This document shows positions 1-64,000 of a stretch of DNA of 64,000 bases, one piece after another. The stretch's first letter is position 1, and each line of letters starts with the position of its first letter. A program made the position numbers and the translations under genes. This DNA comes from Arthrobacter methylotrophus (GTDB lineage Bacteria; Actinomycetota; Actinomycetes; Actinomycetales; Micrococcaceae), in the NCBI RefSeq assembly GCF_039539965.1, contig NZ_BAABED010000001.1, positions 3,720,001-3,784,000 of the forward strand, read 5' to 3'. Under the pieces are notes generated by a model that worked only from the letters and a program-made list of their open reading frames with translations, ran no database searches and had not been told where the DNA came from.

Positions 1-594
1 GAGGTTTGCATACTGCTCCAGGGTCGGCTCGTCAATGAGCGGGGTACGGATGACGCCCGGAGCCACCGCGTTCACCCGGATACCCTCCTTGGCGTACATC
101 GTCCCGGCCGCGCGGGTCATGTTGACAACGCCGCCCTTCGAGGCCGAGTAAGCAATGTTGTTCGAGACGGCCACGAGACCGAACATCGAAGCAAGGTTGA
201 CAACCACGCCGCCGTCGCCCTGTTTCAGGAGCTGCTCGATGACGTACTTGTTCGTATAGAACACCCCTGAGTAGTCGATGCCATTGGTGCGCTCCCAGTT
301 TTCGACGGTCGAGGTGACGACGTCGCCCTCGCCGCCGACACCCGCCGAGGCGACGGCAATGTGAAGGCTGCCAAACTCCTCGACCGTCTTCGCGACGGCG
401 GCCTCGACGCTCTCGGCCTTTGAAACGTCGCCCTGGACGAACTTCGCGCCGATCTCGTCGGCGACTTCCTGGGATTTGGGGTTGAAGTCGAAGATCATGA
501 CCTTCGCACCTTCCGCGATGAAGGTCTTTGCGGTGGCGAGACCGAGCCCCGATCCGCCGCCGGTGATGAATGCGACCTTGTTCTCGAGCTGCAT
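1..594 (-). CDS. SDR-family oxidoreductase, C-terminus beyond window
   Basis: Reading leftward from the ATG at 594, 198 codons stay open to the window edge. Near residue 11 there is a Rossmann glycine motif (TGGGSGLG), an NAG-like ASAG element after the fourth strand, and the catalytic YSASK (Tyr-x3-Lys) followed by the usual APGVIRTP segment. This is a classical short-chain dehydrogenase/reductase of about 250 aa that acts on an alcohol/ketone with NAD(P). The substrate cannot be told. The C-terminal ~50 residues lie outside the window. A perfect palindrome sits about 55 bp upstream of the start and is a likely operator. Confidence 0.9.
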   Translation of the reverse strand, partial: MQLENKVAFITGGGSGLGLATAKTFIAEGAKVMIFDFNPKSQEVADEIGAKFVQGDVSKAESVEAAVAKTVEEFGSLHIAVASAGVGGEGDVVTSTVENWERTNGIDYSGVFYTNKYVIEQLLKQGDGGVVVNLASMFGLVAVSNNIAYSASKGGVVNMTRAAGTMYAKEGIRVNAVAPGVIRTPLIDEPTLEQYANL

Positions 595-648
595 GAGTCA
601 GTCCAATCTGTAAGCGATTGCGGTCACGGTTGTGTCCACGCTCCCGTG

Positions 649-670
649 ATACGCATTTATATATGCGTAT
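649..670. promoter_or_regulatory. Operator-like palindrome upstream of the SDR gene
   Basis: ATACGCAT and ATGCGTAT form a perfect 8-bp inverted repeat around a 6-bp AT spacer, in an AT-rich patch within a GC-rich genome. Its position just upstream of the leftward SDR start suggests a binding site for a dimeric repressor (TetR/GntR class). The regulator is not in the window. Confidence 0.5.
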
Positions 671-1306
671 GCATTTAGCTTGGCACTAATACTTGATTTG
701 TCAACTAAGTGTGTGACGGCCCACATCTCGCACGACCATTGAGGAAGGGGACTCCTCGGGCGAGAAACCTCAGGACCGGGAGAGCCGGTCGACGGCGCAC
801 TATTATTCGGAAAGCGTGCGACTCCAACCTTCGTGGTTGGGACCGTAAATGGTGACCATCCGCGCATTGGCCGGTGCCCGGTGTCTACCAGTTCGCCCTG
901 GATTCAACCGTGCCGAATCCCCCGGAACCGTCACCACGGCCGAAATCAACGTACTTGCCCAGCGCCTGGTCGGCACTGCTGCGGCGGCCAGCGCAGCGGC
1001 ATCTGCGTGCGGGTCGATCACCTCCAGCGCCGCCTTCGACCCGACCATCAAGGACGGCCGGGCAGCCGCCGTCGCCCCCCGAAGAGCCATTGGGCCGTTC
1101 CGCTGGAGACGGGGCCGTTCTATGCCTATCCGGTCAGCTACGGCATTATCCGCGGCCCCTTGACCTGTCCAGACCCGCCGTCTGCGCACGATTTCTCTCT
1201 GATGGTGAACGGTGCTGGTCAGTGGCCGGACTCCGTCACAATCTGCTCCGTCTGGTTACTAGCCAATGGCCGCCCCGTCAGGGGATCGGTATCAATGAAT
1301 CAGACG
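671..1306. other. Intergenic region without a convincing gene
   Basis: Several overlapping open frames exist on both strands here, but they are Arg/Pro-rich or mutually overlapping and resemble no family I know. I treat the stretch as non-coding or as a decayed gene. It probably holds the promoter and long 5' leader of the secreted protein that starts at 1349. Confidence 0.4.
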
Positions 1307-1330
1307 GGCCGGGTCTGAGGTGGCCCGGCC
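1307..1330 (+). promoter_or_regulatory. Leader hairpin before the surface-protein gene
   Basis: GGCCGGG and CCCGGCC (7-bp stem, 10-nt loop) lie directly before the purine-rich Shine-Dalgarno AGGGGGAAG of the gene at 1349. The hairpin could affect translation or stabilise the mRNA end. No known riboswitch core was recognised. Confidence 0.3.
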
Positions 1331-1348
1331 AAAACCAGGGGGAAGATT

Positions 1349-2506
1349 ATGAAAAGTATCACTAAAAGGCGTGCTGGACGGGTGGTGGGGCCCTTGCTTG
1401 CCGTTGCGTCCCTTGCCGCGGGGTCTGTTGCAATGGCATCACCGGCATTCGCCGTCACATTTATCGGGCAGAACCAGCCGACGGTTGTACAAGCCGTCCA
1501 AGGCCAGACGACCACGCTTAACTGGACGTACAAAAACACCGGAGGGGCTGGCAACGTCCCCGCTTCAGGTGCCACCATCACCTTCAACGCCCCGGCGGGT
1601 ACCACGTTCCCTGCCCAGTCCACGGTTCCGTGGTATTACTCCGATGACGGGACTACATTTAGCCAGGTTCAAGCACCTTGGGCCCTGAACGGATGCACGG
1701 TGGGTGGCGGCGGAACCACACTCAGCTGCAACGCAGTGGACACTGCGGGGAACTGGAGCTGGACTTCCGGCCGTATCGAGCGGTTCACTCCGCAGGTCAA
1801 TGTGAGTCCGACCGCGGCCCCTGGAACACAGTCTGCGGCAGCGTCCATGCAGTACACCGACCCTGCGAGCGGCACGAATTACACGATCAACAACGGCACG
1901 CTGGACGTGAATGTTGTGTCAAAGATGGAGTCTGAGGCGCCTGCTGTGAACCCGGCCAACACTATTGCCCCGACGCAGACGGGCGATGTGGGGGCCACTG
2001 TTGAGAACGCGTGGGGCACCCCTGCAACGGGCAACGTGACGGTTTATCTCACCGCTCCGGCAAATTCAACGTTCACCAGCAACCAGGTGTGGGGTACTGA
2101 CATCATCCAGGGCGTGCCATCAGCCGGCTCAAGCCCGCGGTTCACGAACTGCACGTTGTCCAACGGGAACAAGAACATGACCTGCAACGGGAACATCACC
2201 ATCCCCGCAGCCGGTAACGGTCAGCGAAGCGCCGTGAAGTTCACAACCCCCGTAGCTGTTGATCCCTCGGCTGCACAGAACACCCTTTACAGCAACGGCG
2301 ACTTCAACATGACCAACAGCCCCGGGAACAACAACACCATCAAGGGCGGCCGGACCAACCTGCAGTACAAAACCCCGGTGATTGCTGCGGTCCCCATGAT
2401 CAACGAGCAAGTCGGCGCAGCCGCAGCAGGCATAATCGGCGCGGCCGGCCTGGCAGCGGGCGGCACCTTCCTATACCGCCGCAGGAACCGGAACCAGACA
2501 GCATAA
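1349..2506 (+). CDS. Secreted surface protein with C-terminal membrane anchor
   Basis: This 385-aa protein has a strong start (ATG after AGGGGGAAG). Residues 1-35 form a signal peptide with a basic N-region, an Ala/Leu core and an AFA cleavage site. The ectodomain is Thr/Asn/Gly-rich and appears to contain two related beta-sandwich repeats, each with a Cys pair (NGCTV..LSCNA and TNCTL..MTCNG), like adhesin or DUF11-type modules. The C-terminus has a hydrophobic Ala/Gly helix followed by YRRRNRN, the layout of a wall-anchored protein, but no LPXTG is visible; PMINE stands where the sorting motif would be. The function is unknown; cell-surface or pilus-like display is inferred. A strong terminator follows. 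Confidence 0.75.
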   Translation: MKSITKRRAGRVVGPLLAVASLAAGSVAMASPAFAVTFIGQNQPTVVQAVQGQTTTLNWTYKNTGGAGNVPASGATITFNAPAGTTFPAQSTVPWYYSDDGTTFSQVQAPWALNGCTVGGGGTTLSCNAVDTAGNWSWTSGRIERFTPQVNVSPTAAPGTQSAAASMQYTDPASGTNYTINNGTLDVNVVSKMESEAPAVNPANTIAPTQTGDVGATVENAWGTPATGNVTVYLTAPANSTFTSNQVWGTDIIQGVPSAGSSPRFTNCTLSNGNKNMTCNGNITIPAAGNGQRSAVKFTTPVAVDPSAAQNTLYSNGDFNMTNSPGNNNTIKGGRTNLQYKTPVIAAVPMINEQVGAAAAGIIGAAGLAAGGTFLYRRRNRNQTA

Positions 2507-2525
2507 ACAGCGGTACCAGCAACAC

Positions 2526-2566
2526 CACGAATGCGCGGAGCAGCCCAACCTCTCCGCGCATTCGTG
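2526..2566 (+). terminator. Intrinsic-terminator-like hairpin
   Basis: A perfect 15-bp stem (2526-2540 with 2552-2566) with an 11-nt loop lies 20 bp after the surface-protein stop. There is no long U tract, as is common in high-GC actinobacteria. Confidence 0.75.
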
Positions 2567-3292
2567 CATCCAGCTGATGAACGAAATGATCCCCGAGCGG
2601 AGGGGATCCATGCAGTCTTGCCGTTTGGGCACCGGCTCTTGGCGGGTGCGATGCTGTACCGATGACCATATGGCCGGGTTTGGGTGTCCGCGGGGGGAAT
2701 AATATCTGCCACTTGTACACCCTTAGCAGTCGGCATTAGGACGTTCGAGAAGGGCTTTTTGGAGCTCTTGCATCAACGCTTCCACTTCGGCCCCCGGTGA
2801 TTCCATGATTTCGGCTTGGCCGCCTGGCCACAGGGATTGTCGACCGACTTCCCGTAAGACAGCCGCGAGATCGCGCGCGATCCTTCCCGCGCGTCTGCCC
2901 CTCCTTCCCCGCCCGCACCGCCATGAACCCGCTCTGGCATCTGCATGGATTCCTGCGTCGTCATGCCTGCCTGTCGAGAGTGGAAGGACCAAGCGATGCC
3001 GAACCGTGAAGCGTCGGAGCGGTTGGCTCCCCGAGCAGGGTGAAGGCTGGTCTTAGCTAACCAGTTGGTGCTGGGGCCCGTTGTTGCCCTAGTCTGCACG
3101 CCAAACAGGACGGGCCCCAGCACTTTCTGATGAACCCACACAAAGGTGGGTGCCTGGCTGGCCCGGGAGTATCCGATGGCCGAGGCCAGCCAGTCATGAA
3201 TTAGTAGCGCAGTGCGGCCGAATCATGACGGAGACGAGGACGGCTCTGGAGTCAGGGTTGCCGACAAGCAACGTCCGGAACCCGCCATCAAT
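2567..3292. other. Gene-poor stretch containing a GC-rich hairpin
   Basis: No convincing gene was found. A leftward frame at 2723-2992 ends in a plausible helical tail (VEALMQELQKALLERP) but has an unnatural Arg/Gly-rich start, so it may be a decayed C-terminus. At 3069-3081 and 3110-3122 a perfect 13-bp inverted repeat (TGCTGGGGCCCGT) encloses 28 nt and could act as a terminator for either side. Confidence 0.4.
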
Positions 3293-4180
3293 TCAGGAGG
3301 CCTTCTTCTTTGCATCAATCGCTGTTTGGATGTCGGTGGTGAGGTTGGTCCTGCCGTTCCATTGCTTGCCCTCGATGAATACGGCGGGCGTGCTTGTGAT
3401 GCCGGCTGCTGCGGCTGCCCGGGTGGAGTGATTGACCCAGGGGCGGAATTGTTTGCTGTCGACGCAGGAGTCGATGTTCGCTGCGCCGACTTCCTTTGCC
3501 ATGGCCTTGAGGTCCTTGTCGGGGATCCCCGATCCGCCTTCAGCCGGCTGGCGTTCGAAGAGCAGGTTGAAGAAGTCGACGTATTTCTCCGGCGAGGAGT
3601 TCACCACGCAAGCAGCCGCATTGGCTGCACGGGAGGAGTAGTTGGTGGTGGAGCTTCGATCCAAGAACCCGACAGGGCGGAACTCGAGGGAGATTCTCCC
3701 TTCATTGCGTAGGTTCGTAAGCGACTCACGGTTGGCGGTTTCGATTTGTTTGCAAGCTGGGCAGATGAAGTCAATGTACGCGATGACCTTGACGGGCTTG
3801 CCAGCCTCGGCTTCGCCACCGGGGACCGTCACAGTGGCGGGTTTCGTGGCCGCAGAGGCCGGTACATCGGTCACGTTGACGGTGGCCGGTTCTGACTTCA
3901 CAACTTCGGTCTTCGCCAGCAGCGTCACGCCGCCGTGCACGTTGGCGTTGGCCGGTGTGGGTCCTTGATCGGCGATAGGCGCGTTTTGCTGGATGCTGCT
4001 GGTCACCACGAGGGCGATGACTGTGAGGATTGCCACAGCGGCCGCAACGATGCCCCAACCGACAAGGAGCTTTTTGCGTGTGTCCTTCTTTATCTGTGCT
4101 TCGCGGATTGCGCGGGCTTTTTCCCGTGCCTGGGCGGTGCGTTCAGCCTTGGTCAGGCGGGATTTATTTACGGGGCTCAT
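3293..4180 (-). CDS. Membrane-anchored DsbA-like thiol oxidoreductase
   Basis: This 295-aa protein has a basic cytoplasmic N-terminus rich in Lys/Arg/Ala (residues 1-37), one membrane helix (about 38-61), a variable linker, and a DsbA/DSBA-like thioredoxin domain. The redox motif is CPAC (residues 140-143) in the context AYIDFICPACKQIE, and a cis-Pro loop appears later (STPAVFIEGK). The domain therefore lies outside the membrane, where it would form or isomerise disulfides in exported proteins. Two further Cys (in AACVV and DSCVD) are typical of the actinobacterial family. The neighbours do not define a client. Confidence 0.88.
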   Translation of the reverse strand: MSPVNKSRLTKAERTAQAREKARAIREAQIKKDTRKKLLVGWGIVAAAVAILTVIALVVTSSIQQNAPIADQGPTPANANVHGGVTLLAKTEVVKSEPATVNVTDVPASAATKPATVTVPGGEAEAGKPVKVIAYIDFICPACKQIETANRESLTNLRNEGRISLEFRPVGFLDRSSTTNYSSRAANAAACVVNSSPEKYVDFFNLLFERQPAEGGSGIPDKDLKAMAKEVGAANIDSCVDSKQFRPWVNHSTRAAAAAGITSTPAVFIEGKQWNGRTNLTTDIQTAIDAKKKAS

Positions 4181-4461
4181 CAGTTCCTCGGGATGGTCGA
4201 AGGCGTCGTGCGCAGCCAGAGGCAGCAGGGCGCTGTGTCATATCGACGTGGGTTGCGCCGTCAAGGTGTTGCTGTTCCAAGTGCCACTTGACGTGCCTCA
4301 GCCTGAATGTGGCGTTGGCTGCATCTACTAGTAGCCCTGGTTTGAACTGGAATGACGGCTCCTGGATCTTTGCCGATGCCGGCAGCCGGGAAATCCTCGT
4401 GGCGCTTTCTTGTCCGGTTCTCCGGAAACCGAACAAGAATCCTGCTCGCCAGCGCACGATG

Positions 4462-4773
4462 TCATCCGGTTTCTGCAGCTCCGAGGCAACAGATACCGAG
4501 CCAATCGATCACCGGCACGTCGTCCACCCGGGAGATCCCCTGGTCGGCGAGGAAAACGATGCCCAGGATGTCGACCAGTGAGCGGATCTCCTCGTACCCG
4601 GTGTCCGGAATCGTCGCGATGAGGTAGGCGTCGTAGCCTTCGTCCTGCGCTTGGAGTGCCGCGGCGACAAACTGTTCCTTATGCAGTCCGCTCAGGTACC
4701 CATAGCCAATGCGGGTTCCCGGGTACTCGGAAGGATATGTTCCCGGCCGCATCCCATGGAAGTAAATTCGCAC
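4462..4773 (-). pseudogene. Truncated Asp/Glu/hydantoin racemase-like gene
   Basis: From a GTG at 4773 (preceded by AAGGA) the frame reads VRIYFHGMRPGTYP, then LHKEQFVAAALQAQDEGYDAYLIATIPDTGYEEIRSLVDI. This matches the N-terminal half of the Asp/Glu/hydantoin racemase superfamily, including the GYDA(Y/F) strand. The reading then departs from the family and stops at about 103 codons, where roughly 240 are usual, and the second catalytic Cys half is absent. It starts 17 nt after the GyrI-like gene and was probably co-transcribed with it. A hydantoin racemase would fit the hydantoin cluster at 7-12 kb, but this copy looks dead. The sequence between 4181 and 4461 carries no clear continuation. 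Confidence 0.6.
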
Positions 4774-4790
4774 ATGTCCTTGGCCAAGAA

Positions 4791-5270
4791 CTACTTCAGC
4801 AGGTGCACGACCGTTATTTCGGTGTGGGCCGGATCGGGCGTCGGATCGCCGTAGATCTCCCAGGAGTGCCCGGCAGACTCCCGGTGATTCGCCGCGATCC
4901 ACTCCTCGATAGCGATGTATGCCTCATTCATGCGGTGGTACGGCCCATGGTGGACTGCAACGGCAGCCTCGCCGCCAGGCGTTTCGCTCGCGTATACCTC
5001 GCCCATCGCCGCAAAGACGCGTGTGACTTCGACGCCGAATTCGCACAGAATGGGGGCATCGGGCTTGTTTGTGTGGTGGTAGACGAAGATGTTGTGGCCG
5101 TCCGTCCACAGACCCGGCTGACTGCGAACGAAGTCCCAGACCTTGCCCACCGCCGGTCCCCATGCCGAGCCAACTTCACCCGGCGCGACCACGCGCCGGA
5201 CGGCGGCCAGCATGCGCGGGCGAACAGTCTGTAAGTTAACGGGGCCGACCATGCCGCGATCGTACATCAC
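4791..5270 (-). CDS. GyrI-like effector-binding domain protein
   Basis: This 159-aa protein (alternative ATG at 5252) resembles the GyrI-like/AraC-effector-binding (SOUL-related) fold: GHNIFVYHH, then a segment with VEVTRVF, PGGEAAVAVHHGPYHRMNEAYIAIEEWI and a C-terminal EIYGDPTPDPAHTEITVVHLL. The PGGxxA..HHGPY element and the final T(E)V strand are hallmarks. Such stand-alone domains bind small hydrophobic or cationic ligands and may sequester or hydrolyse them. No DNA-binding domain is present. A truncated racemase-like frame follows after 17 nt. Confidence 0.8.
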   Translation of the reverse strand: MMYDRGMVGPVNLQTVRPRMLAAVRRVVAPGEVGSAWGPAVGKVWDFVRSQPGLWTDGHNIFVYHHTNKPDAPILCEFGVEVTRVFAAMGEVYASETPGGEAAVAVHHGPYHRMNEAYIAIEEWIAANHRESAGHSWEIYGDPTPDPAHTEITVVHLLK

Positions 5271-5316
5271 ATCGGCTTGAGGCTAGCGACACGGGCTACT
5301 TGGGCTGAGCCGGGCG

Positions 5317-5400
5317 TCAGTCTTCCTTCGGTTTCTCGGCGAGCATCACGATGATTCCGCTGGGTCCGCGGAGTTATGTGAGTTTGTAGAGTCCGCTAAG
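5317..5400 (-). pseudogene. Relic of a VOC/glyoxalase-family C-terminus
   Basis: Read leftward, about 28 codons give SGLYKLT-stop-LRGPSGIIVMLAEKPKED. LRGPxGIIVMLAE is the conserved last strand of many vicinal-oxygen-chelate (glyoxalase/bleomycin-resistance) proteins. An in-frame stop (TAA) and the lack of any upstream domain show this is only a fragment left by a deletion. Confidence 0.5.
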
Positions 5401-5471
5401 GGGCTCAAGGGGGCGTCGCCCCTCCGTGTCTGCGCCTGGACTGCGTCATATGATGGCCAAGGAGTGGCGGG

Positions 5472-6305
5472 ATGGTCACGTCGCGAGAAAGGACGCAGAT
5501 GGCAGGCAGGCCGAGGCAGGACAACGGGCAGGTTCAGGGAGCGGCGGCGTCGCTGTTGAATGGTCTTGCTGTGCTGGAAGCCTTTTCCGTTCAGAATCCG
5601 GTTCTTGGTGTGACTGAGGTTGCTCAGCGCGTTGGCCTCCACAAGAGCACGGTCTCGCGCATTCTTAGCGGTTTAGCAGAAGCTGGATATGTGCAGCGGG
5701 ATGAGGAGACTGGACGGTATCGGCTCGGGCTCGGTCTCCTTGCTTTGTCCGGCCCTTTGCTGGCGGACCTGGATGTCCGCCGTGCTGCGCTTCCGTATTT
5801 GGAGCAGTTGACCGAAAAAACCCAAGAGACCAGCGCCATTTCCGTCTGGAACGGCTACGAGGCGATCGTCGTGGAACAGGTTGCCAGCCCCTATCAGGTC
5901 AAACACACTGCCACCATCGGAACCCGGTACAACAAATTCGAAAGTTCTTCGGTGCGGGTCTTCCTGGCTGAGCTGGCGCCCGCCCTCGCGACCGAACTGA
6001 TCGAATCCGGGAAGATACTGCGCACGGCGGGAGACGGTTTGCCAGTGGACCACACCACCCACCTGCAGGAAGTCGCCCGTCAGGCTTACGCCGTCAACGA
6101 CGGTTCCACTACCGAGGAGGAGTTTGGTGTCTCTGCTCCGGTTCGGGATTACCGGGGCAAAGTGGTTGGTTGCATCACCGCATCCGCTCCCCGCTCCCGC
6201 GTGCACAAGCTCGCCAGCAGGGACGCCGTGGTTCAAGCCGTGCAACATGCCGCCTCGGAAGTATCCAGCCGTTTGGGCTGGCAGGCTTCCCCGGATGTGA
6301 CGTGA
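5472..6305 (+). CDS. IclR-family transcriptional regulator (copy 1)
   Basis: This 277-aa protein has an N-terminal winged helix (SLLNGLAVLEAFS, then GVTEVAQRVGLHKSTVSRILSGLAEAGYVQRDEETGRYRLG) and a C-terminal IclR ligand-binding domain (TIGTRYNKFESSS, FGVSAPVRDYRGKVVGCITASAPRSR). The ATG at 5472 has an excellent AAGGAG; an internal ATG at 5499 is also well placed. It is a close paralogue of the gene ending only 5 bp away on the other strand, so the pair is tail to tail. It probably controls the N-methylhydantoin genes at 7-13 kb; the effector is likely a pathway intermediate, which is inference. Confidence 0.92.
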   Translation: MVTSRERTQMAGRPRQDNGQVQGAAASLLNGLAVLEAFSVQNPVLGVTEVAQRVGLHKSTVSRILSGLAEAGYVQRDEETGRYRLGLGLLALSGPLLADLDVRRAALPYLEQLTEKTQETSAISVWNGYEAIVVEQVASPYQVKHTATIGTRYNKFESSSVRVFLAELAPALATELIESGKILRTAGDGLPVDHTTHLQEVARQAYAVNDGSTTEEEFGVSAPVRDYRGKVVGCITASAPRSRVHKLASRDAVVQAVQHAASEVSSRLGWQASPDVT

Positions 6306-6310
6306 GCCAG

Positions 6311-7123
6311 TCAGCACATTGGACTTGTTTCCCCCGGCCGGCTGCCTAGCCGTGTCGACACGCGCTGAGCGGCCTCTAGCACGGCTTCGCGCAGGAGGAA
6401 CTGACTCTGCTGATGCTGCACCCGGGCCCGGGGTGCGCTCGCCGTGATGCAGCCGACGACGGCGCCACGGTAGTCCCGCACGGGGGCGGACACCCCGTAT
6501 TCCTCGTAGGTGGTCTCGCCGTCGTTGACGGCGAAGCCTTGTTCCCGAACGCCCGCCAGCTGTTCATGGGCCGCGTCCTCGAGTCCGAGGTAGCCTTCTC
6601 GCAGCACGGTCTGGCCAGCCAGAAGGCGGTCCGTCTCTTCGGGCGGCAGTTCGGCGAGGAACACGCGGACTGAAGAGCTGGCGAACTTGTTATAGCGCGT
6701 GCCGATCGCCGCGCTGTGCTTGACCTGATGGGGGCTCGCCGTCTGTTCCACAACGATCGCGTTGGTGCCGTTCCAGACGGCGATCGCGGCCGTCTCGCCG
6801 GTGGCTTCGGTGAGTTCTTCGAGGTGGGGCAAGGCGGCACGGCGGACGCCGAGTTCGGCCAGCAGCGGTCCCGCCAGGCCGATCATCCCGAGTCCGAGGC
6901 GGTATCGCCCGGTGTCTTCGTCGCGCTGCACGTATCCGGCTTCGTCCAGGCCGGTGAGCATCCGGGAGACGGTGCTTTTGTGCAGGCCGACGAGTTCGGA
7001 GATCTCCGTGACGCCAAGGAGCGATCGCTTGGCGACGGAGAAGGCTTCGAGGACCGTCAGACCGTTGAGCAGCGATGCTGCCGCCCCTTGCGGTTTGTCA
7101 GGAGTGGGTTGTAGGCCCAGCAT
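6311..7123 (-). CDS. IclR-family transcriptional regulator (copy 2)
   Basis: This 270-aa IclR protein starts at an ATG preceded by GGAGAGGGAG. It shares the winged helix (GVTEISELVGLHKSTVSRMLTGLDEAGYVQRDEDTGRYRLGLG) and effector domain (IGTRYNKFASSSVRVFLAELP, YGVSAPVRDYRGAVVGCITASAP) with the neighbour at 5472, and the two look to be more than half identical. It lies 128 bp downstream of, and in line with, the N-carbamoylsarcosine amidase gene, so it could be the last gene of that transcript. The paralogue pair suggests either a duplicated regulator that senses different intermediates or a heteromeric control. Confidence 0.92.
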   Translation of the reverse strand: MLGLQPTPDKPQGAAASLLNGLTVLEAFSVAKRSLLGVTEISELVGLHKSTVSRMLTGLDEAGYVQRDEDTGRYRLGLGMIGLAGPLLAELGVRRAALPHLEELTEATGETAAIAVWNGTNAIVVEQTASPHQVKHSAAIGTRYNKFASSSVRVFLAELPPEETDRLLAGQTVLREGYLGLEDAAHEQLAGVREQGFAVNDGETTYEEYGVSAPVRDYRGAVVGCITASAPRARVQHQQSQFLLREAVLEAAQRVSTRLGSRPGETSPMC

Positions 7124-7251
7124 GAGTTCTCCCTCTCCAGGTGTTTGTGCACGCCACGGCGCGATCCAGGAGATCCAGGACCGCGCCGTAGTGTGAGGAT
7201 CCAATCAGGCCGCGGATGCCGGACCGCGGGGCTCCGAGAGTGCGGTGCGGC

Positions 7252-8025
7252 TCAGGCCGGATCCGCGGGGGCCGCCACCTCGGGCTGGGGATCCGAGAGG
7301 GTCTTCGGGACTGTGTCCTCGAACTGCGGGAGGCCGTTCAGGTATTCCACCACCGAATCAGTGGACTCCACGTCACCGAACTTGTTGTCGATGTCGTAGA
7401 GGTTCCACTGCACGACCCCCGGGACGCGGTCGCCGATGGTCTCCCGGGGGATGATCGGGCGGAAGCCCTTCGCGATGGCGTCCTCGACGGTGTGGCGCAC
7501 GCACCCGGCCGCGGTCGCACCGGTCACGATCAGGGTGTCGATGCGGTTGGAGGTCAGGAAGAGCTCGAGGTTCGTCCCCGGGAACGCCGAGGCGCGATTC
7601 TTCTCGATCACGACCTCGCCCTCCGCGGGCGCAATGCGGTCGTCGATCTGCGCCCAGTAGGAATCCGCCGGAAGGGTCTCCGTGGGGATCTTCGAGTACC
7701 ACAGGCCCATGTCGTTCGTCCCGGAGGTGGCATCGCGGTTGCGATACACGTTGGTGGTGTAGAAGACCGGGACACCCTTGGCGCGCGCGGCCTCGTTGAT
7801 CCGCTGGACGTTCGGGATGATCGTCTCCATGCCCGGGCAGCTGAACGGGTGGCCCGGACGGGTCCAAGCGTTCGCGAGGTCGATGTGAATGACGGCTGGG
7901 CGGTTGCCGTAGCCGATCCGACGCCTGAAGCCTCGCTCGTTGTAGATGTCCGTGCCTGCTGCGAACGCCTCCTCCAGCACTGCTGCAAGTCGGGCTTCGA
8001 TGTCGTTGAACGTCTCTGTTGTCAT
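7252..8025 (-). CDS. N-carbamoylsarcosine amidohydrolase
   Basis: This 257-aa isochorismatase-like cysteine hydrolase converts N-carbamoylsarcosine to sarcosine, CO2 and ammonia in the creatinine/N-methylhydantoin pathway. Nearly the whole protein matches the Arthrobacter enzyme of known structure as I recall it: FNDIEARLAAVLEEAF, GYGNRPAVIHIDLANAW, TETLPADSYWAQIDDRIAP and VTGATAAGCVRHTVEDAIAKG. The catalytic triad is visible as Asp in HIDLANAW, Lys in VIEKNRASAF and Cys in AAGCVRHT. The ATG at 8025 has a GGAG about 8 nt upstream; a longer upstream frame is non-homologous. It is transcribed divergently from the fused hydantoinase. Confidence 0.95.
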   Translation of the reverse strand: MTTETFNDIEARLAAVLEEAFAAGTDIYNERGFRRRIGYGNRPAVIHIDLANAWTRPGHPFSCPGMETIIPNVQRINEAARAKGVPVFYTTNVYRNRDATSGTNDMGLWYSKIPTETLPADSYWAQIDDRIAPAEGEVVIEKNRASAFPGTNLELFLTSNRIDTLIVTGATAAGCVRHTVEDAIAKGFRPIIPRETIGDRVPGVVQWNLYDIDNKFGDVESTDSVVEYLNGLPQFEDTVPKTLSDPQPEVAAPADPA

Positions 8026-8103
8026 GGCTGTCTCCACTCTCTCGGGACCGGGTTTCCCCCGTCCGCAATTTGTTGCTGTGCCATCACAGTAGTTGCTGAA
8101 TGT

Positions 8104-8207
8104 GCAACATGCAATCCCTTTTTTGGATTGCTCGGAATTCCCCACATCCGACTTGAATGTACAAAGGGGGTGCCTCAAAAAAAGATCGGTCAACCATTGC
8201 ATGTTGC
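8104..8207. promoter_or_regulatory. Spaced 12-bp inverted repeat in the divergent promoter
   Basis: GCAACATGCAAT (8104-8115) and its perfect complement ATTGCATGTTGC (8196-8207) lie 80 bp apart in the 349-bp gap between the amidase and the hydantoinase. Extra half-sites (GTTGC at 8092-8096) form GTTGC-N7-GCAAC with the left arm. The arrangement suggests looping or cooperative binding of a dimeric or tetrameric regulator such as the IclR proteins nearby. Confidence 0.5.
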
Positions 8208-8223
8208 TCCCACGGGAACTACA

Positions 8224-8238
8224 TTGCTTAGTAAGCAA
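8224..8238. promoter_or_regulatory. 15-bp perfect palindrome in the divergent promoter
   Basis: TTGCTTAGTAAGCAA is a perfect odd palindrome (7-1-7) that shares the TTGC/GCAA half-site seen in the flanking 12-bp repeats. It sits 137 bp before the hydantoinase start and is a candidate operator. Confidence 0.5.
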
Positions 8239-8374
8239 CTTTGTGACCTACAGCACATTGATTTGCGGTCTAACCCCAGTGGACTCCAACCCGGGGCTCG
8301 CCTAATGGCCGAGAGGCCCACCCAGGCTTTCCCCTTCAACGCAGTCCTGAGCCTCACTTCCGAAAGGACACATT

Positions 8375-11300
8375 ATGAAGCGCATCGGAGTAGACGTCGG
8401 CGGCACCTTCACCGACTTGTATTTTTCGGACGACGATCAGCGCATCGCCGTTGTGGAAAAGGTTCCCTCGACCCCGCACGACCCGTCCGAGGCCGTGGTC
8501 AACGGCATCATAAAACTCTGCGCGAAGGCCGGGGTCTCGCTTTCGGAGATCGACCAGCTGGTGCACGGGACCACGGTCGCCACGAACACCGCGCTGACGC
8601 ACACCGGCGCCGAGGTCGGGATGATCACTACCGAGGGTTTCCGGGACATCCTGCACATTGCCCGTCACAAGAAGCCGTACAACTTCTCCCTCCAGCAGGA
8701 TCTGCCTTGGCAGACCAAGCCCCTGATCAAGCGCCGCCATCGGCTCACCGTCAAGGAGCGCATCACCGCGCCGAACGGCGACGTCCTGGTTCCCCTGGAC
8801 GAGGACGAGGTCCGGGAGCGCGTGCGCGAACTGCAGGCGGCCGGCGTCGAAGCCATCGCCGTTTGCCTGCTGCACTCCTATCTGAACCCCGCCCACGAGC
8901 AGCGGATCGGGGAGATCGTCGCGGAGGAGTTCCCCGAGGCTTACTTGTCCCTTTCCAGCGAGATCGTACCCTTGTACCGCGAATACGAGCGGTTCTCCAC
9001 CACGGCGCTGAATGCTTACGTCGGCCCCCGGGTCTCGCGTTACCTGTACCGCCTGCAGGAGCAGGCCGAAAGCCTGGGCTACAAGCGCGAAATCCTGCTG
9101 ATGCAGTCCTCCGGCGGTATGGTTCCAATCAAGGAGGCTGCCAAGCGGCCCGTCACACTGATGATGTCCGGGCCCGTCGGCGGCCTGATCGGCGGCATGT
9201 GGGCCGGTCGTCAGTCCGGTTTCGAGAACGTTGTGACCCTGGACATCGGTGGTACCTCGGCGGACATCGGTGTGGCCTACCAGGGTGAACTGCGCATGCG
9301 TCACCTCTTGGACACCAAGATCGGCGACCATCAGGCCATGGTCCCCATGGTGGACATCGACACCATCGGTGCCGGCGGCGGCTCCATCGCCTACGTCGAC
9401 GCAGGCGGGGTCTTCCGGGTCGGTCCCCAGTCGGCCGGCGCCGTCCCGGGCCCCGTTTGCTATGGCCGCGGCGGGACGGAGCCGACATCGACCGACGCCC
9501 AGATGTTGCTGGGCCGCATGCGTCCCGACCGGGTCCTGGCAGGCTCAGGCATGGATCTGGATCTCGAGGGCGCTCGAAAAGCGATGGAAGGGCTCGCAGA
9601 AAAGCTCAACATGTCCGTGGACCAGGCAGCCCTCGGCGCGCTGCAGATCCAGAAGTTCGGCATGACGCAGGCGATTGAACAGAACTCCGTACGCCGCGGC
9701 TACGATCCTCGCGACTTCACCCTCGTCGCCGCCGGGGGTGCCGGAGCGCTGTTCGCCTGCGAGATCGCAGCTGAACTGGAGGTCCCGAAGGTTCTGATCC
9801 CGGCCCACCCCGGCATCATCGCCGCCACCGGTCTGCTGGCCACTGACGAGAAATATGAGTTCGTCGCCACCAGGCGGTTCACCTTCGCCAACGCAGATCC
9901 TGCCGCCATCCAGGCCTCCTACGAGCAGTTGGAGCGTGACGCCAACGCCCAGCTCGATGCCGAGGACGTCCCGGCCGAACGGCGCAAGCTTGAATGGCTC
10001 GCCGATGCGCGCTACGAGGGCCAAGGATACGAGATCCGATTCACCACCCCCGCCGGTCCGGTCAATCAGGTCTGGCTGGAAAAGGCCGAGGCAGCCTTCC
10101 ACGACGCCCACTTTGAGGAGTACGGCCACCGCTTCAAGAACGGCACCGTGGAGGTCATTAACATCCGGGTCGAGGCCAGCGCGGTGATGGATGACCTGCC
10201 CACGCCGGAAGCGACGAAGTCCGGTTCCCTCAAAGATGCCCTGGTGGAAACACGCCCGGTGACCTTTGAACAGGATGGCAAGCCAGTCACCTTGGACACG
10301 GGCTTCTATGATCGCGACAGGATGGGCGTGGGAATCACCTTCGCCGGCCCCGCCATCATCGAGCAGTACGACTCCACGACGGTTATTCCTCCGGGATTCT
10401 CCGGAACGGTGGACGCAGCCGGCAACCTCGTCATCGACTGCCCGGCCGCCGCCCAGAGCGCCGAGAAACTGGCCACCCCGATCCTGATGCGCGTGATCGG
10501 CGGCGCCCTGAACTCAGCGGCCAAGGAAATGGCCTCGGTGCTGTTCCGCATGGCTTACTCCTCGATCATCCGCGAGTCCGAGGACCTCGGCGCAGGCCTG
10601 TTCGACAAGGACGGCAACGTGCTGGCCGAGTCCGACTCCACGCCAATGTTCATGGGCTCCATGCCCAAGATCGTCAAGGGCGTGATCTCGGTGCTCGGCG
10701 ACGACATCCACGACGGTGACATCATCCTGCACAACGATCCGTATCTGGGCGCCACGCACTCTCCCGATGTGGCGATCATCGAACCGATCTTCCACGACGG
10801 GGAGCTCGTCGGCTTCGCCGGCGCCTCGGGCCAGCTGATCGACAATGGCGGCGCGTACTCCGGGCTGATGGTGGACATCCAGGACATCCAGTCCGAGGGC
10901 ACCATTTTCCGGGCGGTCAAGATCTCCGAGAAGGGCGTACGCCAGGAATCGCTGATCCGGCACATCCTTAACAACACCCGGACACCCACCTCCAACGAGG
11001 GCGATTTCCAGGCCATGATCGCCGCCTGCGAGTTGGCCAAGACCCGCTACACCGCCCTCATTGAGCGCTACGGTTTTGGCGCGGTGCGCGAGGCCGGCCA
11101 GAGCTGGATCGACTACTCCGAGCGGATGTTGCGCCAGGAGATCGCCAAGATCCCCGACGGCGTCTACGAGACAGAGGTCGGCTACCTGGACGACGACGGC
11201 CGCAACTACGGCAAGAAGCTGCCGATCGTCGTGAAGGTGATCATCGAGGGTGACGAGATCACCTACGACCTGACCGGATCGTCCGAACAAGTACCCACCG

Positions 11301-12241
11301 CCTACAACTGCGCCTTCGAGGGCACCACCGTCTCGGCGTTCACGTTCATCACCCGCATGATGTTCCTGGACGAGGTCGCCTTCCCGGTGTTCGTGCCCCA
11401 GAACGAGGGCATGCTCAAGCCGTTGAAGGTGATCGCCCCGGAAGGCACCATCTTCAACCCGAAGTACCCGGCGGCGACCTTCTCGCGGTTCTCCCAAGTG
11501 CAGCGCGCCGTCGACCTGGCCCTGCGGGCCCTCGCCCCCGTTATCCCCGAACGGGTCACCGCCGGCAACTCCGCCCACATCCACTTCATCTCCTACTCCG
11601 GATGGGACGAGAAGCAGGGCGAGTACTGGGTTTACCTCGAGGTCAACGAGGGCTCCTACGGCGGACGCGCCACCAGCGACGGGCCGGACTCCGTGGACAA
11701 CCTCATCGCCAACACCCGCAACAACCCGATCGAGGAGCTCGAGTGGAGGTTCCCGATGCGCACCGACCGCTATGAACTGCGTTCCGAGCCGGCAGCGGCC
11801 GGGGAGTTCCGCGGCGGCATTGGCATCATCCGCGAGAACACGTTCCTGACCGACACCGCGATCACCTGCGAGGGTGAACGCCACGAGTCGGATGTACCGT
11901 GGGGCGCCTTCGGCGGGCATGAGGGCCTCAACGGATCGCTCGTGAAAAACCCCGGCCGGGCGGGCGAAGAGTCCTGGCCCTCCAAGGTCACCGGCCGCCA
12001 GCTGCTGGCAGGAGACTCCCTCCAGATCACCGTGCCCAGCGGTGGAGGCTTCGGCGACCCGCATCGAAGGGACCCGCTGAAGGTCCTGGAGGACGTGCTG
12101 GACGGCTTCACGACCGCGGAGGCGGCAGCCCGGGACTACGGCGTGGTCCTCAGGGAGGTCAACGGCCAGCTGACGGTCGACTTGGCGGCCACCGCCGAAC
12201 GCCGCGAGGCTTTGGTCTCGGAGTTCAGTTCCGCGACCTGA
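8375..12241 (+). CDS. ATP-dependent N-methylhydantoinase, fused HyuA-HyuB
   Basis: This 1288-aa protein starts at an ATG after GAAAGGA. Residues 1 to about 690 are a HyuA/ASKHA ATPase (MKRIGVDVGGTFTDLY, VHGTTVATNT, LMQSSGGM, MSGPVGG, TLDIGGTSADIG, GAGGGSIAYVD). From about residue 705 a complete HyuB domain follows (LMRVIGGALNSAAKEMASVLFRMAYSS, SEDLGAGLFD, FTFITRMMF, PSGGGFGDP). This is the 5-oxoprolinase-like fused layout. Beside N-carbamoylsarcosine amidase the expected reaction is ATP-dependent opening of N-methylhydantoin to N-carbamoylsarcosine. 5-oxoproline or other hydantoins are alternatives. An MFS gene follows downstream, separated by a hairpin. Confidence 0.93.
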   Translation: MKRIGVDVGGTFTDLYFSDDDQRIAVVEKVPSTPHDPSEAVVNGIIKLCAKAGVSLSEIDQLVHGTTVATNTALTHTGAEVGMITTEGFRDILHIARHKKPYNFSLQQDLPWQTKPLIKRRHRLTVKERITAPNGDVLVPLDEDEVRERVRELQAAGVEAIAVCLLHSYLNPAHEQRIGEIVAEEFPEAYLSLSSEIVPLYREYERFSTTALNAYVGPRVSRYLYRLQEQAESLGYKREILLMQSSGGMVPIKEAAKRPVTLMMSGPVGGLIGGMWAGRQSGFENVVTLDIGGTSADIGVAYQGELRMRHLLDTKIGDHQAMVPMVDIDTIGAGGGSIAYVDAGGVFRVGPQSAGAVPGPVCYGRGGTEPTSTDAQMLLGRMRPDRVLAGSGMDLDLEGARKAMEGLAEKLNMSVDQAALGALQIQKFGMTQAIEQNSVRRGYDPRDFTLVAAGGAGALFACEIAAELEVPKVLIPAHPGIIAATGLLATDEKYEFVATRRFTFANADPAAIQASYEQLERDANAQLDAEDVPAERRKLEWLADARYEGQGYEIRFTTPAGPVNQVWLEKAEAAFHDAHFEEYGHRFKNGTVEVINIRVEASAVMDDLPTPEATKSGSLKDALVETRPVTFEQDGKPVTLDTGFYDRDRMGVGITFAGPAIIEQYDSTTVIPPGFSGTVDAAGNLVIDCPAAAQSAEKLATPILMRVIGGALNSAAKEMASVLFRMAYSSIIRESEDLGAGLFDKDGNVLAESDSTPMFMGSMPKIVKGVISVLGDDIHDGDIILHNDPYLGATHSPDVAIIEPIFHDGELVGFAGASGQLIDNGGAYSGLMVDIQDIQSEGTIFRAVKISEKGVRQESLIRHILNNTRTPTSNEGDFQAMIAACELAKTRYTALIERYGFGAVREAGQSWIDYSERMLRQEIAKIPDGVYETEVGYLDDDGRNYGKKLPIVVKVIIEGDEITYDLTGSSEQVPTAYNCAFEGTTVSAFTFITRMMFLDEVAFPVFVPQNEGMLKPLKVIAPEGTIFNPKYPAATFSRFSQVQRAVDLALRALAPVIPERVTAGNSAHIHFISYSGWDEKQGEYWVYLEVNEGSYGGRATSDGPDSVDNLIANTRNNPIEELEWRFPMRTDRYELRSEPAAAGEFRGGIGIIRENTFLTDTAITCEGERHESDVPWGAFGGHEGLNGSLVKNPGRAGEESWPSKVTGRQLLAGDSLQITVPSGGGFGDPHRRDPLKVLEDVLDGFTTAEAAARDYGVVLREVNGQLTVDLAATAERREALVSEFSSAT

Positions 12242-12261
12242 GCCAGAAGCAGCAGTGAGGA

Positions 12262-12294
12262 GGCGGCCTGGAGCCAGTCAGCGACCAGGCCGCC
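12262..12294 (+). terminator. Hairpin between hydantoinase and carrier genes
   Basis: GGCGGCCTGG (12262-12271) pairs perfectly with CCAGGCCGCC (12285-12294) around 13 nt. It lies 20 bp after the hydantoinase stop and may partly terminate the transcript, which would lower expression of the downstream carrier. Confidence 0.55.
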
Positions 12295-12350
12295 CCCTTC
12301 GTTCCGGATTTATCACATTGCCCACCTACCCCCGTGAATTAGGAACCGCT

Positions 12351-13715
12351 ATGTCCACTGCCTCAACCTTTCAATTTGTCGAGTCTGATGTCCGGCCCAA
12401 GGACGTCCGGCTCGCCACCTGGATCTGCTTCTTCGCCTGGACCTTCGCCGTCTATGACTTCGTCCTGTTCGGCAACCTCCTTCCGAAACTGGCCTCAGAC
12501 CTCGGCTGGAGCGCTGCCCAGTCCACGGGGATAAATACCTGGGTGACCGCCGGCACTGCGCTCGTGGCCTTCGCGATCGGCCCGATTGTCGACCGGATCG
12601 GCCGCCGCAAGGGCATCCTGATCGCGGTCGCCGGTGCCGCCGTCGCTTCCCTACTGACCGCCACTGTCGGCTGGGTTGCGGGCATTGCTGCCGGCCTTGG
12701 ACTCGTCTTCCTGGTCCTCGTGCGTTCACTGGCTGGTCTCGGCTACGCCGAGCAGGCCATCAACGCGGCCTACCTTAACGAAATGTTCGCCCACCAGAGC
12801 AACCCCGCCAAGGCCCGCCGCCGCGGTCTCATCTACTCACTCGTCCAGTCAGGCTGGCCGGTCGGCTCCGTACTGGCTGCCGGGTCCGTCTACCTGCTGT
12901 TCCCCATCGGCGGGTGGGCGCTCTGCTTCGCCGTAGCCGCCATCCCCGCCGTCTTCATCGTCATCGCCGGACGCTGGCTGAAGGAGAGTCCCCAGTTCGG
13001 CCACCGTCACCAAATTGACAAGATGATCAAGCACGGCCGGGTGGAAGAGGCGCAGCAGCTCGGAAACAAATACGGAATCGACGTCTCCGAGAAGGCCAGC
13101 CCCCTCGTTTCGGTCTTCCGCGGGGAATCGCTGAGGTCCACCCTGACGATCGGCGGGGCCTTCCTCCTGAACTGGCTGGGCGTCCTTGCATTCGCGATCC
13201 TTGGCACCTCGCTGCTTACGGCACCGGACGGCAAGAACATCGAGTTCGACAACGCGCTGCTGGTCCTGGTCATCTCCAATGCCACGGCCTTCGCCGGCTA
13301 CCTGTTCCACGGCTGGTTGGGCGACCGGATCGGGCGCCGCAACGCGATCGGGATCGGCTGGATCCTATGTGCCGTCTCCTTCTTCATCATGCTCCAGGCA
13401 CCGAACGGGAACTTCCCGCTCATCATCGGGCTGTACAGTGCCGGGCTGTTCTTCCTCATCGGCCCCTTCTCCGCCCTGCTGTTCTTCACTGGCGAGAGCT
13501 TCCCCGTCCACACCCGGGCAACGGGCAGCTCCATCATCAACGCCTCCGGCCAGGTCGGAGCGATCATCGGCGGGCTGCTGATCACCGCCACTCTCGCCTC
13601 CGGCGGCGGCTGGATCAACGCCACCCTTTGGTGGGGTGTCCTCCCCATCCTGGCCTCCGGCCTGCTTATCTTTGCCGCCCGGAACGTCGACCCCAGCAAG
13701 GTCCGCAAAGACTGA
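12351..13715 (+). CDS. MFS transporter, probable hydantoin/creatinine-type uptake
   Basis: This 454-aa carrier uses the ATG at 12351 (upstream TTAGGA); the longer frame adds only Arg/Pro-rich leader. About 12 membrane helices are evident, with the loop 2-3 motif GPIVDRIGRRKG, its repeat GWLGDRIGRRNAIG in the second half, and a long central hydrophilic loop (WLKESPQFGHRHQIDKMIKHGR). This resembles the metabolite:H+ symporter / sialic-acid-type MFS families. Its place directly after the hydantoinase suggests import of creatinine, N-methylhydantoin or a related compound, which is inference. Confidence 0.88.
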   Translation: MSTASTFQFVESDVRPKDVRLATWICFFAWTFAVYDFVLFGNLLPKLASDLGWSAAQSTGINTWVTAGTALVAFAIGPIVDRIGRRKGILIAVAGAAVASLLTATVGWVAGIAAGLGLVFLVLVRSLAGLGYAEQAINAAYLNEMFAHQSNPAKARRRGLIYSLVQSGWPVGSVLAAGSVYLLFPIGGWALCFAVAAIPAVFIVIAGRWLKESPQFGHRHQIDKMIKHGRVEEAQQLGNKYGIDVSEKASPLVSVFRGESLRSTLTIGGAFLLNWLGVLAFAILGTSLLTAPDGKNIEFDNALLVLVISNATAFAGYLFHGWLGDRIGRRNAIGIGWILCAVSFFIMLQAPNGNFPLIIGLYSAGLFFLIGPFSALLFFTGESFPVHTRATGSSIINASGQVGAIIGGLLITATLASGGGWINATLWWGVLPILASGLLIFAARNVDPSKVRKD

Positions 13716-13741
13716 CAGGCCGAACCGCACCACAAACACCA

Positions 13742-13790
13742 TCCGCACCGCGAGAATTCCCTGGACCCCGGGGAGTTCTCGCGGTGCGGA
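13742..13790. terminator. Bidirectional terminator between convergent genes
   Basis: A perfect 15-bp arm pair (13742-13756 with 13776-13790) lies between the carrier gene and the convergent debranching-enzyme gene, with further near-pairing toward the loop. Placement and strength fit a shared terminator. Confidence 0.8.
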
Positions 13791-13834
13791 CGACTTTAAG
13801 ATGCAGGAAGAAGCTGCCGGGCCCGCTCGTCCTG

Positions 13835-15991
13835 CTAAGCGTCCTTGCGCGACTTGGCCTGCTCCACCAGCTCGGTCATCCAGGGCCGGTGCCCTCGGTG
13901 GAGCACCATGCCCTCGGTTAGCCCTCGGACGGAGGCGGTGGAACCGGAAATGTCGATGGAGATCCGGCCGCCTGCCATGGGCGCATTGGCGACGTGCAGC
14001 TCGCCGTAGGACTCCGGCAGCACCGGGTCTAGCCACACGCCACCAAGAGATACGTGCGCGTCGTACCGCATCAGGCTTGTCACAAGCAGGACCGGCGCGG
14101 TGGCGGACCAGGCCTGCGGCGAGCACGCCGTCGGATACGGCACGGGCTGGCCAAACCGTTCCCGGTCAAAGCCGCAGAAGAGCTCGGGCAGCCGGCCGTC
14201 CGAGTACTCGGCGGCCTCCAGGAGGGCCGTGGCGATCCGCTGCGCTTCTTCGACGAAACCATAGCGCACCAGGCCCGCCGCAATAATGGCGTTGTCGTGC
14301 GGCCAGACCGAGCCGTTATGGTAGCTCGCCGGGTTGTAGGCTCCCATGTCGGAAGCCAGTGTGCGTACGCCCCAGCCGGAGAACATCTGAGGGGACATTA
14401 GCTTCTCGGCTACCAGCGGCGCCTTGTCCTCATCCACCAGACCGAACCAGAGGCAATGGCCCATATTAGAGGCACAGGCATCGACGGGGCGCTTGTCCTT
14501 ATCCAGCGCGATCGCGTAGTAGCCGCGATCGGGAAGCCAGAACTGTTCGTTGAACCGTGTCTTCAGCTGTGCCGCCCGGTCGGTGAGCTCGTCAGCCAAG
14601 GCCGTGTTGCCGGCGTCGTAGGCCATCCACGCACGCGCCATGTACGCCGAATAGACGTAGGCTTGGACCTCGCACAAGGCGATCGGCGGTTCCGCCAGGG
14701 TGCCGTCCGCGAAGTTGATCCCGTCCCAGGAATCCTTCCAGCCCTGGTTGATCAGCCCCCGATCATTCAAGCGTTCATATTCGACAAAGCCGTCGCCGTC
14801 ACGGTCACCGTAGTCGCGGATCCAGTCCAGTGCCCGATCCGCGTTGGGCAGCAGGGCGGCAATGGTCTCCTTGGCGAACCCCCAGCGGCTGACGGCTCCA
14901 AGCACGCTCACAAAGAGCGGGGTCGCATCGACGCTGCCATAATATTCTGGCTTACCGCCCAGGGACAGACCGCTGGAGACACCGAGCCGGACCTCGTGCA
15001 GGATCTTGCCCGGCTCCTCCTCACTCACCGGGTCAAACACCCGGCCTTGGCGGTCGGCCAGGGTCTGCAGCGTGCCCAGGGCGAGGGACGGGTCCACCGG
15101 CAGCGCCATTTCCGAGGCCCAGAGTGAGTCGCGGCCGAACAGAGTCATGAACCAGGGCGCCCCGGCGGCGACTACCACCCGCTCCGGATGGTCGGGGTCC
15201 TCGATCCTGAGCGCGCCCAGATCGTCGTAGCTGCGTTGCAGGGTGCGTTCGATGGAACGGTTTCCCATCCGCAACACCGGGATCCTGGCCACCCACTCCA
15301 ACCGGCGCCGGTCCCGAGGAGACATGCCCCCTGGCTCCGGACGAACAAACGGTATCGCCGGACCGGATCCGTCCACGGCCGGCACCACGCTCAACAGGGT
15401 GCTCCAGTGGCCGTGCGGCGGGACAACTGTGCGATATGTCAGGGCGTCCGGCCCGACATCGGCGCCGTCGGCGTGGATGACGGTCCCCTTGCGGGCATCC
15501 TGCCAGGCGGCCTTGATCGTCAGTGAACCAGCGTCCGGCTGCCGGGTTTCGTCCCAGTGCCGCTGGATGCGCGCTTCCTTGACCTCGAACAGATCGGCAA
15601 AATCCGCTTCGATGCTGAGCGAGACCACACATTCAACCGGATCCAGCGAATAGTTCCGGACGGTGATCTCCTCCAGGATGCCGGCTCCCACCTCGCGCAG
15701 CCGCTCCACAATCAGGGGGCTGTCCGCATACCCGTCAGCACGGGCAACACGGCCGGCGAACAGCGCCCGGTAGGGTTCCTTCATTTCCGCTGCCAACGGC
15801 TCCAGCTGCTGGCCATTGACGGTCAGGCTCCAGCGGGACAGGATGCGCGTGTCCTGGAAGAAGACCCCGTGCGGCAGCTCGGGTTGGATGTCCCCGTTCG
15901 GCAAGGAGATGCAGAAGGACGAACCTTCCACCAACGTGATCGTCCCGGCACCCATCGGGCCGGCCGCCGTATCGGCATTCCATCCAGCCAT
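13835..15991 (-). CDS. Glycogen debranching enzyme (amylo-alpha-1,6-glucosidase family)
   Basis: This 718-aa protein has an N-terminal debranching-enzyme beta domain (SSFCISLPNGDIQP..GVFFQDTRILSRWSLTVNG) and a C-terminal (alpha/alpha)6 glycosidase domain (PWFMTLFGRDSLWASEMALP, SVDATPLFVSVLG, INQGWKDSWDGI, YNPASYHNGSVWPHDNAIIAAGLVRYG, CSPQAWSATAPVLL). It fits the bacterial GDE / amylo-alpha-1,6-glucosidase group that trims alpha-glucan branches in the cytoplasm. It is single in its neighbourhood; the GH15 enzyme at 24 kb may act in the same alpha-glucan metabolism. Confidence 0.9.
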   Translation of the reverse strand: MAGWNADTAAGPMGAGTITLVEGSSFCISLPNGDIQPELPHGVFFQDTRILSRWSLTVNGQQLEPLAAEMKEPYRALFAGRVARADGYADSPLIVERLREVGAGILEEITVRNYSLDPVECVVSLSIEADFADLFEVKEARIQRHWDETRQPDAGSLTIKAAWQDARKGTVIHADGADVGPDALTYRTVVPPHGHWSTLLSVVPAVDGSGPAIPFVRPEPGGMSPRDRRRLEWVARIPVLRMGNRSIERTLQRSYDDLGALRIEDPDHPERVVVAAGAPWFMTLFGRDSLWASEMALPVDPSLALGTLQTLADRQGRVFDPVSEEEPGKILHEVRLGVSSGLSLGGKPEYYGSVDATPLFVSVLGAVSRWGFAKETIAALLPNADRALDWIRDYGDRDGDGFVEYERLNDRGLINQGWKDSWDGINFADGTLAEPPIALCEVQAYVYSAYMARAWMAYDAGNTALADELTDRAAQLKTRFNEQFWLPDRGYYAIALDKDKRPVDACASNMGHCLWFGLVDEDKAPLVAEKLMSPQMFSGWGVRTLASDMGAYNPASYHNGSVWPHDNAIIAAGLVRYGFVEEAQRIATALLEAAEYSDGRLPELFCGFDRERFGQPVPYPTACSPQAWSATAPVLLVTSLMRYDAHVSLGGVWLDPVLPESYGELHVANAPMAGGRISIDISGSTASVRGLTEGMVLHRGHRPWMTELVEQAKSRKDA

Positions 15992-16168
15992 TTCCGGCTC
16001 CTCAAACGGATATTGGCACGGTACGGCGGCGGGCCAGCCCCGGTCAGGCTGGGAGGGGCGGCCACCGCCGTCGTACTAATTGACGCTACGCCCGTCGGCT
16101 CTCCGCTGCCAGAGGCCGCGTTGACTCTCTAAGAGCTCCACGAAGGGGCCCGGGGACGATCCCACACC

Positions 16169-17782
16169 CTAGAACTGGGTGGTGCCGCGCAACTGGCGCG
16201 GACGGCCGTCGGGGTCGACGACGAGGCGGCCGATCAGATCCGCCCAGAAACGTTGGAGAGGCGGCACCGGTTCTGGAGTGTGGCGGCGCACGTGTCCGGT
16301 GGGGCGGGGCGGGCGGCGCCCGGTTTCGTGCCAGTGGTCGAGGGTGTCGGCAGTGGTGTTCCAAAGGTTGAGCCCAGCCGCCGGGTCGCCGAGTTGGGGA
16401 TCGTCCTCATCCAAGCCCAGGTGTTCTGCCCAGAGTTGGAGCCGGAGCGCGCGGGCCAACGGCCGGGAAGCCTCGTGGCCGGTGTCCGTTCCGTGGGGTT
16501 CCCGGTTATCGGCGGTGGTGTCGAGTACGGCGCAGGTGAGCTCGCTGTCGGTAGTCCAGGATCGGCGGTTGAAATTGTCTGAGCCGCAGGTGAACCAGGT
16601 GTCGTCGATGATGCAGATCTTGGCGTCGACGTAGATCGGAGTTCCGGAGCTGTTCTCCAGGTCGAACACGCCGACCCTGCCGGGCGCGACCCGGTGCAGC
16701 ATTCCGAGGGCGCGCAATTGCCCGATTCGGCTAGGCAGTCCCGCTAGTGGGCCGTCAGAGTCGGGATAGCGGGGCACGACGGCGATCACGTTCAAGTCGG
16801 GGTTCCGCTCGAGGGCGTCAGCGATTCCGGCTGCGACCTCTGTCGACCACAGATACTGATCCTCGATGTAAATCAGCGAGCGGGCACGAGCGAAGGCTTT
16901 CGCATAGCCGCGGGCAACGCTGCGTTCCCCTGCCGGCGCGAACGGAAACGGGGGACGTTTCACCCCATAGGTGCGCAGCAGCTGCACGGCATGAGGGCCT
17001 GCCGGTGGTGGTGGCGGTGCAGAGGCCGGTAGCGGTTTGGGGTGCCGGGGCATACGGGCCAGACGTTGCAGCAGCATCCGGTAGGGGGTGCGTCGGTCGA
17101 GGGGATGGGGGTCATTCCACCGTTCGGCGAACACTGCCAGCACATCTGCGACCACGGGGCCACGCAGTTCAAGGGCGGCGTCGTGCCACGGGGGTCGTTT
17201 CCCGTACCGGGAATCCATGGTCACCGCTTGCGGGTCTCCCGCGTGGTCGGCGTCGTCTCGACGACCGTGGGAAAGGTCGAGCCCGCCAACGAATGCGATG
17301 TCCCGCGCCGGATCGTCACGACGGCGGATGACCAACATTTTCTGGTGATGGGAGCCGAACCGGCGTACACGCTGATCCAACAGCACTTCTCCGCCGGCGT
17401 CGTTGATCTTACGGCTCAGGAGCTCGTTGGACCGGCCGCTCATTGGGGCCGATACTCGCTCTCCGTGGGATCTCCAGACAAGGCCCCGCACTTCGACCCC
17501 TGCGCGGGCCAACCCCGCGAGCACGTCCCCGATCGACGGTCCATCCTCCAGCAGCCGCTCATCGGCGTCGCCCCGCCAGTCGGTGAACCATACACGGTCC
17601 CCCGCCTGCAGAGTAGTCAGCTCCTCATATAGTCGGGTGAAGTAGCTCGCTCCATGAATCAAGGGCCGAACCAGGTTGCCCTCAGACCACGACGGACACC
17701 CGGCACTTCCCGCGTGCACGTCTGTGTCCAGATTCCCCCGCTCAGCGCGACTCAGGAACCAGGTACCAGCATCACTGTCCAC
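16169..17782 (-). CDS. Phospholipase D-like protein with one altered HKD motif
   Basis: This 537-aa protein has two PLD repeats. The first is intact (GSHHQKMLVI, then IAFVGGLDLSHGR). The second reads IYVDAKICIIDDTWFTCGSDNFNRRSW; the motif normally begins H-x-K, and here Asp (codon at 16625-16627) stands where the catalytic His is expected. Residues before it (GERSVARGYAKAFARARSLIYIEDQYLWS) match bacterial PLDs. Likely roles are phosphatidyl transfer or phosphodiester hydrolysis at the membrane, but loss of one His would be expected to cripple catalysis. A single-base change (CAC to GAC) or a sequencing error would explain it. Confidence 0.85.
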   Translation of the reverse strand: MDSDAGTWFLSRAERGNLDTDVHAGSAGCPSWSEGNLVRPLIHGASYFTRLYEELTTLQAGDRVWFTDWRGDADERLLEDGPSIGDVLAGLARAGVEVRGLVWRSHGERVSAPMSGRSNELLSRKINDAGGEVLLDQRVRRFGSHHQKMLVIRRRDDPARDIAFVGGLDLSHGRRDDADHAGDPQAVTMDSRYGKRPPWHDAALELRGPVVADVLAVFAERWNDPHPLDRRTPYRMLLQRLARMPRHPKPLPASAPPPPPAGPHAVQLLRTYGVKRPPFPFAPAGERSVARGYAKAFARARSLIYIEDQYLWSTEVAAGIADALERNPDLNVIAVVPRYPDSDGPLAGLPSRIGQLRALGMLHRVAPGRVGVFDLENSSGTPIYVDAKICIIDDTWFTCGSDNFNRRSWTTDSELTCAVLDTTADNREPHGTDTGHEASRPLARALRLQLWAEHLGLDEDDPQLGDPAAGLNLWNTTADTLDHWHETGRRPPRPTGHVRRHTPEPVPPLQRFWADLIGRLVVDPDGRPRQLRGTTQF

Positions 17783-17941
17783 TCGGTGCTCCTTTCGGGG
17801 CCAGGCCAGGCCGCTGGTGTCCGGTCTTCACATAGCCTACGGCTGTGCCGGTCAGTGAAAGACTAGGGCGTGGACTGGCCCGCGTGGGCAGTGTGCACGA
17901 TTCGACCCCGCAATAATGGAAGATAACGTCACTTATCAAAT

Positions 17942-17971
17942 ATCTGTGCAATGTAAATCTGTGCAATGTAA
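17942..17971 (+). repeat. Tandem duplication of 15 bp in a promoter
   Basis: The unit ATCTGTGCAATGTAA occurs twice in perfect tandem, ending 11 bp before the ATG of the PAP2 gene and therefore in its promoter or leader. It could duplicate a regulator half-site or be a recent replication slip. Confidence 0.75.
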
Positions 17972-17982
17972 GGCGGAAAACG

Positions 17983-18840
17983 ATGGGTGTTGGCGCACAA
18001 GGCACATCAGACGACAGGTCAGCGGGAGGCAAAGGCGAACTCAGCGAAGACCGCTTCGTCGGTGACACTGATCTGGCCCAATGGAAGACCCCCGCAGGCA
18101 GGTGGCTTGCCTCCCGTGCACAGCGGCTCAGCGCCCGTCTCGGCCCATACGGTGTGCTGATCCTGACCCTTGCCGCCGGAGCGATCATCGCATCGCTGCT
18201 GGCCTTCACGACAGGCTGGGTCTACGACGCTGTGACAGAAGCGGATGGCGTGGCCGCCCTGGACCACCCGGCGTTGGAGGCGGCGAAGGCCCTGCGCAGC
18301 CCCGCACTGGACGCCGCAGCCACTGCCTACACCGACCTGGGCGGAGGAATCGGGATGCCGATCCTGGCCGCGATCGCCACGGCCGTGCTGGTCCTCCGCC
18401 GCCGCTCCTGGACCCCGGGGATCCTCATCGTGACCGCCGCAGCCGGCTCCCTGTTCATGACCATCGCCGGCAAGCAGCTTATCGGCCGCGCCCGGCCCCC
18501 GCTTAGCGACGCCGTGCCTCCCTATGAGTATTCCCCCTCGTTTCCCAGCGGGCACTCGCTAAACTCGTTCGTGATCGCCGGAATCGTCGCTTACGTGATC
18601 ATCCTGCGTTGCCGCTCCCGCCGGGCCCGCGCCTGGACAGTGACCACCGCGGCCATCTTCGCCCTGACTATCGGCCTCAGCCGAGTGTTCCTGGGCCACC
18701 ACTGGTTAACCGATGTCCTGGCGGCCTGGACCCTCGGCGCCGCCTGGCTGGTCCTGGTCATCACCGCCCACCGTGTTTACCTCACCGCCAGAAAGACTCA
18801 AAAGCTCAGCCACTCCCGGGGCGAGACTCCAGGCGGATGA
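17983..18840 (+). CDS. PAP2-family membrane phosphatase
   Basis: This 285-aa protein has about six membrane helices after a polar N-terminus. The three PAP2 phosphatase motifs are present in order: KQLIGRARP (K-x6-RP), PSFPSGHSLNS (PSGH) and SRVFLGHHWLTDVLAAW (SR-x5-H-x3-D). It would dephosphorylate a lipid phosphate such as phosphatidate or undecaprenyl pyrophosphate on the outer membrane face. Its neighbour is a phospholipase D-like gene on the other strand, so a lipid role is plausible. The start follows AAGGCGGA. Confidence 0.9.
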   Translation: MGVGAQGTSDDRSAGGKGELSEDRFVGDTDLAQWKTPAGRWLASRAQRLSARLGPYGVLILTLAAGAIIASLLAFTTGWVYDAVTEADGVAALDHPALEAAKALRSPALDAAATAYTDLGGGIGMPILAAIATAVLVLRRRSWTPGILIVTAAAGSLFMTIAGKQLIGRARPPLSDAVPPYEYSPSFPSGHSLNSFVIAGIVAYVIILRCRSRRARAWTVTTAAIFALTIGLSRVFLGHHWLTDVLAAWTLGAAWLVLVITAHRVYLTARKTQKLSHSRGETPGG

Positions 18841-19216
18841 AGGAGGGAAACGCTTCTGCTTGCGCCCCCCCATTGAGCACCCGACGAACATCAGCCACAT
18901 GCGGAGTGGAACACTCCAGACCAATTACATCTCTTTACGGATAACTCAATCTCAATAAAGACGTACTACTACAGCAACCTCAAGATCACCTCAAAATAGC
19001 AACAATTTTCGAAATGGAACCATCTCCGCTGAGTGGCTTCGCCAAGGCCGACAACCCTCCTAAATGAACTAAACAAAACTGCGCGGTTTGCATTAGTGAA
19101 TATAAAATGAAATAGCTTTAGATCGTGTGCCGAAGGCACACCGGCCGAGTGGACGCCGATTCAGGCCGGAGGCCGTTCAGCTGCGGCTGTAGTACGAGCT
19201 ATGGGGGCATAGACGA
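18841..19216. other. AT-rich intergenic region with a small hairpin
   Basis: No gene was found. The stretch is markedly AT-rich from 18950 to 19120, and GTGTGCC-gaa-GGCACAC (19125-19141) forms a tight 7-bp hairpin about 75 bp before the response-regulator start. It probably holds that gene's promoter; the AT content suggests acquired or silenced DNA. Confidence 0.45.
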
Positions 19217-20047
19217 ATGGTCGGGCGGGGCATTGCCGTCGTTGTGGAGGACGACGAAGACGTGAGGGGAATTCTGGAGGACGTACTCCGGCAATCAGGT
19301 TTTACCGTGCATGCGTCATCCTCCGGGGTCGAAGGTGTCGAGGCCGTCAGGGAGCACAACCCCGTCATCATTATCATCGATGTAGGTTTGCCTGATTTTG
19401 ACGGGATTGAGGCCTGCAGGCGGATCCGCACCTTCAGCGACGCCTACCTCATCATCGTCACGGGAAGGGTTGAGGAGGCCGATGCCCTGATGGGATTCGA
19501 AGCCGGCGCCGACGACTACCTGACGAAACCGTTCCGTCCTCGCGAGCTGCGCGCCAGGATCACCGCCATGCTCCGACGGCCCCGGTCACTTAGCCCAAAG
19601 CCGTCGCTCATCTCCGCAGGCACCGGGTACCGGCCGCATCCCGAGCCTCTGACCGCGGCACCGCCAACCTCTCCTTCCGTTTCATCGGCCGGGTCGCAGC
19701 TCAATCCGCAGACCGAAGGGACCTCCAGCGGTTTCGAGCACAGAGGATTGACCCTCCATGAAGGATTCCGTGCAGCCGCAATCAACGGCGTGCCCGTTGA
19801 CCTGACCAGGACACAGTTCGACCTTCTCCTGGTCCTGATGGAGAACGGACGGGTGGTCCAGACCAAAGCCGACCTGGTCCGCCGGCTGCGGAACAAACCC
19901 TTCAACACGGGCTCCCATGTCAGCACCAGCGAGGAACGCACAGTCGAGGTCCATCTAGGCAACCTGCGCAAGCGCCTCGGAGACAGCTCACGCTCTCCGC
20001 GCTGGGTGGAGACCGTCCGGGGCGTGGGCTACCGGCTGACCCCGTAA
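19217..20047 (+). CDS. Orphan OmpR/PhoB-type response regulator
   Basis: This 276-aa protein has an N-terminal receiver (VVEDDEDVRGILEDVL acid pocket; phospho-acceptor Asp in VIIIIDVGLPDFDGIE; conserved Thr in IIVTGR; Lys in YLTKPFRPREL), a long Pro/Ser-rich linker (about residues 122-175), and a C-terminal winged helix (LTRTQFDLLLVLMENGRVVQTKADLVRRL..VEVHLGNLRKRLGD..WVETVRGVGYRL). No histidine kinase is adjacent, so its partner lies elsewhere. A strong terminator follows. Confidence 0.92.
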   Translation: MVGRGIAVVVEDDEDVRGILEDVLRQSGFTVHASSSGVEGVEAVREHNPVIIIIDVGLPDFDGIEACRRIRTFSDAYLIIVTGRVEEADALMGFEAGADDYLTKPFRPRELRARITAMLRRPRSLSPKPSLISAGTGYRPHPEPLTAAPPTSPSVSSAGSQLNPQTEGTSSGFEHRGLTLHEGFRAAAINGVPVDLTRTQFDLLLVLMENGRVVQTKADLVRRLRNKPFNTGSHVSTSEERTVEVHLGNLRKRLGDSSRSPRWVETVRGVGYRLTP

Positions 20048-20157
20048 CTATTCCGAAAGGGAATGAGGGGCGCTGGCCAGGTTTCTTCCTCAACCAGCTT
20101 CGGGACGAGCATGTCAAAGATCAAGAGTAATCAGCACAAACTTTTGCGCTCCTGCTG

Positions 20158-20190
20158 CGAATGATTTCGCAAATAGTGCGAAATCATTCG
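20158..20190 (+). terminator. Hairpin after the response regulator
   Basis: CGAATGATTTCGC (20158-20170) pairs perfectly with GCGAAATCATTCG (20178-20190) across a 7-nt loop and is followed by a T-rich run. It acts as a terminator, or possibly as an operator dyad for the small ORF that follows. Confidence 0.65.
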
Positions 20191-20258
20191 TGACGGTTTT
20201 TGTCATGGATCAGAAAAATATAATGATGACCATAACGTCGTATAGGAAGTTACTGGTG

Positions 20259-20399
20259 ATGAAAACAAAGTCTCCGTCATACCGATATTTTGAAAAAAAG
20301 GAACGGCGAAGCCGCCGAATCAAGATTGCCTCGTACGTGCTGGTGGGGCTGCTCGCGATCACCACGGCTGTCGTCGTTTATTACGCGTTGACTAAATAG
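20259..20399 (+). CDS. Small basic single-pass membrane protein
   Basis: 46 codons from the ATG at 20259 (AGGAAG 10 nt before). A strongly basic N-terminus (KKERRSRRIK) is followed by one membrane helix (ASYVLVGLLAITTAVVVYYAL). An upstream ATG at 20190 would add a less likely leader. Function unknown; it resembles small membrane proteins that escape annotation. Confidence 0.5.
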   Translation: MKTKSPSYRYFEKKERRSRRIKIASYVLVGLLAITTAVVVYYALTK

Positions 20400-20403
20400 T
20401 CTG

Positions 20404-20880
20404 TCAAGCCCCGGGTTTGATGGAGACGTTTTTAGTTCGGATACGGCAGTAGTTCCGGTGCCGGGTGCCCGGCGTGGAGATGTTCGTATTCGGTAGGTTG
20501 AATGGCGGGTAGACCCAGCCGGCGAACGTGCGGACATACTTCATGCCGGCGACCCATAGCCGTTCCACCGCGCACTGCGCGGCCGGTATGTCCCGGCCGC
20601 GCAGCTCCCTGCAGATCCGCTCGACCCCGTGTTCGTCGCGGTGCTTGTCGACGAAGTCGCACATCACCTGGGCGGGCGGTCGAGCTCCGCCTGCTGGAAC
20701 CAGGTCCGCAACGCTTCAGGATGCACTCCGAGCTGCTCTCCGATCCGGCCATAAGCTCCGGCCCTGGTCGCCGGATCCCTTCTTACCTCGACGGCCATCC
20801 GGTCCGCACGTCCACGCAACTCGATCGGGCACTTCCCTTTGTGCTGGCATGGGAATCATCCTTCCGGGCAATCAATGCCT
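20404..20880 (-). pseudogene. IS3-family transposase relic
   Basis: Leftward fragments resemble IS3 OrfA (ATRAGAYGRIGEQLGVHPEALRTWFQQAELDRP) and OrfB (MCDFVDKHRDEHGVERICREL, then WVAGMKYVRTFAGWVY). The two OrfB blocks are fused by an internal deletion that removed the region between them, and the catalytic DDE part is lost. It abuts the 3' end of the chitinase gene. Confidence 0.7.
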
Positions 20881-20902
20881 CCATCAAACCCGGTGCGATT
20901 CA

Positions 20903-22441
20903 CTATCGACTCGCAGCGACGAACGCCTTCGAGAACGCCCATCGCGGGTCGCTCACGCCGGAGCACATGTACGTCGGGATGCCTGCTGCACACGGCTGGT
21001 CTCGCGTCATCTCCCACCAAGCGAGGTTGGCAAGCGAATTCGCCTTGGCAAATGCGCCAACTGTCGCCACGTCGGCCAGTGTGAAGATTTCCCCCGCGAT
21101 GTCGTTCGCACCAATCATCGGCGTGAGGCCGACCAGAGACAGCCGCTGTGCGCTGGTGAGGCTGGCATAAGCGGGTACGGTGGCCAGCTGGGCGGCCGTC
21201 GCATTCGCTGCGGAGATCGCGGCCGCGCCCATGGCGGTCGTCCCGTCGCCATAGTCCATCGCCATGACGTTGACGGCGGACAACGTCACTCCTGCAGCGG
21301 CAAACTCCCGGACCGTGCGCAGACCGCTCGCGACAAGACCGTAAGGCATGACCGGGAGGGTCAGAGAGACCTGCAGCGGATGACCGGCTGCGGCGCGCTG
21401 CGCTTGGAGAGCCGCGACCGCCGTGGCGCGACGCTGGTTGGAGGTTGAATCGGAGACGTCAGCGCCCTCAATGTCGAAGTCGATCCGGTCCAGGCCGAAT
21501 CGGGTCACAACCTTCGTATACGCGTTCAGCAACGAAGCAGGGTTGGTACAGACACGGGCGAGCTCGTCGTTGATCGCTCCACCGAACGAAGCGATGAACC
21601 GCCCTCCACTGGCTTGGAAAGCGCTGATCCCAGCCAAGGAGTCACCCGTCGAGCCGATCGTATAGGCGGTGTACCCGGCCCAGGTCGGGCTGCAAGCACT
21701 GGACCTGTCAGCGACGATGAACGCCGCTGTCATGGCCTTGACGCCGGAAGCCGAAGAGAATGCCGACAAATCTGCGGTCGGCCACACTCCCATGTCCACG
21801 TAGGGGGCGACGAGGGTGTTACCGGCGCCCGGCGTCGGGGTGGGAGTCGGCGTCGGCGTGGACGTGGGAGTGGGCGTCGGAGTCGGGGTGGACGTCGGAG
21901 TGGGAGTCGGGGTGGACGTCGGAGTCGGCGTGGGAGTCGGAGTCGGCGTGGACGTGGGAGTGGGGGTCGGCGTGGACGTCGGAGCCGAACCATTAATGGA
22001 ACACGGGATTGCTGGGGCCCCCGCTGGAAGACCGATCACGGTGCACGCCGTGGGGAACAATGCGGCGGTTCCGACCTTGAAGGAGGTCAAGCCGAACGAT
22101 GTGGAGGTGCCGGCGGCCAGCGTCGTGGCCCAGGAGGGAGCCGCCACGGCGAAGCCACCCGCGGCGGGCGACAGGACTCCGTTCCACAGCGTGTTCACCT
22201 GATTGCCATACGCGAAGGAGATCTGCCATGGGTTGAGTTTGGTGGACGATGTATTGCGCACTCCAACCTCGGACTGGAATCCGGTTGTCCAGACATTGGT
22301 GTTGGTCCAGGTGACAGCGACACCACCCGAAACGGTGGCCGCCGATGCTGGCAGTGTGCTAACCGCTCCCACACCGATCATGAACAAGAAAGAAGTGATG
22401 AGAGCAACTGCCCGCGGGCGTTTAGTGATCATGCCGGTCAT
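20903..22441 (-). CDS. Secreted GH18-type chitinase with CBM2 and Pro-Thr linker
   Basis: This 512-aa protein has a signal peptide (residues 1 to about 34, ending ASA), a carbohydrate-binding module of CBM2 type (VAVTWTNTNVWTTGFQSEVGVRN..LNPWQISFAYGNQV..LWNGV), a long TPTPTS linker, and a GH18-like catalytic barrel. DRIDFDIEGA matches the DxxDxDxE catalytic signature with Glu as acid/base, and AMTAAFIVAD, MAMDYG and AWWEMTRDQP support chitinase-type GH18. It would be exported to degrade chitin. Its 3' end lies 23 bp from an IS3 relic, but the ORF appears complete. Confidence 0.92.
   Translation of the reverse strand: MTGMITKRPRAVALITSFLFMIGVGAVSTLPASAATVSGGVAVTWTNTNVWTTGFQSEVGVRNTSSTKLNPWQISFAYGNQVNTLWNGVLSPAAGGFAVAAPSWATTLAAGTSTSFGLTSFKVGTAALFPTACTVIGLPAGAPAIPCSINGSAPTSTPTPTPTSTPTPTPTPTPTSTPTPTPTSTPTPTPTPTSTPTPTPTPTPGAGNTLVAPYVDMGVWPTADLSAFSSASGVKAMTAAFIVADRSSACSPTWAGYTAYTIGSTGDSLAGISAFQASGGRFIASFGGAINDELARVCTNPASLLNAYTKVVTRFGLDRIDFDIEGADVSDSTSNQRRATAVAALQAQRAAAGHPLQVSLTLPVMPYGLVASGLRTVREFAAAGVTLSAVNVMAMDYGDGTTAMGAAAISAANATAAQLATVPAYASLTSAQRLSLVGLTPMIGANDIAGEIFTLADVATVGAFAKANSLANLAWWEMTRDQPCAAGIPTYMCSGVSDPRWAFSKAFVAASR
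21830..21990 (-). repeat. Hexanucleotide-rich repeat encoding the Pro-Thr linker
   Basis: About 160 bp of near-tandem repeats alternating GTCGGA/GTGGGA-type hexamers on the plus strand encode (TP)n-TS units in the chitinase. Changes in repeat number would stay in frame, so linker length may vary between strains. Confidence 0.85.
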
Positions 22442-22741
22442 CGTATTGATTTCTTTCCCGGGGGGCTAGCTATTACTTAGATCGATTTGGAATGTGTCGG
22501 TTTTAATCCGCCCTTGACCTATAATTCTTCTGGCATGGGCGGCGAAAAGCCTCCGGCGCTCGTTTTATGCAGCCTGCGATGACAGAATGCATGTTTTTAT
22601 TCTTGGTTGCATACTTCATCTGCGGGACATCTCGATGCCCGAATGCAGACGCTCGGAGTTAAGCCAATGGACATGTGCAAAGTTCTGGTCTCAACTTGCT
22701 GACATGATTTCCGCAGCAGGTTACAATGGCGGTCGATGACC

Positions 22742-22990
22742 GGGCAACAACAAGAAAGCTGGTCTATCTGGCAGAACCGCAATGCTCCGATAAGACTGGC
22801 TGTGTCTTGTGCACCGAGAGCCCTGTTAACCCGATTCACAGCGTGCAAGGCGGAGTTACTAAGCTCCCGCTCCTTCCTTAAAGGTGGAGAATGCACGCGA
22901 TAAGGTCATGCTCACTTTCCAGCCTGTCCTTACTTTCCTTCAATCTCAGGCGATTCTTGCAAGTCCAAAACTGCCAATGTAGCGAGAGAC
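22742..22990 (-). pseudogene. Fragment of a fic gene 5' end
   Basis: Leftward sequence reads RKERELSNSALHAVNRVNRALGAQDTAS, closely matching residues 36-65 of the Fic protein at 54 kb (GKEPELSNSAWHAVSRANRALGALDKAS). The upstream DNA (TTCCTTCAATCTCAGGCG) also matches the start region of that gene. Part of the N-terminus is deleted and the rest degenerates, so this is a second, dead fic locus. Confidence 0.65.
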
Positions 22991-23041
22991 GCTATCAATT
23001 CTCCTTTACGGTACCTTCGGCACATCGAAGCCTGTATTAGC

Positions 23042-23275
23042 TCTGATATTGCGGATTGGGTTCCGGGATGAGGCGTACGGTGTGTCCGAGCAGGCCAGGG
23101 TAGGTGACGTTGAGGCGAATCCAGCGCCACGGGTCCAACCGGGCTTATGAGGATGCCAGCGCCACTGTCCAGGTTCGGACTCCTGCATATTCGCCTTTGT
23201 AGAACAGCACGGGTTCGGCGTCATCGCGGGCGCTAAAGGCGCGTACCGCAGCGACGGCCAAGTGCCAGTCATTGT
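23042..23275 (-). pseudogene. Unidentified protein relic
   Basis: A leftward frame reads AVAAVRAFSARDDAEPVLFYKGEYAGVRTWTVALASS, a stop, then WRWIRLNVTYPGLLGHTVRLIPEP. Composition and strand-like texture look coding, but I cannot name the family. It lies among other relics between 22.5 and 24 kb and has at least one in-frame stop. Confidence 0.35.
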
Positions 23276-23339
23276 GTCCTTTCAAAGTCTGTGCACTCTG
23301 TTGCGCCTATGCTCCGGCGCTCACAATGCCGGAGTCTTA

Positions 23340-23835
23340 AGCCGTGCGGGCAGCGTCGGCTTCTGCCCAGCTGCCCGGACCAGAGGCGAAGGGGAATCCT
23401 GCCGGACGGCACGCGACTTCCGGACCACACACCGTTGAAGGACGTTCCGAACAACGGCGGCCAGGGGCACGTGGATTGGCTCCGCGCGGCCACTCCGGAC
23501 CGCGAACCCACCCTAGCGGACCTAGCCCAGGGCCGCCTGCGCCGCGGATAGGTGGCGGGCACCCCGGACCCGATCGCAGACCGCCTGGCCGACTGGCAGG
23601 CGGCAGGCGCAGACGGCATCAACGTCATCAACTGGCGCCTGCCCGGCAGTTACCAGGAGTTCAATGAACAACTCTTGCCGACACTGCAGCGCCGCGCGGG
23701 CTGGCCAAGACGGAATATGCGGAAGGCACGCTGCGCCACAAGCTCTTCGGGCAGGACCGGATCAATGAACGCCACCCGGCCGCGCGCTACCGCGGCGCCT
23801 TCGGCGGCGTCACCGTCAACAACACCGACGATTGA
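23340..23835 (+). pseudogene. Broken NtaA-type FMN monooxygenase C-terminus
   Basis: The frame reads LPDGTRLPDHTPLKDVPNN, an in-frame TAG at 23549, then VAGTPDPIADRLADWQAAGADGINV and LPGSYQEFNEQLLPTLQRR. After a two-base shift near 23695 it continues GLAKTEYAEGTLRHKLFG and ERHPAARYRG. This is the C-terminal third of the NtaA/SnaA/DszA flavin monooxygenase family. The N-terminal two thirds are missing. It is a different member from the intact enzyme at 41.8 kb. Confidence 0.75.
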
Positions 23836-24028
23836 GCGCTTGAAGGATCCGGAGGCGACGGCAGCGGGCTTGCTACGGCTCAACGGAACCGGGTCAAACG
23901 CCCTCGTGATGCCGGAATCAATGGGCCTCCCCCTAATGAAATGCGTGATCACCTGAAGCAGGAATCTACCGGGCTGGTGATTGCGTGTTGATGGGCATAT
24001 GGCGGGCCTAACCTAATGTGGAGAAGTT

Positions 24029-25864
24029 GTGATTGAGTGGAGCATGGCTGCACTCATAGAGGACTATGCGTTGCTATCGGATCTTCAGACCGGGCCTCTT
24101 ATATCCCGGGACGGCAGTGTGGACTGGCTCTGTTTCCCGCGTTTCGATTCGCCGTCCGTGTTCAGTGGAATTGTGGGCACCGATGAGCACGGCCGCTGGC
24201 TGTTGGCTCCCAGCGAATCAGGTGCTGTGGTTGTCGATCGACACTATCTTGACTCGACCTTCGTGCTCCAAACCATCTGGGAGACCGGTGGCGGAAGCGT
24301 CCTGGTTACCGATTTCATGCCGCTGGGGGATAACGGTTCTTCCCTTATCCGCCGGGTTACCGGTTTGGCTGGCAGCGTTGAGATGCATCAGGAACTTCGG
24401 ATCCGCCCGGGATATTCAACGGTCGTGCCTTGGGTGAGTCGTGTCCGGGACAATGCGCCGACGGCGGCTCCGGTCCTGTTGGCCATGGCCGGTCCGGATG
24501 CTCTGGCGCTAAGAGGACCTCATCTTCCACAAGCCCATGCGCACGGGCACGAGGGAAAATTCCTCATTTCAAAGGGCGAGAAGGTGGATTTTGAACTAAC
24601 GTGGTTCCCCTCCCACCGCCCCCTGCCAGCAGCGGTTGACGTTGATGCTGCTCTTGAAGAAGCCACTGAGTACTGGAGCCGCTGGGGAAGCCACTGCCGG
24701 CAAGACGGCGCCTATGGGAGCGCGGTGAAACGTTCGTTGTTAGTACTGCGGGCCCTGACGCATTTTGAAACCGGCGGCATTGTCGCAGCTCCCACGACGT
24801 CCCTCCCGGAGGATTTCGGCGGATCACGGAACTGGGACTACCGGTATTGCTGGTTGCGCGATGCGGCCCTGACACTGGAATCGATGCTGACCCACGGTTA
24901 TGAAACGGAGGCGCTTCAGTGGCGCAACTGGCTCCTTCGGGCACTGGCCGGCAACCCCGAGCAAATTCAGATCATGTACGGGGTCGGGGGAGAACGGGAA
25001 CTTCCTGAACGCGAGCTCAACCACCTCCCCGGATATGCGAACTCCAAGCCTGTTCGCATTGGAAATGCGGCCGCTTCACAGTTCCAGGCCGATGTTGTCG
25101 GCGAAGTGATGGTGGCATTGGAAAGACTGCGTATGGCCGGAGGTAAAGAAGACCATTTCTCCTGGGCCCTTCAGCGGGCCCTCTTGGGATTCGTCGAAAG
25201 ACACTTCGATGACAAGGACTTCGGCCTTTGGGAAATGCGCGGCCAGGCACAGTACTTCACCCACTCACGAGTGATGATGTGGGCCGCCTTCAACAGCGGG
25301 ATCCGGGCAGTGCGGATCCACGGACTATCCGGAGATATAACGAAGTGGGAGCATCTGCGTGGCCGGTTGCGCGAAGAGATAATGCGCGAGGGATTCGACC
25401 GGAGGATTAACTCCTTTACCCAGACCTACGGCGGAGGCCAAACCGACGCTGCGTTACTCGTCATTCCACAGGTCGGTTTTCTCCCCTACAACGATGAACA
25501 CATGCTCGGCACAGTCGCACGGCTGGAAAAAGAACTCCTCACCGACGACGGTCTCTTGCTGCGCTATCGAACAGAGAGCGGCGTTGACGGCCTGGAACCG
25601 GGCGAACATCCTTTCCTCGCATGCTCTTTCTGGCTCGTGGAACAATATGCCCGCACAGGCCGTCAGGACGAGGCAACAATGCTCATGGACAAACTCGTCG
25701 GGTTTGCCAACGAGCTCGGCCTGCTCAGCGAAGAATACGCAACGAACGAACGACGGATGGCCGGCAACTTTCCCCAAGCATTCTCACACCTGACCCTGGT
25801 CAGAGCCGCCGACGCCATCCACGGCGTCGACCGCCTCAGCCTGGCCGTCAACACAGCAGTTTAA
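24029..25864 (+). CDS. GH15-family glucoamylase/trehalase-like hydrolase
   Basis: This 611-aa protein starts at a GTG with GGAG 5 nt before (ATG at 24044 is an alternative). The N-terminal domain begins IEDYALLSDLQTGPLISRDGSVDWLCFPRFDSPSVF, the standard opening of bacterial GH15 proteins. The catalytic (alpha/alpha)6 domain contains GSRNWDYRYCWLRDAALTLESML, YGVGGERELPERELNHLPGY, and near the end LACSFWLVEQYARTGR and GNFPQAFSHLTLV. No signal peptide is visible, so it is cytoplasmic. Substrates are alpha-glucosides such as trehalose or maltodextrin. Confidence 0.92.
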   Translation: MIEWSMAALIEDYALLSDLQTGPLISRDGSVDWLCFPRFDSPSVFSGIVGTDEHGRWLLAPSESGAVVVDRHYLDSTFVLQTIWETGGGSVLVTDFMPLGDNGSSLIRRVTGLAGSVEMHQELRIRPGYSTVVPWVSRVRDNAPTAAPVLLAMAGPDALALRGPHLPQAHAHGHEGKFLISKGEKVDFELTWFPSHRPLPAAVDVDAALEEATEYWSRWGSHCRQDGAYGSAVKRSLLVLRALTHFETGGIVAAPTTSLPEDFGGSRNWDYRYCWLRDAALTLESMLTHGYETEALQWRNWLLRALAGNPEQIQIMYGVGGERELPERELNHLPGYANSKPVRIGNAAASQFQADVVGEVMVALERLRMAGGKEDHFSWALQRALLGFVERHFDDKDFGLWEMRGQAQYFTHSRVMMWAAFNSGIRAVRIHGLSGDITKWEHLRGRLREEIMREGFDRRINSFTQTYGGGQTDAALLVIPQVGFLPYNDEHMLGTVARLEKELLTDDGLLLRYRTESGVDGLEPGEHPFLACSFWLVEQYARTGRQDEATMLMDKLVGFANELGLLSEEYATNERRMAGNFPQAFSHLTLVRAADAIHGVDRLSLAVNTAV

Positions 25865-25889
25865 TGGAACGGCTTCGGAGGAGGCGGTC

Positions 25890-26015
25890 GCGGCGGGTCA
25901 ATTCGGTGCTTTTGCGCCGCTCCTACCGGGAGGGCGCGAAGGTCAAGCACGAGACCCTGGCGAACCTCGCGGCCCTGCCGGAACACGCGGTCGAATCGCT
26001 GCGGGCTCCCGGGCC
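25890..26015 (+). pseudogene. IS1634-family transposase N-terminal relic
   Basis: The short frame RVNSVLLRRSYREGAKVKHETLANLAALPEHAVESLRA matches the opening of IS1634-type transposases (SYREGGKV, TLANL). Nothing further of the element remains before the gnd terminator. Confidence 0.6.
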
Positions 26016-26108
26016 GGCAAGACTCTCATCTAGCACTGGCGCCCCAGACCGTCACCGATCAACCACACACCGCCACCCACACAGCGTAGCCAGAACCCCA
26101 CACACCAA

Positions 26109-26148
26109 AAACGCCGGAATCCCCGCCCATACGGGGATTCCGGCGTTT
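26109..26148 (-). terminator. Strong terminator of the zwf-opcA-gnd operon
   Basis: A perfect 16-bp stem (26109-26124 with 26133-26148) with an 8-nt loop ends in an A/T-rich edge. It lies 21 bp beyond the gnd stop on the leftward transcript. Confidence 0.85.
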
Positions 26149-26168
26149 CAGCCTGCGTGACTTCGGCC

Positions 26169-27605
26169 CTAGTGGGTGTCGACTGCCGAGATTTCGGACT
26201 TGTCTTCGCCCCAGAGGGTGTGGAAGGTGCCTTCAGCGTCGACGCGGCCGTAGGTGTGCGCACCGAAGAGGTCACGCTGTCCCTGGATGACCGCCGCGGC
26301 GAGGCGCTTGCGGCGCAGTCCGTCGTAATAGGCCAGCGAGGAGGAGAACACCGGAACCGGGATGCCCAGCTGGACAGCCGTGGCCACCACGCGCCGCCAT
26401 GCCGGCAGCGCACCGGCAATCGCCTTGGTGAAAGCCGGAGCGAACAGCAGGTTGGCCGGCTTCTCTTCGGCTGCGTAGGCGTTGGTGATTTCCTTCAGCA
26501 GCTCGGCACGGATGATGCAGCCACCGCGCCACAGCGAAGCGATTTCATCCAGCTTCAGGTCCCAGCCGTACTCCTTCGCAGCCGAGGTCAGCATGTCCAG
26601 GCCCTGGGCGTACGAAACGAGCTTGGAAGCGTACAGCGCCTGGCGGACGTCCTCGACGAAGTTCCCGGGAACCTCGACGGCGATTTCCTCACCCGCAAGC
26701 AGCTCCTGACCCAGCTTGCGCTGCTCCGCCTGGGAAGACAGGGCCCGGGCGAAGACCGACTCCGCAATGCCCGAAACCGGAGAACCGAGCTCCAGGGCGG
26801 AGATGACCGTCCAGCGCCCCGTACCCTTCTGCCCGGCAGCGTCCACGACGACATCCACGAACGGCTTGCCCGTCCTGGCATCAACGTGGCCCAGAACCTC
26901 CGCGGAAATTTCGATCAGGAACGACGCGAGTTCGCCCTTGTTCCACTCGGCAAAGATCCTGGACTGCTCAGCCGGCTCGATGCCCGCACCCGAGCGCAGG
27001 AGATCGAACGCTTCACCGATGACCTGCATGTCGGCGTACTCGATGCCGTTGTGAACCATCTTGACAAAGTGACCGGCACCATCAGTGCCGATCCACGCAC
27101 AGCACGGCTTCCCGTCAACCTTGGCAGAGATCTTCTCCAGCAACGGACCCAGAGCATCGTAAGACTCCTTGGAACCACCGGGCATGATCGAGGGGCCGTT
27201 GAGCGCGCCCTCCTCGCCGCCGGAAACACCCACGCCCACGAAGTGCAGCTCCTTCTCAGCCAATGCTGCTTCCCGGCGACGGGTGTCCTCGAAATGCGAG
27301 TTACCGGCATCGATCACAATGTCACCAGGCTCCAGCAAAGGAACGAGCTGATCGATCACAGCGTCCACCGGCTTGCCGGCCTTCACCATGATCAGGACAC
27401 GACGGGGCTTCTCCAAGGAATCAACGAGCTCCTGGAGGGTTTCCGTGCGGATGAAGTCACCATCCGTGCCGTGCTTAGCCAGCAGGGCGTCGGTCTTCTC
27501 AACGGAACGGTTGTGCAGAGCAACGGTGAAACCGTTGCGGGCCAAGTTGCGGGCCAGATTGGCGCCCATCACCGCGAGGCCGGTGACACCGATGTGTGCT
27601 GACAT
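26169..27605 (-). CDS. gnd: 6-phosphogluconate dehydrogenase, decarboxylating
   Basis: This 478-aa protein starts at the ATG at 27605. The N-terminal NADP fold (HIGVTGLAVMGANLARNLARNGFTVALHNRS), the signature MVHNGIEYADMQVIGEAFDLL and a C-terminal substrate-binding tail (GAHTYGRVDAEGTFHTLWGEDKSEI) define the long-chain Gnd family. It oxidises 6-phosphogluconate to ribulose 5-phosphate plus CO2, which regenerates the formaldehyde acceptor of the RuMP pathway. Its ATG overlaps the opcA stop (TGATG), so translation is coupled. It is last in the operon, before a strong terminator. Confidence 0.97.
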   Translation of the reverse strand: MSAHIGVTGLAVMGANLARNLARNGFTVALHNRSVEKTDALLAKHGTDGDFIRTETLQELVDSLEKPRRVLIMVKAGKPVDAVIDQLVPLLEPGDIVIDAGNSHFEDTRRREAALAEKELHFVGVGVSGGEEGALNGPSIMPGGSKESYDALGPLLEKISAKVDGKPCCAWIGTDGAGHFVKMVHNGIEYADMQVIGEAFDLLRSGAGIEPAEQSRIFAEWNKGELASFLIEISAEVLGHVDARTGKPFVDVVVDAAGQKGTGRWTVISALELGSPVSGIAESVFARALSSQAEQRKLGQELLAGEEIAVEVPGNFVEDVRQALYASKLVSYAQGLDMLTSAAKEYGWDLKLDEIASLWRGGCIIRAELLKEITNAYAAEEKPANLLFAPAFTKAIAGALPAWRRVVATAVQLGIPVPVFSSSLAYYDGLRRKRLAAAVIQGQRDLFGAHTYGRVDAEGTFHTLWGEDKSEISAVDTH

Positions 27606-28558
27606 CAAAACTCCAAAGATAGTAGTTCTAGAGATTTCGGAAGAATCTCCCGTTGTAAATGCTGGAGCACGTCGCCGAAGACCTCGTCGGGGTCGAGGCG
27701 ACGCAGTTCTTCGGCGAGGCAGTCCCGCAGGCTGCGGCGCGGGAGGGAGATCCGCTGGTCGGGCTGACCGGGCTGGGTCAACTCGGCGATGGACAGGCCG
27801 GAGCGGACCAGCTGGATGTCGCCACCGGGGCGGGTCAGCCGGACGCCGTGAATGCCGGTGCCGATACCGGCCGGGTCCGCGACGATGGTGACGGGGGCGT
27901 CCAGGGCCCGGTGGAGCCAGGCGGCGAGGAGGATGGTGCTGGGTGAATCGGAGGCGCCCTCGACCTCGATCGCCGTGACGGACCATGCATCTACTTGGTC
28001 CAGGGCGGCGGCGAGTTGGATGCGCCAGTTGCTCAGGCGTGTCCAGGCGAGGTCGGTGTCTCCTGCCCGGTAGGTTTCCCGGATCCGGGCCAGTGCTGCT
28101 GCGGGGTCGGGTTCGTTGGCGGAGTCGGTGATCCGGCGGTGCGCGATGCGTCCGATGGAGGTCTCGCAGGCGTTCTCGGGGGCGCCGTTCGGCCACCAGG
28201 CCACGATGGGTGCGTCGGGCAGGAGCAGGGCCGCGACGAGGGATTCGCTTTCCTTGGCGAGTTCCCCGTAGCCGCGCAGCACGATGACTTCCGAGGCCCC
28301 GGCGTCCCCGCCGACCCGGATCTGGGCGTCGAGGCGGGTCGGTGCCTGGGCGCCGGCGTCCGCGAGGACGATGATGCGGCAGGGGTGTTCGCGGCTGGCG
28401 TCGTTGGCTGCCTCGATGGCTTCTTCTTCCAGCCCGGATTTGGTGACCACTACCAGGGTCAGGACGCGTCCGAGGGCGATCACGCCTCCTTGCTCGCGCA
28501 GGGAGGTGATCTTCTTGGAGATCTTGGAGGTGGTGGTGTCCGGCAGGTCTACGATCAT
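27605..28558 (-). CDS. opcA: Glucose-6-phosphate dehydrogenase assembly protein OpcA
   Basis: This 317-aa protein has the OpcA pattern: an N-terminal MIVDLPDTTTSKISKKITSLREQGGVIALGRVLTLVV, a middle segment PDAPIVAWWPNGAPENAC..IGRIAHRRITDSA, and a C-terminal WLHRALDAPVTIVADPAGIGTGIHGVRL. OpcA supports assembly or redox activation of Zwf in actinobacteria and cyanobacteria. The start overlaps zwf by four bases (ATGA) and the stop overlaps gnd, an arrangement of tight coupling. Confidence 0.95.
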   Translation of the reverse strand: MIVDLPDTTTSKISKKITSLREQGGVIALGRVLTLVVVTKSGLEEEAIEAANDASREHPCRIIVLADAGAQAPTRLDAQIRVGGDAGASEVIVLRGYGELAKESESLVAALLLPDAPIVAWWPNGAPENACETSIGRIAHRRITDSANEPDPAAALARIRETYRAGDTDLAWTRLSNWRIQLAAALDQVDAWSVTAIEVEGASDSPSTILLAAWLHRALDAPVTIVADPAGIGTGIHGVRLTRPGGDIQLVRSGLSIAELTQPGQPDQRISLPRRSLRDCLAEELRRLDPDEVFGDVLQHLQREILPKSLELLSLEF

Positions 28559-30111
28559 GGCCTTCTCCAGGTTCGTCCGTCGCGGGCAAGCAGCTCATCG
28601 GCCGAGGCCGGGCCCCAGCTGCCGGGAGCGTAGGGTTCGGGTTGTTCGTCCAGGGACGCCCAGTAGTCCTCGAACGGGTCAAGGATCTTCCAGGACTCCT
28701 CGACTTCGGCGTGCCGCGGGAACAGCGGGGGTTCGCCCAGGAGCACGTCCAGGATGAGCCGTTCGTACGCTTCGGGGCTGGACTCGGTGAAGGAGTGCCC
28801 GTAGCCGAAGTCCATGGTCACGTCGCGGACTTCCATCTGCGTGCCCGGGACCTTGGACCCGAACCGGATCGTGGCGCCCTCGTCGGGCTGGACCCGGATC
28901 ACCACCGCGTTCTGACCGAAGTCATCCTCCCCGTGCCCGCGGAAGAGCAGGTTCGGTGCGCGTTTGAACACCACGGCGATCTCCGTGACCCGGCGCCCGA
29001 GGCGTTTACCGGCACGCAGGTAAAACGGTGCCCCGGCCCAGCGCCGGGTATGGATATCCAGGCGGATCGCGGCGAACGTTTCGGTCTTCGAATCGGCCGG
29101 GATGCCGTCCTCGTCCAAATACCCCTGGACCAGTTCCCCGCCTTGCCAGCCGCCGGTGAACTGGCCCCGGGCCGAGTGGGTGGACAGGTCCTCGGGCAGC
29201 CTGACCGCGGCCAGGACCTTTTCCTTCTCGGCCCGCAGGTCATCGGCGTTGAAGGAAATCGGCTCTTCCATGGCCGTCAACGCGAGCAACTGCAACAGGT
29301 GGTTCTGGATCACGTCCCGTGCCGCCCCGACGCCGTCGTAATACCCTGCACGGCCCCCCGTGCCGATGTCCTCGGCCATCGTGATCTGGACATGGTCCAC
29401 ATAGTTCGCGTTCCACAAAGGCTCGAAGAGCTGGTTCGCGAAACGCAGTGCCAGGATGTTCTGCACCGTTTCCTTGCCCAGGTAATGATCGATACGGAAC
29501 ACCGCGTCCGGCGGGAACACGGACTCCACAATATCGTTCAGCTGCCGGGCGGATTCCAGGTCATGACCGAAGGGCTTCTCGATCACCACCCGCCGCCACT
29601 GCCCGTCCCCGGCCTGGGCCAGACCGTGGCGGGAGAGCTGCCGGCAGACCTGCTCGAAGGCCTTGGGCGGAATCGAGAGATAGAACGCATGATTCCCCCG
29701 CGTTCCCCGGGTCTCATCCAGCTCATCCAGAGTCTCGGCAAGCCGCCTAAAAGCGTCGTCGTCGTCGAACTCCCCCCGCACGAAACGGATACCCTCGGCA
29801 AGCTGGCCCCACACCACCTCATCAAACGGCGTCCGGGAATACGCCCTGACGTTCGCCCTGACCTCGTTGGCGAAGTCCTCGCTACTCCAGTCGCGCCGGC
29901 CAAAACCGACCAACGCGAAACTCGGCGGCAACAGCCCCCGGTTGGCCAGGTCATACACGGCGGGCATGAGCTTCTTACGGGCAAGATCACCGGTGACCCC
30001 GAAAAACACCAACGACGACGGCCCGGCAATGCGGTTCAGACGGCGGTCACGCGGATCCCGGAGGGGGTTATGCCCGGACCTCACACCCGCATCAAGGTAA
30101 CTAACAGACAT
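28555..30111 (-). CDS. zwf: Glucose-6-phosphate 1-dehydrogenase
   Basis: This 518-aa protein has the Rossmann segment SLVFFGVTGDLARKKLMPAVYDL, the active-site signature RIDHYLGKETVQN with catalytic His following the IEKPFGHDL region, and an intact C-terminus (ESWKILDPFEDYW). It oxidises glucose 6-phosphate to 6-phosphogluconolactone with NADP. Here it would take G6P formed by PHI and PGI from fixed formaldehyde, giving two reducing steps per turn. The first ~38 codons are duplicated as a stump at 35953. It lies downstream of a 71-aa ORF and leads the opcA-gnd group. Confidence 0.97.
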   Translation of the reverse strand: MSVSYLDAGVRSGHNPLRDPRDRRLNRIAGPSSLVFFGVTGDLARKKLMPAVYDLANRGLLPPSFALVGFGRRDWSSEDFANEVRANVRAYSRTPFDEVVWGQLAEGIRFVRGEFDDDDAFRRLAETLDELDETRGTRGNHAFYLSIPPKAFEQVCRQLSRHGLAQAGDGQWRRVVIEKPFGHDLESARQLNDIVESVFPPDAVFRIDHYLGKETVQNILALRFANQLFEPLWNANYVDHVQITMAEDIGTGGRAGYYDGVGAARDVIQNHLLQLLALTAMEEPISFNADDLRAEKEKVLAAVRLPEDLSTHSARGQFTGGWQGGELVQGYLDEDGIPADSKTETFAAIRLDIHTRRWAGAPFYLRAGKRLGRRVTEIAVVFKRAPNLLFRGHGEDDFGQNAVVIRVQPDEGATIRFGSKVPGTQMEVRDVTMDFGYGHSFTESSPEAYERLILDVLLGEPPLFPRHAEVEESWKILDPFEDYWASLDEQPEPYAPGSWGPASADELLARDGRTWRRP

Positions 30112-30512
30112 TGTTGCCTTCTAACTTTTCGACGGTCAGTACAGCTGGCGACCGACCGTCACTAGAGGATTTGTGCGGCCGTTGACCGGCGGTCATGAGA
30201 GGACCTGCTCGCGGGTCTCACCAAAGGGAACCGCGGCGCTGAGCGCGAGCGTATATCGGCCAGGATGATGGCGGGTAACCAAGATTCCGGCAGACTGTTG
30301 GGGTAGCGCTACTTGCCGGAGCATGGCTTCTGCATCGTCGAGCAACTCGTAAAGCCGAGCAGGCTCTGTAACGAGGACTTCCAAATGCTCGGCGGTCTGA
30401 CTACGCATGCTGAACAGCTTCCTTCCCAGGGATTAGGGTTCCCAAATATGCCACCCCGCATATGAGGGTGTGTTGTGTCTTAGATCGAATACAGCGTGAT
30501 GGGGGCATCACG
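30100..30512 (-). repeat. Inverted duplication, arm A (small ORF plus zwf start)
   Basis: About 410 bp covering the end of a 74-aa ORF, a promoter-like dyad, the whole 71-aa ORF and the zwf start region recur in inverse orientation at about 35586-36000 with about 95 percent identity by eye. The spacer upstream of zwf differs between the arms. The arms bracket hxlBA copy 1, the flavin reductase operon and the MFS gene. Confidence 0.85.
30193..30408 (-). CDS. Conserved 71-aa protein upstream of zwf (copy 1)
   Basis: MRSQTAEHLEVLVTEP..LYELLDDAEAMLRQVALPQQSAGILVTRHHPGRYTLALS.. is 71 aa. Preservation of the frame in both duplicate arms (about five amino-acid differences, mostly conservative) shows it is a real gene. 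The start follows GGAAGGAAGC. It is soluble, with a helical first half and a strand-rich second half; no family is recognised. It sits between the hexulose-phosphate genes and zwf in the same orientation, so it may be part of the formaldehyde operon. Confidence 0.75.
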   Translation of the reverse strand: MRSQTAEHLEVLVTEPARLYELLDDAEAMLRQVALPQQSAGILVTRHHPGRYTLALSAAVPFGETREQVLS

Positions 30513-30704
30513 AACAAACAGATGGCGGCAGCCGGTGCCGTTCTCGATGACCCAGATCAGGTGGCCGTCGTCGGCACGGCCATCAATATAGGCGGCGTAG
30601 AGGAACGAACCGTTGGACCCGAATTCAACACAGTTGCCATACTGCAGGGAATTCCACCCGCGAACAGGCTGCTGGACAGAGAATCTGCGACTTCCCCCGG
30701 GCAT
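30480..30704 (-). CDS. 74-aa protein of unknown function
   Basis: MPGGSRRFSVQQP..GWNSLQYGNCVEFGSNGSFLYAAYIDGRADDGHLIWVIENGTGCRHLFVRDAPITLYSI: texture and composition look coding and aromatic-rich, like a small beta-barrel. Its last ~11 residues (RD.PITLYSI) are repeated after the MFS gene at 35586-35618, where only the tail remains as part of arm B. It lies between hxlA copy 1 and the 71-aa gene, all leftward. Function unknown. Confidence 0.5.
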   Translation of the reverse strand: MPGGSRRFSVQQPVRGWNSLQYGNCVEFGSNGSFLYAAYIDGRADDGHLIWVIENGTGCRHLFVRDAPITLYSI

Positions 30705-30789
30705 TCCCAGGGTTTGTTGATTCGTCAGTTCCTCCGCCGGGCTTGTACTGCCCCGCGGTGATGTAGCTCCGTGGACAGCACAGCTCAGA

Positions 30790-30839
30790 ACCTCCGAGGC
30801 TGCGGGTCCCTGAAGTTACAGGGGCTGCGCCTCGGAGGT
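30790..30839 (-). terminator. Hairpin after hxlA copy 1
   Basis: ACCTCCGAGGC and GCCTCGGAGGT form an 11-bp perfect stem with a nested CCCTG/CAGGG pair inside. It lies 14 bp beyond the hxlA stop, so it likely ends or attenuates the hxlBA transcript before the zwf operon. Confidence 0.75.
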
Positions 30840-30852
30840 GACGCCCGAGGGG

Positions 30853-31476
30853 TTAGACGATCGCGGCGCGCAGTGCCTTGGCTGCCAGGGCCGGGTCGGC
30901 TGCACCGTAGATCGCGCCACCGGCGACGGCGACATCAGCGCCGGCCTGCTGCACGGCGGCGATGGTGGACAGGTTCACGCCACCGGCCACGGAGAACGGA
31001 ACACGCGCTTCGGCTCCGGCACTGAGCAGACCGTTCAGGTCGTAACCGGGCTGAGCCTGCTCGTCCAGGCCCGCGTGCATCTCGACGAACTTCGCACCCA
31101 GCGCACGGACTTCCTTCGCACGGCTAACCTTGTCGGCCACACCGATAAGGTCAACCACGATGCCCTTGTTGTGGGCCTTGGCTGCCTTGACCGCACCGGC
31201 AATGGTGGAGTCATCAGCGCTACCCAGCACCGTAACCAGGTCCGCGCCGGCCTTGAAAGCGATATCGGCTTCAAGCTCCCCCGCGTCCATGGTCTTCATG
31301 TCAGCGAAAACGATCTTGTCCGGGTGGGCTTCCTTCACAGCAGTGACGACAGCAAGCCCGGCAGCCTTGATCAACGGGGTACCCAACTCAATGATGTCCA
31401 CGTACTCGGCAACCTTGCCGGCCAGTTCGAGAGCGTCTTCGGTCGTGAGGAGGTCCACGGCAACTTGGAGTTTCAT
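30853..31476 (-). CDS. hxlA: 3-hexulose-6-phosphate synthase (copy 1)
   Basis: This 207-aa OMPDC-superfamily aldolase condenses formaldehyde with ribulose 5-phosphate to give D-arabino-3-hexulose 6-phosphate. It has MKLQVAVDLLTTEDAL, the Asp-x-Lys active-site motif in VFADMKTMDAGELEAD, VDLIGVADKVSRAKEV and the phosphate-binding SVAGGVNLSTIAAVQQAGADVAVAGGAIYGA. The length equals that of the Mycobacterium gastri RmpA enzyme as I recall. It follows hxlB after about 140 nt rich in GC hairpins. Confidence 0.97.
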   Translation of the reverse strand: MKLQVAVDLLTTEDALELAGKVAEYVDIIELGTPLIKAAGLAVVTAVKEAHPDKIVFADMKTMDAGELEADIAFKAGADLVTVLGSADDSTIAGAVKAAKAHNKGIVVDLIGVADKVSRAKEVRALGAKFVEMHAGLDEQAQPGYDLNGLLSAGAEARVPFSVAGGVNLSTIAAVQQAGADVAVAGGAIYGAADPALAAKALRAAIV

Positions 31477-31616
31477 GATGATTTTATCTTTCTGTAGGGA
31501 ACTGCAGAGATGGTGATGGAAAAAACGGGGGCCCCGCTAAACCAGGGACCAGTAACCCGGGGCCAGCCAGACCGGGGCCGGTAACCCGGCGGGTTACCGG
31601 GGTTATACAGGGGGGG

Positions 31617-32216
31617 TTATTCGAGGTTGGCGTGCCTGAGCCACAGCTGTTCAGCCGGTTCGTCGGCGTTTTCCCACAGCGACTGGAACAAAGCCTCGGT
31701 AGCCAGGAACAACACCTGCTCGAACAGGGAACCGGAGTACTGGCGCGAAACACTCGAACCATGATCGGTCTTCTGCGCGGCAGGAATGATCACCAACGCG
31801 TCGGCCAGCCCGGCCAGCGGCGATTCCCGATTAGTGGTGAACGCGGCAATACGCGCCCCGGCCTTCGCCGCGGTCTCCGCGGACTTGACCACACCCGAGG
31901 TCGTTCCCGACCCCGAAGCCACCAAGAGCAGGTCCCCGGACGCGATTGCCGGAGTAGTGGTATCCCCGGCAATATGGACCGTCAAACCCAAATGCATCAG
32001 CCTCATCCCGGCCATGCGCAACACCAGACCACTCCGGCCCGCCCCGGCGACGAACACCCGGCCCGGCTGGCCAAGATGCCCCGCAAGACCAGCCAACTCC
32101 TGCACATCAATCTTGGCCGCCGTGTCCGCGATCTCATCCCTGACAAGCGCCAAATTACGCACAATATCACTCGTAGTGCTATACACCGCACGCGTCGCGT
32201 TAGCTGTCGGATTCAC
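31617..32216 (-). CDS. hxlB: 6-phospho-3-hexuloisomerase (copy 1)
   Basis: This 199-aa SIS-domain isomerase converts 3-hexulose 6-phosphate to fructose 6-phosphate. Motifs are RVFVAGAGRSGLVLRMAGMRLMHLG (sugar-phosphate-binding Ser), GDTTTPAIASGDLLLVASGSGTTSGVV and the C-terminal SSVSRQYSGSLFEQVLFLATEALFQSLW. The GTG at 32216 is chosen because it has AAGGGA 7 nt upstream and gives the length typical of the family; the frame is open further, but that part is a hairpin-bearing leader. It is first of hxlB-hxlA. Confidence 0.96.
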   Translation of the reverse strand: MNPTANATRAVYSTTSDIVRNLALVRDEIADTAAKIDVQELAGLAGHLGQPGRVFVAGAGRSGLVLRMAGMRLMHLGLTVHIAGDTTTPAIASGDLLLVASGSGTTSGVVKSAETAAKAGARIAAFTTNRESPLAGLADALVIIPAAQKTDHGSSVSRQYSGSLFEQVLFLATEALFQSLWENADEPAEQLWLRHANLE

Positions 32217-32625
32217 GATTTGGTCCCTTCGATTCGGCAAACGGCCATAAAGGCCGAATGGGTGCTTTCCGGTTGACATCCATGATCCAGAAGCAAAGGG
32301 GTGGGAGTAACGCTATTTTCTGACGGTTCTAACTACCCTTAAGGATTGGTGGGCGTCCCCGCTGCCCAGGCAAACTGTCCGGATAGGGACCAACTCACGC
32401 TGTGCCCTCAGCCGCCAGGTTGGGGGCACGGGCTCACCGGCACCACTAAACGGCCCGGTTCAACCGGAAAACACTCCCAAGTCTGTTCCGTGCAACCGGC
32501 ACGCCACCAGAGCCCGCCCCGGCACATAATTCCATGCCCGATGCGGGGCGAAGCCTCTGGGTAATTGAAACCGTCAAACGTGGGTGAGGTGTCCCCAACA
32601 AAGTTGCAGTGGACGCATGCAGGTC

Positions 32626-32740
32626 ACTCCGTGCTGGCTCCCGTGGAGAAATCCGTGATGACCACGGATGCACAGTATCTGTGACCCAATCCACACTGAA
32701 GGGGAAGCGTTGTAGATCCTGAATCTGAAACTTTCGGAGG
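32626..32740 (+). promoter_or_regulatory. Repeated promoter module P1, before the flavin reductase
   Basis: This stretch contains CCGTGGAGAA, then ATCCGTG-N5-CACGGAT (32651-32669, a perfect 7-5-7 dyad), then GTGAC..TCCACACTGAAGGGGAAG and GTTGTAGATC. The same blocks at the same spacing recur at 39720-39807 (reverse) and 48904-49020. About 190 nt of leader follow, including a TGTTGGGC/GCCCAACA hairpin (32844-32864), before the GTG of the flavin reductase. Confidence 0.75.
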
Positions 32741-32925
32741 CTTTTGTGAACGTCTCAATCCTATGTATCCGTGAACTTCGACTGGCCCTGAGTTAATTTG
32801 CGCCTGGCGTAGCCGCGGGTGACAGCACCGTTCATAGCACCCGTGTTGGGCTGGTTGCCCAACATCTGACAAATGGGTAGCTACGTAAGCCGCCGTCCTT
32901 ACCAAACAAATGAAAGGAAGAAATC

Positions 32926-33432
32926 GTGACTACACAAGTTGCTAACGACAGCCTCCTCCTCCAGGACGCTCTTTCACATTTTCCTGCAGGCGTGGTCGCC
33001 CTGTCGGCGACGGTCGAGGGCGAACCGCAGGTTATGGTCGCCTCCTCATTCTCTGTCGGAGTTTCGTATGAACCGTCCTTGGTTTTGTTCTCCGTTCAGA
33101 AATCTTCGTCCACTTGGCCCAAGATCAAGGAAGCTCCCCTGATTGGCGTGTCAGTAATGGGTGAGGACCACAATCCTGTCTGTCGTCAACTCGCCTCACG
33201 TGATAAGTCGAAGCGGTTCAACGGAGTCGAGACTGTTTCCGGGGGCCTAGGCGACATCTACATATCCGGGTCTCCCCTGTGGCTTACGTGCTCGATTTAC
33301 CAGGAAGTCGACGCCGGCGATCACATTCTCATCCTGCTGAAGATTGAAGATTTCCAGGCTCATAGCCTGCACATGCCGCTGGTGCTCCATCGTTCGATAT
33401 TGGGCCGCTTGGACCGCTTGGACCGCGTTTAG
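32926..33432 (+). CDS. Flavin reductase (two-component monooxygenase partner)
   Basis: 168 aa from a GTG with AAAGGAAG upstream. It has the flavin-reductase fold of the HpaC/DIM6-NTAB group: ALSHFPAGVVALSA, VMVASSFSVGVSYEPSLVLFSVQKSSSTWPKI, LIGVSVMGEDHNPVCRQLAS, and a C-terminal DHILILLKIEDFQ..PLVLHRS. It would supply reduced FMN from NAD(P)H to an oxygenase, the obvious candidate being the NtaA/DmoA-type enzyme at 41.8 kb. It is the first gene after promoter module P1. Confidence 0.9.
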   Translation: MTTQVANDSLLLQDALSHFPAGVVALSATVEGEPQVMVASSFSVGVSYEPSLVLFSVQKSSSTWPKIKEAPLIGVSVMGEDHNPVCRQLASRDKSKRFNGVETVSGGLGDIYISGSPLWLTCSIYQEVDAGDHILILLKIEDFQAHSLHMPLVLHRSILGRLDRLDRV

Positions 33433-33544
33433 CCCCCGAACGGAAGAACCATAAGTAGCCGTACCGGAAGACGACGAATCATGAATGGGTTCTCGCCGCC
33501 ACCTGGATCATCGTGATCCTTGGACAAATCGAAGGGAGGTTGAG

Positions 33545-33676
33545 GTGAAAAAGCGCCCACCCGTCCACTGCAGCAAATGCGGCCAGCAGCTCGTATTGCA
33601 CACTGCAGGCAACATCGCAGACTACCGGCATAACAGCATATGTCCGGCCATGATCGAGCTTAAGGAAGCAGCATGA
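33545..33676 (+). CDS. Small zinc-ribbon-like protein (43 aa)
   Basis: It starts at the GTG at 33545 with a strong GGGAGG. The sequence is basic and contains HCSKCG and a later Cys in NSICPAM, so it could bind one zinc with His/Cys ligands. The stop overlaps the start of a 20-codon mini-ORF by ATGA. It lies between the flavin reductase and a Nudix-fold gene in one transcript. Unknown function; an accessory or regulatory role is conceivable. Confidence 0.6.
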   Translation: MKKRPPVHCSKCGQQLVLHTAGNIADYRHNSICPAMIELKEAA

Positions 33677-33735
33677 TCTACGACAAGCAGTGCACCGTCT
33701 GGGGGCGGTCGCTGCCGTCAAAGCATTGCACGTGA
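33673..33735 (+). CDS. 20-codon mini-ORF coupling two genes
   Basis: ATG at 33673 overlaps the preceding stop (ATGA), and the stop TGA at 33733-33735 overlaps the next ATG (TGATG). The peptide is MIYDKQCTVWGRSLPSKHCT. It may be a real small peptide with a Cys pair, or simply a translational bridge; a frameshifted start of the Nudix-fold gene is another possibility. Confidence 0.35.
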   Translation: MIYDKQCTVWGRSLPSKHCT

Positions 33736-34289
33736 TGAACGTACAAGCCACTGCGTCTGACCAAGTCCGACGCATTAAGCCTGCTGGTCAGCCCTCGAGG
33801 CGAGTCGTCGACTCGAAGACGAGCGTAAGACAGCTTGACATTCTGCTGACGTGGAGGGGTCGGGTGGGTCTCTTCAAGAAGTCTGCGCACGGTTCAACGG
33901 CGAGCACCCCATGGGAACTTCTCTCCGTAGCCCATGCGGGCAGTGGGTGGGCTACGGATGAGGGATTCCTGCAGTGCATCCAACTGCTCCATGTGGAAAC
34001 CGGCCTCGCCGTTCGCGACATCCTCACGATTCAGCCTGGCCCCACTGTCGAGTTGGTCCACGGCTCGCAAAGCACCGACCACGTCATCTACGTGGTCGAA
34101 ACCAACCACCGGCGGCTGGCCCTTGGACCCGAGTATTCGGTTCACAGATGGGTCAAGAAGTCGAGGATCGGACGATTCGATGGTGGCGCCGATTGGCTCG
34201 AACCTGTACTTATGGCCGCCGTTTCCAGGCCGTCGAAATCGCCTGAGTTGGTCCACGACACGGCCGGCAACAAAGCCTTGTTGGCCTGA
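33735..34289 (+). CDS. Nudix-fold protein with degenerate Nudix box
   Basis: This 184-aa protein aligns by eye over most of its length with the Nudix protein at 51.6 kb: LDILLTWRGRVGLFKKS, WELLSVAHAGSGWATDEGFLQCIQLLHVETGL at the Nudix-box position, then DHVIYVVETNHRRLALGPEYSVHRWV and a final ADWLEPVLMA. The metal-binding Glu residues of the box (REUxEExG) are replaced, so hydrolase activity is unlikely; a ligand-sensing role, as in NrtR-type regulators, is possible, though no DNA-binding domain is visible. The opposite strand is also open (33894-34256) but lacks homology. Confidence 0.6.
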   Translation: MNVQATASDQVRRIKPAGQPSRRVVDSKTSVRQLDILLTWRGRVGLFKKSAHGSTASTPWELLSVAHAGSGWATDEGFLQCIQLLHVETGLAVRDILTIQPGPTVELVHGSQSTDHVIYVVETNHRRLALGPEYSVHRWVKKSRIGRFDGGADWLEPVLMAAVSRPSKSPELVHDTAGNKALLA

Positions 34290-34353
34290 ATGGTCTCAGC
34301 CCCATCAAGCGAAACCCCAGACGCAAGTCCCGACGAATGAGTTAAGGAAACGA

Positions 34354-35583
34354 ATGACACTCAAACAAGCAACCCTGCCCGTAGTGCGAGGGCGCACCAG
34401 GTCTATTCGCCTGATTCTGCTGTGTCAGGTCCTGACCTTGGCCGTCTGGTTCGCCTCGACTGCCGCGTTACCTAGCATCGCTGTCCATGAATCCATTTCT
34501 GAGACACAAATGGCGTTGATGACCAGTGTGCTGCAGGTAGGGTTCGTTATCGGTGCTCTGGTCAGTGCTTTTCTCAATGTGGCAGACAGATTTGACCCCC
34601 GGAATCTCTTTGCAGTGTCGGCGGCCGTGGCAGCACTGACTACGGCAGCCCTGCTTGTGGTGTCTCCTGTAGGAACCGAAGCGTTGATTCTCAGGGCCCT
34701 TACCGGAATATCCCTGGCAGGGATCTACCCCGTGGGTATGCGTATGGTGGCCAGTTGGGCGACCAATGACCTGGGAAAACTTGTCGGCCTACTGGTCGGA
34801 GCACTGACCATAGGATCTGCACTGCCCCATCTCTTCACCATCGGTGAAGCGTGGGACTGGAAACTTGTTTATGCCGTCTCATCAATCGCTGCCCTGTCGG
34901 CAGCAGGCCTGGTCAAACTTGTGAAGCTCGGACCAGCCTTCACTCGGGCGCAAAAGTTCGACCCAAACATCGCGAAAGCTGCTTGGCTCCAACGGCCAGT
35001 CCGTCTGGCCAACCTGGGGTATCTCGGCCATATGTGGGAACTGTACGCAATGTGGGCCTGGATCGGGCTGTTCTTCCGGGCATCCTTGGATGCAAGGGGA
35101 ATGAACCAACCAGGACTTGCAGCCGCAGCCACCTTCATCGTCATTGCCGCGGGCGCTCTGGGGGCAATGATCGGGGGGCGTTTAGCCGACCGATTTGGTC
35201 GCACAGCTGTCACGATTTATTCCATGGCAATCAGTGGTGCATGCGCGCTGACGGTCGGATGGCTCTTTGGCGGGCCACCTCTGCTCATCCTCTTCGTGGC
35301 CGTAATCTGGGGCATCTCGATCATTGCGGATTCTGCCCAATTCTCGGCATGCGTCGTAGAACTCTCACCCCCCGAGTCAGTGGGCACCATGCTGACCATC
35401 CAAATCTGTATGGGCTTCGCACTAACCCTCGTCACGATCCAATCCATGGGCTTCGTTGTCAGCCATTTGGGATGGGGAATCGGATTCTCGATGCTCGCCC
35501 TAGGTCCGCTCTTTGGCTGCCTGGCCATGTGGCTGCTGAGGCGCGATCCAGCGTCGCATCTGCTTGCGGGCGGACGCAAATGA
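34354..35583 (+). CDS. MFS transporter of the C1 region
   Basis: This 409-aa protein starts at the ATG at 34354 after TTAAGGAAA. About 12 helices are seen, with an MFS motif at GGRLADRFGRTAVTIYSM in the second half and conserved TGISLAGIYPVGMRMVASW in helices 4-5. It resembles the CynX/NimT-NarK-like branch of small-solute carriers. It ends the flavin-reductase transcript, so uptake of the methylated substrate or export of a product is the natural guess. The stop overlaps the arm-B repeat. Confidence 0.85.
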   Translation: MTLKQATLPVVRGRTRSIRLILLCQVLTLAVWFASTAALPSIAVHESISETQMALMTSVLQVGFVIGALVSAFLNVADRFDPRNLFAVSAAVAALTTAALLVVSPVGTEALILRALTGISLAGIYPVGMRMVASWATNDLGKLVGLLVGALTIGSALPHLFTIGEAWDWKLVYAVSSIAALSAAGLVKLVKLGPAFTRAQKFDPNIAKAAWLQRPVRLANLGYLGHMWELYAMWAWIGLFFRASLDARGMNQPGLAAAATFIVIAAGALGAMIGGRLADRFGRTAVTIYSMAISGACALTVGWLFGGPPLLILFVAVIWGISIIADSAQFSACVVELSPPESVGTMLTIQICMGFALTLVTIQSMGFVVSHLGWGIGFSMLALGPLFGCLAMWLLRRDPASHLLAGGRK

Positions 35584-35585
35584 TG

Positions 35586-36000
35586 CGTGATGATCCCATC
35601 ACGCTGTATTCGATCTAAGACACACCACACCCCTATATGAGGGGTTGACACCTTTGGGAACCCTAATCCCTGGAAAGGAAGCTGTTCAGCATGCGTAGTC
35701 AGACCGCCGCGCATTTGGAAGTCCTCGTTACAGAGCCTGCTCGGCTTTACGAGTTGCTCGACGATGCAGAAGCCACGCTCCGGCAAGTAGCGCTGCCCCA
35801 ACAGTCTGCCGGTATCCTGGTCACCCGCCATCATCCTGGCCGATACACGCTCGCGCTCAGCGCCACGGTTCCCTTTGGTGAGACCCGCGAGCAGATCCTC
35901 TCATGACCGTCGGCCAACGGCCGCACCGCGTGTATCAAGCTATAAGGCAACAATGTCTGTTAGTTACCTTGATGCGGGTGTGAGGTCCGGGCACAATCCG
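35586..36000 (+). repeat. Inverted duplication, arm B
   Basis: Mirror copy of arm A. It contains only the tail of the 74-aa ORF (RDDPITLYSI), a dyad ACCCCT-N5-AGGGGT (35629-35645) upstream of the 71-aa ORF, that ORF complete, and the first codons of zwf. The dyad is less perfect in arm A, which suggests it is an operator that has drifted there. Confidence 0.85.
35691..35906 (+). CDS. Conserved 71-aa protein (copy 2)
   Basis: Same protein as at 30193-30408 with about five substitutions (Ala for Glu at 7, Thr for Met at 29, Thr for Ala near 59, Ile for Val near 69). RBS GGAAAGGAAGC. It precedes a zwf stump and then pgi, so in both arms this small gene leads a sugar-phosphate gene set. Confidence 0.75.
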   Translation: MRSQTAAHLEVLVTEPARLYELLDDAEATLRQVALPQQSAGILVTRHHPGRYTLALSATVPFGETREQILS

Positions 36001-36067
36001 CTCCGACGGCCGAGACCGCCGGCTATCACCGGTGGCGGGCCCGTCCTCCCTGGTGCTCTTTGGCGTA
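35953..36067 (+). pseudogene. zwf 5' stump
   Basis: ATG at 35953 begins MSVSYLDAGVRSGHNPLR exactly as in zwf, then frame is lost. After the shift the reading VAGPSSLVLFGVTGDFAGRSS matches Zwf residues 29-46 (IAGPSSLVFFGVTGDLARKK). The remainder of zwf is absent, replaced by a tkt-like fragment and pgi. This marks a deletion or recombination junction. Confidence 0.85.
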
Positions 36068-36266
36068 ACCGGTGACTTCGCCGGTAGAAGCTCATGTCGC
36101 GGTGTATGACCAGACTGAAGGTATGGCTGCCCGTGTCTCGGTCGAGGCAGGCTTTGCCCTGGGCTGGAAGGAATTCGTCGACGATGCCGGCCGTTCCGTC
36201 AGCCCGAAAGGCATTCCGCGGCGCCATCGCAAGCTGCCACCAATTTCGAAGGAAGAAACAGAAGCC
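36068..36266 (+). pseudogene. Transketolase C-terminal fragment joined to pgi
   Basis: In frame with pgi, the sequence ARVSVEAGFALGWKEFVDDAGRSVS matches the C-terminal domain of transketolase (VSVEAG..xGWxxFVGDAGRSVS). It is followed by unrelated residues up to the pgi ATG. The order tkt..pgi-zwf is common in Arthrobacter-type pentose phosphate operons, so this looks like a condensed remnant of such an operon. Confidence 0.6.
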
Positions 36267-37997
36267 ATGACCGATGCAACACCCACCGCACAGCTTTCCG
36301 CCGCCGGCGTGTCCACCTGGTTGGATGACCTTTCACGGGAACGTCTTTCCAGCGGCAGCCTGCAGAAGCTCATCAGCTACGACGCCAGCGGTGCTGCGCA
36401 GCAGGCCATCGAGCAGCACGTCCCGGCCCTTGTTGAAGACCGGATTGCCACCAGGATTTTCGCGAAGGACCACACGTTGTGGGGTCCCGATGCGGAGTCC
36501 GAGTCCGCCGTCCGTCTTGGATGGGTGGACGCGGCGACCGTTTCCCGGTCCTTGGTCGAAGGAATCCTGGAACTCCGGGATGCCCTCAGGGCAGAAGGTG
36601 TCTCCCGCATTGTCCTGTGTGGCATGGGCGGTTCTTCGCTTGCTCCGGAGGTCATTGCCGGCACCGCCGGCGTCGAGCTGACCGTGCTGGACAGCACCGA
36701 CCCCGAACAGCTCGGTGCCGCCCTGACGGACCGCCTGGCCCAGACCGCTATCGTGGTCTCGTCCAAGTCCGGCTCTACCGTGGAAACCGACTCGCAGCGA
36801 CGGGTGTTCGAGCAGGCCTTCACCTTGGCCGGCATCGATGCCAAGAGCCGCATCATCATCGTGACCGATCCGGGGTCCCCGTTGGACAAGGCCTCCCGGG
36901 AAGCCGGCTACCGGGCCGTCTTCAACGCGGACCCGAACGTCGGCGGCCGGTTCTCGGCGCTCACGGCTTTCGGGCTGGTCCCCAGCGGCCTCGCCGGAGT
37001 CGATATCCAGGCATTCCTGGACGAGGCCGAGGAAGCAGCGGAGATCCTGAACGAGGACTCCCCCGAAAACATCGGGCTCCGGCTCGGCGCTGCCCTGGGC
37101 GGCACCACCCCGCTGCGCAACAAGATCCTCATCGTCGAAGACGGCTCCGGCATTGTCGGTTTCGCGGACTGGGCCGAACAACTCATCGCCGAGTCCACCG
37201 GCAAGCTCGGCACGGGCGTGCTGCCGGTCGTTGCCGGTCCTTCCGCCCCCGAGGTCAGCAGCGGCGCGGACGACGTCCTGGTGATCCGCCTGGTCGGTGC
37301 GGACTCCGACGTCGAACTCGGTGAGAACGAAGCGGCGATCGCCGGTGGCCTGGCCACGCAGATGTTCCTCTGGGAATTCGCCACCTCGGTCGCAGGGCGC
37401 CTGCTGGGCATCAACCCCTTCGACCAGCCCGACGTCGAGGCGGCCAAGATCGCCGCGCGCGGCCTGCTGGACGCCCGTCCCGAACCCACCCCCGCCGCGT
37501 TCACCGACGGCGCGATCGAAGTACGCGGCGGTGACTGGCTCCGTGGTGCAGCCACCGCAGAGGAAGCCGTCGGGGCCCTCTTGGGAACGCTCGATGACGA
37601 CAGTTACCTCAGCGTCCAGGCCTACTTCGACCGGATCGCGTACGCCGGGTTCGAGGGTGTCCGTGACGAACTCGCCCGCCTCAGCGGCCGCCCGGTCACC
37701 TTCGGCTGGGGTCCGCGCTTCCTGCACTCCACCGGACAGTTCCACAAGGGCGGGCCCGCCATCGGTTCATTCCTGCAGGTAACGGCTTCCGCGAACGGCG
37801 ACATCGCCATCCCGGAACGGCCATTCACTTTCGGCCAGCTCATCACGGCCCAGGCCGCCGGCGATGCCCAGGTCCTGGAAAACCACGGCCGCCCGGTCCT
37901 GCGCCTACACCTCACAGACCGTACAGCCGGGGTCGCCCAGCTCCAGGACATCATCGCTGCGCTTGGCGCCCGGCCTGCCCTCGTCGCGGCAAGCTAA
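36267..37997 (+). CDS. pgi: Glucose-6-phosphate isomerase
   Basis: This 576-aa protein is read from the ATG at 36267 (AAGGAAG upstream); the longer frame from 36072 is a relic fusion. Motifs are RIVLCGMGGSSLAPEVIAGTAG, VVSSKSGSTVETDSQ (SIS phosphate loops), NVGGRFSALTAFGLVP, and the C-terminal GWGPRFLHSTGQFHKGGPAIGSFLQV. It interconverts fructose 6-phosphate (from PHI) and glucose 6-phosphate (for Zwf), closing the oxidative RuMP cycle encoded here. It runs rightward, away from the leftward zwf-opcA-gnd operon. Confidence 0.95.
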   Translation: MTDATPTAQLSAAGVSTWLDDLSRERLSSGSLQKLISYDASGAAQQAIEQHVPALVEDRIATRIFAKDHTLWGPDAESESAVRLGWVDAATVSRSLVEGILELRDALRAEGVSRIVLCGMGGSSLAPEVIAGTAGVELTVLDSTDPEQLGAALTDRLAQTAIVVSSKSGSTVETDSQRRVFEQAFTLAGIDAKSRIIIVTDPGSPLDKASREAGYRAVFNADPNVGGRFSALTAFGLVPSGLAGVDIQAFLDEAEEAAEILNEDSPENIGLRLGAALGGTTPLRNKILIVEDGSGIVGFADWAEQLIAESTGKLGTGVLPVVAGPSAPEVSSGADDVLVIRLVGADSDVELGENEAAIAGGLATQMFLWEFATSVAGRLLGINPFDQPDVEAAKIAARGLLDARPEPTPAAFTDGAIEVRGGDWLRGAATAEEAVGALLGTLDDDSYLSVQAYFDRIAYAGFEGVRDELARLSGRPVTFGWGPRFLHSTGQFHKGGPAIGSFLQVTASANGDIAIPERPFTFGQLITAQAAGDAQVLENHGRPVLRLHLTDRTAGVAQLQDIIAALGARPALVAAS

Positions 37998-38079
37998 GGC
38001 CCACCAACAGCTGTGCCAGAAACCGAACACGCAGCTGGTGGGTAACCTGCCAGCCGCAGGCGCGCTTCCGGCACATTAA

Positions 38080-39229
38080 TCAGCGTATTTCCCGGGTCCG
38101 GCAGCTTCGGAACACCGACCGAGGCACGGAACAGGTCGACCGATAGGAAGTCTCGTCCGCCTGGGCGATGGCCAGCAGATTAAATACGTAGGCATCAACG
38201 GCCTGGACGGCCAGTGATTCCACGGGGAATCGATGGAATCTGAGTCTGTAGTTGGTGAAGTTACGGAAGCCGTCGGCGATTCTGCGAGTGGTTTCGACGC
38301 CGCCATTGATCGTTTCGGTGGGTCCGTTGGAGGCGCCGTGGGTGTCAAAGTAAGCCAGGATCGCGGACTTCCATTGTTTGCGTGTCCGGCCCAGTCGGGA
38401 GACCTCGGGGATCGGGCAGGACGGGAAAGAGGAGATCACCTGGCTGACGAGTTCCCAGCCCCGTTCCGGCCGCGTGGTAAGATGTTGCGGAGCTTCTGGT
38501 AGCACTGCCAGGCCAGGCTGACTTCGTGGTTCGGGTCTCCGGCAGCGAGTTTCGCATCGCGCCGGGCGGATTGTTTTTCGGTGAGGTGTTCGACGCCGAT
38601 CCGCAGGGTCCGGCGGATTCCGTAGAGCGGGTTGCCCTTGCGGCCGCGGTGCTCGAGGGTTTCCTGCTGCACGCTGCGGCGGACCTCATCGACCATGGCT
38701 GATCCCAGTTTCACGACATGGAAGGCGTCCAGGATGGTGATGGCTTCGGGCAGTTCGTCGCGGATCGCGTTCGCGTAGCCGCGGAACGGATATAGCGCCG
38801 CCGCTTTGGTGCCAGCGGTGAATTCCTCGCCGCGGGCTTTGAGCCAGTCAGCGTAGGCTTTCCCGGACCGGGACGAGGTCTGGCAACAGGGCATGGGCGG
38901 AGACCGAGGCGTCAAAACGCTGCAGGCCGGCGGTCGCCCACGCAACGGCCCTGGCCGTGAGTTTCTCGCCCGGGGCCCGGCCAACGCATGTTCTTCGGTG
39001 AAGGTGGTTCTGGGGCAGTCAGGGTCCGGGCAGCGCCAGACACGCTTGTCCCACAACGGCCGCACCGGCCGCCCGAAACAGGGTGCGTCATGGAGCCGGA
39101 CCTGTCGGCGGCCGTGACAGAGCAGACGTGGATGCCTTCGACACCAAGAAGCGCGTCTGCGAAGGGCCGCATATCCTCGCGAAGAAGGCTGTCTCCTTCA
39201 GCAGCCCTTAAACCGCACAGAGCCGACAC
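38080..39229 (-). pseudogene. ISL3-family transposase pseudogene
   Basis: Leftward fragments in different frames give an N-terminal Cys-rich part (VWRCPDPDCPRTTFTEEH), the DDE-containing centre (KAYADWLKARGEEFTAGT, EAITILDAFHVVKLGSAMVDEVRRSVQQETLEHRGRKGNPLYGIRRTL) and the end (THGASNGPTETINGGVETTRRIADGFRNFTNYRLR). These are classic ISL3 blocks, but the reading needs at least two frame changes, so the element is dead. Confidence 0.85.
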
Positions 39230-39501
39230 CGTACGAGGTGGCGACGTTGATCGGTTTGGACGTGTTGATCATCTCGCGGCACAGCTCGTCCTTGAACTCC
39301 TGGATAATCGTCTGCGTGATGGGGCCGATGTCTACCTTCAGCAGACCCCTGTTCTACGGGGCCCCTGTCCGGGATCTCCTCGACAACTCGTGCCCCCCGC
39401 TTTCACGGCGGTCATTTGATCCTGGTAATAGGTTCACGAATTTGGGTATCTACTAGGTCCATTCCGGGTTGCATTGAGATCGCGGTGGGTCCACTGAGCG
39501 G
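39230..39501. other. No gene recognised
   Basis: A leftward reading contains VDIGPITQTIIQEFKDELCREMINTSKPINVATS, which looks coding but is bounded by stops on both sides and not assigned. Otherwise this is spacer between an ISL3 relic and the 49-aa gene. Confidence 0.3.
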
Positions 39502-39651
39502 CTAATTATGGTTGACCCGGCCGATGCCGGGCACACACGTGAAAAAAGCAGGCTGCTGGACGGGCGCAAATGGGACTACGAGCCATTGACCGCCATAAAA
39601 TTCCACGTACGAATCCGGGGTGCAACCTGCGTAGGCTTCTTCTCGCGTCAT
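39502..39651 (-). CDS. 49-aa protein under promoter module P2
   Basis: ATG at 39651 is preceded by GAGAAAGG and the frame runs 49 codons to TAG: MTREEAYAGCTPDSYVEF, YGGQWLVVPFAPVQQP and AFFTCVPGIGRVNHN. It starts about 70 bp downstream of the reverse-oriented P2 module, which makes it the only candidate gene for that promoter. Two Cys residues and an aromatic-rich core are visible. No family is recognised; it may be a subunit or maturation factor remnant. Confidence 0.5.
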   Translation of the reverse strand: MTREEAYAGCTPDSYVEFYGGQWLVVPFAPVQQPAFFTCVPGIGRVNHN

Positions 39652-39719
39652 ATTGATCTGCCTTTCTCGCTAGGTAGTGAGTTATCGGGAAGGGTACTGC
39701 CAGCGGGGTACTGGCCATG

Positions 39720-39828
39720 CCCTTGAGATCTACAACTTCTCCCTCTCATTGTGGAATGCGTCACATACACTATTCATCCGTGGCCATCACGGATTTCTCC
39801 ACGGAAACCAGTACTGGAGCCAGTACTG
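39720..39828 (-). promoter_or_regulatory. Repeated promoter module P2 (reverse)
   Basis: On the minus strand the blocks CCGTGGAGAA, ATCCGTG-N5-CACGGAT (39776-39794), GTGAC..TTCCACAATGAGAGGGAG and GTTGTAGATC appear in the same order and spacing as in P1 and P3. Directly upstream is an extra perfect palindrome CAGTACTGG-AG-CCAGTACTG (39809-39828). Confidence 0.7.
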
Positions 39829-39922
39829 AAGCTGTCGGGTCGTCGTTGAGCAGATCAGGGACTCCCCCGGTTTTGTTGACTCCCTGACCTAGCAAGCGAG
39901 TGCTCGTGGAAGGATGTTGACC

Positions 39923-39990
39923 ATGCCCACACCTTATGGGTCGGAGTTCAGCCAGGATGTTATTGATGTGGCCCGCAAGGGCGAGGCGCC
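39923..39990 (+). pseudogene. IS3-type OrfA N-terminal relic
   Basis: MPTPYGSEFSQDVIDVARKGEAP resembles the first residues of actinobacterial IS3-family OrfA proteins (MPKPYPxEFRDDVVxVARKGEAP). The similarity fades after about 23 codons. Confidence 0.55.
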
Positions 39991-40261
39991 GCCGCTCGCT
40001 CATACACCCCGTCACGATCTCACGCCAGAACGCCCGCTCGGTGTCCCGCCTCAATGACGGATTCCCGGGCGATTTCATGACAGGTCTGGCCGTCGCCATT
40101 TTCATCCAGCCCGCCGACCTGCCCACCTCGGTCGCTTGATCAGAAGATTGTCCACCCTTGCGGGGCGTGACCCATCAGAGTGCTGTTCCTTTGGTGACCT
40201 CTACCTGGACTGGCGCCGGCCGGTGACGGCCATGACCACATCCGTGAAGAGGAAGGTAGGA

Positions 40262-41195
40262 ATGACCGCCATGTCGATCGTTGCTCATGCCCATCCATTT
40301 GTCGTGGGTGTCGACACGCACGCCCGAAACCATGTCTACGCCATCCTCGCCGGCACCGTGGCAACCCACGGATTCCCAGTCGCCGAAGCGCCGGGCATGG
40401 ATGCCAAGAAGCGCCGTGGCATGGGCAAGTCCGATCCCCTGGACGTCCACCAGATCGCCATGGCCCTGCTGCCCCTGCCGGTGAAGAAGCTGCGCCGACC
40501 ACGCCTTCATGCCGGGGTCCGCCAGGGCGTGCGGATCCTGGTCACGGCGAGGGGATCCATGGGCAAGGGCCGGACCCGGTCGGTCAACGCGCTCAACGCA
40601 CTGGTGCGCGGCAATGATCTGGGCATCGATGCCCGCCAGAAGCTCACAGGCGCTCAGATCAACGAGGTCTCAAAGTGACGTTCCCGCGAGGAAGAGCTTG
40701 CCTTGTCCATCGCCCTGCTGAGGCCGTACGACTGGCCAAACACGCCCTGGCGCTAGATAAACAACTCACGGCCAACGAGAACCAGCTGGACGAGCTAGTA
40801 AAGGTCAGCGAGGCCTCACCGCTCCTGGAGGGTGACCGGCGCTTGCCCGGCCACCTCAGTGGCTTGATCAGAAGCATGCCCGACCTCGCGGGGTCGTGGC
40901 TCATCACAGGTATGCCCCGAAGTGATTCCTTTCCGGGTCGGCGCCGGTCGTCAGCGACCGGATCCTCACCCCTGCAAGGAAAGGAACCGGACGCTGTGAG
41001 CATCGACTGAACCGTGGCGGAGACAGGCAACTCAACCGGGGGTTGAATGTCATCGCGATGGTCCGAATGGTCCACGAGCCCGACACCCTGCCTCCGTCCA
41101 CCGCCGACGCGCCGAACACAAGACCGACGGTGAGATCCGCCGCTTCGTTGAATCGATCCGGCCCCACCCACCGGCTCACAGGATCGATGGTCTCG
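40262..41195 (+). pseudogene. IS110-family transposase pseudogene
   Basis: The N-terminal DEDD-type part is readable (FVVGVDTHARNHVYAI, DPLDVHQIAMALLPLPVKKLRRPRLHAGVRQGVRILVTARGSM, NALVRGNDLGIDARQKLTGAQI). After a frame change near 40675 come AEAVRLAKHALALDKQLTANENQLDELV and, later, RQLNRGLNVIAMVRMVHEPDT. The middle is shortened, so the element is inactive. It separates P2 from the monooxygenase genes. Confidence 0.85.
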
Positions 41196-41466
41196 CTGCT
41201 GCGGATGGGCCTACCTGCCAGGCTGCATTTTCCTCAAGCATCTTTTGCGCGGCAGCCCTTTAGTCCGTCATGCAGAGGGACTCTTCAGGCCCTTCCCGGA
41301 CCTTGTCTTTATCGCCGGCTGGTTCTGTTTGATGGGAAACCATCGACGAGTAAGTGTGAATGACCGTGGTGAATTCAGTGTTGAGCACGGATGTAGAGCA
41401 GTGCTTGTTGAACATAGGTTGGACAGTGATCGGCGTCACATGCGCTGAAGATAATGGAGGCAGATC

Positions 41467-41763
41467 ATGTCGAGTTCAGTCGGATTGTTAGTCACGTTTG
41501 AAGCGAAATCGGGCAAGGAGGCCGAACTGGCTGAGTTCCTCAAGTCTGCTCGGGCCCTCGTTGTTGATGAGCGTGACACGTCCACCTGGTATGCGTTCAG
41601 GATCAATGCCAACCAGTTCGGAATTTATGACACTTTTCCCGGTGAGGAAGGTCGTCAGGCGCATCTCGCCGGAAAGGTGGCCATAGCCCTTGGGACGAAG
41701 GCGCATGAGCTTCTCGTCTCCCCGCCGGAGATCCAGCCTGTTGATGTCTTGGCCTTCAAGTAA
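41467..41763 (+). CDS. ABM-domain (antibiotic biosynthesis monooxygenase-like) protein
   Basis: 98 aa, ATG after TGGAGG. It has a small ferredoxin-like ABM fold: VGLLVTFEAKSGKEAELAEFLKSARALVVDERDTSTWYAFRI, FGIYDTFPGEEGRQAHLAGKVA and a final strand VDVLAFK. Such proteins are cofactor-free oxygenases or accessory proteins for reactive intermediates. It is 56 bp upstream of the FMN monooxygenase and probably co-transcribed, so it may assist that reaction. Confidence 0.85.
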   Translation: MSSSVGLLVTFEAKSGKEAELAEFLKSARALVVDERDTSTWYAFRINANQFGIYDTFPGEEGRQAHLAGKVAIALGTKAHELLVSPPEIQPVDVLAFK

Positions 41764-41819
41764 CCCCGATCTCGAAATCGTTTTTCATCGATACCCCTTA
41801 CTAGTAAAAGGATGTAAGC

Positions 41820-43223
41820 ATGGCAAATGAGCAGAACACCAAGAAGCGCATGATCCTGAACGCGTTCGACATGAACTGCGTGGTGCATCAGAACCCTGGG
41901 ATGTGGGCGCATCCTGATGATCAATCCCACCGCTATAAGGACGTAGACTACTGGACCGATTTGGCAAAACTCCTTGAGCGTGGGGGATTTGACTGCCTCT
42001 TCATTGCAGATGTCCTCGGCTTCTACGATGTTTACGGCGGATCACGTGACACCGCACTTCGCACTGCAGCCCAGGCGCCTGTCGGAGATCCGGCTATCCC
42101 GGTGGCAGCGATGGCGGCTGTGACGGAAAGGCTGGGATTCGGGGTTACGAAGTCACTGACTTACGAACTTCCGTATTCTTTCGCTAAGACGATGACCACT
42201 CTGGACCACATCACAAAGGGCCGAGTCGCCTGGAATATCGTGACGTCGTATCAAGCGAGCGCAGCCGAGAACCTGGGGCTGGTCAAGCAGATCCCGCATG
42301 ACGAGCGTTACGCGGTGGCGGACGAGTTCATGGAGGTTTGTTACAAGCTTTGGGAAGGGTCGTGGGAGGACGACGCCGTGGTTAGGGATAAGAAGAACCG
42401 TATCTTCACGGATCCGTCTAAAGTCCATAGCATCAACCACGAGGGGAAGTATTACAAGGTTCCCGGTGCCCACCTAGGGGAGCCGAGTCCACAGCGCACT
42501 CCATTCCTGTTCCAGGCGGGCACATCCAAGAAGGGCATGGAGTTCGCCGGGAAGCACGCTGAGGCCGTGTTCGTCATCGGCACCAGCCCGGAAGAGCTGC
42601 GCCCCACTGTGGACAAGCTGCGCCAGCAGGCCGCTGCGGCAGGCCGGGACCCCCGCAGCGTGAAGATCATCGTGATGTTGACCCCGATCACGGCACCGAC
42701 GGATGAGGAAGCCCAGGCCAAACTTGAGGACTTCAACCAGTACGTAGACATGGACGCGGCACTGACCCTGTTCGGCGGCTGGACAGGCATCGATATGTCT
42801 TCAGCGGCGGCAGATCAGCCCCTGGAGAGCATGGAGAGCGACGCCATCCGGGCAATGATCGAAATGCTGACCGGCGTTGACAGTGAGATTGTCTGGACCA
42901 AGGAGCGGCTGGCGAAATGGCTGTGCATCGGCGGATTTAGCGCTTCAGTGGTTGGATCGCCGAAAACCATCGTCGATGAGATGGAGCGATGGATGGAGAT
43001 CGCCGATGTCGACGGCTTCAACCTTGGCCGCGTCATTGCACCCGGGACCATGAAGGACTTCGTGGACCTTGTCGTTCCCGAACTGCGCAAGCGAGGTCAC
43101 GTCCCGCAGGAACCGCTCGCCCCCATGACTATGCGTGAACGTCTCACAGGTGACTCTCGACTCCCGTCAGAACACGCTGGCGCCAGCTACAGGGTGGGCG
43201 CTGAGGCATCGGTTTCCCGATAA
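41820..43223 (+). CDS. FMN-dependent monooxygenase, NtaA/SnaA/DmoA family
   Basis: 467 aa, ATG after AAAAGGA. It is a bacterial-luciferase-like (TIM barrel) enzyme: ILNAFDMNCVVHQNPGMW, GGFDCLFIADVLGFYDVY, AAVTERLGFGVTKSLTYELPYSFAKTMTTLDH, GRVAWNIVTSY, KLWEGSWEDDAV and KVHSINHEGKYYKVPG, then EPSPQRTPFLFQAG. These blocks look closest to dimethylsulfide monooxygenase (DmoA), which yields methanethiol and formaldehyde, but the family also attacks NTA, EDTA and dibenzothiophene sulfone. It needs reduced FMN from a reductase such as that at 32.9 kb. Surrounding formaldehyde-fixing genes favour a demethylating role. A strong terminator follows. Confidence 0.9.
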   Translation: MANEQNTKKRMILNAFDMNCVVHQNPGMWAHPDDQSHRYKDVDYWTDLAKLLERGGFDCLFIADVLGFYDVYGGSRDTALRTAAQAPVGDPAIPVAAMAAVTERLGFGVTKSLTYELPYSFAKTMTTLDHITKGRVAWNIVTSYQASAAENLGLVKQIPHDERYAVADEFMEVCYKLWEGSWEDDAVVRDKKNRIFTDPSKVHSINHEGKYYKVPGAHLGEPSPQRTPFLFQAGTSKKGMEFAGKHAEAVFVIGTSPEELRPTVDKLRQQAAAAGRDPRSVKIIVMLTPITAPTDEEAQAKLEDFNQYVDMDAALTLFGGWTGIDMSSAAADQPLESMESDAIRAMIEMLTGVDSEIVWTKERLAKWLCIGGFSASVVGSPKTIVDEMERWMEIADVDGFNLGRVIAPGTMKDFVDLVVPELRKRGHVPQEPLAPMTMRERLTGDSRLPSEHAGASYRVGAEASVSR

Positions 43224-43339
43224 AGTCAAAACACTAATTGGGGCGACCTCTGGTTCCAAGGAAGTCAAGTCCGCCCCAAGGCAAGTCGGATTGTGTGGCA
43301 TTTTGAATTACACACCGGTTTCCTGAGGGCGAAGCTACC

Positions 43340-43371
43340 GGCGGCCACCGATTTGAGGATCGGTGGCCGCC
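43340..43371 (+). terminator. Terminator after the monooxygenase
   Basis: GGCGGCCACCGAT (43340-43352) and ATCGGTGGCCGCC (43359-43371) form a perfect 13-bp stem with a 6-nt loop, followed by a pyrimidine/T tract. The rest of 43224-43683 shows no gene and likely holds the promoter of the LuxR-type regulator. Confidence 0.85.
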
Positions 43372-43683
43372 ACTCTTTCCGGGCAGTATTCTTCTACGAT
43401 GAGACTCGACACATGCCAGCTCGGGAGAGCGCGTTTCTAGCCACGGAGCCAGTCGCTCTAATCCAGGAATTACACAATTTCCGCAAGCGGAGTGAGTCCA
43501 ACACCCGCGGAAATCTACGTGTCACAACAGGCCCCGTATTGTTGGTGGCTGCACGTTGGCCGCTCCGCACGTGCCTACTCTTGTCCGATCAGTTCGAACT
43601 ACGCATGAGACCGGTTGAAGGCTTCCGGTTGAGTGTAGTGTTTAACTGCCACACCTTTGGGGGTTCAGAGAGGAATCCATTCA

Positions 43684-46600
43684 ATGCCGGCAGACTCCAA
43701 GCAACTGCAATCTGGGTCGCTCCGTGACCGGGGTATCACCGCCAGGGAGTGGGAGGTGCTTCAGGCGGTTCTTGACCACCTGACGAACGGCGAGATTGCT
43801 GCCGCCTTAAGTATCAGCGTACGCACCGTGGAGAGTCATGTCTCGAATCTCTTGACGAAGTTCGAGGTCACTGACCGCTCGGGGTTGGTGGCTGCTGTGC
43901 AGGCTAACCAAAACGCTGAGCCAGTGCGACTGGAGGCTCCCCCGTCATTGCTACGCATGGCCAGCGCAGGTGAGTTCGTGGGCCGGGGCCCAGAGCTCCG
44001 GCAGCTCCACAATGAGTGGGGCAAGGTGCAGGGAGGCGCGCAGGGCCTTGTGCTGATCTCGGGCGATGCAGGCATTGGAAAGAGCAGGCTGGTTGCTGAG
44101 TTCGCGCGACAAATATCAGTCACTGATGATCCAGTGGTGCTGCATGGACGTTGCGATGAAGACGTGGCAGGCCCTTTCGAGGCTCTCGGCCAGGCCCTAG
44201 CCCCCTATCTCCGTGCCTGTGATCCGGGACGTTTGGCGGCGGAACTTGGTGATCTAGCTGAAGAATTGAGCCGGATTGTTCCAAATTCCGGCCTTCGTTT
44301 ACCAAGGGTTCCCGTTGACGCGATGCACTCAGATCCGCACTTTATCCGTTCTCGGCTGTTCGATGCCGTCACCCGCGTTTTCCGTCAAGCATCGACGTCT
44401 TCTCCGGTGCTACTCGTAGTTGATGATTTGCACTGGGCTCCTGAGCCAACACTCCTTCTGCTCAGGCACCTCATGCAGAGGGGGATGCTTGAACGTACGC
44501 TGATAGTCTGCACTCTTCGCCCGGGATACTTTTCAGATGCCTTGATCGACTTTCTAGGTGAGCTGCGCCGCGATGCAATGCCGGTTCAGCTTGAGTTGGG
44601 CGGATTGCATCGGCTCGAGGTAGCCCAACTGTTGGGTGCAGATGTGGGGTCGGCAGTGTCCCGCGATGATATCTTCTCTGAACGCTTGGCCTATGACATC
44701 TTCTCTGAAACACGGGGAAACCCTCTGTATGCCGGAGAACTGATCCGTAGTCTGGGGGAAGATAACGGACCGAGATCAGCAGGCAATGCAGATGTACCTC
44801 ACGGAGTAAAGGACATCGTTGCGGCACGCGTTCGGCGACTTAGGCAAGAGACGCAAACCATGTTGGGGATGGCCGCTGTTTTAGGCCAGGCATTTGAACT
44901 AAGCGTGCTCCAACGACTCGCCGAGGTTGATGATCAGACTCTCTTGGAGGGAGTGGAGGAAGCAACGCAAGCGCAGCTCTTGTACGATGTCACGGGGATT
45001 TCCCCAGGCGCTGTTGAACGCTATGAGTTTGTGCATGCCATCGTGCGTAAGGCAATAATTGAGAGCGTCTCGCCTGCTCGGGTGCGTCGAATCCACGCTG
45101 CAGCGGCTGCAGCACTGGAGCAATTGTTTTCGCACGCCTTGGAAGAGCGGGCAGATGAGATCGCACGGCACTTGGTTCAAGCGGGCCCGATTTCAGACCG
45201 GCAAAATATTATGCGATATCTCACGATGGCCGGCAGGGCCGCCCTGGGCAGTTCCGCGGCAGAAGAGGGACTTCGCTATCTGAATCAGGCCATGGTGATT
45301 ATGGATACGGCCGAAGCCTCTGACCGTGCGGAATTGTGGTTCCAGCGAGGCTTGGCGTTGCGTATGATCGGTCGTTGGCCCGACTCGGTAGCCTCGCTGC
45401 GCACCGCCCTGAACATCTACGCGGAAATGGGCGATGTTAGAGCCATTTCCCGCACGAGTTGCGAGGCCACTCACACTATGTTTTGGTTTTTCCGGATGAA
45501 AGAAGCTCGCGATTTGGCGGCTTATGGACTCGAGAGGCTTGGCAGTCACGAGGGCGCAGAACGAGGAAGGCTGCTTGGCGCATTGTCATTTGCCCAGGCG
45601 TGGAGCGGTGAGTACGAGTCAAGTGTGGATAATATCCGTCGAGAGTTGGAAATAGCGTCCCGGCTCGAGGATACGGAGCTTCGAGGACATGGCTTGGCTA
45701 TGCGAGCTATGCAGCTTCCTGCATTCCTCGAGCACACGGAGGCGGTCGCAGCGGGATACGAGGCTTTGGAGATACTACGCCACTCCAGTGATGTCTGGAC
45801 ATTGACAAGCATGCTGGGCTTTTTGAACTACACACTTGTTGGTTTAGGTCGCCTAGGTGAAGCCCGCGCGATAGGCGCAGAACTTGCCCCAATCGCGGTT
45901 CGAGTGGGCAATTACGCCGCCCAACAACAACACACACGTATGAACGCCATGATCGAGTTCTTTCAGAACGGAAGTCCGGCCGCCCTTGAGAGATTTGCGC
46001 GCAAGGACCTCGCATTCTGTCATGCCGTTGGTCTAGCAACGCCGGAGCATTCGCTTGCATGGCTTGGGTTAGCCAAATTTCTCGCCGGCGAATGGGAGGA
46101 GGCAAAGGAGGCATACTCAGCCGCTCTTGAGACAGAAGCGGAGACAGGCATGGTCGGGTGGGGATGGTCTGCCCTGTTTGAGTTGCTCGCATACATGGGA
46201 GATTCTCAGGCCGCGATGAGTTTGCTTGAAAAGAATCGAAACACCTTTCCGCAGCTGGATAAGGCCAACACATGCGGCTCATGGGTGGCGGCGCTTACAG
46301 CCGTAGAAGGTCTAGTAGTTTTGGGAGAGCTGAAGCAGGCCGCCGAATTGCTTCCTGCTATCGAACAATGTATCGAGCGTACCGGCGTTGTGTGCATTGA
46401 ATTCCGAGCCGGTCGCCTGGTCAAACGTTCCGCTGCGATTGCCGCCGCGGCCGCTGGTGACTGGACTCGCGCAGAACGGTACTTCCGTGAAGCTCTTCAG
46501 GATGCTGAGAGCATTCCCCATGTTGTGGAGCGCGCCCATACGTTGAGGTTTCACGGAAAGATGCTTCTTCAAAGTGGTGAAAAATCATCGTCCGAGCGGG

Positions 46601-46737
46601 CAAAGTCGTATCTGCGAGACGCTCGTGCTACATACATGAAGCTCACGATGCCTCGTCATGTTGCGATCTGTGATCTGGACTTGGAACCGAACCAGACTGC
46701 GAGCAGATTGCCGGGATTCGCCGACACTGGCCATTGA
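43684..46737 (+). CDS. Large LuxR-type ATPase regulator with N-terminal HTH
   Basis: 1017 aa from the ATG at 43684 (AGAGGA 9 nt upstream; an upstream TTG is unlikely). Residues about 15-75 are a LuxR/GerE helix-turn-helix (RGITAREWEVLQAVLDHLTNGEIAAALSISVRTVESHVSNLL). An AAA/STAND ATPase follows (GEFVGRGPELRQL, Walker A GDAGIGKSRL, Walker B VLLVVDDLHW), then a long helical TPR-like region. Usual LAL/MalT regulators carry the HTH at the C-terminus, so the order is reversed. It sits between the monooxygenase and riboflavin kinase and is the best candidate activator of the repeated promoter modules. Confidence 0.9.
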   Translation: MPADSKQLQSGSLRDRGITAREWEVLQAVLDHLTNGEIAAALSISVRTVESHVSNLLTKFEVTDRSGLVAAVQANQNAEPVRLEAPPSLLRMASAGEFVGRGPELRQLHNEWGKVQGGAQGLVLISGDAGIGKSRLVAEFARQISVTDDPVVLHGRCDEDVAGPFEALGQALAPYLRACDPGRLAAELGDLAEELSRIVPNSGLRLPRVPVDAMHSDPHFIRSRLFDAVTRVFRQASTSSPVLLVVDDLHWAPEPTLLLLRHLMQRGMLERTLIVCTLRPGYFSDALIDFLGELRRDAMPVQLELGGLHRLEVAQLLGADVGSAVSRDDIFSERLAYDIFSETRGNPLYAGELIRSLGEDNGPRSAGNADVPHGVKDIVAARVRRLRQETQTMLGMAAVLGQAFELSVLQRLAEVDDQTLLEGVEEATQAQLLYDVTGISPGAVERYEFVHAIVRKAIIESVSPARVRRIHAAAAAALEQLFSHALEERADEIARHLVQAGPISDRQNIMRYLTMAGRAALGSSAAEEGLRYLNQAMVIMDTAEASDRAELWFQRGLALRMIGRWPDSVASLRTALNIYAEMGDVRAISRTSCEATHTMFWFFRMKEARDLAAYGLERLGSHEGAERGRLLGALSFAQAWSGEYESSVDNIRRELEIASRLEDTELRGHGLAMRAMQLPAFLEHTEAVAAGYEALEILRHSSDVWTLTSMLGFLNYTLVGLGRLGEARAIGAELAPIAVRVGNYAAQQQHTRMNAMIEFFQNGSPAALERFARKDLAFCHAVGLATPEHSLAWLGLAKFLAGEWEEAKEAYSAALETEAETGMVGWGWSALFELLAYMGDSQAAMSLLEKNRNTFPQLDKANTCGSWVAALTAVEGLVVLGELKQAAELLPAIEQCIERTGVVCIEFRAGRLVKRSAAIAAAAAGDWTRAERYFREALQDAESIPHVVERAHTLRFHGKMLLQSGEKSSSERAKSYLRDARATYMKLTMPRHVAICDLDLEPNQTASRLPGFADTGH

Positions 46738-46808
46738 TGAACTGCAGACGCTTCTGACTTGCCAGCGGCGCCGACGCCGCACGTTCGTGTGAGGTTCCAA
46801 GGAACCCG

Positions 46809-46830
46809 CACCTCAACGGGACGTGAGGTG
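46809..46830 (+). terminator. Small hairpin after the LuxR-type gene
   Basis: CACCTCA and TGAGGTG pair across 8 nt and are followed by AGTCTTT. It is a weak terminator or leader element before the riboflavin kinase gene. Confidence 0.4.
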
Positions 46831-46903
46831 AGTCTTTAAACCGCACCATCGGAAGTCAGGCTTACGCCGAAACAACACTTAGTCATTTGTCGAGGAGTTT
46901 CAA

Positions 46904-47377
46904 TTGAAAAAAGACCCAACAAGATGTAATTCTTCACGTACCCCGCAGTCCCAAGCGGGTCCGAACGGCTATTTCCAGATCACCGGCGTGGTTGGTCATG
47001 GAGACCATCGTGGACGGCTGCTCGGCTTTCCGACGGCCAATATCGCTATACCGCCAAATAACTTGAGCAATGGCGTCTGGGCGGGCACAGTTCACCTTGG
47101 CTCTCAACTTGACCGCTCGCTCTATGTTGCGGCTATATCAGTCGGCGACCGGCCGACCTACTACTCAAGAGGTCAAAGTCTGCTGGAGGCGAACCTTCTG
47201 GACTACACCGGCGATCTTTACGGGCAGAGCCTCGTGGTGACGCTGCACACCCTGATCCGTTCACAACGCAAATTCGCCGGCACGTCTGAGCTCGTGGATC
47301 AGATCCAGGACGACGTTGCACGTGTTCGCAGTTGGGCTGCGCAAGCCGGCTTGGGCGGCTACCTCGGTGAGGAATAA
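46904..47377 (+). CDS. Stand-alone riboflavin kinase
   Basis: 157 aa from a TTG with GAGGAG 7 nt upstream. The core GYFQITGVVGHGDHRGRLLGFPTANIAIP contains the flavokinase GxPTAN motif, followed by NGVWAGTVHL, YVAAISVGDRPTYY (usually GTRPT) and LLDYTGDLYGQSLVVTLHTLIRSQRKF with the family's ExxLLDF-like and FxS elements. It lacks the FAD-synthetase half of bifunctional RibF, so it would make FMN only. Placed next to an FMN monooxygenase, it likely boosts FMN supply for that enzyme. Confidence 0.88.
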   Translation: MKKDPTRCNSSRTPQSQAGPNGYFQITGVVGHGDHRGRLLGFPTANIAIPPNNLSNGVWAGTVHLGSQLDRSLYVAAISVGDRPTYYSRGQSLLEANLLDYTGDLYGQSLVVTLHTLIRSQRKFAGTSELVDQIQDDVARVRSWAAQAGLGGYLGEE

Positions 47378-47497
47378 AGAGGACCAATCGCCCGCTTCCG
47401 ATCCCGTCAGGACCAGACGCCTCGCGCAGGAGACGTTGCAACTTCCGTGGAAAATACTCAACAATTGCCCCACTGTCGGATTTCCACAGGCACAGAG

Positions 47498-48230
47498 CTA
47501 GTCCATGTGACCGGTCGAGAAATACTGTCTTTCGCCGTAACCGGGTCGGCGAGGGACCCTGTGGCGAACAGCATCCGGAGCGGCTACTTGATGCGCCACG
47601 CGGTCTGCAGCTTCAAGGTGGCATCCGTCGGTCCCCAACACGGTGCTAAGCCTGTTCCGTGCCCGGTCCGAGAGGGTGTCGCCGCCCCGCAGGAGCAGTC
47701 GGCGGTTGGCCCACACCGGATCGATGGAGCGTCCCCGCCGGCCATGGACCTGCTGGGCGAGCCGTTCCCGGACTTCGGTGAGCATGTCCTTGCCTAGCTT
47801 GACCAGGTGGAACGCATCGACCGAGACTGCGGTGCGCGGGAGCCACATCCGCATTGCCTTGCGGAACGCCGCTGAGGGGTCGATCGCGACGACCTGTACG
47901 CCCGGTCCCATTGTGGAGCGGCCGGGCGAAGAGCCAGTCTCCGACGCGCCCCTCACTGTAGCGGCCGTCCACGATCCCGAGCACCTGTCCGGCGTCCAGA
48001 TCGACGACGGTGCTCATCCGTGGCGAGGCATCAACGTTTGGCGTTGTCAGGGTCGCGGAGTCCAGAGCCCGCTTGACCGCCACCATGAGGCACCGAACGA
48101 GGAGGAAGCCACAGCGCCTGTCCTCCCGACCCGGTCACGGTAGCCACGAGGGCGTAGCGGAGCCGGCGGGCGGCCTCGACGCGGACCCCTCGCAGCCCGA
48201 ACGAGGACCTCGATATCTGTGACACGTTAT
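47498..48230 (-). pseudogene. Second ISL3-type transposase relic
   Basis: Leftward pieces in shifting frames give STVVDLDAGQVLGIVDGRYSEGRVGDWLFARP, VQVVAIDPSAAFRKAMRMWLPRTAVSVDAFHLVKLGKDML and RRGRSIDPVWANRRLLLRG. These are ISL3 central blocks with the DAFHLVKL motif. Frameshifts and a missing C-terminus show it is dead. It belongs to a different subgroup from the relic at 38-39 kb. Confidence 0.8.
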
Positions 48231-48319
48231 TCACAGGCAGGTGAAAATGGCGGTGCCGACACCGTACGCGGAGTGCGGACGGCTGAGACCGGAGTGGGCG
48301 TATGGGCAGCTGCTCCTCG

Positions 48320-48757
48320 TCACTCGCCCTTTCCGGAAAGGTCCATTGTGTAGCACACAGCCGTGCCTTCAAGGACGATCGTCCCGTCGTCGCGGACAAC
48401 CCAAGTCCTAAGCTTGGTAATCGGCTTGTCCTCGCGCGCTTCCATGACTAATACGTGCCCCGTTATTACGTCTCCGGGACGGACGGGTGCCTTGAAGTCC
48501 CAGTTAACATTCAAAAAAACTGTACCGGGACCAGGCAGCTCTTCCGCCACAACGGCGTTCAAGATGGCGCTGGTGACTCCGCCTTGAACCACTATTTCCC
48601 CAAACCGGGAGGCCTTTGCCGCCTGCGGGTCATAGTGGAGGGGATTATGGTCACCGCTGATCTCGGTAAATAGCCCGATGTCGCTGTCCGTGATCGTTCG
48701 TGACAGCTGGGCGGTTTGTCCGACAACGGGCCGGGTGCGGGTTTGGTTCAGGGTCAT
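48320..48757 (-). CDS. MaoC-like hot-dog hydratase
   Basis: 145 aa, ATG after AGAAAGG. It has the hydratase-2 motif FTEISGDHNPLHYDPQAAKASRFGEIVVQGGVTSAIL (Asp-x5-His dyad within DHNPLH), and a C-terminal GHVLVMEAREDKPITKLRTWVVRDDGTIVLEGTAVCYT. MaoC-like proteins hydrate trans-2-enoyl-CoA in fatty-acid or acyl-CoA degradation. It diverges from the P3-hxlBA operon. A link to C1 metabolism is not obvious; it could handle a carbon skeleton left after demethylation. Confidence 0.88.
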   Translation of the reverse strand: MTLNQTRTRPVVGQTAQLSRTITDSDIGLFTEISGDHNPLHYDPQAAKASRFGEIVVQGGVTSAILNAVVAEELPGPGTVFLNVNWDFKAPVRPGDVITGHVLVMEAREDKPITKLRTWVVRDDGTIVLEGTAVCYTMDLSGKGE

Positions 48758-48903
48758 GTCTGACCTTTCTTGTAGTAGGTGTCGCCGGTCCCGTGGTTGT
48801 CACCCGCGCCCCAAGCCCAGACCGTCCGCTTGAACTTCTCTTGCTCTGAGCCAATTCAGCTTGGGGAAGGTGTCCCAACAGAATCACGGTTATACGCATC
48901 CGG

Positions 48904-49020
48904 GTCAATCCGTACTGGGTTCCGTGTAGAAATCCGTGATGACCACGGATGCACCATGTCTGTGACTCATCCCACACTGGAAGGGAAATGTTGTGGATCC
49001 TGAATCTGAAACTGTTGGAT
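48904..49020 (+). promoter_or_regulatory. Repeated promoter module P3, before hxlBA copy 2
   Basis: TCCGTGTAGAA, ATCCGTG-N5-CACGGAT (48932-48950), GTGACTCATCCCACACTGG and GTTGTGGATCCTGAATCTGAAAC match P1 block for block in the same direction. The hxlB start lies about 250 bp downstream. Copy 1 of hxlBA lacks this module, so only copy 2 should share control with the flavin reductase. Confidence 0.75.
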
Positions 49021-49164
49021 CCGCGCTGGCTCTCGATGAGCCGGGGGCGCCAAATTCTTCCGTCGAATGGACCTTGAGGGCCATGGGCACCTAAGCCATC
49101 CGGGCAGGGTGGCGTTACCCCTACAAGTTTGCTTCGAGATCATGGATATCAATCAGAAGGACCC

Positions 49165-49192
49165 ATTCGGCCTTTATGGCCGTTTGCCGAAT
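49165..49192 (+). promoter_or_regulatory. Hairpin in the hxlB leader
   Basis: ATTCGGC (49165-49171) and GCCGAAT (49186-49192) form a 7-bp stem ending 2 nt before the AAGGGA ribosome site. It is conserved in both hxlBA copies, including the loop, and could control translation start. Confidence 0.45.
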
Positions 49193-49207
49193 CGAAGGGA
49201 CCAAATC

Positions 49208-49807
49208 GTGAATCCGACAGCTAACGCGACGCGTGCGGTGTATAGCACTACGAGTGATATTGTGCGTAATTTGGCGCTTGTCAGGGATGAGATCGCGGAC
49301 ACGGCGGCCAAGATTGATGTGCAGGAGTTGGCTGGTCTTGCGGGGCATCTTGGCCAGCCGGGCCGGGTGTTCGTCGCCGGGGCGGGCCGGAGCGGTCTGG
49401 TGTTGCGCATGGCCGGGATGAGGCTGATGCATTTGGGTTTGACGGTCCATATTGCCGGGGATACCACTACTCCGGCAATCGCGTCCGGGGACCTGCTCTT
49501 GGTGGCTTCGGGGTCGGGAACGACCTCGGGTGTGGTCAAGTCCGCGGAGACCGCGGCGAAGGCCGGGGCGCGTATTGCCGCGTTCACCACTAATCGGGAA
49601 TCGCCGCTGGCCGGGCTGGCCGACGCGTTGGTGATCATTCCTGCCGCGCAGAAGACCGATCATGGTTCGAGTGTTTCGCGCCAGTACTCCGGTTCCCTGT
49701 TCGAGCAGGTGTTGTTCCTGGCTACCGAGGCTTTGTTCCAGTCGCTGTGGGAAAACGCCGACGAACCGGCTGAACAGCTGTGGCTCAGGCACGCCAACCT
49801 CGAATAA
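49208..49807 (+). CDS. hxlB: 6-phospho-3-hexuloisomerase (copy 2)
   Basis: 199 aa, same sequence as copy 1 from the GTG (AAGGGA upstream) to the final NLE. It has the SIS fold with GAGRSG and SGSGTTSG loops. It is first of hxlB-hxlA under module P3. Because the proteins are indistinguishable, the second copy most likely raises dosage or adds a different control rather than a new activity. Confidence 0.96.
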   Translation: MNPTANATRAVYSTTSDIVRNLALVRDEIADTAAKIDVQELAGLAGHLGQPGRVFVAGAGRSGLVLRMAGMRLMHLGLTVHIAGDTTTPAIASGDLLLVASGSGTTSGVVKSAETAAKAGARIAAFTTNRESPLAGLADALVIIPAAQKTDHGSSVSRQYSGSLFEQVLFLATEALFQSLWENADEPAEQLWLRHANLE

Positions 49808-49926
49808 CCACCCCCGGGTTACCGGCCCCGGTCTGGCTGGCCCCGGGTTACTGGTCCCTGGTTTAGCGGGGCCCCCGTTTTTTCCATCACCATCTCTGCA
49901 GTTCCCTACAGAAAGATAAAATCATC

Positions 49927-50550
49927 ATGAAACTCCAAGTTGCCGTGGACCTCCTCACGACCGAAGACGCTCTCGAACTGGCCGGCAAGGTCGCCGAGTA
50001 CGTGGACATCATCGAGTTGGGTACCCCGTTGATCAAGGCTGCCGGGCTTGCTGTCGTCACTGCTGTGAAGGAAGCCCACCCGGACAAGATCGTTTTCGCT
50101 GACATGAAGACCATGGACGCGGGAGAACTTGAAGCCGATATCGCTTTCAAGGCCGGCGCGGACCTGGTTACCGTGCTGGGTAGCGCTGATGACTCCACCA
50201 TTGCCGGTGCGGTCAAGGCAGCCAAGGCCCACAACAAGGGCATCGTGGTTGACCTTATCGGTGTGGCCGACAAGGTTAGCCGTGCGAAGGAAGTCCGTGC
50301 GCTGGGTGCGAAGTTCGTCGAGATGCACGCGGGCCTGGACGAGCAGGCTCAGCCCGGTTACGACCTGAACGGTCTGCTCAGCGCCGGAGCCGAAGCCCGT
50401 GTTCCGTTCTCCGTGGCCGGTGGCGTGAACCTGTCCACCATCGCCGCCGTGCAGCAGGCCGGCGCTGATGTCGCCGTCGCCGGCGGCGCGATCTACGGTG
50501 CAGCCGACCCGGCCCTGGCAGCCAAGGCACTGCGCGCCGCCATCATCTAA
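49927..50550 (+). CDS. hxlA: 3-hexulose-6-phosphate synthase (copy 2)
   Basis: 207 aa, identical to copy 1 except for Ile in place of Val at the C-terminus. The 119-nt gap after hxlB is GC-rich and ends with CCCCCG plus a T6 run and an AGAAAG ribosome site; this could be an attenuator or a processing site that sets the PHI/HPS ratio. No terminator follows, and an AceTr-type carrier gene comes next. Confidence 0.97.
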   Translation: MKLQVAVDLLTTEDALELAGKVAEYVDIIELGTPLIKAAGLAVVTAVKEAHPDKIVFADMKTMDAGELEADIAFKAGADLVTVLGSADDSTIAGAVKAAKAHNKGIVVDLIGVADKVSRAKEVRALGAKFVEMHAGLDEQAQPGYDLNGLLSAGAEARVPFSVAGGVNLSTIAAVQQAGADVAVAGGAIYGAADPALAAKALRAAII

Positions 50551-50675
50551 CCCCCCGTCTCTGGTGGCGTCCCGCGGCCTTGCTCAGGGCCAACACCCGC
50601 CCAGACCCGTCAGCGCTAACCACCGCCTGGTCCGAATCTCGCACATTTAACTACAGCCATAGGAGTTCCTCTGCC

Positions 50676-51329
50676 ATGTCCAGCACCTCTCTTATCGACA
50701 ACCCGCCCCTTGCCTCCCAAGCGCCCGCAGCCCCATCGGCTCCGTTAAGCGGCCCGCTGGAGGGCGCGCCCGGCATAGTCGGACTCCCTATGGCGATCGC
50801 CGGAGCATTTGGTCTGGGCCTGGTCAACACCGGGTTTGTGCCCGCCGGCGCAGCTGCCGCTGCATTACCCACAGTGATCGCGGCCTCTGCCGTTGGCCTG
50901 CTGCTGGCAGCCGTCTGGGCCTGTGCGCTCGGGCAGAACGTATCAGCTGGCATCTTCGTGTTGTTCTTCGGTTTCTTTGCCACTTATGGCACGCTGTCGC
51001 TAGGACTCATCAATGGATGGCTTGGCATTCCCTCGAATCAGGTGGTGAACGCTCAAACACTCTGGCTGACATGCTGGCTGGTCATTTTCGTGATGCTCAC
51101 ACTTGTGACGTTGCGTCTGCCCTGGGGTAACGCCCTCATGCTCGTGTTCGTCGACATCGCCCTCGTCCTGCTCCTCATCGGCACCGTGCAAGGCAACGCC
51201 GGCATGATCAACCTTGGAGGTTGGTTTACCTTCGCTTTTGTTGCAGTGGCCATCTATTTCTACATCGACGTGATGTGGAGCCAGACCGGTGGCCGTGGAC
51301 TGCCCCTCGGGAGGCCGCTCGTCCGCTGA
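50676..51329 (+). CDS. AceTr (GPR1/FUN34/YaaH) family carrier
   Basis: 217 aa from the ATG at 50676 (AGGAG upstream). The polar N-terminus is followed by six helices; family marks are GIVGLPMAIAGAFGLGLVNTGFVP, FFGFFATYGTLSLGLINGWLGIP, and NLGGWFTFAFVAVAIYFYIDVMW. These proteins move acetate, succinate or similar small acids. As it lies 125 bp after hxlA, export or import of formate or another short acid linked to formaldehyde metabolism is plausible but unproven. Confidence 0.88.
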   Translation: MSSTSLIDNPPLASQAPAAPSAPLSGPLEGAPGIVGLPMAIAGAFGLGLVNTGFVPAGAAAAALPTVIAASAVGLLLAAVWACALGQNVSAGIFVLFFGFFATYGTLSLGLINGWLGIPSNQVVNAQTLWLTCWLVIFVMLTLVTLRLPWGNALMLVFVDIALVLLLIGTVQGNAGMINLGGWFTFAFVAVAIYFYIDVMWSQTGGRGLPLGRPLVR

Positions 51330-51352
51330 TCAGTTCGGTCTCCGGGGACCGA

Positions 51353-51390
51353 GTGACGTCGCCGCGGGCACGGTCCCGCTGCGACGTCAC
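51353..51390 (+). terminator. Strong terminator of the hxlBA-carrier operon
   Basis: GTGACGTCGC (51353-51362) pairs with GCGACGTCAC (51381-51390), and, after one mismatch, GCGGG with CCCGC inside, leaving a 6-nt loop. The stem totals 15 pairs. Confidence 0.8.
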
Positions 51391-51611
51391 GGGTCGGAGC
51401 GACGCCAATCTGCCCGGTCCTGCCACGGAGACCAGATAGGAGCCACAAGGTCTTTGTCATCAGCCCCATCACACCACCGATACGCCGACATCCTGCAACA
51501 GGAACCGGCTACAACGACGAACAAATGCCACTCACGTCCCTCGCCGTTGACTCGAATCGACTTTCAGCCAGCCAACGATCTTTCGGGATACAGGCACGCG
51601 AAGGATGGATC

Positions 51612-52085
51612 ATGTGCATCGAAAACGTATCACTGGGCTTCGGCGTAGCTCCGGTGCAGACGTCAACAATTCCCTCAGCGCACGCCGTGGTAGCGATTGT
51701 CATCGAGTGTCGGGGACAGATCGCAATGTTGAAGCGAAGTCAGCTTCTCGACCACGACCGAGGCCTGTGGCATTGTATCTCCGGCTACCTCGAACGCGGA
51801 GCGACGCCCCGGCAACAGGCTCTCGAGGAGCTCTTCGAGGAAACGGGCATACTCGCAACAAACTTGCTCGACTTCCGATCTGGGCCTGTCCTGGTGATTC
51901 ATGACGATGACGGGAGGCCGTGGCTTGTCCACACCTTCACCGCCGTCACATCCCAGCGCCGGCTCGAAATCGACTGGGAGCATGATTCATACCGCTGGAC
52001 AGCGCCAGGCAAGGTCAAGCGCTTTGCCGACCGCGTACCTTGGCTGGACAGCGTGCTTCATGCAACCGGATTCCTCGCACCCTAG
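51612..52085 (+). CDS. Nudix hydrolase-like protein
   Basis: 157 aa from the ATG at 51612 (AAGGA 6 nt upstream; an earlier ATG at 51525 is less well placed). The Nudix box is recognisable as GYLERGATPRQQALEELFEETGI, but the first Glu is Ala and the Arg of REUxEE is Glu, so activity is uncertain. Flanking strands are AHAVVAIVIECRGQIAMLKRS, WLVHTFTAV and IDWEHDSYRW. It is related to the still more degenerate protein at 33.7 kb, and each lies beside one hxlBA copy. Confidence 0.8.
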   Translation: MCIENVSLGFGVAPVQTSTIPSAHAVVAIVIECRGQIAMLKRSQLLDHDRGLWHCISGYLERGATPRQQALEELFEETGILATNLLDFRSGPVLVIHDDDGRPWLVHTFTAVTSQRRLEIDWEHDSYRWTAPGKVKRFADRVPWLDSVLHATGFLAP

Positions 52086-52229
52086 ACGCCATACCCCAAC
52101 TGGATCTTCAGCCTTGTTGACCTTCGGACGAGGTAATCGCGCCAAACTTGGCATATATCGGCATCTTCAAGGCCACCGGGCTGGGGCACCGATCCCGGTC
52201 CGCTGCCGGTGGACAGGACCGCGGCCTAG

Positions 52230-52597
52230 GCTCTGGCTGCGGTGGTGCTGGACGCGGGCGTTGACGTCGCACAGTCCGAGAACATGCACGATGACCACGG
52301 GATTTCCCAGCAGCTGGAATTCCTTCTTGGTACGGGCTACAAGAACCCGATGGCGCCGATCCTTATCAACGCCGTCGGGCTGCCCCTGGCCGGCGGCGAC
52401 GTGTCAGCCAGGATGCCTGGACCAACGAATGGTTGGAGAAGGAGGGCGGTCACTCGGCCCACGAAATCCGGAAGCGGGCTGCCTCCTAGGCCGCGGTGGC
52501 CGGAGACTCCACCGTCACGAACCGGTGGTACTGGCCGGCGCAGGAATGGATGACCGGGTTCGGGGTGATGACCACCGTCTCGAAGGAGCCCTGATAA
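52230..52597 (+). pseudogene. Relic resembling a class III extradiol dioxygenase
   Basis: DAGVDVAQSENMHDDHGISQQLEFLLG and NPMAPILINAVGLPL resemble the LigB superfamily (DHGxxxPLxxLF, VPVFVNxxxxPLP). After a frame change the reading AWTNEWLEKEGGHSAHEIRKRAAS follows, then a stop. The frame is broken and both ends are missing. The identification is tentative. Confidence 0.4.
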
Positions 52598-52756
52598 TGG
52601 AAAGAACGGTCGGTGCAGAAACCCGCGCCGCCATTCAGGCGCTGACCGTTGAGCATGCCATGTGACCCTACAACGGCACAGACCCGTGAATAGCCCGAGC
52701 AGGGCATAGGCGACCACACCGGAGGTATCGCTCCGGACAATAGGCGGGTCTGGAAA

Positions 52757-53050
52757 TCAGACAGCCGGGTCGATGACGACGGTGTGACCAAGATGTTCGA
52801 GCTTGGCTACCAGCCGTCGGGTATGGGCCTCGTCGCGCCGGTGTTGCAGCCAGTTGGATCCGAGATCGCGGTAGGGCTCATTGCGTTCCAACATGTAGTA
52901 GACGCTGACGAGGATTGAAAGCGCGGCCGATCTGGGCACTTGGCACCATGGCGGGAGGCGATCCAGGCCTGTTTCGCTAGGAGGCGGGTGTTCTTGCTGC
53001 GAGCTGCCGACGCAGCTAACCCGACTCCGGCCCGCACTTGCGGGGCTGTG
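52757..53050 (-). pseudogene. IS110/IS116-type transposase C-terminal relic
   Basis: Leftward, AALSILVSVYYMLERNEPYRDLGSNWLQHRRDEAHTRRLVAKLEHLGHTVVIDPAV matches the end of IS116/IS110/IS902 transposases (ILVxxYHML..GxPYRDLG..Y..RR..E..TRRLVRRLExLGHxV). Upstream TNLNIDHDTAPQ-like and Ser-rich text is in another frame. Only the C-terminus remains. Confidence 0.65.
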
Positions 53051-53188
53051 TCGTGGTCAATGTTCAAATTGCTCTGTGCCACGACCCTGTGAGCATCGCT
53101 CCCGTTCTAGGAATCTCCATCCCGAGAAGTCAGGCTGCAAAAACGCCAGTCCGGCCCGACTAAATCCGCAACTCAAAGCCACAATCTG

Positions 53189-53225
53189 GAGCCCCCTGTC
53201 GGATTCGAACCGGCGACCCCCGCCT
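53189..53225 (-). other. Attachment-site-like tRNA 3' end, left copy
   Basis: On the minus strand the sequence GGTTCGAATCCGACAGGGGGCTCCA is the T arm, the 3' acceptor strand and CCA of a tRNA (discriminator U, perhaps tRNA-Thr). No 5' half is present. It recurs in the same direction at about 57229-57264, and similarity continues for roughly 300 bp beyond (GGTGAGTTAAAGGTGAGTCGG). This is typical of att sites left by tRNA-targeting integrative elements. Confidence 0.65.
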
Positions 53226-53644
53226 TAGCCTCAGACGCCTATGTGCGCCTTGAATATGGTCGCTCTCCCCCGAATCTAGGGGTTTTTGCAGGCAACGACG
53301 GGTGATGAATTGTCATTGGTTGACGCTGATTAAGGTGAGTTAAAGGTGAGTCGGTTGCAACGGCCCGCTTGCTGTCGGCCCTGCAAACGACACAGGTCCG
53401 TCTACCTCCTCTCCCGTCTGCAGGTGGACTTAGATGGTCCATCCAGTCCTTCATTGTGTAGGGCGGGCGAGTGTTCATGATTTCCCCGACGTCATCCCAA
53501 TGGCAGGCCACAGAACAAGGCATCCGTGGATTGAGCGTCCGTTGAGAGCCCTCTCGTGGTGGCAAGCGACACCCACACTCTGTGATCACTGGGCCAGAGA
53601 AGAATCCTCACGTCATTCGATTCTTATTGAATCCATTCTTATCC

Positions 53645-53703
53645 GTTCTAGTGAGCAGACGGTTCACTAGAACCATAAGGAGTTGATTCAAGTTCACTTG
53701 AAT
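53645..53703. promoter_or_regulatory. Two palindromes beyond the fic 3' end
   Basis: GTTCTAGTGA-N9-TCACTAGAAC (53645-53673) and ATTCAAGT-TC-ACTTGAAT (53686-53703) are perfect inverted repeats 13 bp apart. The first shares the TTCTAGT/ACTAGAA half-sites with the palindrome in the fic promoter at 54984-55010, suggesting one regulator binds both ends. Confidence 0.55.
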
Positions 53704-53749
53704 ACTTCCTCGCGTGTTCCAGTAGAAGCGCTTACAACTAGAGTCCGAA

Positions 53750-54931
53750 TCATCTCCGAGTCAGAATGCCAAAAATGTCCGAGGCTATGTAGGTGTTCTG
53801 CGAAGCCTCGAAAGGGTAGTCTTCCAAGATCCCGAGCTGCTGCAACTTCACCACGGCGTTGCTGATGGTCTGGTAGTTCTTTCCAAACTTCTTGGCCAGC
53901 CTTGCCTTTGTGACAATCGGGCTCGCCAAGAGGGATCCGGCCACATCGAGTATCACGCCGGTCGCGCCAGCTCCTCGAAGCGTATCCATGTGTTTCTGGC
54001 TGACGTCCAGGAGATCATCAACGAGCGTGGCAGTCTCCTGAGCCGATGCGGCAATGCCCTCCGCAAAAAACTCCACCCATCCGGACCAGTCGCCTGTCTC
54101 ACTTAGCCGGGCAAGCTGGTCCTGATAAACATCCCGTCTGGCCTCAAACCAAGGCGAGACACTGAGCAGCGGTTCTGTAACAACGCCGTCTCGCATCAGA
54201 CCAAGAACAATCAGGAGCCGGCCTAAGCGACCGTTCCCGTCATTGAAAGGGTGGATAGTCTCAAACTGGTAATGCGCAAGGGCAGAAGCAATCACAGGAT
54301 CTCGCCCGCCTTCAGGGGCTTCGTTTATCCAGTCCAACAGGTCTCGGACAGCCGCATCCAGCTCTATACCTGGGGGTTGGGGAATGAAACGCGCGTCCGT
54401 GATATCAGCGCCGCGGCTTCCAATAACGACCTGCACAGACCTAGCAGCGCCAGCGTCTGCGTTGTCTGCTGCAGTCCCCTTCACAAGAGTTCGATGCAGG
54501 TCAGTAAGCAAGCCAGGGGTTATCCGCCGGCCGGCTTGGACCCAATCAAAGGCCCTTTCCGCGACCTCGACATAGTTCATGATTTCGTCTAGCTCCGCAC
54601 TTCGCGGTTTATCAGACGTGTCATCAACCGCAAGCACTCGGTCAAGAGGAGCATAAGTGCCCTCCAAAGCGGACGTGCTTTGAGCCTCACGCCTGATCAT
54701 CGGCATGCGGATGAGGGCTGGGTTTGGTACTTGTCGGCTGGCTTTGTCTAGTGCACCGAGAGCTCTGTTAGCCCGACTCACGGCGTGCCAGGCGGAATTG
54801 CTAAGCTCCGGCTCCTTCCCCAAAGGATGGGGAACGTACGCGAAATGGTCGTACTCACGTTTCAGCCCATCTGTGCCTCGGATAGGCACCAAACTTCCAA
54901 TCGGGCTCTCGCGAAACCTCTCGACGTCCAT
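53750..54931 (-). CDS. Fic-domain protein with N-terminal inhibitory motif (class II)
   Basis: 393 aa from the ATG at 54931 (AAGGAAAG upstream). The AMPylation core motif HPFNDGNGRLGRLL is intact, and STSALEG matches the inhibitory (S/T)xxxE(G/N) helix placed before the Fic domain, so activity is probably autoregulated. The N-terminal Fic_N part is LKREYDHFAYVPHPL, and the C-terminus carries a winged-helix-like segment (LAKKFGKNYQTISNAVVKLQQLGIL). It would transfer AMP to a host or invader protein. It lies between two tRNA-derived repeats, so it is mobile cargo. Confidence 0.93.
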   Translation of the reverse strand: MDVERFRESPIGSLVPIRGTDGLKREYDHFAYVPHPLGKEPELSNSAWHAVSRANRALGALDKASRQVPNPALIRMPMIRREAQSTSALEGTYAPLDRVLAVDDTSDKPRSAELDEIMNYVEVAERAFDWVQAGRRITPGLLTDLHRTLVKGTAADNADAGAARSVQVVIGSRGADITDARFIPQPPGIELDAAVRDLLDWINEAPEGGRDPVIASALAHYQFETIHPFNDGNGRLGRLLIVLGLMRDGVVTEPLLSVSPWFEARRDVYQDQLARLSETGDWSGWVEFFAEGIAASAQETATLVDDLLDVSQKHMDTLRGAGATGVILDVAGSLLASPIVTKARLAKKFGKNYQTISNAVVKLQQLGILEDYPFEASQNTYIASDIFGILTRR

Positions 54932-54983
54932 ACTTTCCTTCAATCTCAGGCGGTTCTTGCTGACTTGAACACTACAACACACA

Positions 54984-55010
54984 TTCTAGTCAAAAGCCTG
55001 TTGACTAGAA
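54984..55010 (-). promoter_or_regulatory. Palindromic operator in the fic promoter
   Basis: TTCTAGTCAA and TTGACTAGAA form a perfect 10-bp inverted repeat with a 7-bp spacer, 53 bp upstream of the fic start, and the arm contains a -35-like TTGAC. The C-terminal winged helix of the Fic protein could be the DNA-binding partner. Confidence 0.6.
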
Positions 55011-55211
55011 TCAGCTCGTTCCGGTTACCCACCAGAGACAGTGTTTCAGATCTGTAGATGCGCGAGAATTTAGCGCCCCACCGTTAGGTGGGAACTGTGG
55101 ATTAGACCGCCCGGTGGAGGCATTCCGTGAACGTTCGGTGTCTCACCCGAGATCACGCCGCTGTATCTAGGAAGGGAAATGTTTCGTAGAAGTCGTGCCT
55201 TCCGACCCGCC

Positions 55212-55405
55212 AGACTACAGCCGCAGCGTTTCGAGACGCTGGGTTACGTACCAGAATCGGGGAAGCCCTCGCCAACCTGGTGAGGATGATCGACCCTGAA
55301 CTGATAGCGCTAGGTGGCGGAGTGTCACGGGCAGGCGAACCTCTCTGGGGACCCCTCACGCAGGCTTTGGGAGACTCACTCACGCGGGACGGCTACCCCG
55401 TCCCG
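55212..55405 (+). pseudogene. ROK-family sugar kinase C-terminal relic
   Basis: AAAFRDAGLRTRIGEALANLVRMIDPELIALGGGVSRAGEPLWGPL is the C-terminal part of a ROK glucokinase/regulator (LVxxxDPExIxLGGGVS.AG). The N-terminal ATP-binding domain is absent and nothing continues it, so it is a fragment next to the IS110 element. Confidence 0.7.
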
Positions 55406-55934
55406 CGTGAGTGCACGCCGAACTCAGCGACGACGCAGGGCTCCACGGAGCCGCAATCATTGCGCGAAAGGCAACGTCCGGTTCCTCAACCAGTACCGGG
55501 ACACAAGGCATCGAGGTCTAGAGGGCAACGAGGTGTGACAGATTCCAACCACGATGCCGCCGAGGTCGATTATGGTGAGTTTCTGGTGGGCCCGGTTCGA
55601 ATAAGACCTCCTGGGCAAGCCTTCCAGAACCAAAGCCGCAGGTCAGCAATGCGGCGCCTTCGTTCCTAGGCGCTCCGTGGTGCGCGAAGACTTGGCAGCG
55701 GCTGGTCTGTGGTCGTTGCCCGCCTACATGGCGCACACTGAAAGGGTTCGTCGTGGTCGACCCCGATTGCTCTGTAGTGCCGCTGAGCCTGTAGGTCAGC
55801 ATGGTGGTGGATGGGCTCCACGGGAACCGTGGATTGTTGCCTTCGAGCACGAGCGTCAGACTTACTTTTTCTCCCTGCCCTCCCCGCGACGGACATCAGT
55901 GATGGTCCTGTTTGATATGGAGGAGGAAGTAGCC

Positions 55935-57173
55935 ATGGAAGTCGTCCATGTCCGCTGTGCCGGGCCCGACATCTACAAGAGGGACGCAAAGGTTTGTGTC
56001 CGGATCGCCGGGGCGGGACGTCGCAAAACAATCGAGACCGTGACGACCTGGGCCTCGATGACCAACCAAATCCTCGCATTGCGAGAACACCTTGCCGTTG
56101 AGGGGGTCACCTGTGTGGTGATGGAAGCGACCGGAGACTACTGGAAGCCCTTCTACTACCTGCTCGAAGACCTGCCGGGCGTCGAGGTGATGTTGGTCAA
56201 CGCCCGGCACGTGAAGAATCTTCAAGGCCGCAAAACCGATGTCTCCGACGCCACCTGGCTAGCCCAACTCGGTGCGCACGGCCTGGTGCGTGGTTCGTTT
56301 GTTCCACCGGAGCCGATCCGTAGATTGCGGGACCTGACCAGGGCCCGGACCGCGATCACCCGTGAACGAGGCCGTGAGATCCAGCGCCTCGAGAAACTCC
56401 TCGAAGACGCCGGGATCAAACTCTCTGCGGTGGCCTCGGACATCACCGATGTTTCCGGACGGCTGATGCTCGAGTCCTTGGTCGAGGGCCAGCGCGACCC
56501 CACTGTCCTCGCGGACCTGGCCAAGCGACGGCTGCGCTCGAAGATCCCGGAGCTGATCGAGGCGCTGACGGGCCAGTTCAGCGAGCACCACGCGTTCCTC
56601 GCCCGGGTCCATTTGGACCTGATCGACCGGCACGCGGCCGCGATTGAGGACATTACCGCGCGGATCGAGGCGGTGATCAAGCCCTTTCACGGATTCCGAG
56701 AGCTGAACACCACCATTCCCGGCATCGGTGTCTTGACTGCCGATGTGATCATCGCCGAAATCGGAGGTGACACGTCCAGGTTCCCCACACCGGGCCATCT
56801 TGCATCCTGGGCCGGCACGACCCCGGGCAGTAACGAGTCCGCTGGACGGATCAAATCCACCAGGACCCGCCCAGGCAACCCCTACCTCCAAGGAGCCCTT
56901 GGCGCCGCGGCAATGGCCTGTGCACAGAACCCGACAACCTACCTCGGCGCCCGATACCGGCGGATCGCTTCCCGGCGAGGTCCGCAGAAGGCAAACGTCG
57001 CGATCCAGCACAAAATGCTCGTCTCGATATGGCACATGGGCATGGACGGGACCCTCTACGAGGACCCCGGCAGCGATTTCTACACCCGTTTACACCCGGA
57101 ACGGGCAACGAGCCGGGCGGTCCACCAGCTCGAAACCATGGGCTACCAAGTGACCCTCGACCGCGTTAGCTGA
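55935..57173 (+). CDS. IS110-family transposase, apparently intact
   Basis: 412 aa from the ATG at 55935 (AGGAGG 8 nt upstream). The RuvC-like DEDD part has CAGPDIYKRDAKVCVR, VVMEATGDYWKPFYY and GRKTDVSDATWLAQLG; the C-terminal transposase_20 part has IPGIGVLTADVIIAEIGGD and HLASWAGTTPGSNESAGR with the catalytic Ser. Length and motifs are complete, so it may be active. In this family the non-coding end encodes a bridge RNA that guides recombination; here the likely place is 55500-55930, upstream of the gene. Confidence 0.92.
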   Translation: MEVVHVRCAGPDIYKRDAKVCVRIAGAGRRKTIETVTTWASMTNQILALREHLAVEGVTCVVMEATGDYWKPFYYLLEDLPGVEVMLVNARHVKNLQGRKTDVSDATWLAQLGAHGLVRGSFVPPEPIRRLRDLTRARTAITRERGREIQRLEKLLEDAGIKLSAVASDITDVSGRLMLESLVEGQRDPTVLADLAKRRLRSKIPELIEALTGQFSEHHAFLARVHLDLIDRHAAAIEDITARIEAVIKPFHGFRELNTTIPGIGVLTADVIIAEIGGDTSRFPTPGHLASWAGTTPGSNESAGRIKSTRTRPGNPYLQGALGAAAMACAQNPTTYLGARYRRIASRRGPQKANVAIQHKMLVSIWHMGMDGTLYEDPGSDFYTRLHPERATSRAVHQLETMGYQVTLDRVS

Positions 57174-57228
57174 CCACAGCAGCGGACTCTGACGCGAATC
57201 AAATCTTCGCGTCAGAGCCAAACTAAGA

Positions 57229-57264
57229 GCCCCCTGTCGGATTCGAACCGACGACCCCCGCTTT
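57229..57264 (-). other. Attachment-site-like tRNA 3' end, right copy
   Basis: On the minus strand GTCGG-TTCGAAT-CCGAC forms a perfect T arm followed by AGGGGGCTC, as in the left copy but without CCA. The 4-kb segment between the two repeats carries fic and the IS110 element, and the Pycsar-like genes begin just beyond. Confidence 0.65.
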
Positions 57265-58030
57265 AGCCCCAGACGCCTGGTGGCAGGCGGGAAAGGTGCC
57301 ATTATGCCCGGAATCTAGAGGTTTTTGCGGTCAGCGACAACTGATGAATAGTTGTTGTTTGACGTTGATTCAGGTGAGTTAAAGGTGAGTCGGTTGCAAT
57401 GGCCGGCTTGGTGTCGGCCTGTTAGACCCTGCAATCGACACAGCGCCCGTCTAGCTTCCTCCTCCCTTCTATGCGGGACCTCGATGGTCCACCTAGTCAT
57501 TCATTGCGAGGGGCGTGCAGGAAGACGAATCGACGGATGCGGTGCTTCCTTTTTGGGCGTTGTCTCACTGCTGGCTGCTCCAGGAACCGGTTGTCCACCG
57601 TCATGATTGGTATGCCAGCCAGATGGTGCGGGTCTGGCTTCAAGAAGGGCATCTGAAGAGGGGGAGTATTCGTCTCCATTATTCCCACCTTCAAATGAAA
57701 AGGACTCCCGCGGATTTGTTGATGGAGTTGGGACCATTATACGCCTTTAGCTATTTCTCAGGCCATAGAGAGAATGTTGTACGGCGCGTTATGATCTCGA
57801 TATCTCGGGAATATACATGACGATTCTAAACAGTGCCAACTAGGGCGTTTATTCGATTCTTCTACTGGCGTTAAAAACTCGGATGCGATGACGTGTTTTT
57901 GCACCCTATACGTTGGTGACGCCTCGCAGGGAAGACCGCTAGCACAACCCTGCGGTGCATGGGCAGCAAGAAAGTTGCCCCAGCGTGTCCCCCCTAGGCC
58001 ATCGTCTGGACCGCTCGTAAGCTTTGAGTC
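57265..58030. other. att-flanking region without a confident gene
   Basis: The first ~250 bp repeat the sequence next to the left att copy. From 57515 to 57820 a rightward frame (101 codons, ending KRTPADLLMELGPLYAFSYFSGHRENVVRRVMISISREYT) is less GC-rich and might code for an unknown protein, but I cannot support it with a family. The remainder is probably the promoter of the gene at 58031. Confidence 0.3.
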
Positions 58031-58516
58031 ATGAGGCTGAGATCAGGCAAGACACCGGACCAAGTTGAACCGGCGGAACAACTCAAGTTGATCCATGATG
58101 AGATCGGCCGTCAGCGTCCCCTGCTTCTTCAGCGAATCGGCAGCATGCACACCAGGGCATCCATCCTGGTTACCGCGTCGGGCATCGCTAGCGTCCTCCA
58201 GGCCAAGCAGCCGGACATCGGATGGCAATATCTCAGCGTCGCCATGGGGGTATGTGCGGCGGTAATCGGACTCTTTTCGCTGCGACCCCAGAACGGGGCA
58301 GACGCGATGGCGTCTAAGTCCATGGAGCAGCGGTTGGAAGCCGATCTCTACGACGCCCACAAGAGCATTGTCGACGATGCTGCGGCTTCACTAGACGCTG
58401 ACAGGGAGCACCTAAATCACCTCGGCAAGCCTCTTGGCTTTGGCTATGGTCTTCTAGCTGCATCCTTGTTGACCAGCATTATCCTTTCCGCCCTGCACTA
58501 CTTCGAGTTCATCTAG
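58031..58516 (+). CDS. Small membrane protein, possible second Pycsar-type effector
   Basis: 161 aa with a polar N-terminus, two adjacent helices (ASILVTASGIASVL and YLSVAMGVCAAVIGLFSL), a soluble acidic loop, and a C-terminal helix (GYGLLAASLLTSIILSALHYF). The RIGSMHTRASILVTASG stretch resembles the xxDxKAxxLL motif at the first helix of PycTM/SMODS-type effectors. It converges on the Pycsar-like operon. I infer a cyclic-nucleotide-gated membrane role only from this context. Confidence 0.65.
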   Translation: MRLRSGKTPDQVEPAEQLKLIHDEIGRQRPLLLQRIGSMHTRASILVTASGIASVLQAKQPDIGWQYLSVAMGVCAAVIGLFSLRPQNGADAMASKSMEQRLEADLYDAHKSIVDDAAASLDADREHLNHLGKPLGFGYGLLAASLLTSIILSALHYFEFI

Positions 58517-58528
58517 AAAGGCACTTCA

Positions 58529-58657
58529 ATGTCCAAGCAACAGCCGCAACAAACCCCGAAGCCCAAGGTTCAAATTCCTTCAACGCTTACGAGTATCTCC
58601 AAGAGCGGAAGCAAGCCGCAGCCCCAGCCGACGCCAAGGCCGTCAAAGGGCAAGTAA
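58529..58657 (+). CDS. 42-aa basic Pro/Gln-rich protein
   Basis: Starts 12 nt after the preceding stop with AAAGGCAC before the ATG. The product (MSKQQPQQTPKPKVQIPS..KPQPQPTPRPSKGK) has no acidic residue and is rich in Pro, Gln, Lys and Ser. It is co-directional with the membrane protein. Unknown function; it may be disordered or bind nucleic acid. Confidence 0.5.
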   Translation: MSKQQPQQTPKPKVQIPSTLTSISKSGSKPQPQPTPRPSKGK

Positions 58658-58667
58658 AGCGTCTCAG

Positions 58668-58713
58668 CTAGTAGCTAGCGCAGGAACGATTGAATCAGTC
58701 CGCTAGCTACTAG
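58668..58713. terminator. Inverted repeat between convergent genes
   Basis: CTAGTAGCTAGCG (58668-58680) and CGCTAGCTACTAG (58701-58713) are a perfect 13-bp pair around 20 nt, overlapping the last codons of the leftward effector gene. It probably ends both transcripts. Confidence 0.6.
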
Positions 58714-59184
58714 TAGTGCGCCACCGCTAGCCCCGCACCACATGGATATTTGAACCCATCGGTGCTTCTGCCAGGCGATGTCGGCCATGACCGTGATCTG
58801 CCTAGTGATGACCGGCAAGATGTCCCGCTTAGTGAGGGCGTCTTTCAGATCCTCGGGCTCCCAGTGCTGGGTGTGTCCAAAGTAGATGAAGTTTTCCGCT
58901 GACGCCTTCTGGAGGCCTTCGGATTTCAGACGGGGGATGACGGCAGTGATTGCGAAAATTGCACCAGCCAGAAGCCCTAATAGACCCATCCAGTAGAAGG
59001 TGATGGATGTGCCATTGGCGAGTCCCGAGTAAAGACGATCCTTGGCGGATAGGCCAACCGCGATGCCAATAACAGCTGAACAAAACGCGAAGGCAAACGT
59101 GGCTTTGGTGTCTACTTTGCCTGTCCAGTCAACATGAGCAGCGTGGATCTTCCACGCGGTGTCGACGGCGTCCTTATTGTCCAT
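58675..59184 (-). CDS. PycTM-like membrane effector
   Basis: 169 aa from the ATG at 59184, which overlaps the cyclase stop (TGATG). The opening AWKIHAAHVDWTGKVDTKATFAFAFCSAVIGIAVGLS has the W..K.D.KA-helix signature of the Pycsar transmembrane effector family, followed by two more helices (WMGLLGLLAGAIFAITAVIP and ISMWCGASGGALLVASGLIQ) and an acidic soluble loop. In Pycsar defence, cCMP or cUMP made on infection opens or clusters such proteins, and the membrane is damaged. The coupling to the cyclase supports this role. Confidence 0.85.
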   Translation of the reverse strand: MDNKDAVDTAWKIHAAHVDWTGKVDTKATFAFAFCSAVIGIAVGLSAKDRLYSGLANGTSITFYWMGLLGLLAGAIFAITAVIPRLKSEGLQKASAENFIYFGHTQHWEPEDLKDALTKRDILPVITRQITVMADIAWQKHRWVQISMWCGASGGALLVASGLIQSFLR

Positions 59185-59885
59185 CACAGCTCCCACCATC
59201 CTGAGGAGCGGTAGAGATCTTCGAAGAATCCATCGTCATTCTGCATCGGTGCCCGAGTCCAAAAACTTGAATCCTCTTTCCACATCGTCACCTCGGGGGA
59301 CAGAGCCTCGAAAACATCAGGGGTGATAGTGATCGGATATGAATCGCGCTTCTCACTGAGCTTGGCGGCGCGATTGGGCGCTCGGCCGATAGAGATGAGG
59401 TCATTGTCGTTGCGAACGCCGCCACGGACGACCAGCGCCTCTCCAGTGTCTATCCCAATACCATGGTTGATATCGCAGAAGTCTTTGCCGTCCGACCAAG
59501 CAGCCTCTACCGCTGGACGTATGACCTTGATGACTGCCCAGTTGATCGCAAAGGCAGCCCGAACCGCCTTCGATTCCTTGTCATCACCCATGAAAATTGC
59601 CATCACCCGGTCACCATCAAAGCTCCGGATCTCGCCCCCCTGGTGCTTCAGAATGCGCGAAGCTGTGTTTATGTAAGACCGGATGATCTTGGCCGTGGTT
59701 TCCTTCTTTAGGCTGTTGGCCATCGCTGTTGAACCGGCCAGGTCAGCGTAAAGGTATGTGGCATCAATGAGCCGGCCGCCGTTTTTCATCACGACGTCGT
59801 CAGTCGTTGGTACCTTCGTTCCGTTGGTGATGTTCCAAGTCTCGCGAAGTATTTCGGTAACGGAAGATTCAATTGACGGATACAC
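59184..59885 (-). CDS. Nucleotidyl cyclase, Pycsar type (second of two)
   Basis: 233 aa from a GTG at 59885 (GGAG 5 nt upstream). It has a class III cyclase domain only: ATYLYADLAGSTAMA with metal Asp 48, EIRSFDGDRVMAIFMGDD with Asp 90/92, HGIGIDTGEALVVRGGVR and LISIGRAPNRAAKLSE. The compact domain without sensor, with C-terminal aromatic tail SSGWWEL, matches PycC pyrimidine cyclases, which make cUMP or cCMP. Base specificity cannot be read with certainty. It starts 39 nt after the first cyclase. Confidence 0.85.
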   Translation of the reverse strand: MYPSIESSVTEILRETWNITNGTKVPTTDDVVMKNGGRLIDATYLYADLAGSTAMANSLKKETTAKIIRSYINTASRILKHQGGEIRSFDGDRVMAIFMGDDKESKAVRAAFAINWAVIKVIRPAVEAAWSDGKDFCDINHGIGIDTGEALVVRGGVRNDNDLISIGRAPNRAAKLSEKRDSYPITITPDVFEALSPEVTMWKEDSSFWTRAPMQNDDGFFEDLYRSSGWWEL

Positions 59886-59924
59886 GAGTCTCCATCCGGA
59901 CGAAGACGGAGGGAGAAGTGCCTG

Positions 59925-60635
59925 TCACGGCTTTCTCCAACCCGACGTGCTGTACGTCTTGATAGTGTGGGGACCGACCTGTCGATCGACAGCGTTCTTC
60001 CACACCGGCTTTTCGCCCATGAGCTTGTTCTTTTGATTAAGGCGACTGTAGACACGATCCGTGATCGTAATGGTTCCAGGTTCCTTGCGGATGCCACTCA
60101 GTTTGGCGGCGACATTTGGCGCCGTCCCGATTGAGATCAAGTCGCTGTTGTCACGTGCACCGCCGCGGACGATCAGCGTTTTTCCGTCATCAATGCCCAC
60201 ACGGTGGCTGAGCGACCACGTCGTCTTCGAGTTCTTGAGATGCTTCTCGAGCTGAGGATTGATGACCTCGCTCACCGCCCAATTGATGTGGAGCGCGGCT
60301 TCGACGGCGTTATTCCGGCGCCTTGGACCAATGAAGATCCCCATTACTCTGTCGCCGTCGAAGCTGCGGATGTGGCCTTCCTTGAAGCGTATGGCGTCTA
60401 CGGCTGCGCGTAGGTACATCCGCATCACTCTGGCGGTGAACTCTGGAACATAGGTCTTAGCCAGGAGAGTGGAGTCCGCCAAGTCCGCATACAGATAGGT
60501 GGCTTCAAGTCGCTTGCCCCCGTTCTTCTGACTGACATTCTCTGTCTTAGGAACTACCTGGCCATCTTCTATGACCCATGGCTCGGCTAAGATATCGCTA
60601 ATGCGCGACGTGATGTCGTCGGACTTTACTGACAT
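59925..60635 (-). CDS. Nucleotidyl cyclase, Pycsar type (first of two)
   Basis: 236 aa from the ATG at 60635 after GGGGGA; an upstream ATG at 60701 is possible. It is a paralogue of the next gene: ATYLYADLADSTLLAK with Asp 51, HIRSFDGDRVMGIFIG with Asp 93/95, HRVGIDDGKTLIVRGGARDNSDLISIGTAPNVAAKLS, tail STSGWRKP. Metal-binding Asp residues are kept in both copies, so both may be active. Two cyclases with one effector is unusual; they could make different nucleotides or sense different triggers. Confidence 0.83.
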   Translation of the reverse strand: MSVKSDDITSRISDILAEPWVIEDGQVVPKTENVSQKNGGKRLEATYLYADLADSTLLAKTYVPEFTARVMRMYLRAAVDAIRFKEGHIRSFDGDRVMGIFIGPRRRNNAVEAALHINWAVSEVINPQLEKHLKNSKTTWSLSHRVGIDDGKTLIVRGGARDNSDLISIGTAPNVAAKLSGIRKEPGTITITDRVYSRLNQKNKLMGEKPVWKNAVDRQVGPHTIKTYSTSGWRKP

Positions 60636-60794
60636 ACTTCCCCCAACGATGGTTTCTATTGAATTAATCGTACTAACCACCGGTGACACTTGAGGTCCCA
60701 CAGCAACTCCATGGAGCCTAGCCCTCTACCTAGAGGCAATGCCGTTTACTTAACTCGGTTGTGTTAATGTTTCCGGATGGCGCGTAGTGGATGG

Positions 60795-60955
60795 GTGACC
60801 CCGGAGGGTCCTGAACGGTTGACTGACCATATTTCCTTCGGTGTGTTGACACGGGTTTCCCGGCGGATGCGGTGGATGCGGTGATCGTGCGTACCGGGGC
60901 CCTGGAGCAGCGGAACCGTTTGCTGCCCTCGCGGTCACCGCAGGCTGAGGACCTT
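60795..60955 (+). pseudogene. IS4-family transposase N-terminal relic
   Basis: ERLTDHISFGVLTRVF, a one-base frameshift, then PADAVDAVIVRTGALEQRNRLLPSR matches the opening of actinobacterial IS4 transposases (LTDxVSLGVLTRVFP..VDAV....G..EQRxRLLPAR). The rest up to 61075 shows no gene. Confidence 0.7.
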
Positions 60956-61075
60956 CCTAGCGGCCGCGACACGCCTCTACCTGGTCATACTGCTGATCAT
61001 GCCGGCTATCGCCATCACTGCTAGCTAGCACCGGCGCCGGCGGCGTTATCATCATCGTAACCTCGGCCATTTTCC

Positions 61076-61099
61076 ACGACAGCTGGAGTTATCTGTCGT
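61076..61099 (+). promoter_or_regulatory. Dyad in the abiE promoter
   Basis: ACGACAG (61076-61082) and CTGTCGT (61093-61099) form a perfect inverted repeat ending 6 bp before the AbiEi start. AbiEi antitoxins are known to bind promoter repeats and repress their own operon. No Shine-Dalgarno is seen, so the transcript may be leaderless. Confidence 0.6.
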
Positions 61100-61104
61100 A
61101 GACT

Positions 61105-61710
61105 ATGAACATGAAGCGCCAAAGCCCCCTATTGGACCGGCTGCCCCGCGGCCCCTTCAGCCTCTCCGACGCCGCAGAGCACGGCGTCTCCCACACGAGC
61201 CTGTACCGGATGCGGAGCGCCGGTCTGGTTGAAAGGATCGGCTCCGGGCTGTACGTCACCGGGACCGGCCTGGAGGCCGACATTGACCTTCTTGAAGCTT
61301 CCCGCAAGGCCCCCTTGGCGACGATCTGTCTCAACAGCGCTCTCGCCCGGCATGGACTGATCGATGAGATCCCTGCCAGCATTGACTTGGCCATACCCCG
61401 CGGTAGAACTCCCCCGCTACTTTTGGCCCCGGTCACCTGGCATCTCTTTGACAAGGCCACGTTCGAGATCGGCCGCTCCACCATCTCCGTTGAAGGGACC
61501 GACGAGGCGAGGATTGGTATTTACTCCCCCGAACGATCGATCGTTGACGCCTTTCGCCTTCGTAGTACCACGGGATACGAAACTGGAATCGAAGCGCTGC
61601 GTAACTGGCTCAAGCGCCCGGGATCCCAGCCGGCCAGGCTCATGGAGATCGCCTCGTCGGTCCCCCGGTCCAAGGGCCCGCTCCGGCAAGCGCTGGAGGT
61701 CCTCCTGTGA
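61105..61710 (+). CDS. AbiEi-type antitoxin
   Basis: 201 aa. The N-terminal winged helix (GPFSLSDAAEHGVSHTSLYRMRSAGLVERIGSGLYV) and the AbiEi C-terminal domain (ATICLNSALARHGLIDEIPASIDLAIPRG, STISVEGTDEARIGIYSPERSIVDAFRLR) are clear. It is the antitoxin of a type IV toxin-antitoxin / abortive infection pair and probably autoregulates. Its stop overlaps the toxin start by GTGA. Confidence 0.93.
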   Translation: MNMKRQSPLLDRLPRGPFSLSDAAEHGVSHTSLYRMRSAGLVERIGSGLYVTGTGLEADIDLLEASRKAPLATICLNSALARHGLIDEIPASIDLAIPRGRTPPLLLAPVTWHLFDKATFEIGRSTISVEGTDEARIGIYSPERSIVDAFRLRSTTGYETGIEALRNWLKRPGSQPARLMEIASSVPRSKGPLRQALEVLL

Positions 61711-62582
61711 CGGCGACCGGCTCCATTTACCTCCAACTGCAGAAAGTTGCCCGGGACCGGAAACGTCCCGCCGATGAGATCTTCACCTTGTACGGGCTCG
61801 AGCGGTTCCTAGCCCGACTGACAGCCACCGCTTACGCGGACGATTTCTGCCTCAAAGGCGGCGTCCTGCTGTCCGCCCACGCGCTGCGCCGCCCGACCCG
61901 CGACATCGACATGCAGGCTCTCGACTTCCAACTCGACGTAGATCACCTCAACAAAGTCGTGAAAGCAGTCTGCGACGTCGTCGTGGACGACGGCCTGGTC
62001 TTCGACCTCGCGTCCATGCAAATCGAACAGATCCGGGACGAAGACGAGTACAGCGGCCTGCGCGTCTCGCTTCCAGGACTGCTTGGCCGGGCGAAAATCA
62101 CCATCAAGCTCGACATCAGTACCGGTGACCCCATCTGGCCCGAACCGGAGCAGATAGCCCTCCCGTCTCTGCTCGGCGGATCGGTAAAGATGCAGGGCCA
62201 CCCGTTGGTGACCGTGATCGCAGAGAAGACCGTCACCATGCTCCAGCGCGGCACCACCAGCACCCGATGGCGGGACCTGTTGGACGTGGCAGTCCTGTCT
62301 GACCGGTTCGAATTCAGCGCGTGGGACCTCCGGCAAGCAGCGGCACGCGTGGCTGCGCACCGCGGAGCCGAGCTCGAACCGCTCCGTGCCCTGATGGCCG
62401 GCTATGGTGCGATCGGGCAGGCGAAATGGGCTGCATGGCGCCGAAAACTAAAGGTGGAAGATCTCTGCGAACAGGACCTCGACGCGCAGGTGGAGCGAGT
62501 CCTCATCTTCATGGAGCCAGTCTTCGACGGGACCGCCGAAGACCACCACCGGTGGAACCCCAACGCGCGCATCTGGTCATAG
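61707..62582 (+). CDS. AbiEii-type nucleotidyltransferase toxin
   Basis: 291 aa from a GTG that overlaps the antitoxin stop. The nucleotidyltransferase core is FCLKGGVLLSAHALRRPTRDIDMQA (KGG.LL..R.T.DID), followed by AKITIKLDISTGDPIWPEP and MAEKTVTMLQRG-like helix VIAEKTVTMLQRGTTSTRWRDLLDV. AbiEii/MenT-type enzymes use NTPs to modify RNA such as tRNA acceptor ends and stop growth upon infection. Family length is normal and motifs are intact. Confidence 0.93.
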   Translation: MTATGSIYLQLQKVARDRKRPADEIFTLYGLERFLARLTATAYADDFCLKGGVLLSAHALRRPTRDIDMQALDFQLDVDHLNKVVKAVCDVVVDDGLVFDLASMQIEQIRDEDEYSGLRVSLPGLLGRAKITIKLDISTGDPIWPEPEQIALPSLLGGSVKMQGHPLVTVIAEKTVTMLQRGTTSTRWRDLLDVAVLSDRFEFSAWDLRQAAARVAAHRGAELEPLRALMAGYGAIGQAKWAAWRRKLKVEDLCEQDLDAQVERVLIFMEPVFDGTAEDHHRWNPNARIWS

Positions 62583-62718
62583 ACCGCTCTGGCAGCCTGC
62601 ACCGGGAGTAGCAGCAACACGAAAGTACAAAGTGTCGTCGTCGATGCAGGTTCCTGCTCGCGCGGGTTCAAGGGCCTGAGTAAACGCCAAGACCATAGCT
62701 TCCCGCTACACTCAGGGC

Positions 62719-63522
62719 GTGGTCGAACACTTCACGAGGCAGTACGACAGCCCGGCTTATACGAAACTCATCAACGCAGGCAAACACTTCGAAGCTCTCG
62801 AACGGGAGATTATCGAATGGGGCGATTACAACCCGCTGCTAGCTCCTGCCCGGGCTCTAGGCCCGGATTTGTATGAACTCTTCCGTCCAGAAACGCCTGT
62901 TGTTCCGCTCCTAGCGTGGAGCGGCCGTTTTGGCGACGGAGTCCACAATCTTCGCGCCGCCTTGGACTTACTAGCGTACGAGCTGTGCCACATCGACGGT
63001 GGCTTTCCCGCGAAACCCAGGAAGGTGTACTTCCCCGTTGTGGAGAACGAGGAGAATTGGGCGGAAAAAACTGAGCACCTCGGATCAATCCCTTCTACGC
63101 TATTGGAGCGGATTCGAGACGTCCAGCCATGGCACTCAGCTGCGCCTACCAAGCACGCATTATCTTTGCTCACCGCACTGGACAACATGGACAAGCACCG
63201 TTCAACCGTGGGGTTGATAATCCTTCCCGGGAGGCTCGATCCGCCCCGCCTCCATCCGCTACCGGGAAAAGACGAATCTTTGTGGCAGGAGCCATGGATG
63301 CAGTTCGGCATGAACCCTCCCCTGCCTCAGGGGGCTCTGCCCGCCTTATGGCAGGTTGGCCCGGCTCCAATGGTCTACTTCGAGAACCGCATGACGTCCC
63401 TCGGACACCTGCAACGGTGGCTGTTCCACGAGACCAACCGAGCCTTCGGGTACATTGCCAAAGGCGAGTGGCCCACGCTTCAGCATCCGGCTCCGGAACC
63501 TGAATGGGCGAACCTCCCTTAA
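62719..63522 (+). CDS. Uncharacterised protein with HEPN-like helical core
   Basis: 267 aa from a GTG at 62719 with no strong ribosome site. The stretch SGRFGDGVHNLRAALDLLAYELC, with a later HALSLLTALDNMDKHR, is a recurring signature of actinobacterial proteins of unknown function; the helix arrangement and the NxxxxxH-like DNMDKHR hint at a HEPN-related fold, but this is weak. It follows the AbiE pair and may be another defence or stress gene. Confidence 0.6.
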   Translation: MVEHFTRQYDSPAYTKLINAGKHFEALEREIIEWGDYNPLLAPARALGPDLYELFRPETPVVPLLAWSGRFGDGVHNLRAALDLLAYELCHIDGGFPAKPRKVYFPVVENEENWAEKTEHLGSIPSTLLERIRDVQPWHSAAPTKHALSLLTALDNMDKHRSTVGLIILPGRLDPPRLHPLPGKDESLWQEPWMQFGMNPPLPQGALPALWQVGPAPMVYFENRMTSLGHLQRWLFHETNRAFGYIAKGEWPTLQHPAPEPEWANLP

Positions 63523-63628
63523 CGACTTCTCCGACGCCAGCCTTCGTGGCCTTCGCAGTGACAGGCCTTCGCAGTGAGCGTTCCAAGGCCCTCGATAGCC
63601 GATGACCGTGCAGAATGCTGCTTTTGTT

Positions 63629-64000
63629 TTAACTGTGGTCGGGACCCTGGAATAGCGCGTCTCGGAGCTGTTCGATATCGGTAGCAGCCAAACCACCGAG
63701 GGTGTGGTGTCTGAGAACTGCGGTGGCCAGCGTGCGAACGCGGCCGAGTTGCATCTCATCAACGGAGCGAACCGACCCGTGAACGAGGCCACTTCGGATG
63801 CCATTTAACCGACCAACAGGTTCCTTGACCAGGTGTTCATCCACATCAAGTATTGCCGCCAACCTACGCCGCAGGGGTGCAATGTTCGCATTCTCGCCAA
63901 GTTCAAGTGATTCAAGGACCAGCCAGTACGAGATGAAGCCCATCACCCGATCTGCTTGCGATTCGGCTATCCAGTACCACTGTCCGGCAATCTTCAGTCT
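63629..64000 (-). CDS. HEPN-domain protein, N-terminus beyond window
   Basis: The frame is open to the window edge. WYWIAESQADRVMGFISYWLVLESLELGENANI, LRRRLAAILD and the R-x4-H-type motif in RLNGIRSGLVHGSVRSVDEM (RNxxxHG-like, here RSGLVHG) match Apea-like HEPN ribonuclease domains. These are effectors in antiphage systems or attached to methylases and NTPases. The internal ATG at 63946 is probably not the true start. Confidence 0.7.
   Translation of the reverse strand, partial: RLKIAGQWYWIAESQADRVMGFISYWLVLESLELGENANIAPLRRRLAAILDVDEHLVKEPVGRLNGIRSGLVHGSVRSVDEMQLGRVRTLATAVLRHHTLGGLAATDIEQLRDALFQGPDHS

Follow-up and report, generated by a model that had tools for sequence, protein, structure and literature searches.

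The region lies in Arthrobacter methylotrophus (assembly GCF_039539965.1, contig NZ_BAABED010000001.1, positions 3,720,001 to 3,784,000 of the forward strand); the whole 64,000-nt stretch is referred to as the window and supplies all coordinates given without further qualification. The genes for HPS, PHI, Zwf, OpcA and Gnd form a single leftward run (26169-32216) in the order hxlB-hxlA-s2-s1-zwf-opcA-gnd. The first two enzyme genes, hxlB (31617..32216, minus strand; 6-phospho-3-hexuloisomerase, TIGR03127, 227 bits for a cut-off of 160) and hxlA (30853..31476, minus strand; 3-hexulose-6-phosphate synthase, TIGR03128, 256 bits for a cut-off of 200), are open and both exceed their NCBIfam cut-offs. 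They are followed by zwf (28555..30111, minus strand), encoding a glucose-6-phosphate dehydrogenase of 518 residues (TIGR00871, 641 bits; cut-off 400.6), by opcA (27605..28558, minus strand), encoding the Zwf assembly protein, and by gnd (minus strand), encoding an NADP-type 6-phosphogluconate dehydrogenase (TIGR00873, 669 bits; cut-off 426.7). OpcA matches model positions 1-300 of 313 of TIGR00534 with 220 bits, under the cut-off of 256, as does the housekeeping OpcA of the same genome (233 bits). Its C-terminal tail is altered at the junction with gnd, unlike the housekeeping copy and the copy in a further cassette of this chromosome (cassette A, see below). An earlier note on this DNA had placed HPS, PHI, PGI, Zwf, OpcA and Gnd together within 26169..37997, and the NCBIfam and Pfam matches bear this out (with OpcA below its cut-off and PGI recognised through PF00342). 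The leftward run from hxlB to gnd that it described also stands, as do the overlapping stops and starts (ATGA between zwf and opcA, TGATG between opcA and gnd); its coordinates and strands had to be amended, gnd occupying 26169-27605 (478 residues), PGI being on the plus strand and hxlB most likely starting at the GTG at 32216, where the predicted VNPTANA start is common to several species. No Rfam family matched between 26000 and 51000 at E up to 0.1, and a simple, uninformative scan for sigma-70 promoters returned 0 sites against a mean of 2.0 in shuffled sequence.

Two small frames had been noticed between hxlA and zwf, and judging from their conservation and codon-position bias they behave as real genes: s1 (30196..30408, minus strand) and s2 (30483..30704, minus strand) encode conserved proteins of 71 and 74 residues, in which slightly more than half of the differences among relatives fall at third codon positions. 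Neither has a significant Pfam or NCBIfam family, s1 matching nothing in either collection at E up to 0.1 and s2 nothing in NCBIfam and one Pfam family below threshold (E 0.026). A high-scoring s1 subfamily (at least 105 bits, n = 47) is tied to hxlA, at least 33 of the 47 members lying within 2 kb of it and at least 38 within 5 kb. We rejected the idea that s1 as a whole is a RuMP-only family because each of the 206 genomes of the genus contains weaker relatives (E up to 1e-8).

The plus strand carries genes for a flavin reductase-like protein (32926..33432; PF01613, 96 bits) and an MFS transporter (34354..35583; PF07690, 110 bits), then an inverted duplicate (35586..36111, plus strand) that matches 29949-30512 at 83% and contains a second s1 (35691-35903) and a 5' zwf remnant, and finally the PGI gene (36267..37997, plus strand). 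The latter is a tal'-pgi chimera of 576 residues: about 36 N-terminal residues of transaldolase replace the first 3-4 residues of PGI, the frame is intact, and remnants of zwf and tkt lie upstream. Read from the tal-derived start region, the frame passes PF00342 (26.1 bits; cut-off 22), and it scores 424 bits, below the cut-off of 712, with the Tal/PGI fusion model NF007080, the alignment covering the PGI part of the model. A search of the genome with the Pfam PGI family at E up to 0.001 found nothing although PGI is present, and the genomic copies were located with a protein query, since the Pfam family had missed them. That the chimera is a local accident was considered and dropped; Pseudarthrobacter sulfonivorans ALL has a similar one, identical at 475 of the 595 positions aligned. 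The altered tail of OpcA and the altered N-terminus of PGI, both only putatively active, count against the main reading proposed below. Transposase fragments and inverted duplications are also found in the region.

With its zwf and tkt remnants, chimeric PGI, modified OpcA, transposase fragments and inverted duplications, the region might be taken for a decaying mosaic of duplicated genes that currently serves no function. We consider this very improbable: every enzyme frame is open, s1 and s2 keep their codon-position bias, the tal'-pgi gene has its counterpart in P. sulfonivorans ALL, and the stretch from 23.7 to 36.7 kb is colinear at 96% in a genome that we infer to be that of strain MA-N2, where hxlB, hxlA, zwf, opcA and gnd are all full-length. 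Whether MA-N2 has lost PGI cannot be told because two 100-N assembly gaps fall in its place; the sequence ahead of the gaps encodes residues 1-131 of the chimera.

With PGI, Zwf and 6-phosphogluconate dehydrogenase all encoded here, the genes together would complete an oxidative RuMP cycle, as had been proposed. No 6-phosphogluconolactonase gene was seen in the cassette; pgl sits instead in a housekeeping operon (TIGR01198, 212 bits). This operon, tkt-tal-pgi-zwf-opcA-pgl at 1.50 Mb, and a gnd gene at 1.294 Mb form a separate set, found by the search for second copies that the earlier note had recommended. It had also envisaged that the cassette might hold the only pentose phosphate genes of the genome, which is not so because the housekeeping operon and the second gnd exist. 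The chromosome contains three RuMP cassettes (A, B and the one in the window) and a fourth hxlBA pair beside a DmoA-like monooxygenase gene. Four hxlA genes (at 77 kb and at 3.751, 3.770 and 4.289 Mb) and four zwf genes (three in cassettes, one housekeeping) exceed their cut-offs. Cassettes A and B include tkt-tal-rpe-rpiB (tal being named from its N-terminus and its place) and A also has fba. In cassette A, hxlB is preceded at a distance of about 7 kb by an amine oxidase gene, and related DNA occurs at five more places in the genome stretches that were compared. A plasmid origin of the region was rejected, the window being part of a contig of 4.92 Mb in a genome of 5.08 Mb. Eighteen plasmid records match 26169-50600, none covering more than 80% of it; the matches are short pieces, the annotated ones being zwf/opcA, gnd and transposases.

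The evolutionary history of the oxidative genes is marked by exchange with the housekeeping copies. A tract of 1,643 bp across zwf and opcA (28079..29721) matches the housekeeping copy at 1.50 Mb without a single difference, identity in bins of 100 columns being 66, 89, 97 and 83% before it and 98, 92, 62, 87 and 63% after it. The cassette gnd is 98.9% identical in nucleotides to the housekeeping gene at 1.294 Mb; within three genomes the gnd copies are 98.9-99.7% identical, against 79-80% between strain 35W and the others. On the zwf tree, cassette and housekeeping labels require 10 changes (shuffled mean 9.0; 454 of 500 shuffles were as low), and since supported branches force at least 6 of them, the cassette zwf is not a lineage of its own. 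These comparisons argue that zwf and gnd are repeatedly homogenised with their housekeeping copies, not recently in every genome. A "dedicated" cassette would therefore be one with its own control, not its own enzyme lineage, and Zwf and Gnd, lacking such a lineage, may therefore also serve ordinary pentose phosphate flux. The earlier suggestion of a dedicated, separate cassette thus holds in part: a second full set exists elsewhere and a conserved upstream element (see below) marks only the RuMP cassettes, but zwf and gnd are not separate enzymes by descent.

The same data could mean that the additional zwf, opcA and gnd simply raise pentose phosphate dosage, yielding NADPH and ribulose-5-phosphate generally and with no tie to formaldehyde; the mixing of cassette and housekeeping zwf on the tree, the likeness of gnd copies within genomes and the identical tract are what such a reading would invoke. 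It is rather unlikely, however: zwf follows hxlBA, often with s1 in between, in several genera, and the housekeeping operon lacks the element. Of the 68 relatives whose flanks are long enough, 22 (one with only a fragment) have a co-oriented zwf no more than 3 kb from hxlA; these belong to Arthrobacter, Pseudarthrobacter, Paenarthrobacter, Cryobacterium, Mycobacterium and Mycolicibacterium. A complete gnd close to hxlA is seldom seen (2 of 68). In the 46 relatives other than those 22, zwf is not found within 3 kb, at least 133 of the 206 genus genomes have hxlA relatives (E up to 1e-60), and non-methylotrophs also carry Hps and Hpi according to the sections of McTaggart et al. (2015, PMC5023230) drawn on here. 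All three observations would suit a purely protective system, in which HPS and PHI shield the cell from formaldehyde that demethylation releases and the oxidative genes carry it on to CO2, growth not being supported. We give this slightly less credit than the dosage explanation, because the genome also encodes the assimilatory part (C1-type tkt-tal-rpe-rpiB and fba) and because MA-N2, which belongs to this species, was isolated for its use of methylated amines.

Outside the part covered by the earlier note lies a second hxlB-hxlA pair (49208-50550). Its hxlB (49208..49807, plus strand; SIS domain) differs at 0 of 199 residues and its hxlA (49927..50550, plus strand) at 1 of 207, and it lacks the element. 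The DmoA-like FMN-dependent monooxygenase gene (41820..43223, plus strand; TIGR03860, 527 bits) is a candidate formaldehyde source. The solved structure that best matches its product is the dimethyl-sulfide monooxygenase 6AK1 (E 1.3e-169; 246 identical residues over query positions 8-459), followed by the alkane monooxygenase 3B9N (2.8e-143), and beside the same-species strain three further genomes of the genus encode proteins 91-93% identical to it. Next to it are genes for a large AAA-ATPase/LuxR-type regulator (43657..46737, plus strand; PF13191, PF00196) and a stand-alone riboflavin kinase domain (46904..47377, plus strand; PF01687, 106.5 bits; the C-terminal part of RibF), possibly for FMN supply; the flavin reductase-like protein is a candidate partner of the monooxygenase. 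Its candidate reaction would be the FMNH2-dependent cleavage of dimethyl sulfide into methanethiol and formaldehyde; the excerpt of a 2022 study considered here states that methanethiol was not detected from the DmoA enzymes expressed (PMC9259527).

Upstream of hxlB lies a conserved 30-bp element (32307..32336, minus strand), the only such site in the window (0 in 100 shuffles). Scanning the genome (5,080,853 bases, up to 3 mismatches) gave 5 sites, before hxlB in cassettes A, B and the window and before tkt in A and B, with 0 in the reversed control and none at the housekeeping pentose phosphate loci. Among relatives (up to 5 mismatches), 46 sites were found in 35 of 80 loci (control 0), 33 before hxlB, 10 before tkt, 2 before hxlA and 1 unassigned, and the element is conserved as far as Cryobacterium and Mycobacterium. 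We propose that it may be the operator of a LuxR-type regulator of about 440 residues, a candidate encoded near the other cassettes in two known copies (that of cassette A at 91943-93262 of the contig), with no copy within the window. A divergent LuxR homologue accompanies 46 starts. Of the 14 with a homologue of 74% identity or more, 10 have the element (up to 3 mismatches); of the 32 with a less similar homologue, none has it, the dividing value having been picked after the data were seen. The pairing is correlative, because only 5 of 72 hxlB starts and 5 of 11 tkt starts have both the element and a LuxR gene next to them; a homologue occurs somewhere in the stretch at 20 of 35 element loci.

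Taken together, the region is likely one of three chromosomal RuMP cassettes of a probably methylotrophic Arthrobacter that would oxidise formaldehyde through the RuMP cycle under element/LuxR-type control. Gene identities, copies, element distribution and homogenisation come directly from the sequence; the single transcript, the fluxes, the induction, the pairing of regulator with element and the substrate of the DmoA-like enzyme are what we infer from them. The regulator would switch on hxlB-hxlA-s2-s1-zwf-opcA-gnd through the element. Formaldehyde from methylated substrates would be joined to ribulose-5-phosphate by HxlA and the product isomerised by HxlB to fructose-6-phosphate, which PGI (the chimeric local or the housekeeping copy) would convert to glucose-6-phosphate. 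From there Zwf with OpcA, then either a lactonase from another locus or spontaneous hydrolysis, and lastly Gnd would return ribulose-5-phosphate with CO2 and NADPH. The second hxlBA pair would follow the DmoA-like module, a possible formaldehyde producer. A broader proposal, to which we give about even chances, is that actinobacterial RuMP methylotrophy constitutes an undescribed regulon, in which the LuxR-type regulator, whose gene diverges from hxlB or the C1-type tkt, binds an element conserved from Arthrobacter to Mycobacterium and the operon also makes s1 and s2. As recurrent gene conversion would keep the enzymes interchangeable, methylotrophy would have been gained by rewiring promoters rather than through new zwf or gnd genes. 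Element and candidate regulator could then explain how Gram-positive methylotrophs turn on formaldehyde use, in a case of central enzymes that rewiring would have recruited and gene conversion would keep alike. As a marker, the element may also set methylotrophy-type hxlBA operons apart from plain detoxification pairs, which HPS and PHI genes alone cannot do.

In Bacillus methanolicus and in Gram-negative methylotrophs, the dissimilatory RuMP cycle comprises HPS, PHI, PGI, Zwf and Gnd; the reactions predicted here are the same, with OpcA in addition and with several chromosomal cassettes. In a methylotrophic Arthrobacter such a cassette is what one would expect, and it is not, as had been suggested, notable for the genus: in the sections of McTaggart et al. 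(PMC5023230) considered here, the cycle is described as known in Gram-positive methylotrophs and Table 2 lists Hpi 1686, Hps 1687, Zwf 1690, OpcA 1691 and Gnd1 1692 for MA-N2 and Hpi 3587, Hps 3588, Zwf 3590, OpcA 3591 and Gnd1 3592 for 35W. Judged from this numbering, the genes and their order in those C1 clusters are the same, and the hpi-hps-zwf-opcA(-gnd) run is found here at gene level. MA-N2 is another strain, with assembly gaps where PGI is here open along its length. Those sections do not describe the element with its candidate regulator, s1 and s2 or the homogenisation of zwf and gnd, which would thus go beyond them; Figure 2 of that paper marks regulatory genes. The Hyphomicrobium DmoA (6AK1) aligns with the monooxygenase over the query span given above at about 54% identity, our protein being putative from sequence. 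Finally, P. sulfonivorans ALL carries a stretch hxlA-flavin reductase-MFS-s1-tal'pgi-zwf in which flavin reductase (86%), MFS transporter (93%), s1 and tal'-pgi follow one another as they do here, but there the transaldolase part is longer (about 57 residues), and zwf lies directly 3' of pgi.

The six enzymes that an earlier note had assigned to 26169..37997 of the window (HPS, PHI, PGI, Zwf, OpcA and Gnd) are all encoded there, and its leftward run was confirmed as seven genes on the minus strand, transcribed in the order hxlB (32216, a GTG start, to 31617), hxlA (31476-30853), s2 (30704-30483), s1 (30408-30196), zwf (30111-28555), opcA (28558-27605) and gnd (27605-26169). The stop/start overlaps it described are equally real: ATGA is common to zwf and opcA, and TGATG to opcA and gnd. 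The pgi gene (36267-37997) lies on the opposite strand, preceded by genes for a flavin reductase (32926-33432) and an MFS transporter (34354-35583), and a second hxlB-hxlA pair is found at 49208-50550. Pieces of an ISL3 transposase (38080-39065, minus strand), an IS110-like fragment (40136-40678, plus strand) and a fuller IS110 transposase (55677-57173, plus strand) are signs of rearrangement around this cassette.

The genome (5,080,853 bases in 6 contigs) contains four hxlA and four zwf genes above the family cut-offs, besides weaker or broken copies. Cassette A, at 76-98 kb of the same contig, carries hxlB-hxlA-zwf-opcA, a NAD-type gnd relative (TIGR00872), a gene for a LuxR-type protein and tkt-tal-rpe-rpiB-fba, tal being named from its place and because its N-terminus, which the window fragment contains, matches a transaldolase model. 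Cassette B (4.279-4.293 Mb) is a near copy, rearranged; a trehalase-like GH15 protein gene in it (4.286 Mb) shares 99.5% nucleotide identity with one in the window (24029-25864, plus strand). The housekeeping genes are found at 1.50 Mb (the operon tkt-tal-pgi-zwf-opcA-pgl) and at 1.294 Mb (gnd); the second zwf, opcA, gnd and pgi for which the earlier note had proposed a search therefore exist. One more relic of this duplication history is at 4.0438-4.0465 Mb, where an additional pgi is accompanied by a zwf without its middle part.

Homogenisation with the housekeeping genes is seen in zwf and gnd. Within the window, 1,643 bp of zwf-opcA (28079-29721) are identical to the housekeeping copy, with divergent flanks, and cassette A is 96-100% like the housekeeping copy across the equivalent stretch. 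In a tree of 28 Zwf sequences (17 cassette and 11 housekeeping, from this genome and 13 of the 14 genomes searched, one having no match at E 1e-150; three of those genomes, MA-N2, 35W and G208, supplied no housekeeping copy), the two labels do not cluster: they require 10 changes, at least 6 of them forced by supported branches, and 454 of 500 label shuffles were as low. Within ten genomes, cassette and housekeeping Zwf are 76.1% to 97.6% identical, a spread indicating that homogenisation is recent in some genomes and old or absent in others. The gnd copies are likewise alike within a genome (98.9% here, 99.7% in MA-N2, 99.0% in 35W), and 79-80% alike between 35W and the other two. No report of gene conversion tied to Arthrobacter or to RuMP appeared among the matches listed in a literature search.

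The window PGI is itself a chimera, in which about 36 N-terminal residues of a transaldolase stand in place of 3-4 PGI residues; 527 of 543 aligned residues are identical to the housekeeping PGI, with a divergent C-terminal end. Upstream are a tkt remnant and a copy, inverted and 83% alike, of 29949-30512; this copy includes another s1 and the beginning of zwf. The chimera is not unique to A. methylotrophus. In Pseudarthrobacter sulfonivorans ALL, hxlA, genes for a flavin reductase and an MFS transporter, s1, a 597-aa tal'-pgi ORF and zwf follow one another in one direction; the flavin reductase and transporter are 86% and 93% like those of the window, and the chimeras are identical at 475 of 595 aligned positions, the transaldolase part being longer there (about 57 residues). 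In MA-N2, chimera residues 1-131 are present before an assembly gap.

A GTG start, the first residues VNPTANA and an upstream 30-bp block (window 32307-32336, minus strand) are common to hxlB and the cassette tkt. With up to 3 mismatches allowed, the pattern GTAGTNAKAACCGTCAGAAANNAGYGTTNC, built from these upstream sequences, has five genomic sites (before hxlB of cassettes A, B and the window; before tkt of A and B) and none beside the housekeeping genes or at the second hxlBA pair; the reversed pattern finds none genome-wide. Since the pattern was drawn from those five sequences they match exactly, and the informative outcome is the element's absence elsewhere. Among relatives we considered the best 80 of 254 hxlA relatives in species genomes; these loci are not independent, several coming from one genome. 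At up to 5 mismatches they hold 46 sites in 35 of the 80 loci (control 0).

The gene that lies divergently upstream of tkt in cassette A encodes 439 aa ending in a LuxR-type HTH; a second copy (87%) lies at 4.313 Mb, and 53 of the 80 loci contain a homologue. Within the 80, a homologue starts at most 600 bp upstream of 38/72 hxlB and 8/11 tkt starts, and the element (up to 3 mismatches) precedes 32/72 and 8/11; both are present at 5/72 and 5/11, neither at 7/72 and 0/11. With the identity split at 74%, a value chosen post hoc, the element accompanies 10 of 14 starts whose neighbouring homologue shows 74% or more identity to the query and 0 of 32 below that. We infer from sequence that protein and element are a candidate regulator-operator pair. 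The window cassette has the element and no copy of the regulator gene, so control there would be in trans. The titles and abstract openings of the matches listed by literature searches contain no report of a LuxR or other regulator of this kind.

The small proteins s1 (71 aa; 29 aligned sequences, 12 invariant columns) and s2 (74 aa; 16 sequences) are without an NCBIfam match at E up to 0.1. At that threshold Pfam gives no match for s1 and a single one, below cut-off (E 0.026), for s2. Third codon positions hold 53% of the differences between relatives for s1 (14 of 29 sequences) and 52% for s2 (the 5 of 16 of one length). Among the hxlA matches listed, one is found within 2 kb of at least 33 of 47 high-scoring s1 relatives and within 5 kb of at least 38; lower-scoring relatives are widespread, and none of the 206 genus genomes lacks an s1 relative. 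A distant one (35%) at 444.2 kb (14235-14435 of fetched locus L031) is about 5 kb from a sub-cut-off HxlA paralogue. Together with these small proteins, the regulon hypothesis is the part deserving follow-up.

A candidate source of formaldehyde is the protein encoded at 41820-43223, whose nearest solved structure is DmoA. Relatives at E up to 1e-150 are present in 16/206 genus genomes, five at 91% or more (including the source and the same-species strain) and 11 at 50-55%; one, at 93%, is in a genome that, from its coordinates, appears to be P. sulfonivorans ALL, which uses dimethyl sulfone. Strain 35W has a similar arrangement (LLM, LuxR, hxlB, hxlA). Upstream of cassette A lie a copper amine oxidase gene, which would point to methylamine as a candidate substrate, and genes for a nickel transporter, an agmatinase-like ureohydrolase and an NCS1 transporter (70.1-74.5 kb; L024 6069-10497), for which a methylated guanidine or urea compound is, at a guess, a possible substrate.

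Elsewhere the window encodes a fused hydantoinase A and B (oxoprolinase-type) of 1288 aa (8375-12241, plus strand) with isochorismatase and IclR genes nearby, a Fic-domain protein with Fic_N (53750-54982, minus strand), a Pycsar-like pair (58675-59885, minus strand; one protein of PycTM effector type, the other with a weak match to a nucleotide cyclase) that is a candidate for anti-phage defence, and an AbiEii-type nucleotidyltransferase of a type IV toxin-antitoxin system (61707-62582, plus strand).

The earlier note held that such a cassette would be notable in an Arthrobacter; clusters of this kind are already published. One genus genome, flagged as the same species as the source strain, would be Arthrobacter sp. 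MA-N2, because the hxlA coordinates coincide, and is colinear with window 23733-36658 (96.0% over 12,952 bp). For MA-N2, Table 2 of McTaggart et al. 2015 (PMC5023230) gives Hpi 1686, Hps 1687, Zwf 1690, OpcA 1691 and Gnd1 1692; the match of these genes to the window cluster rests on order and numbering rather than on sequence. Of the best 80 of 254 loci, 68 extend 3 kb or more downstream of hxlA; 22 of these 68 have a zwf on the strand of hxlA no more than 3 kb after it (one, L111, with a fragment only), and a full gnd lies within 6 kb in two, MA-N2 and 35W. The window cluster is of a published kind, here mosaic and multi-copy. Amine-oxidase DNA, some of it shorter, recurs in six places of the fetched stretches (66.5-69.3, 83.9-85.9 and 88.1-90.9 kb; 4.050-4.053, 4.296-4.298 and 4.307-4.309 Mb), resembling the full and partial mao copies on record for MA-N2 (PMC5023230).
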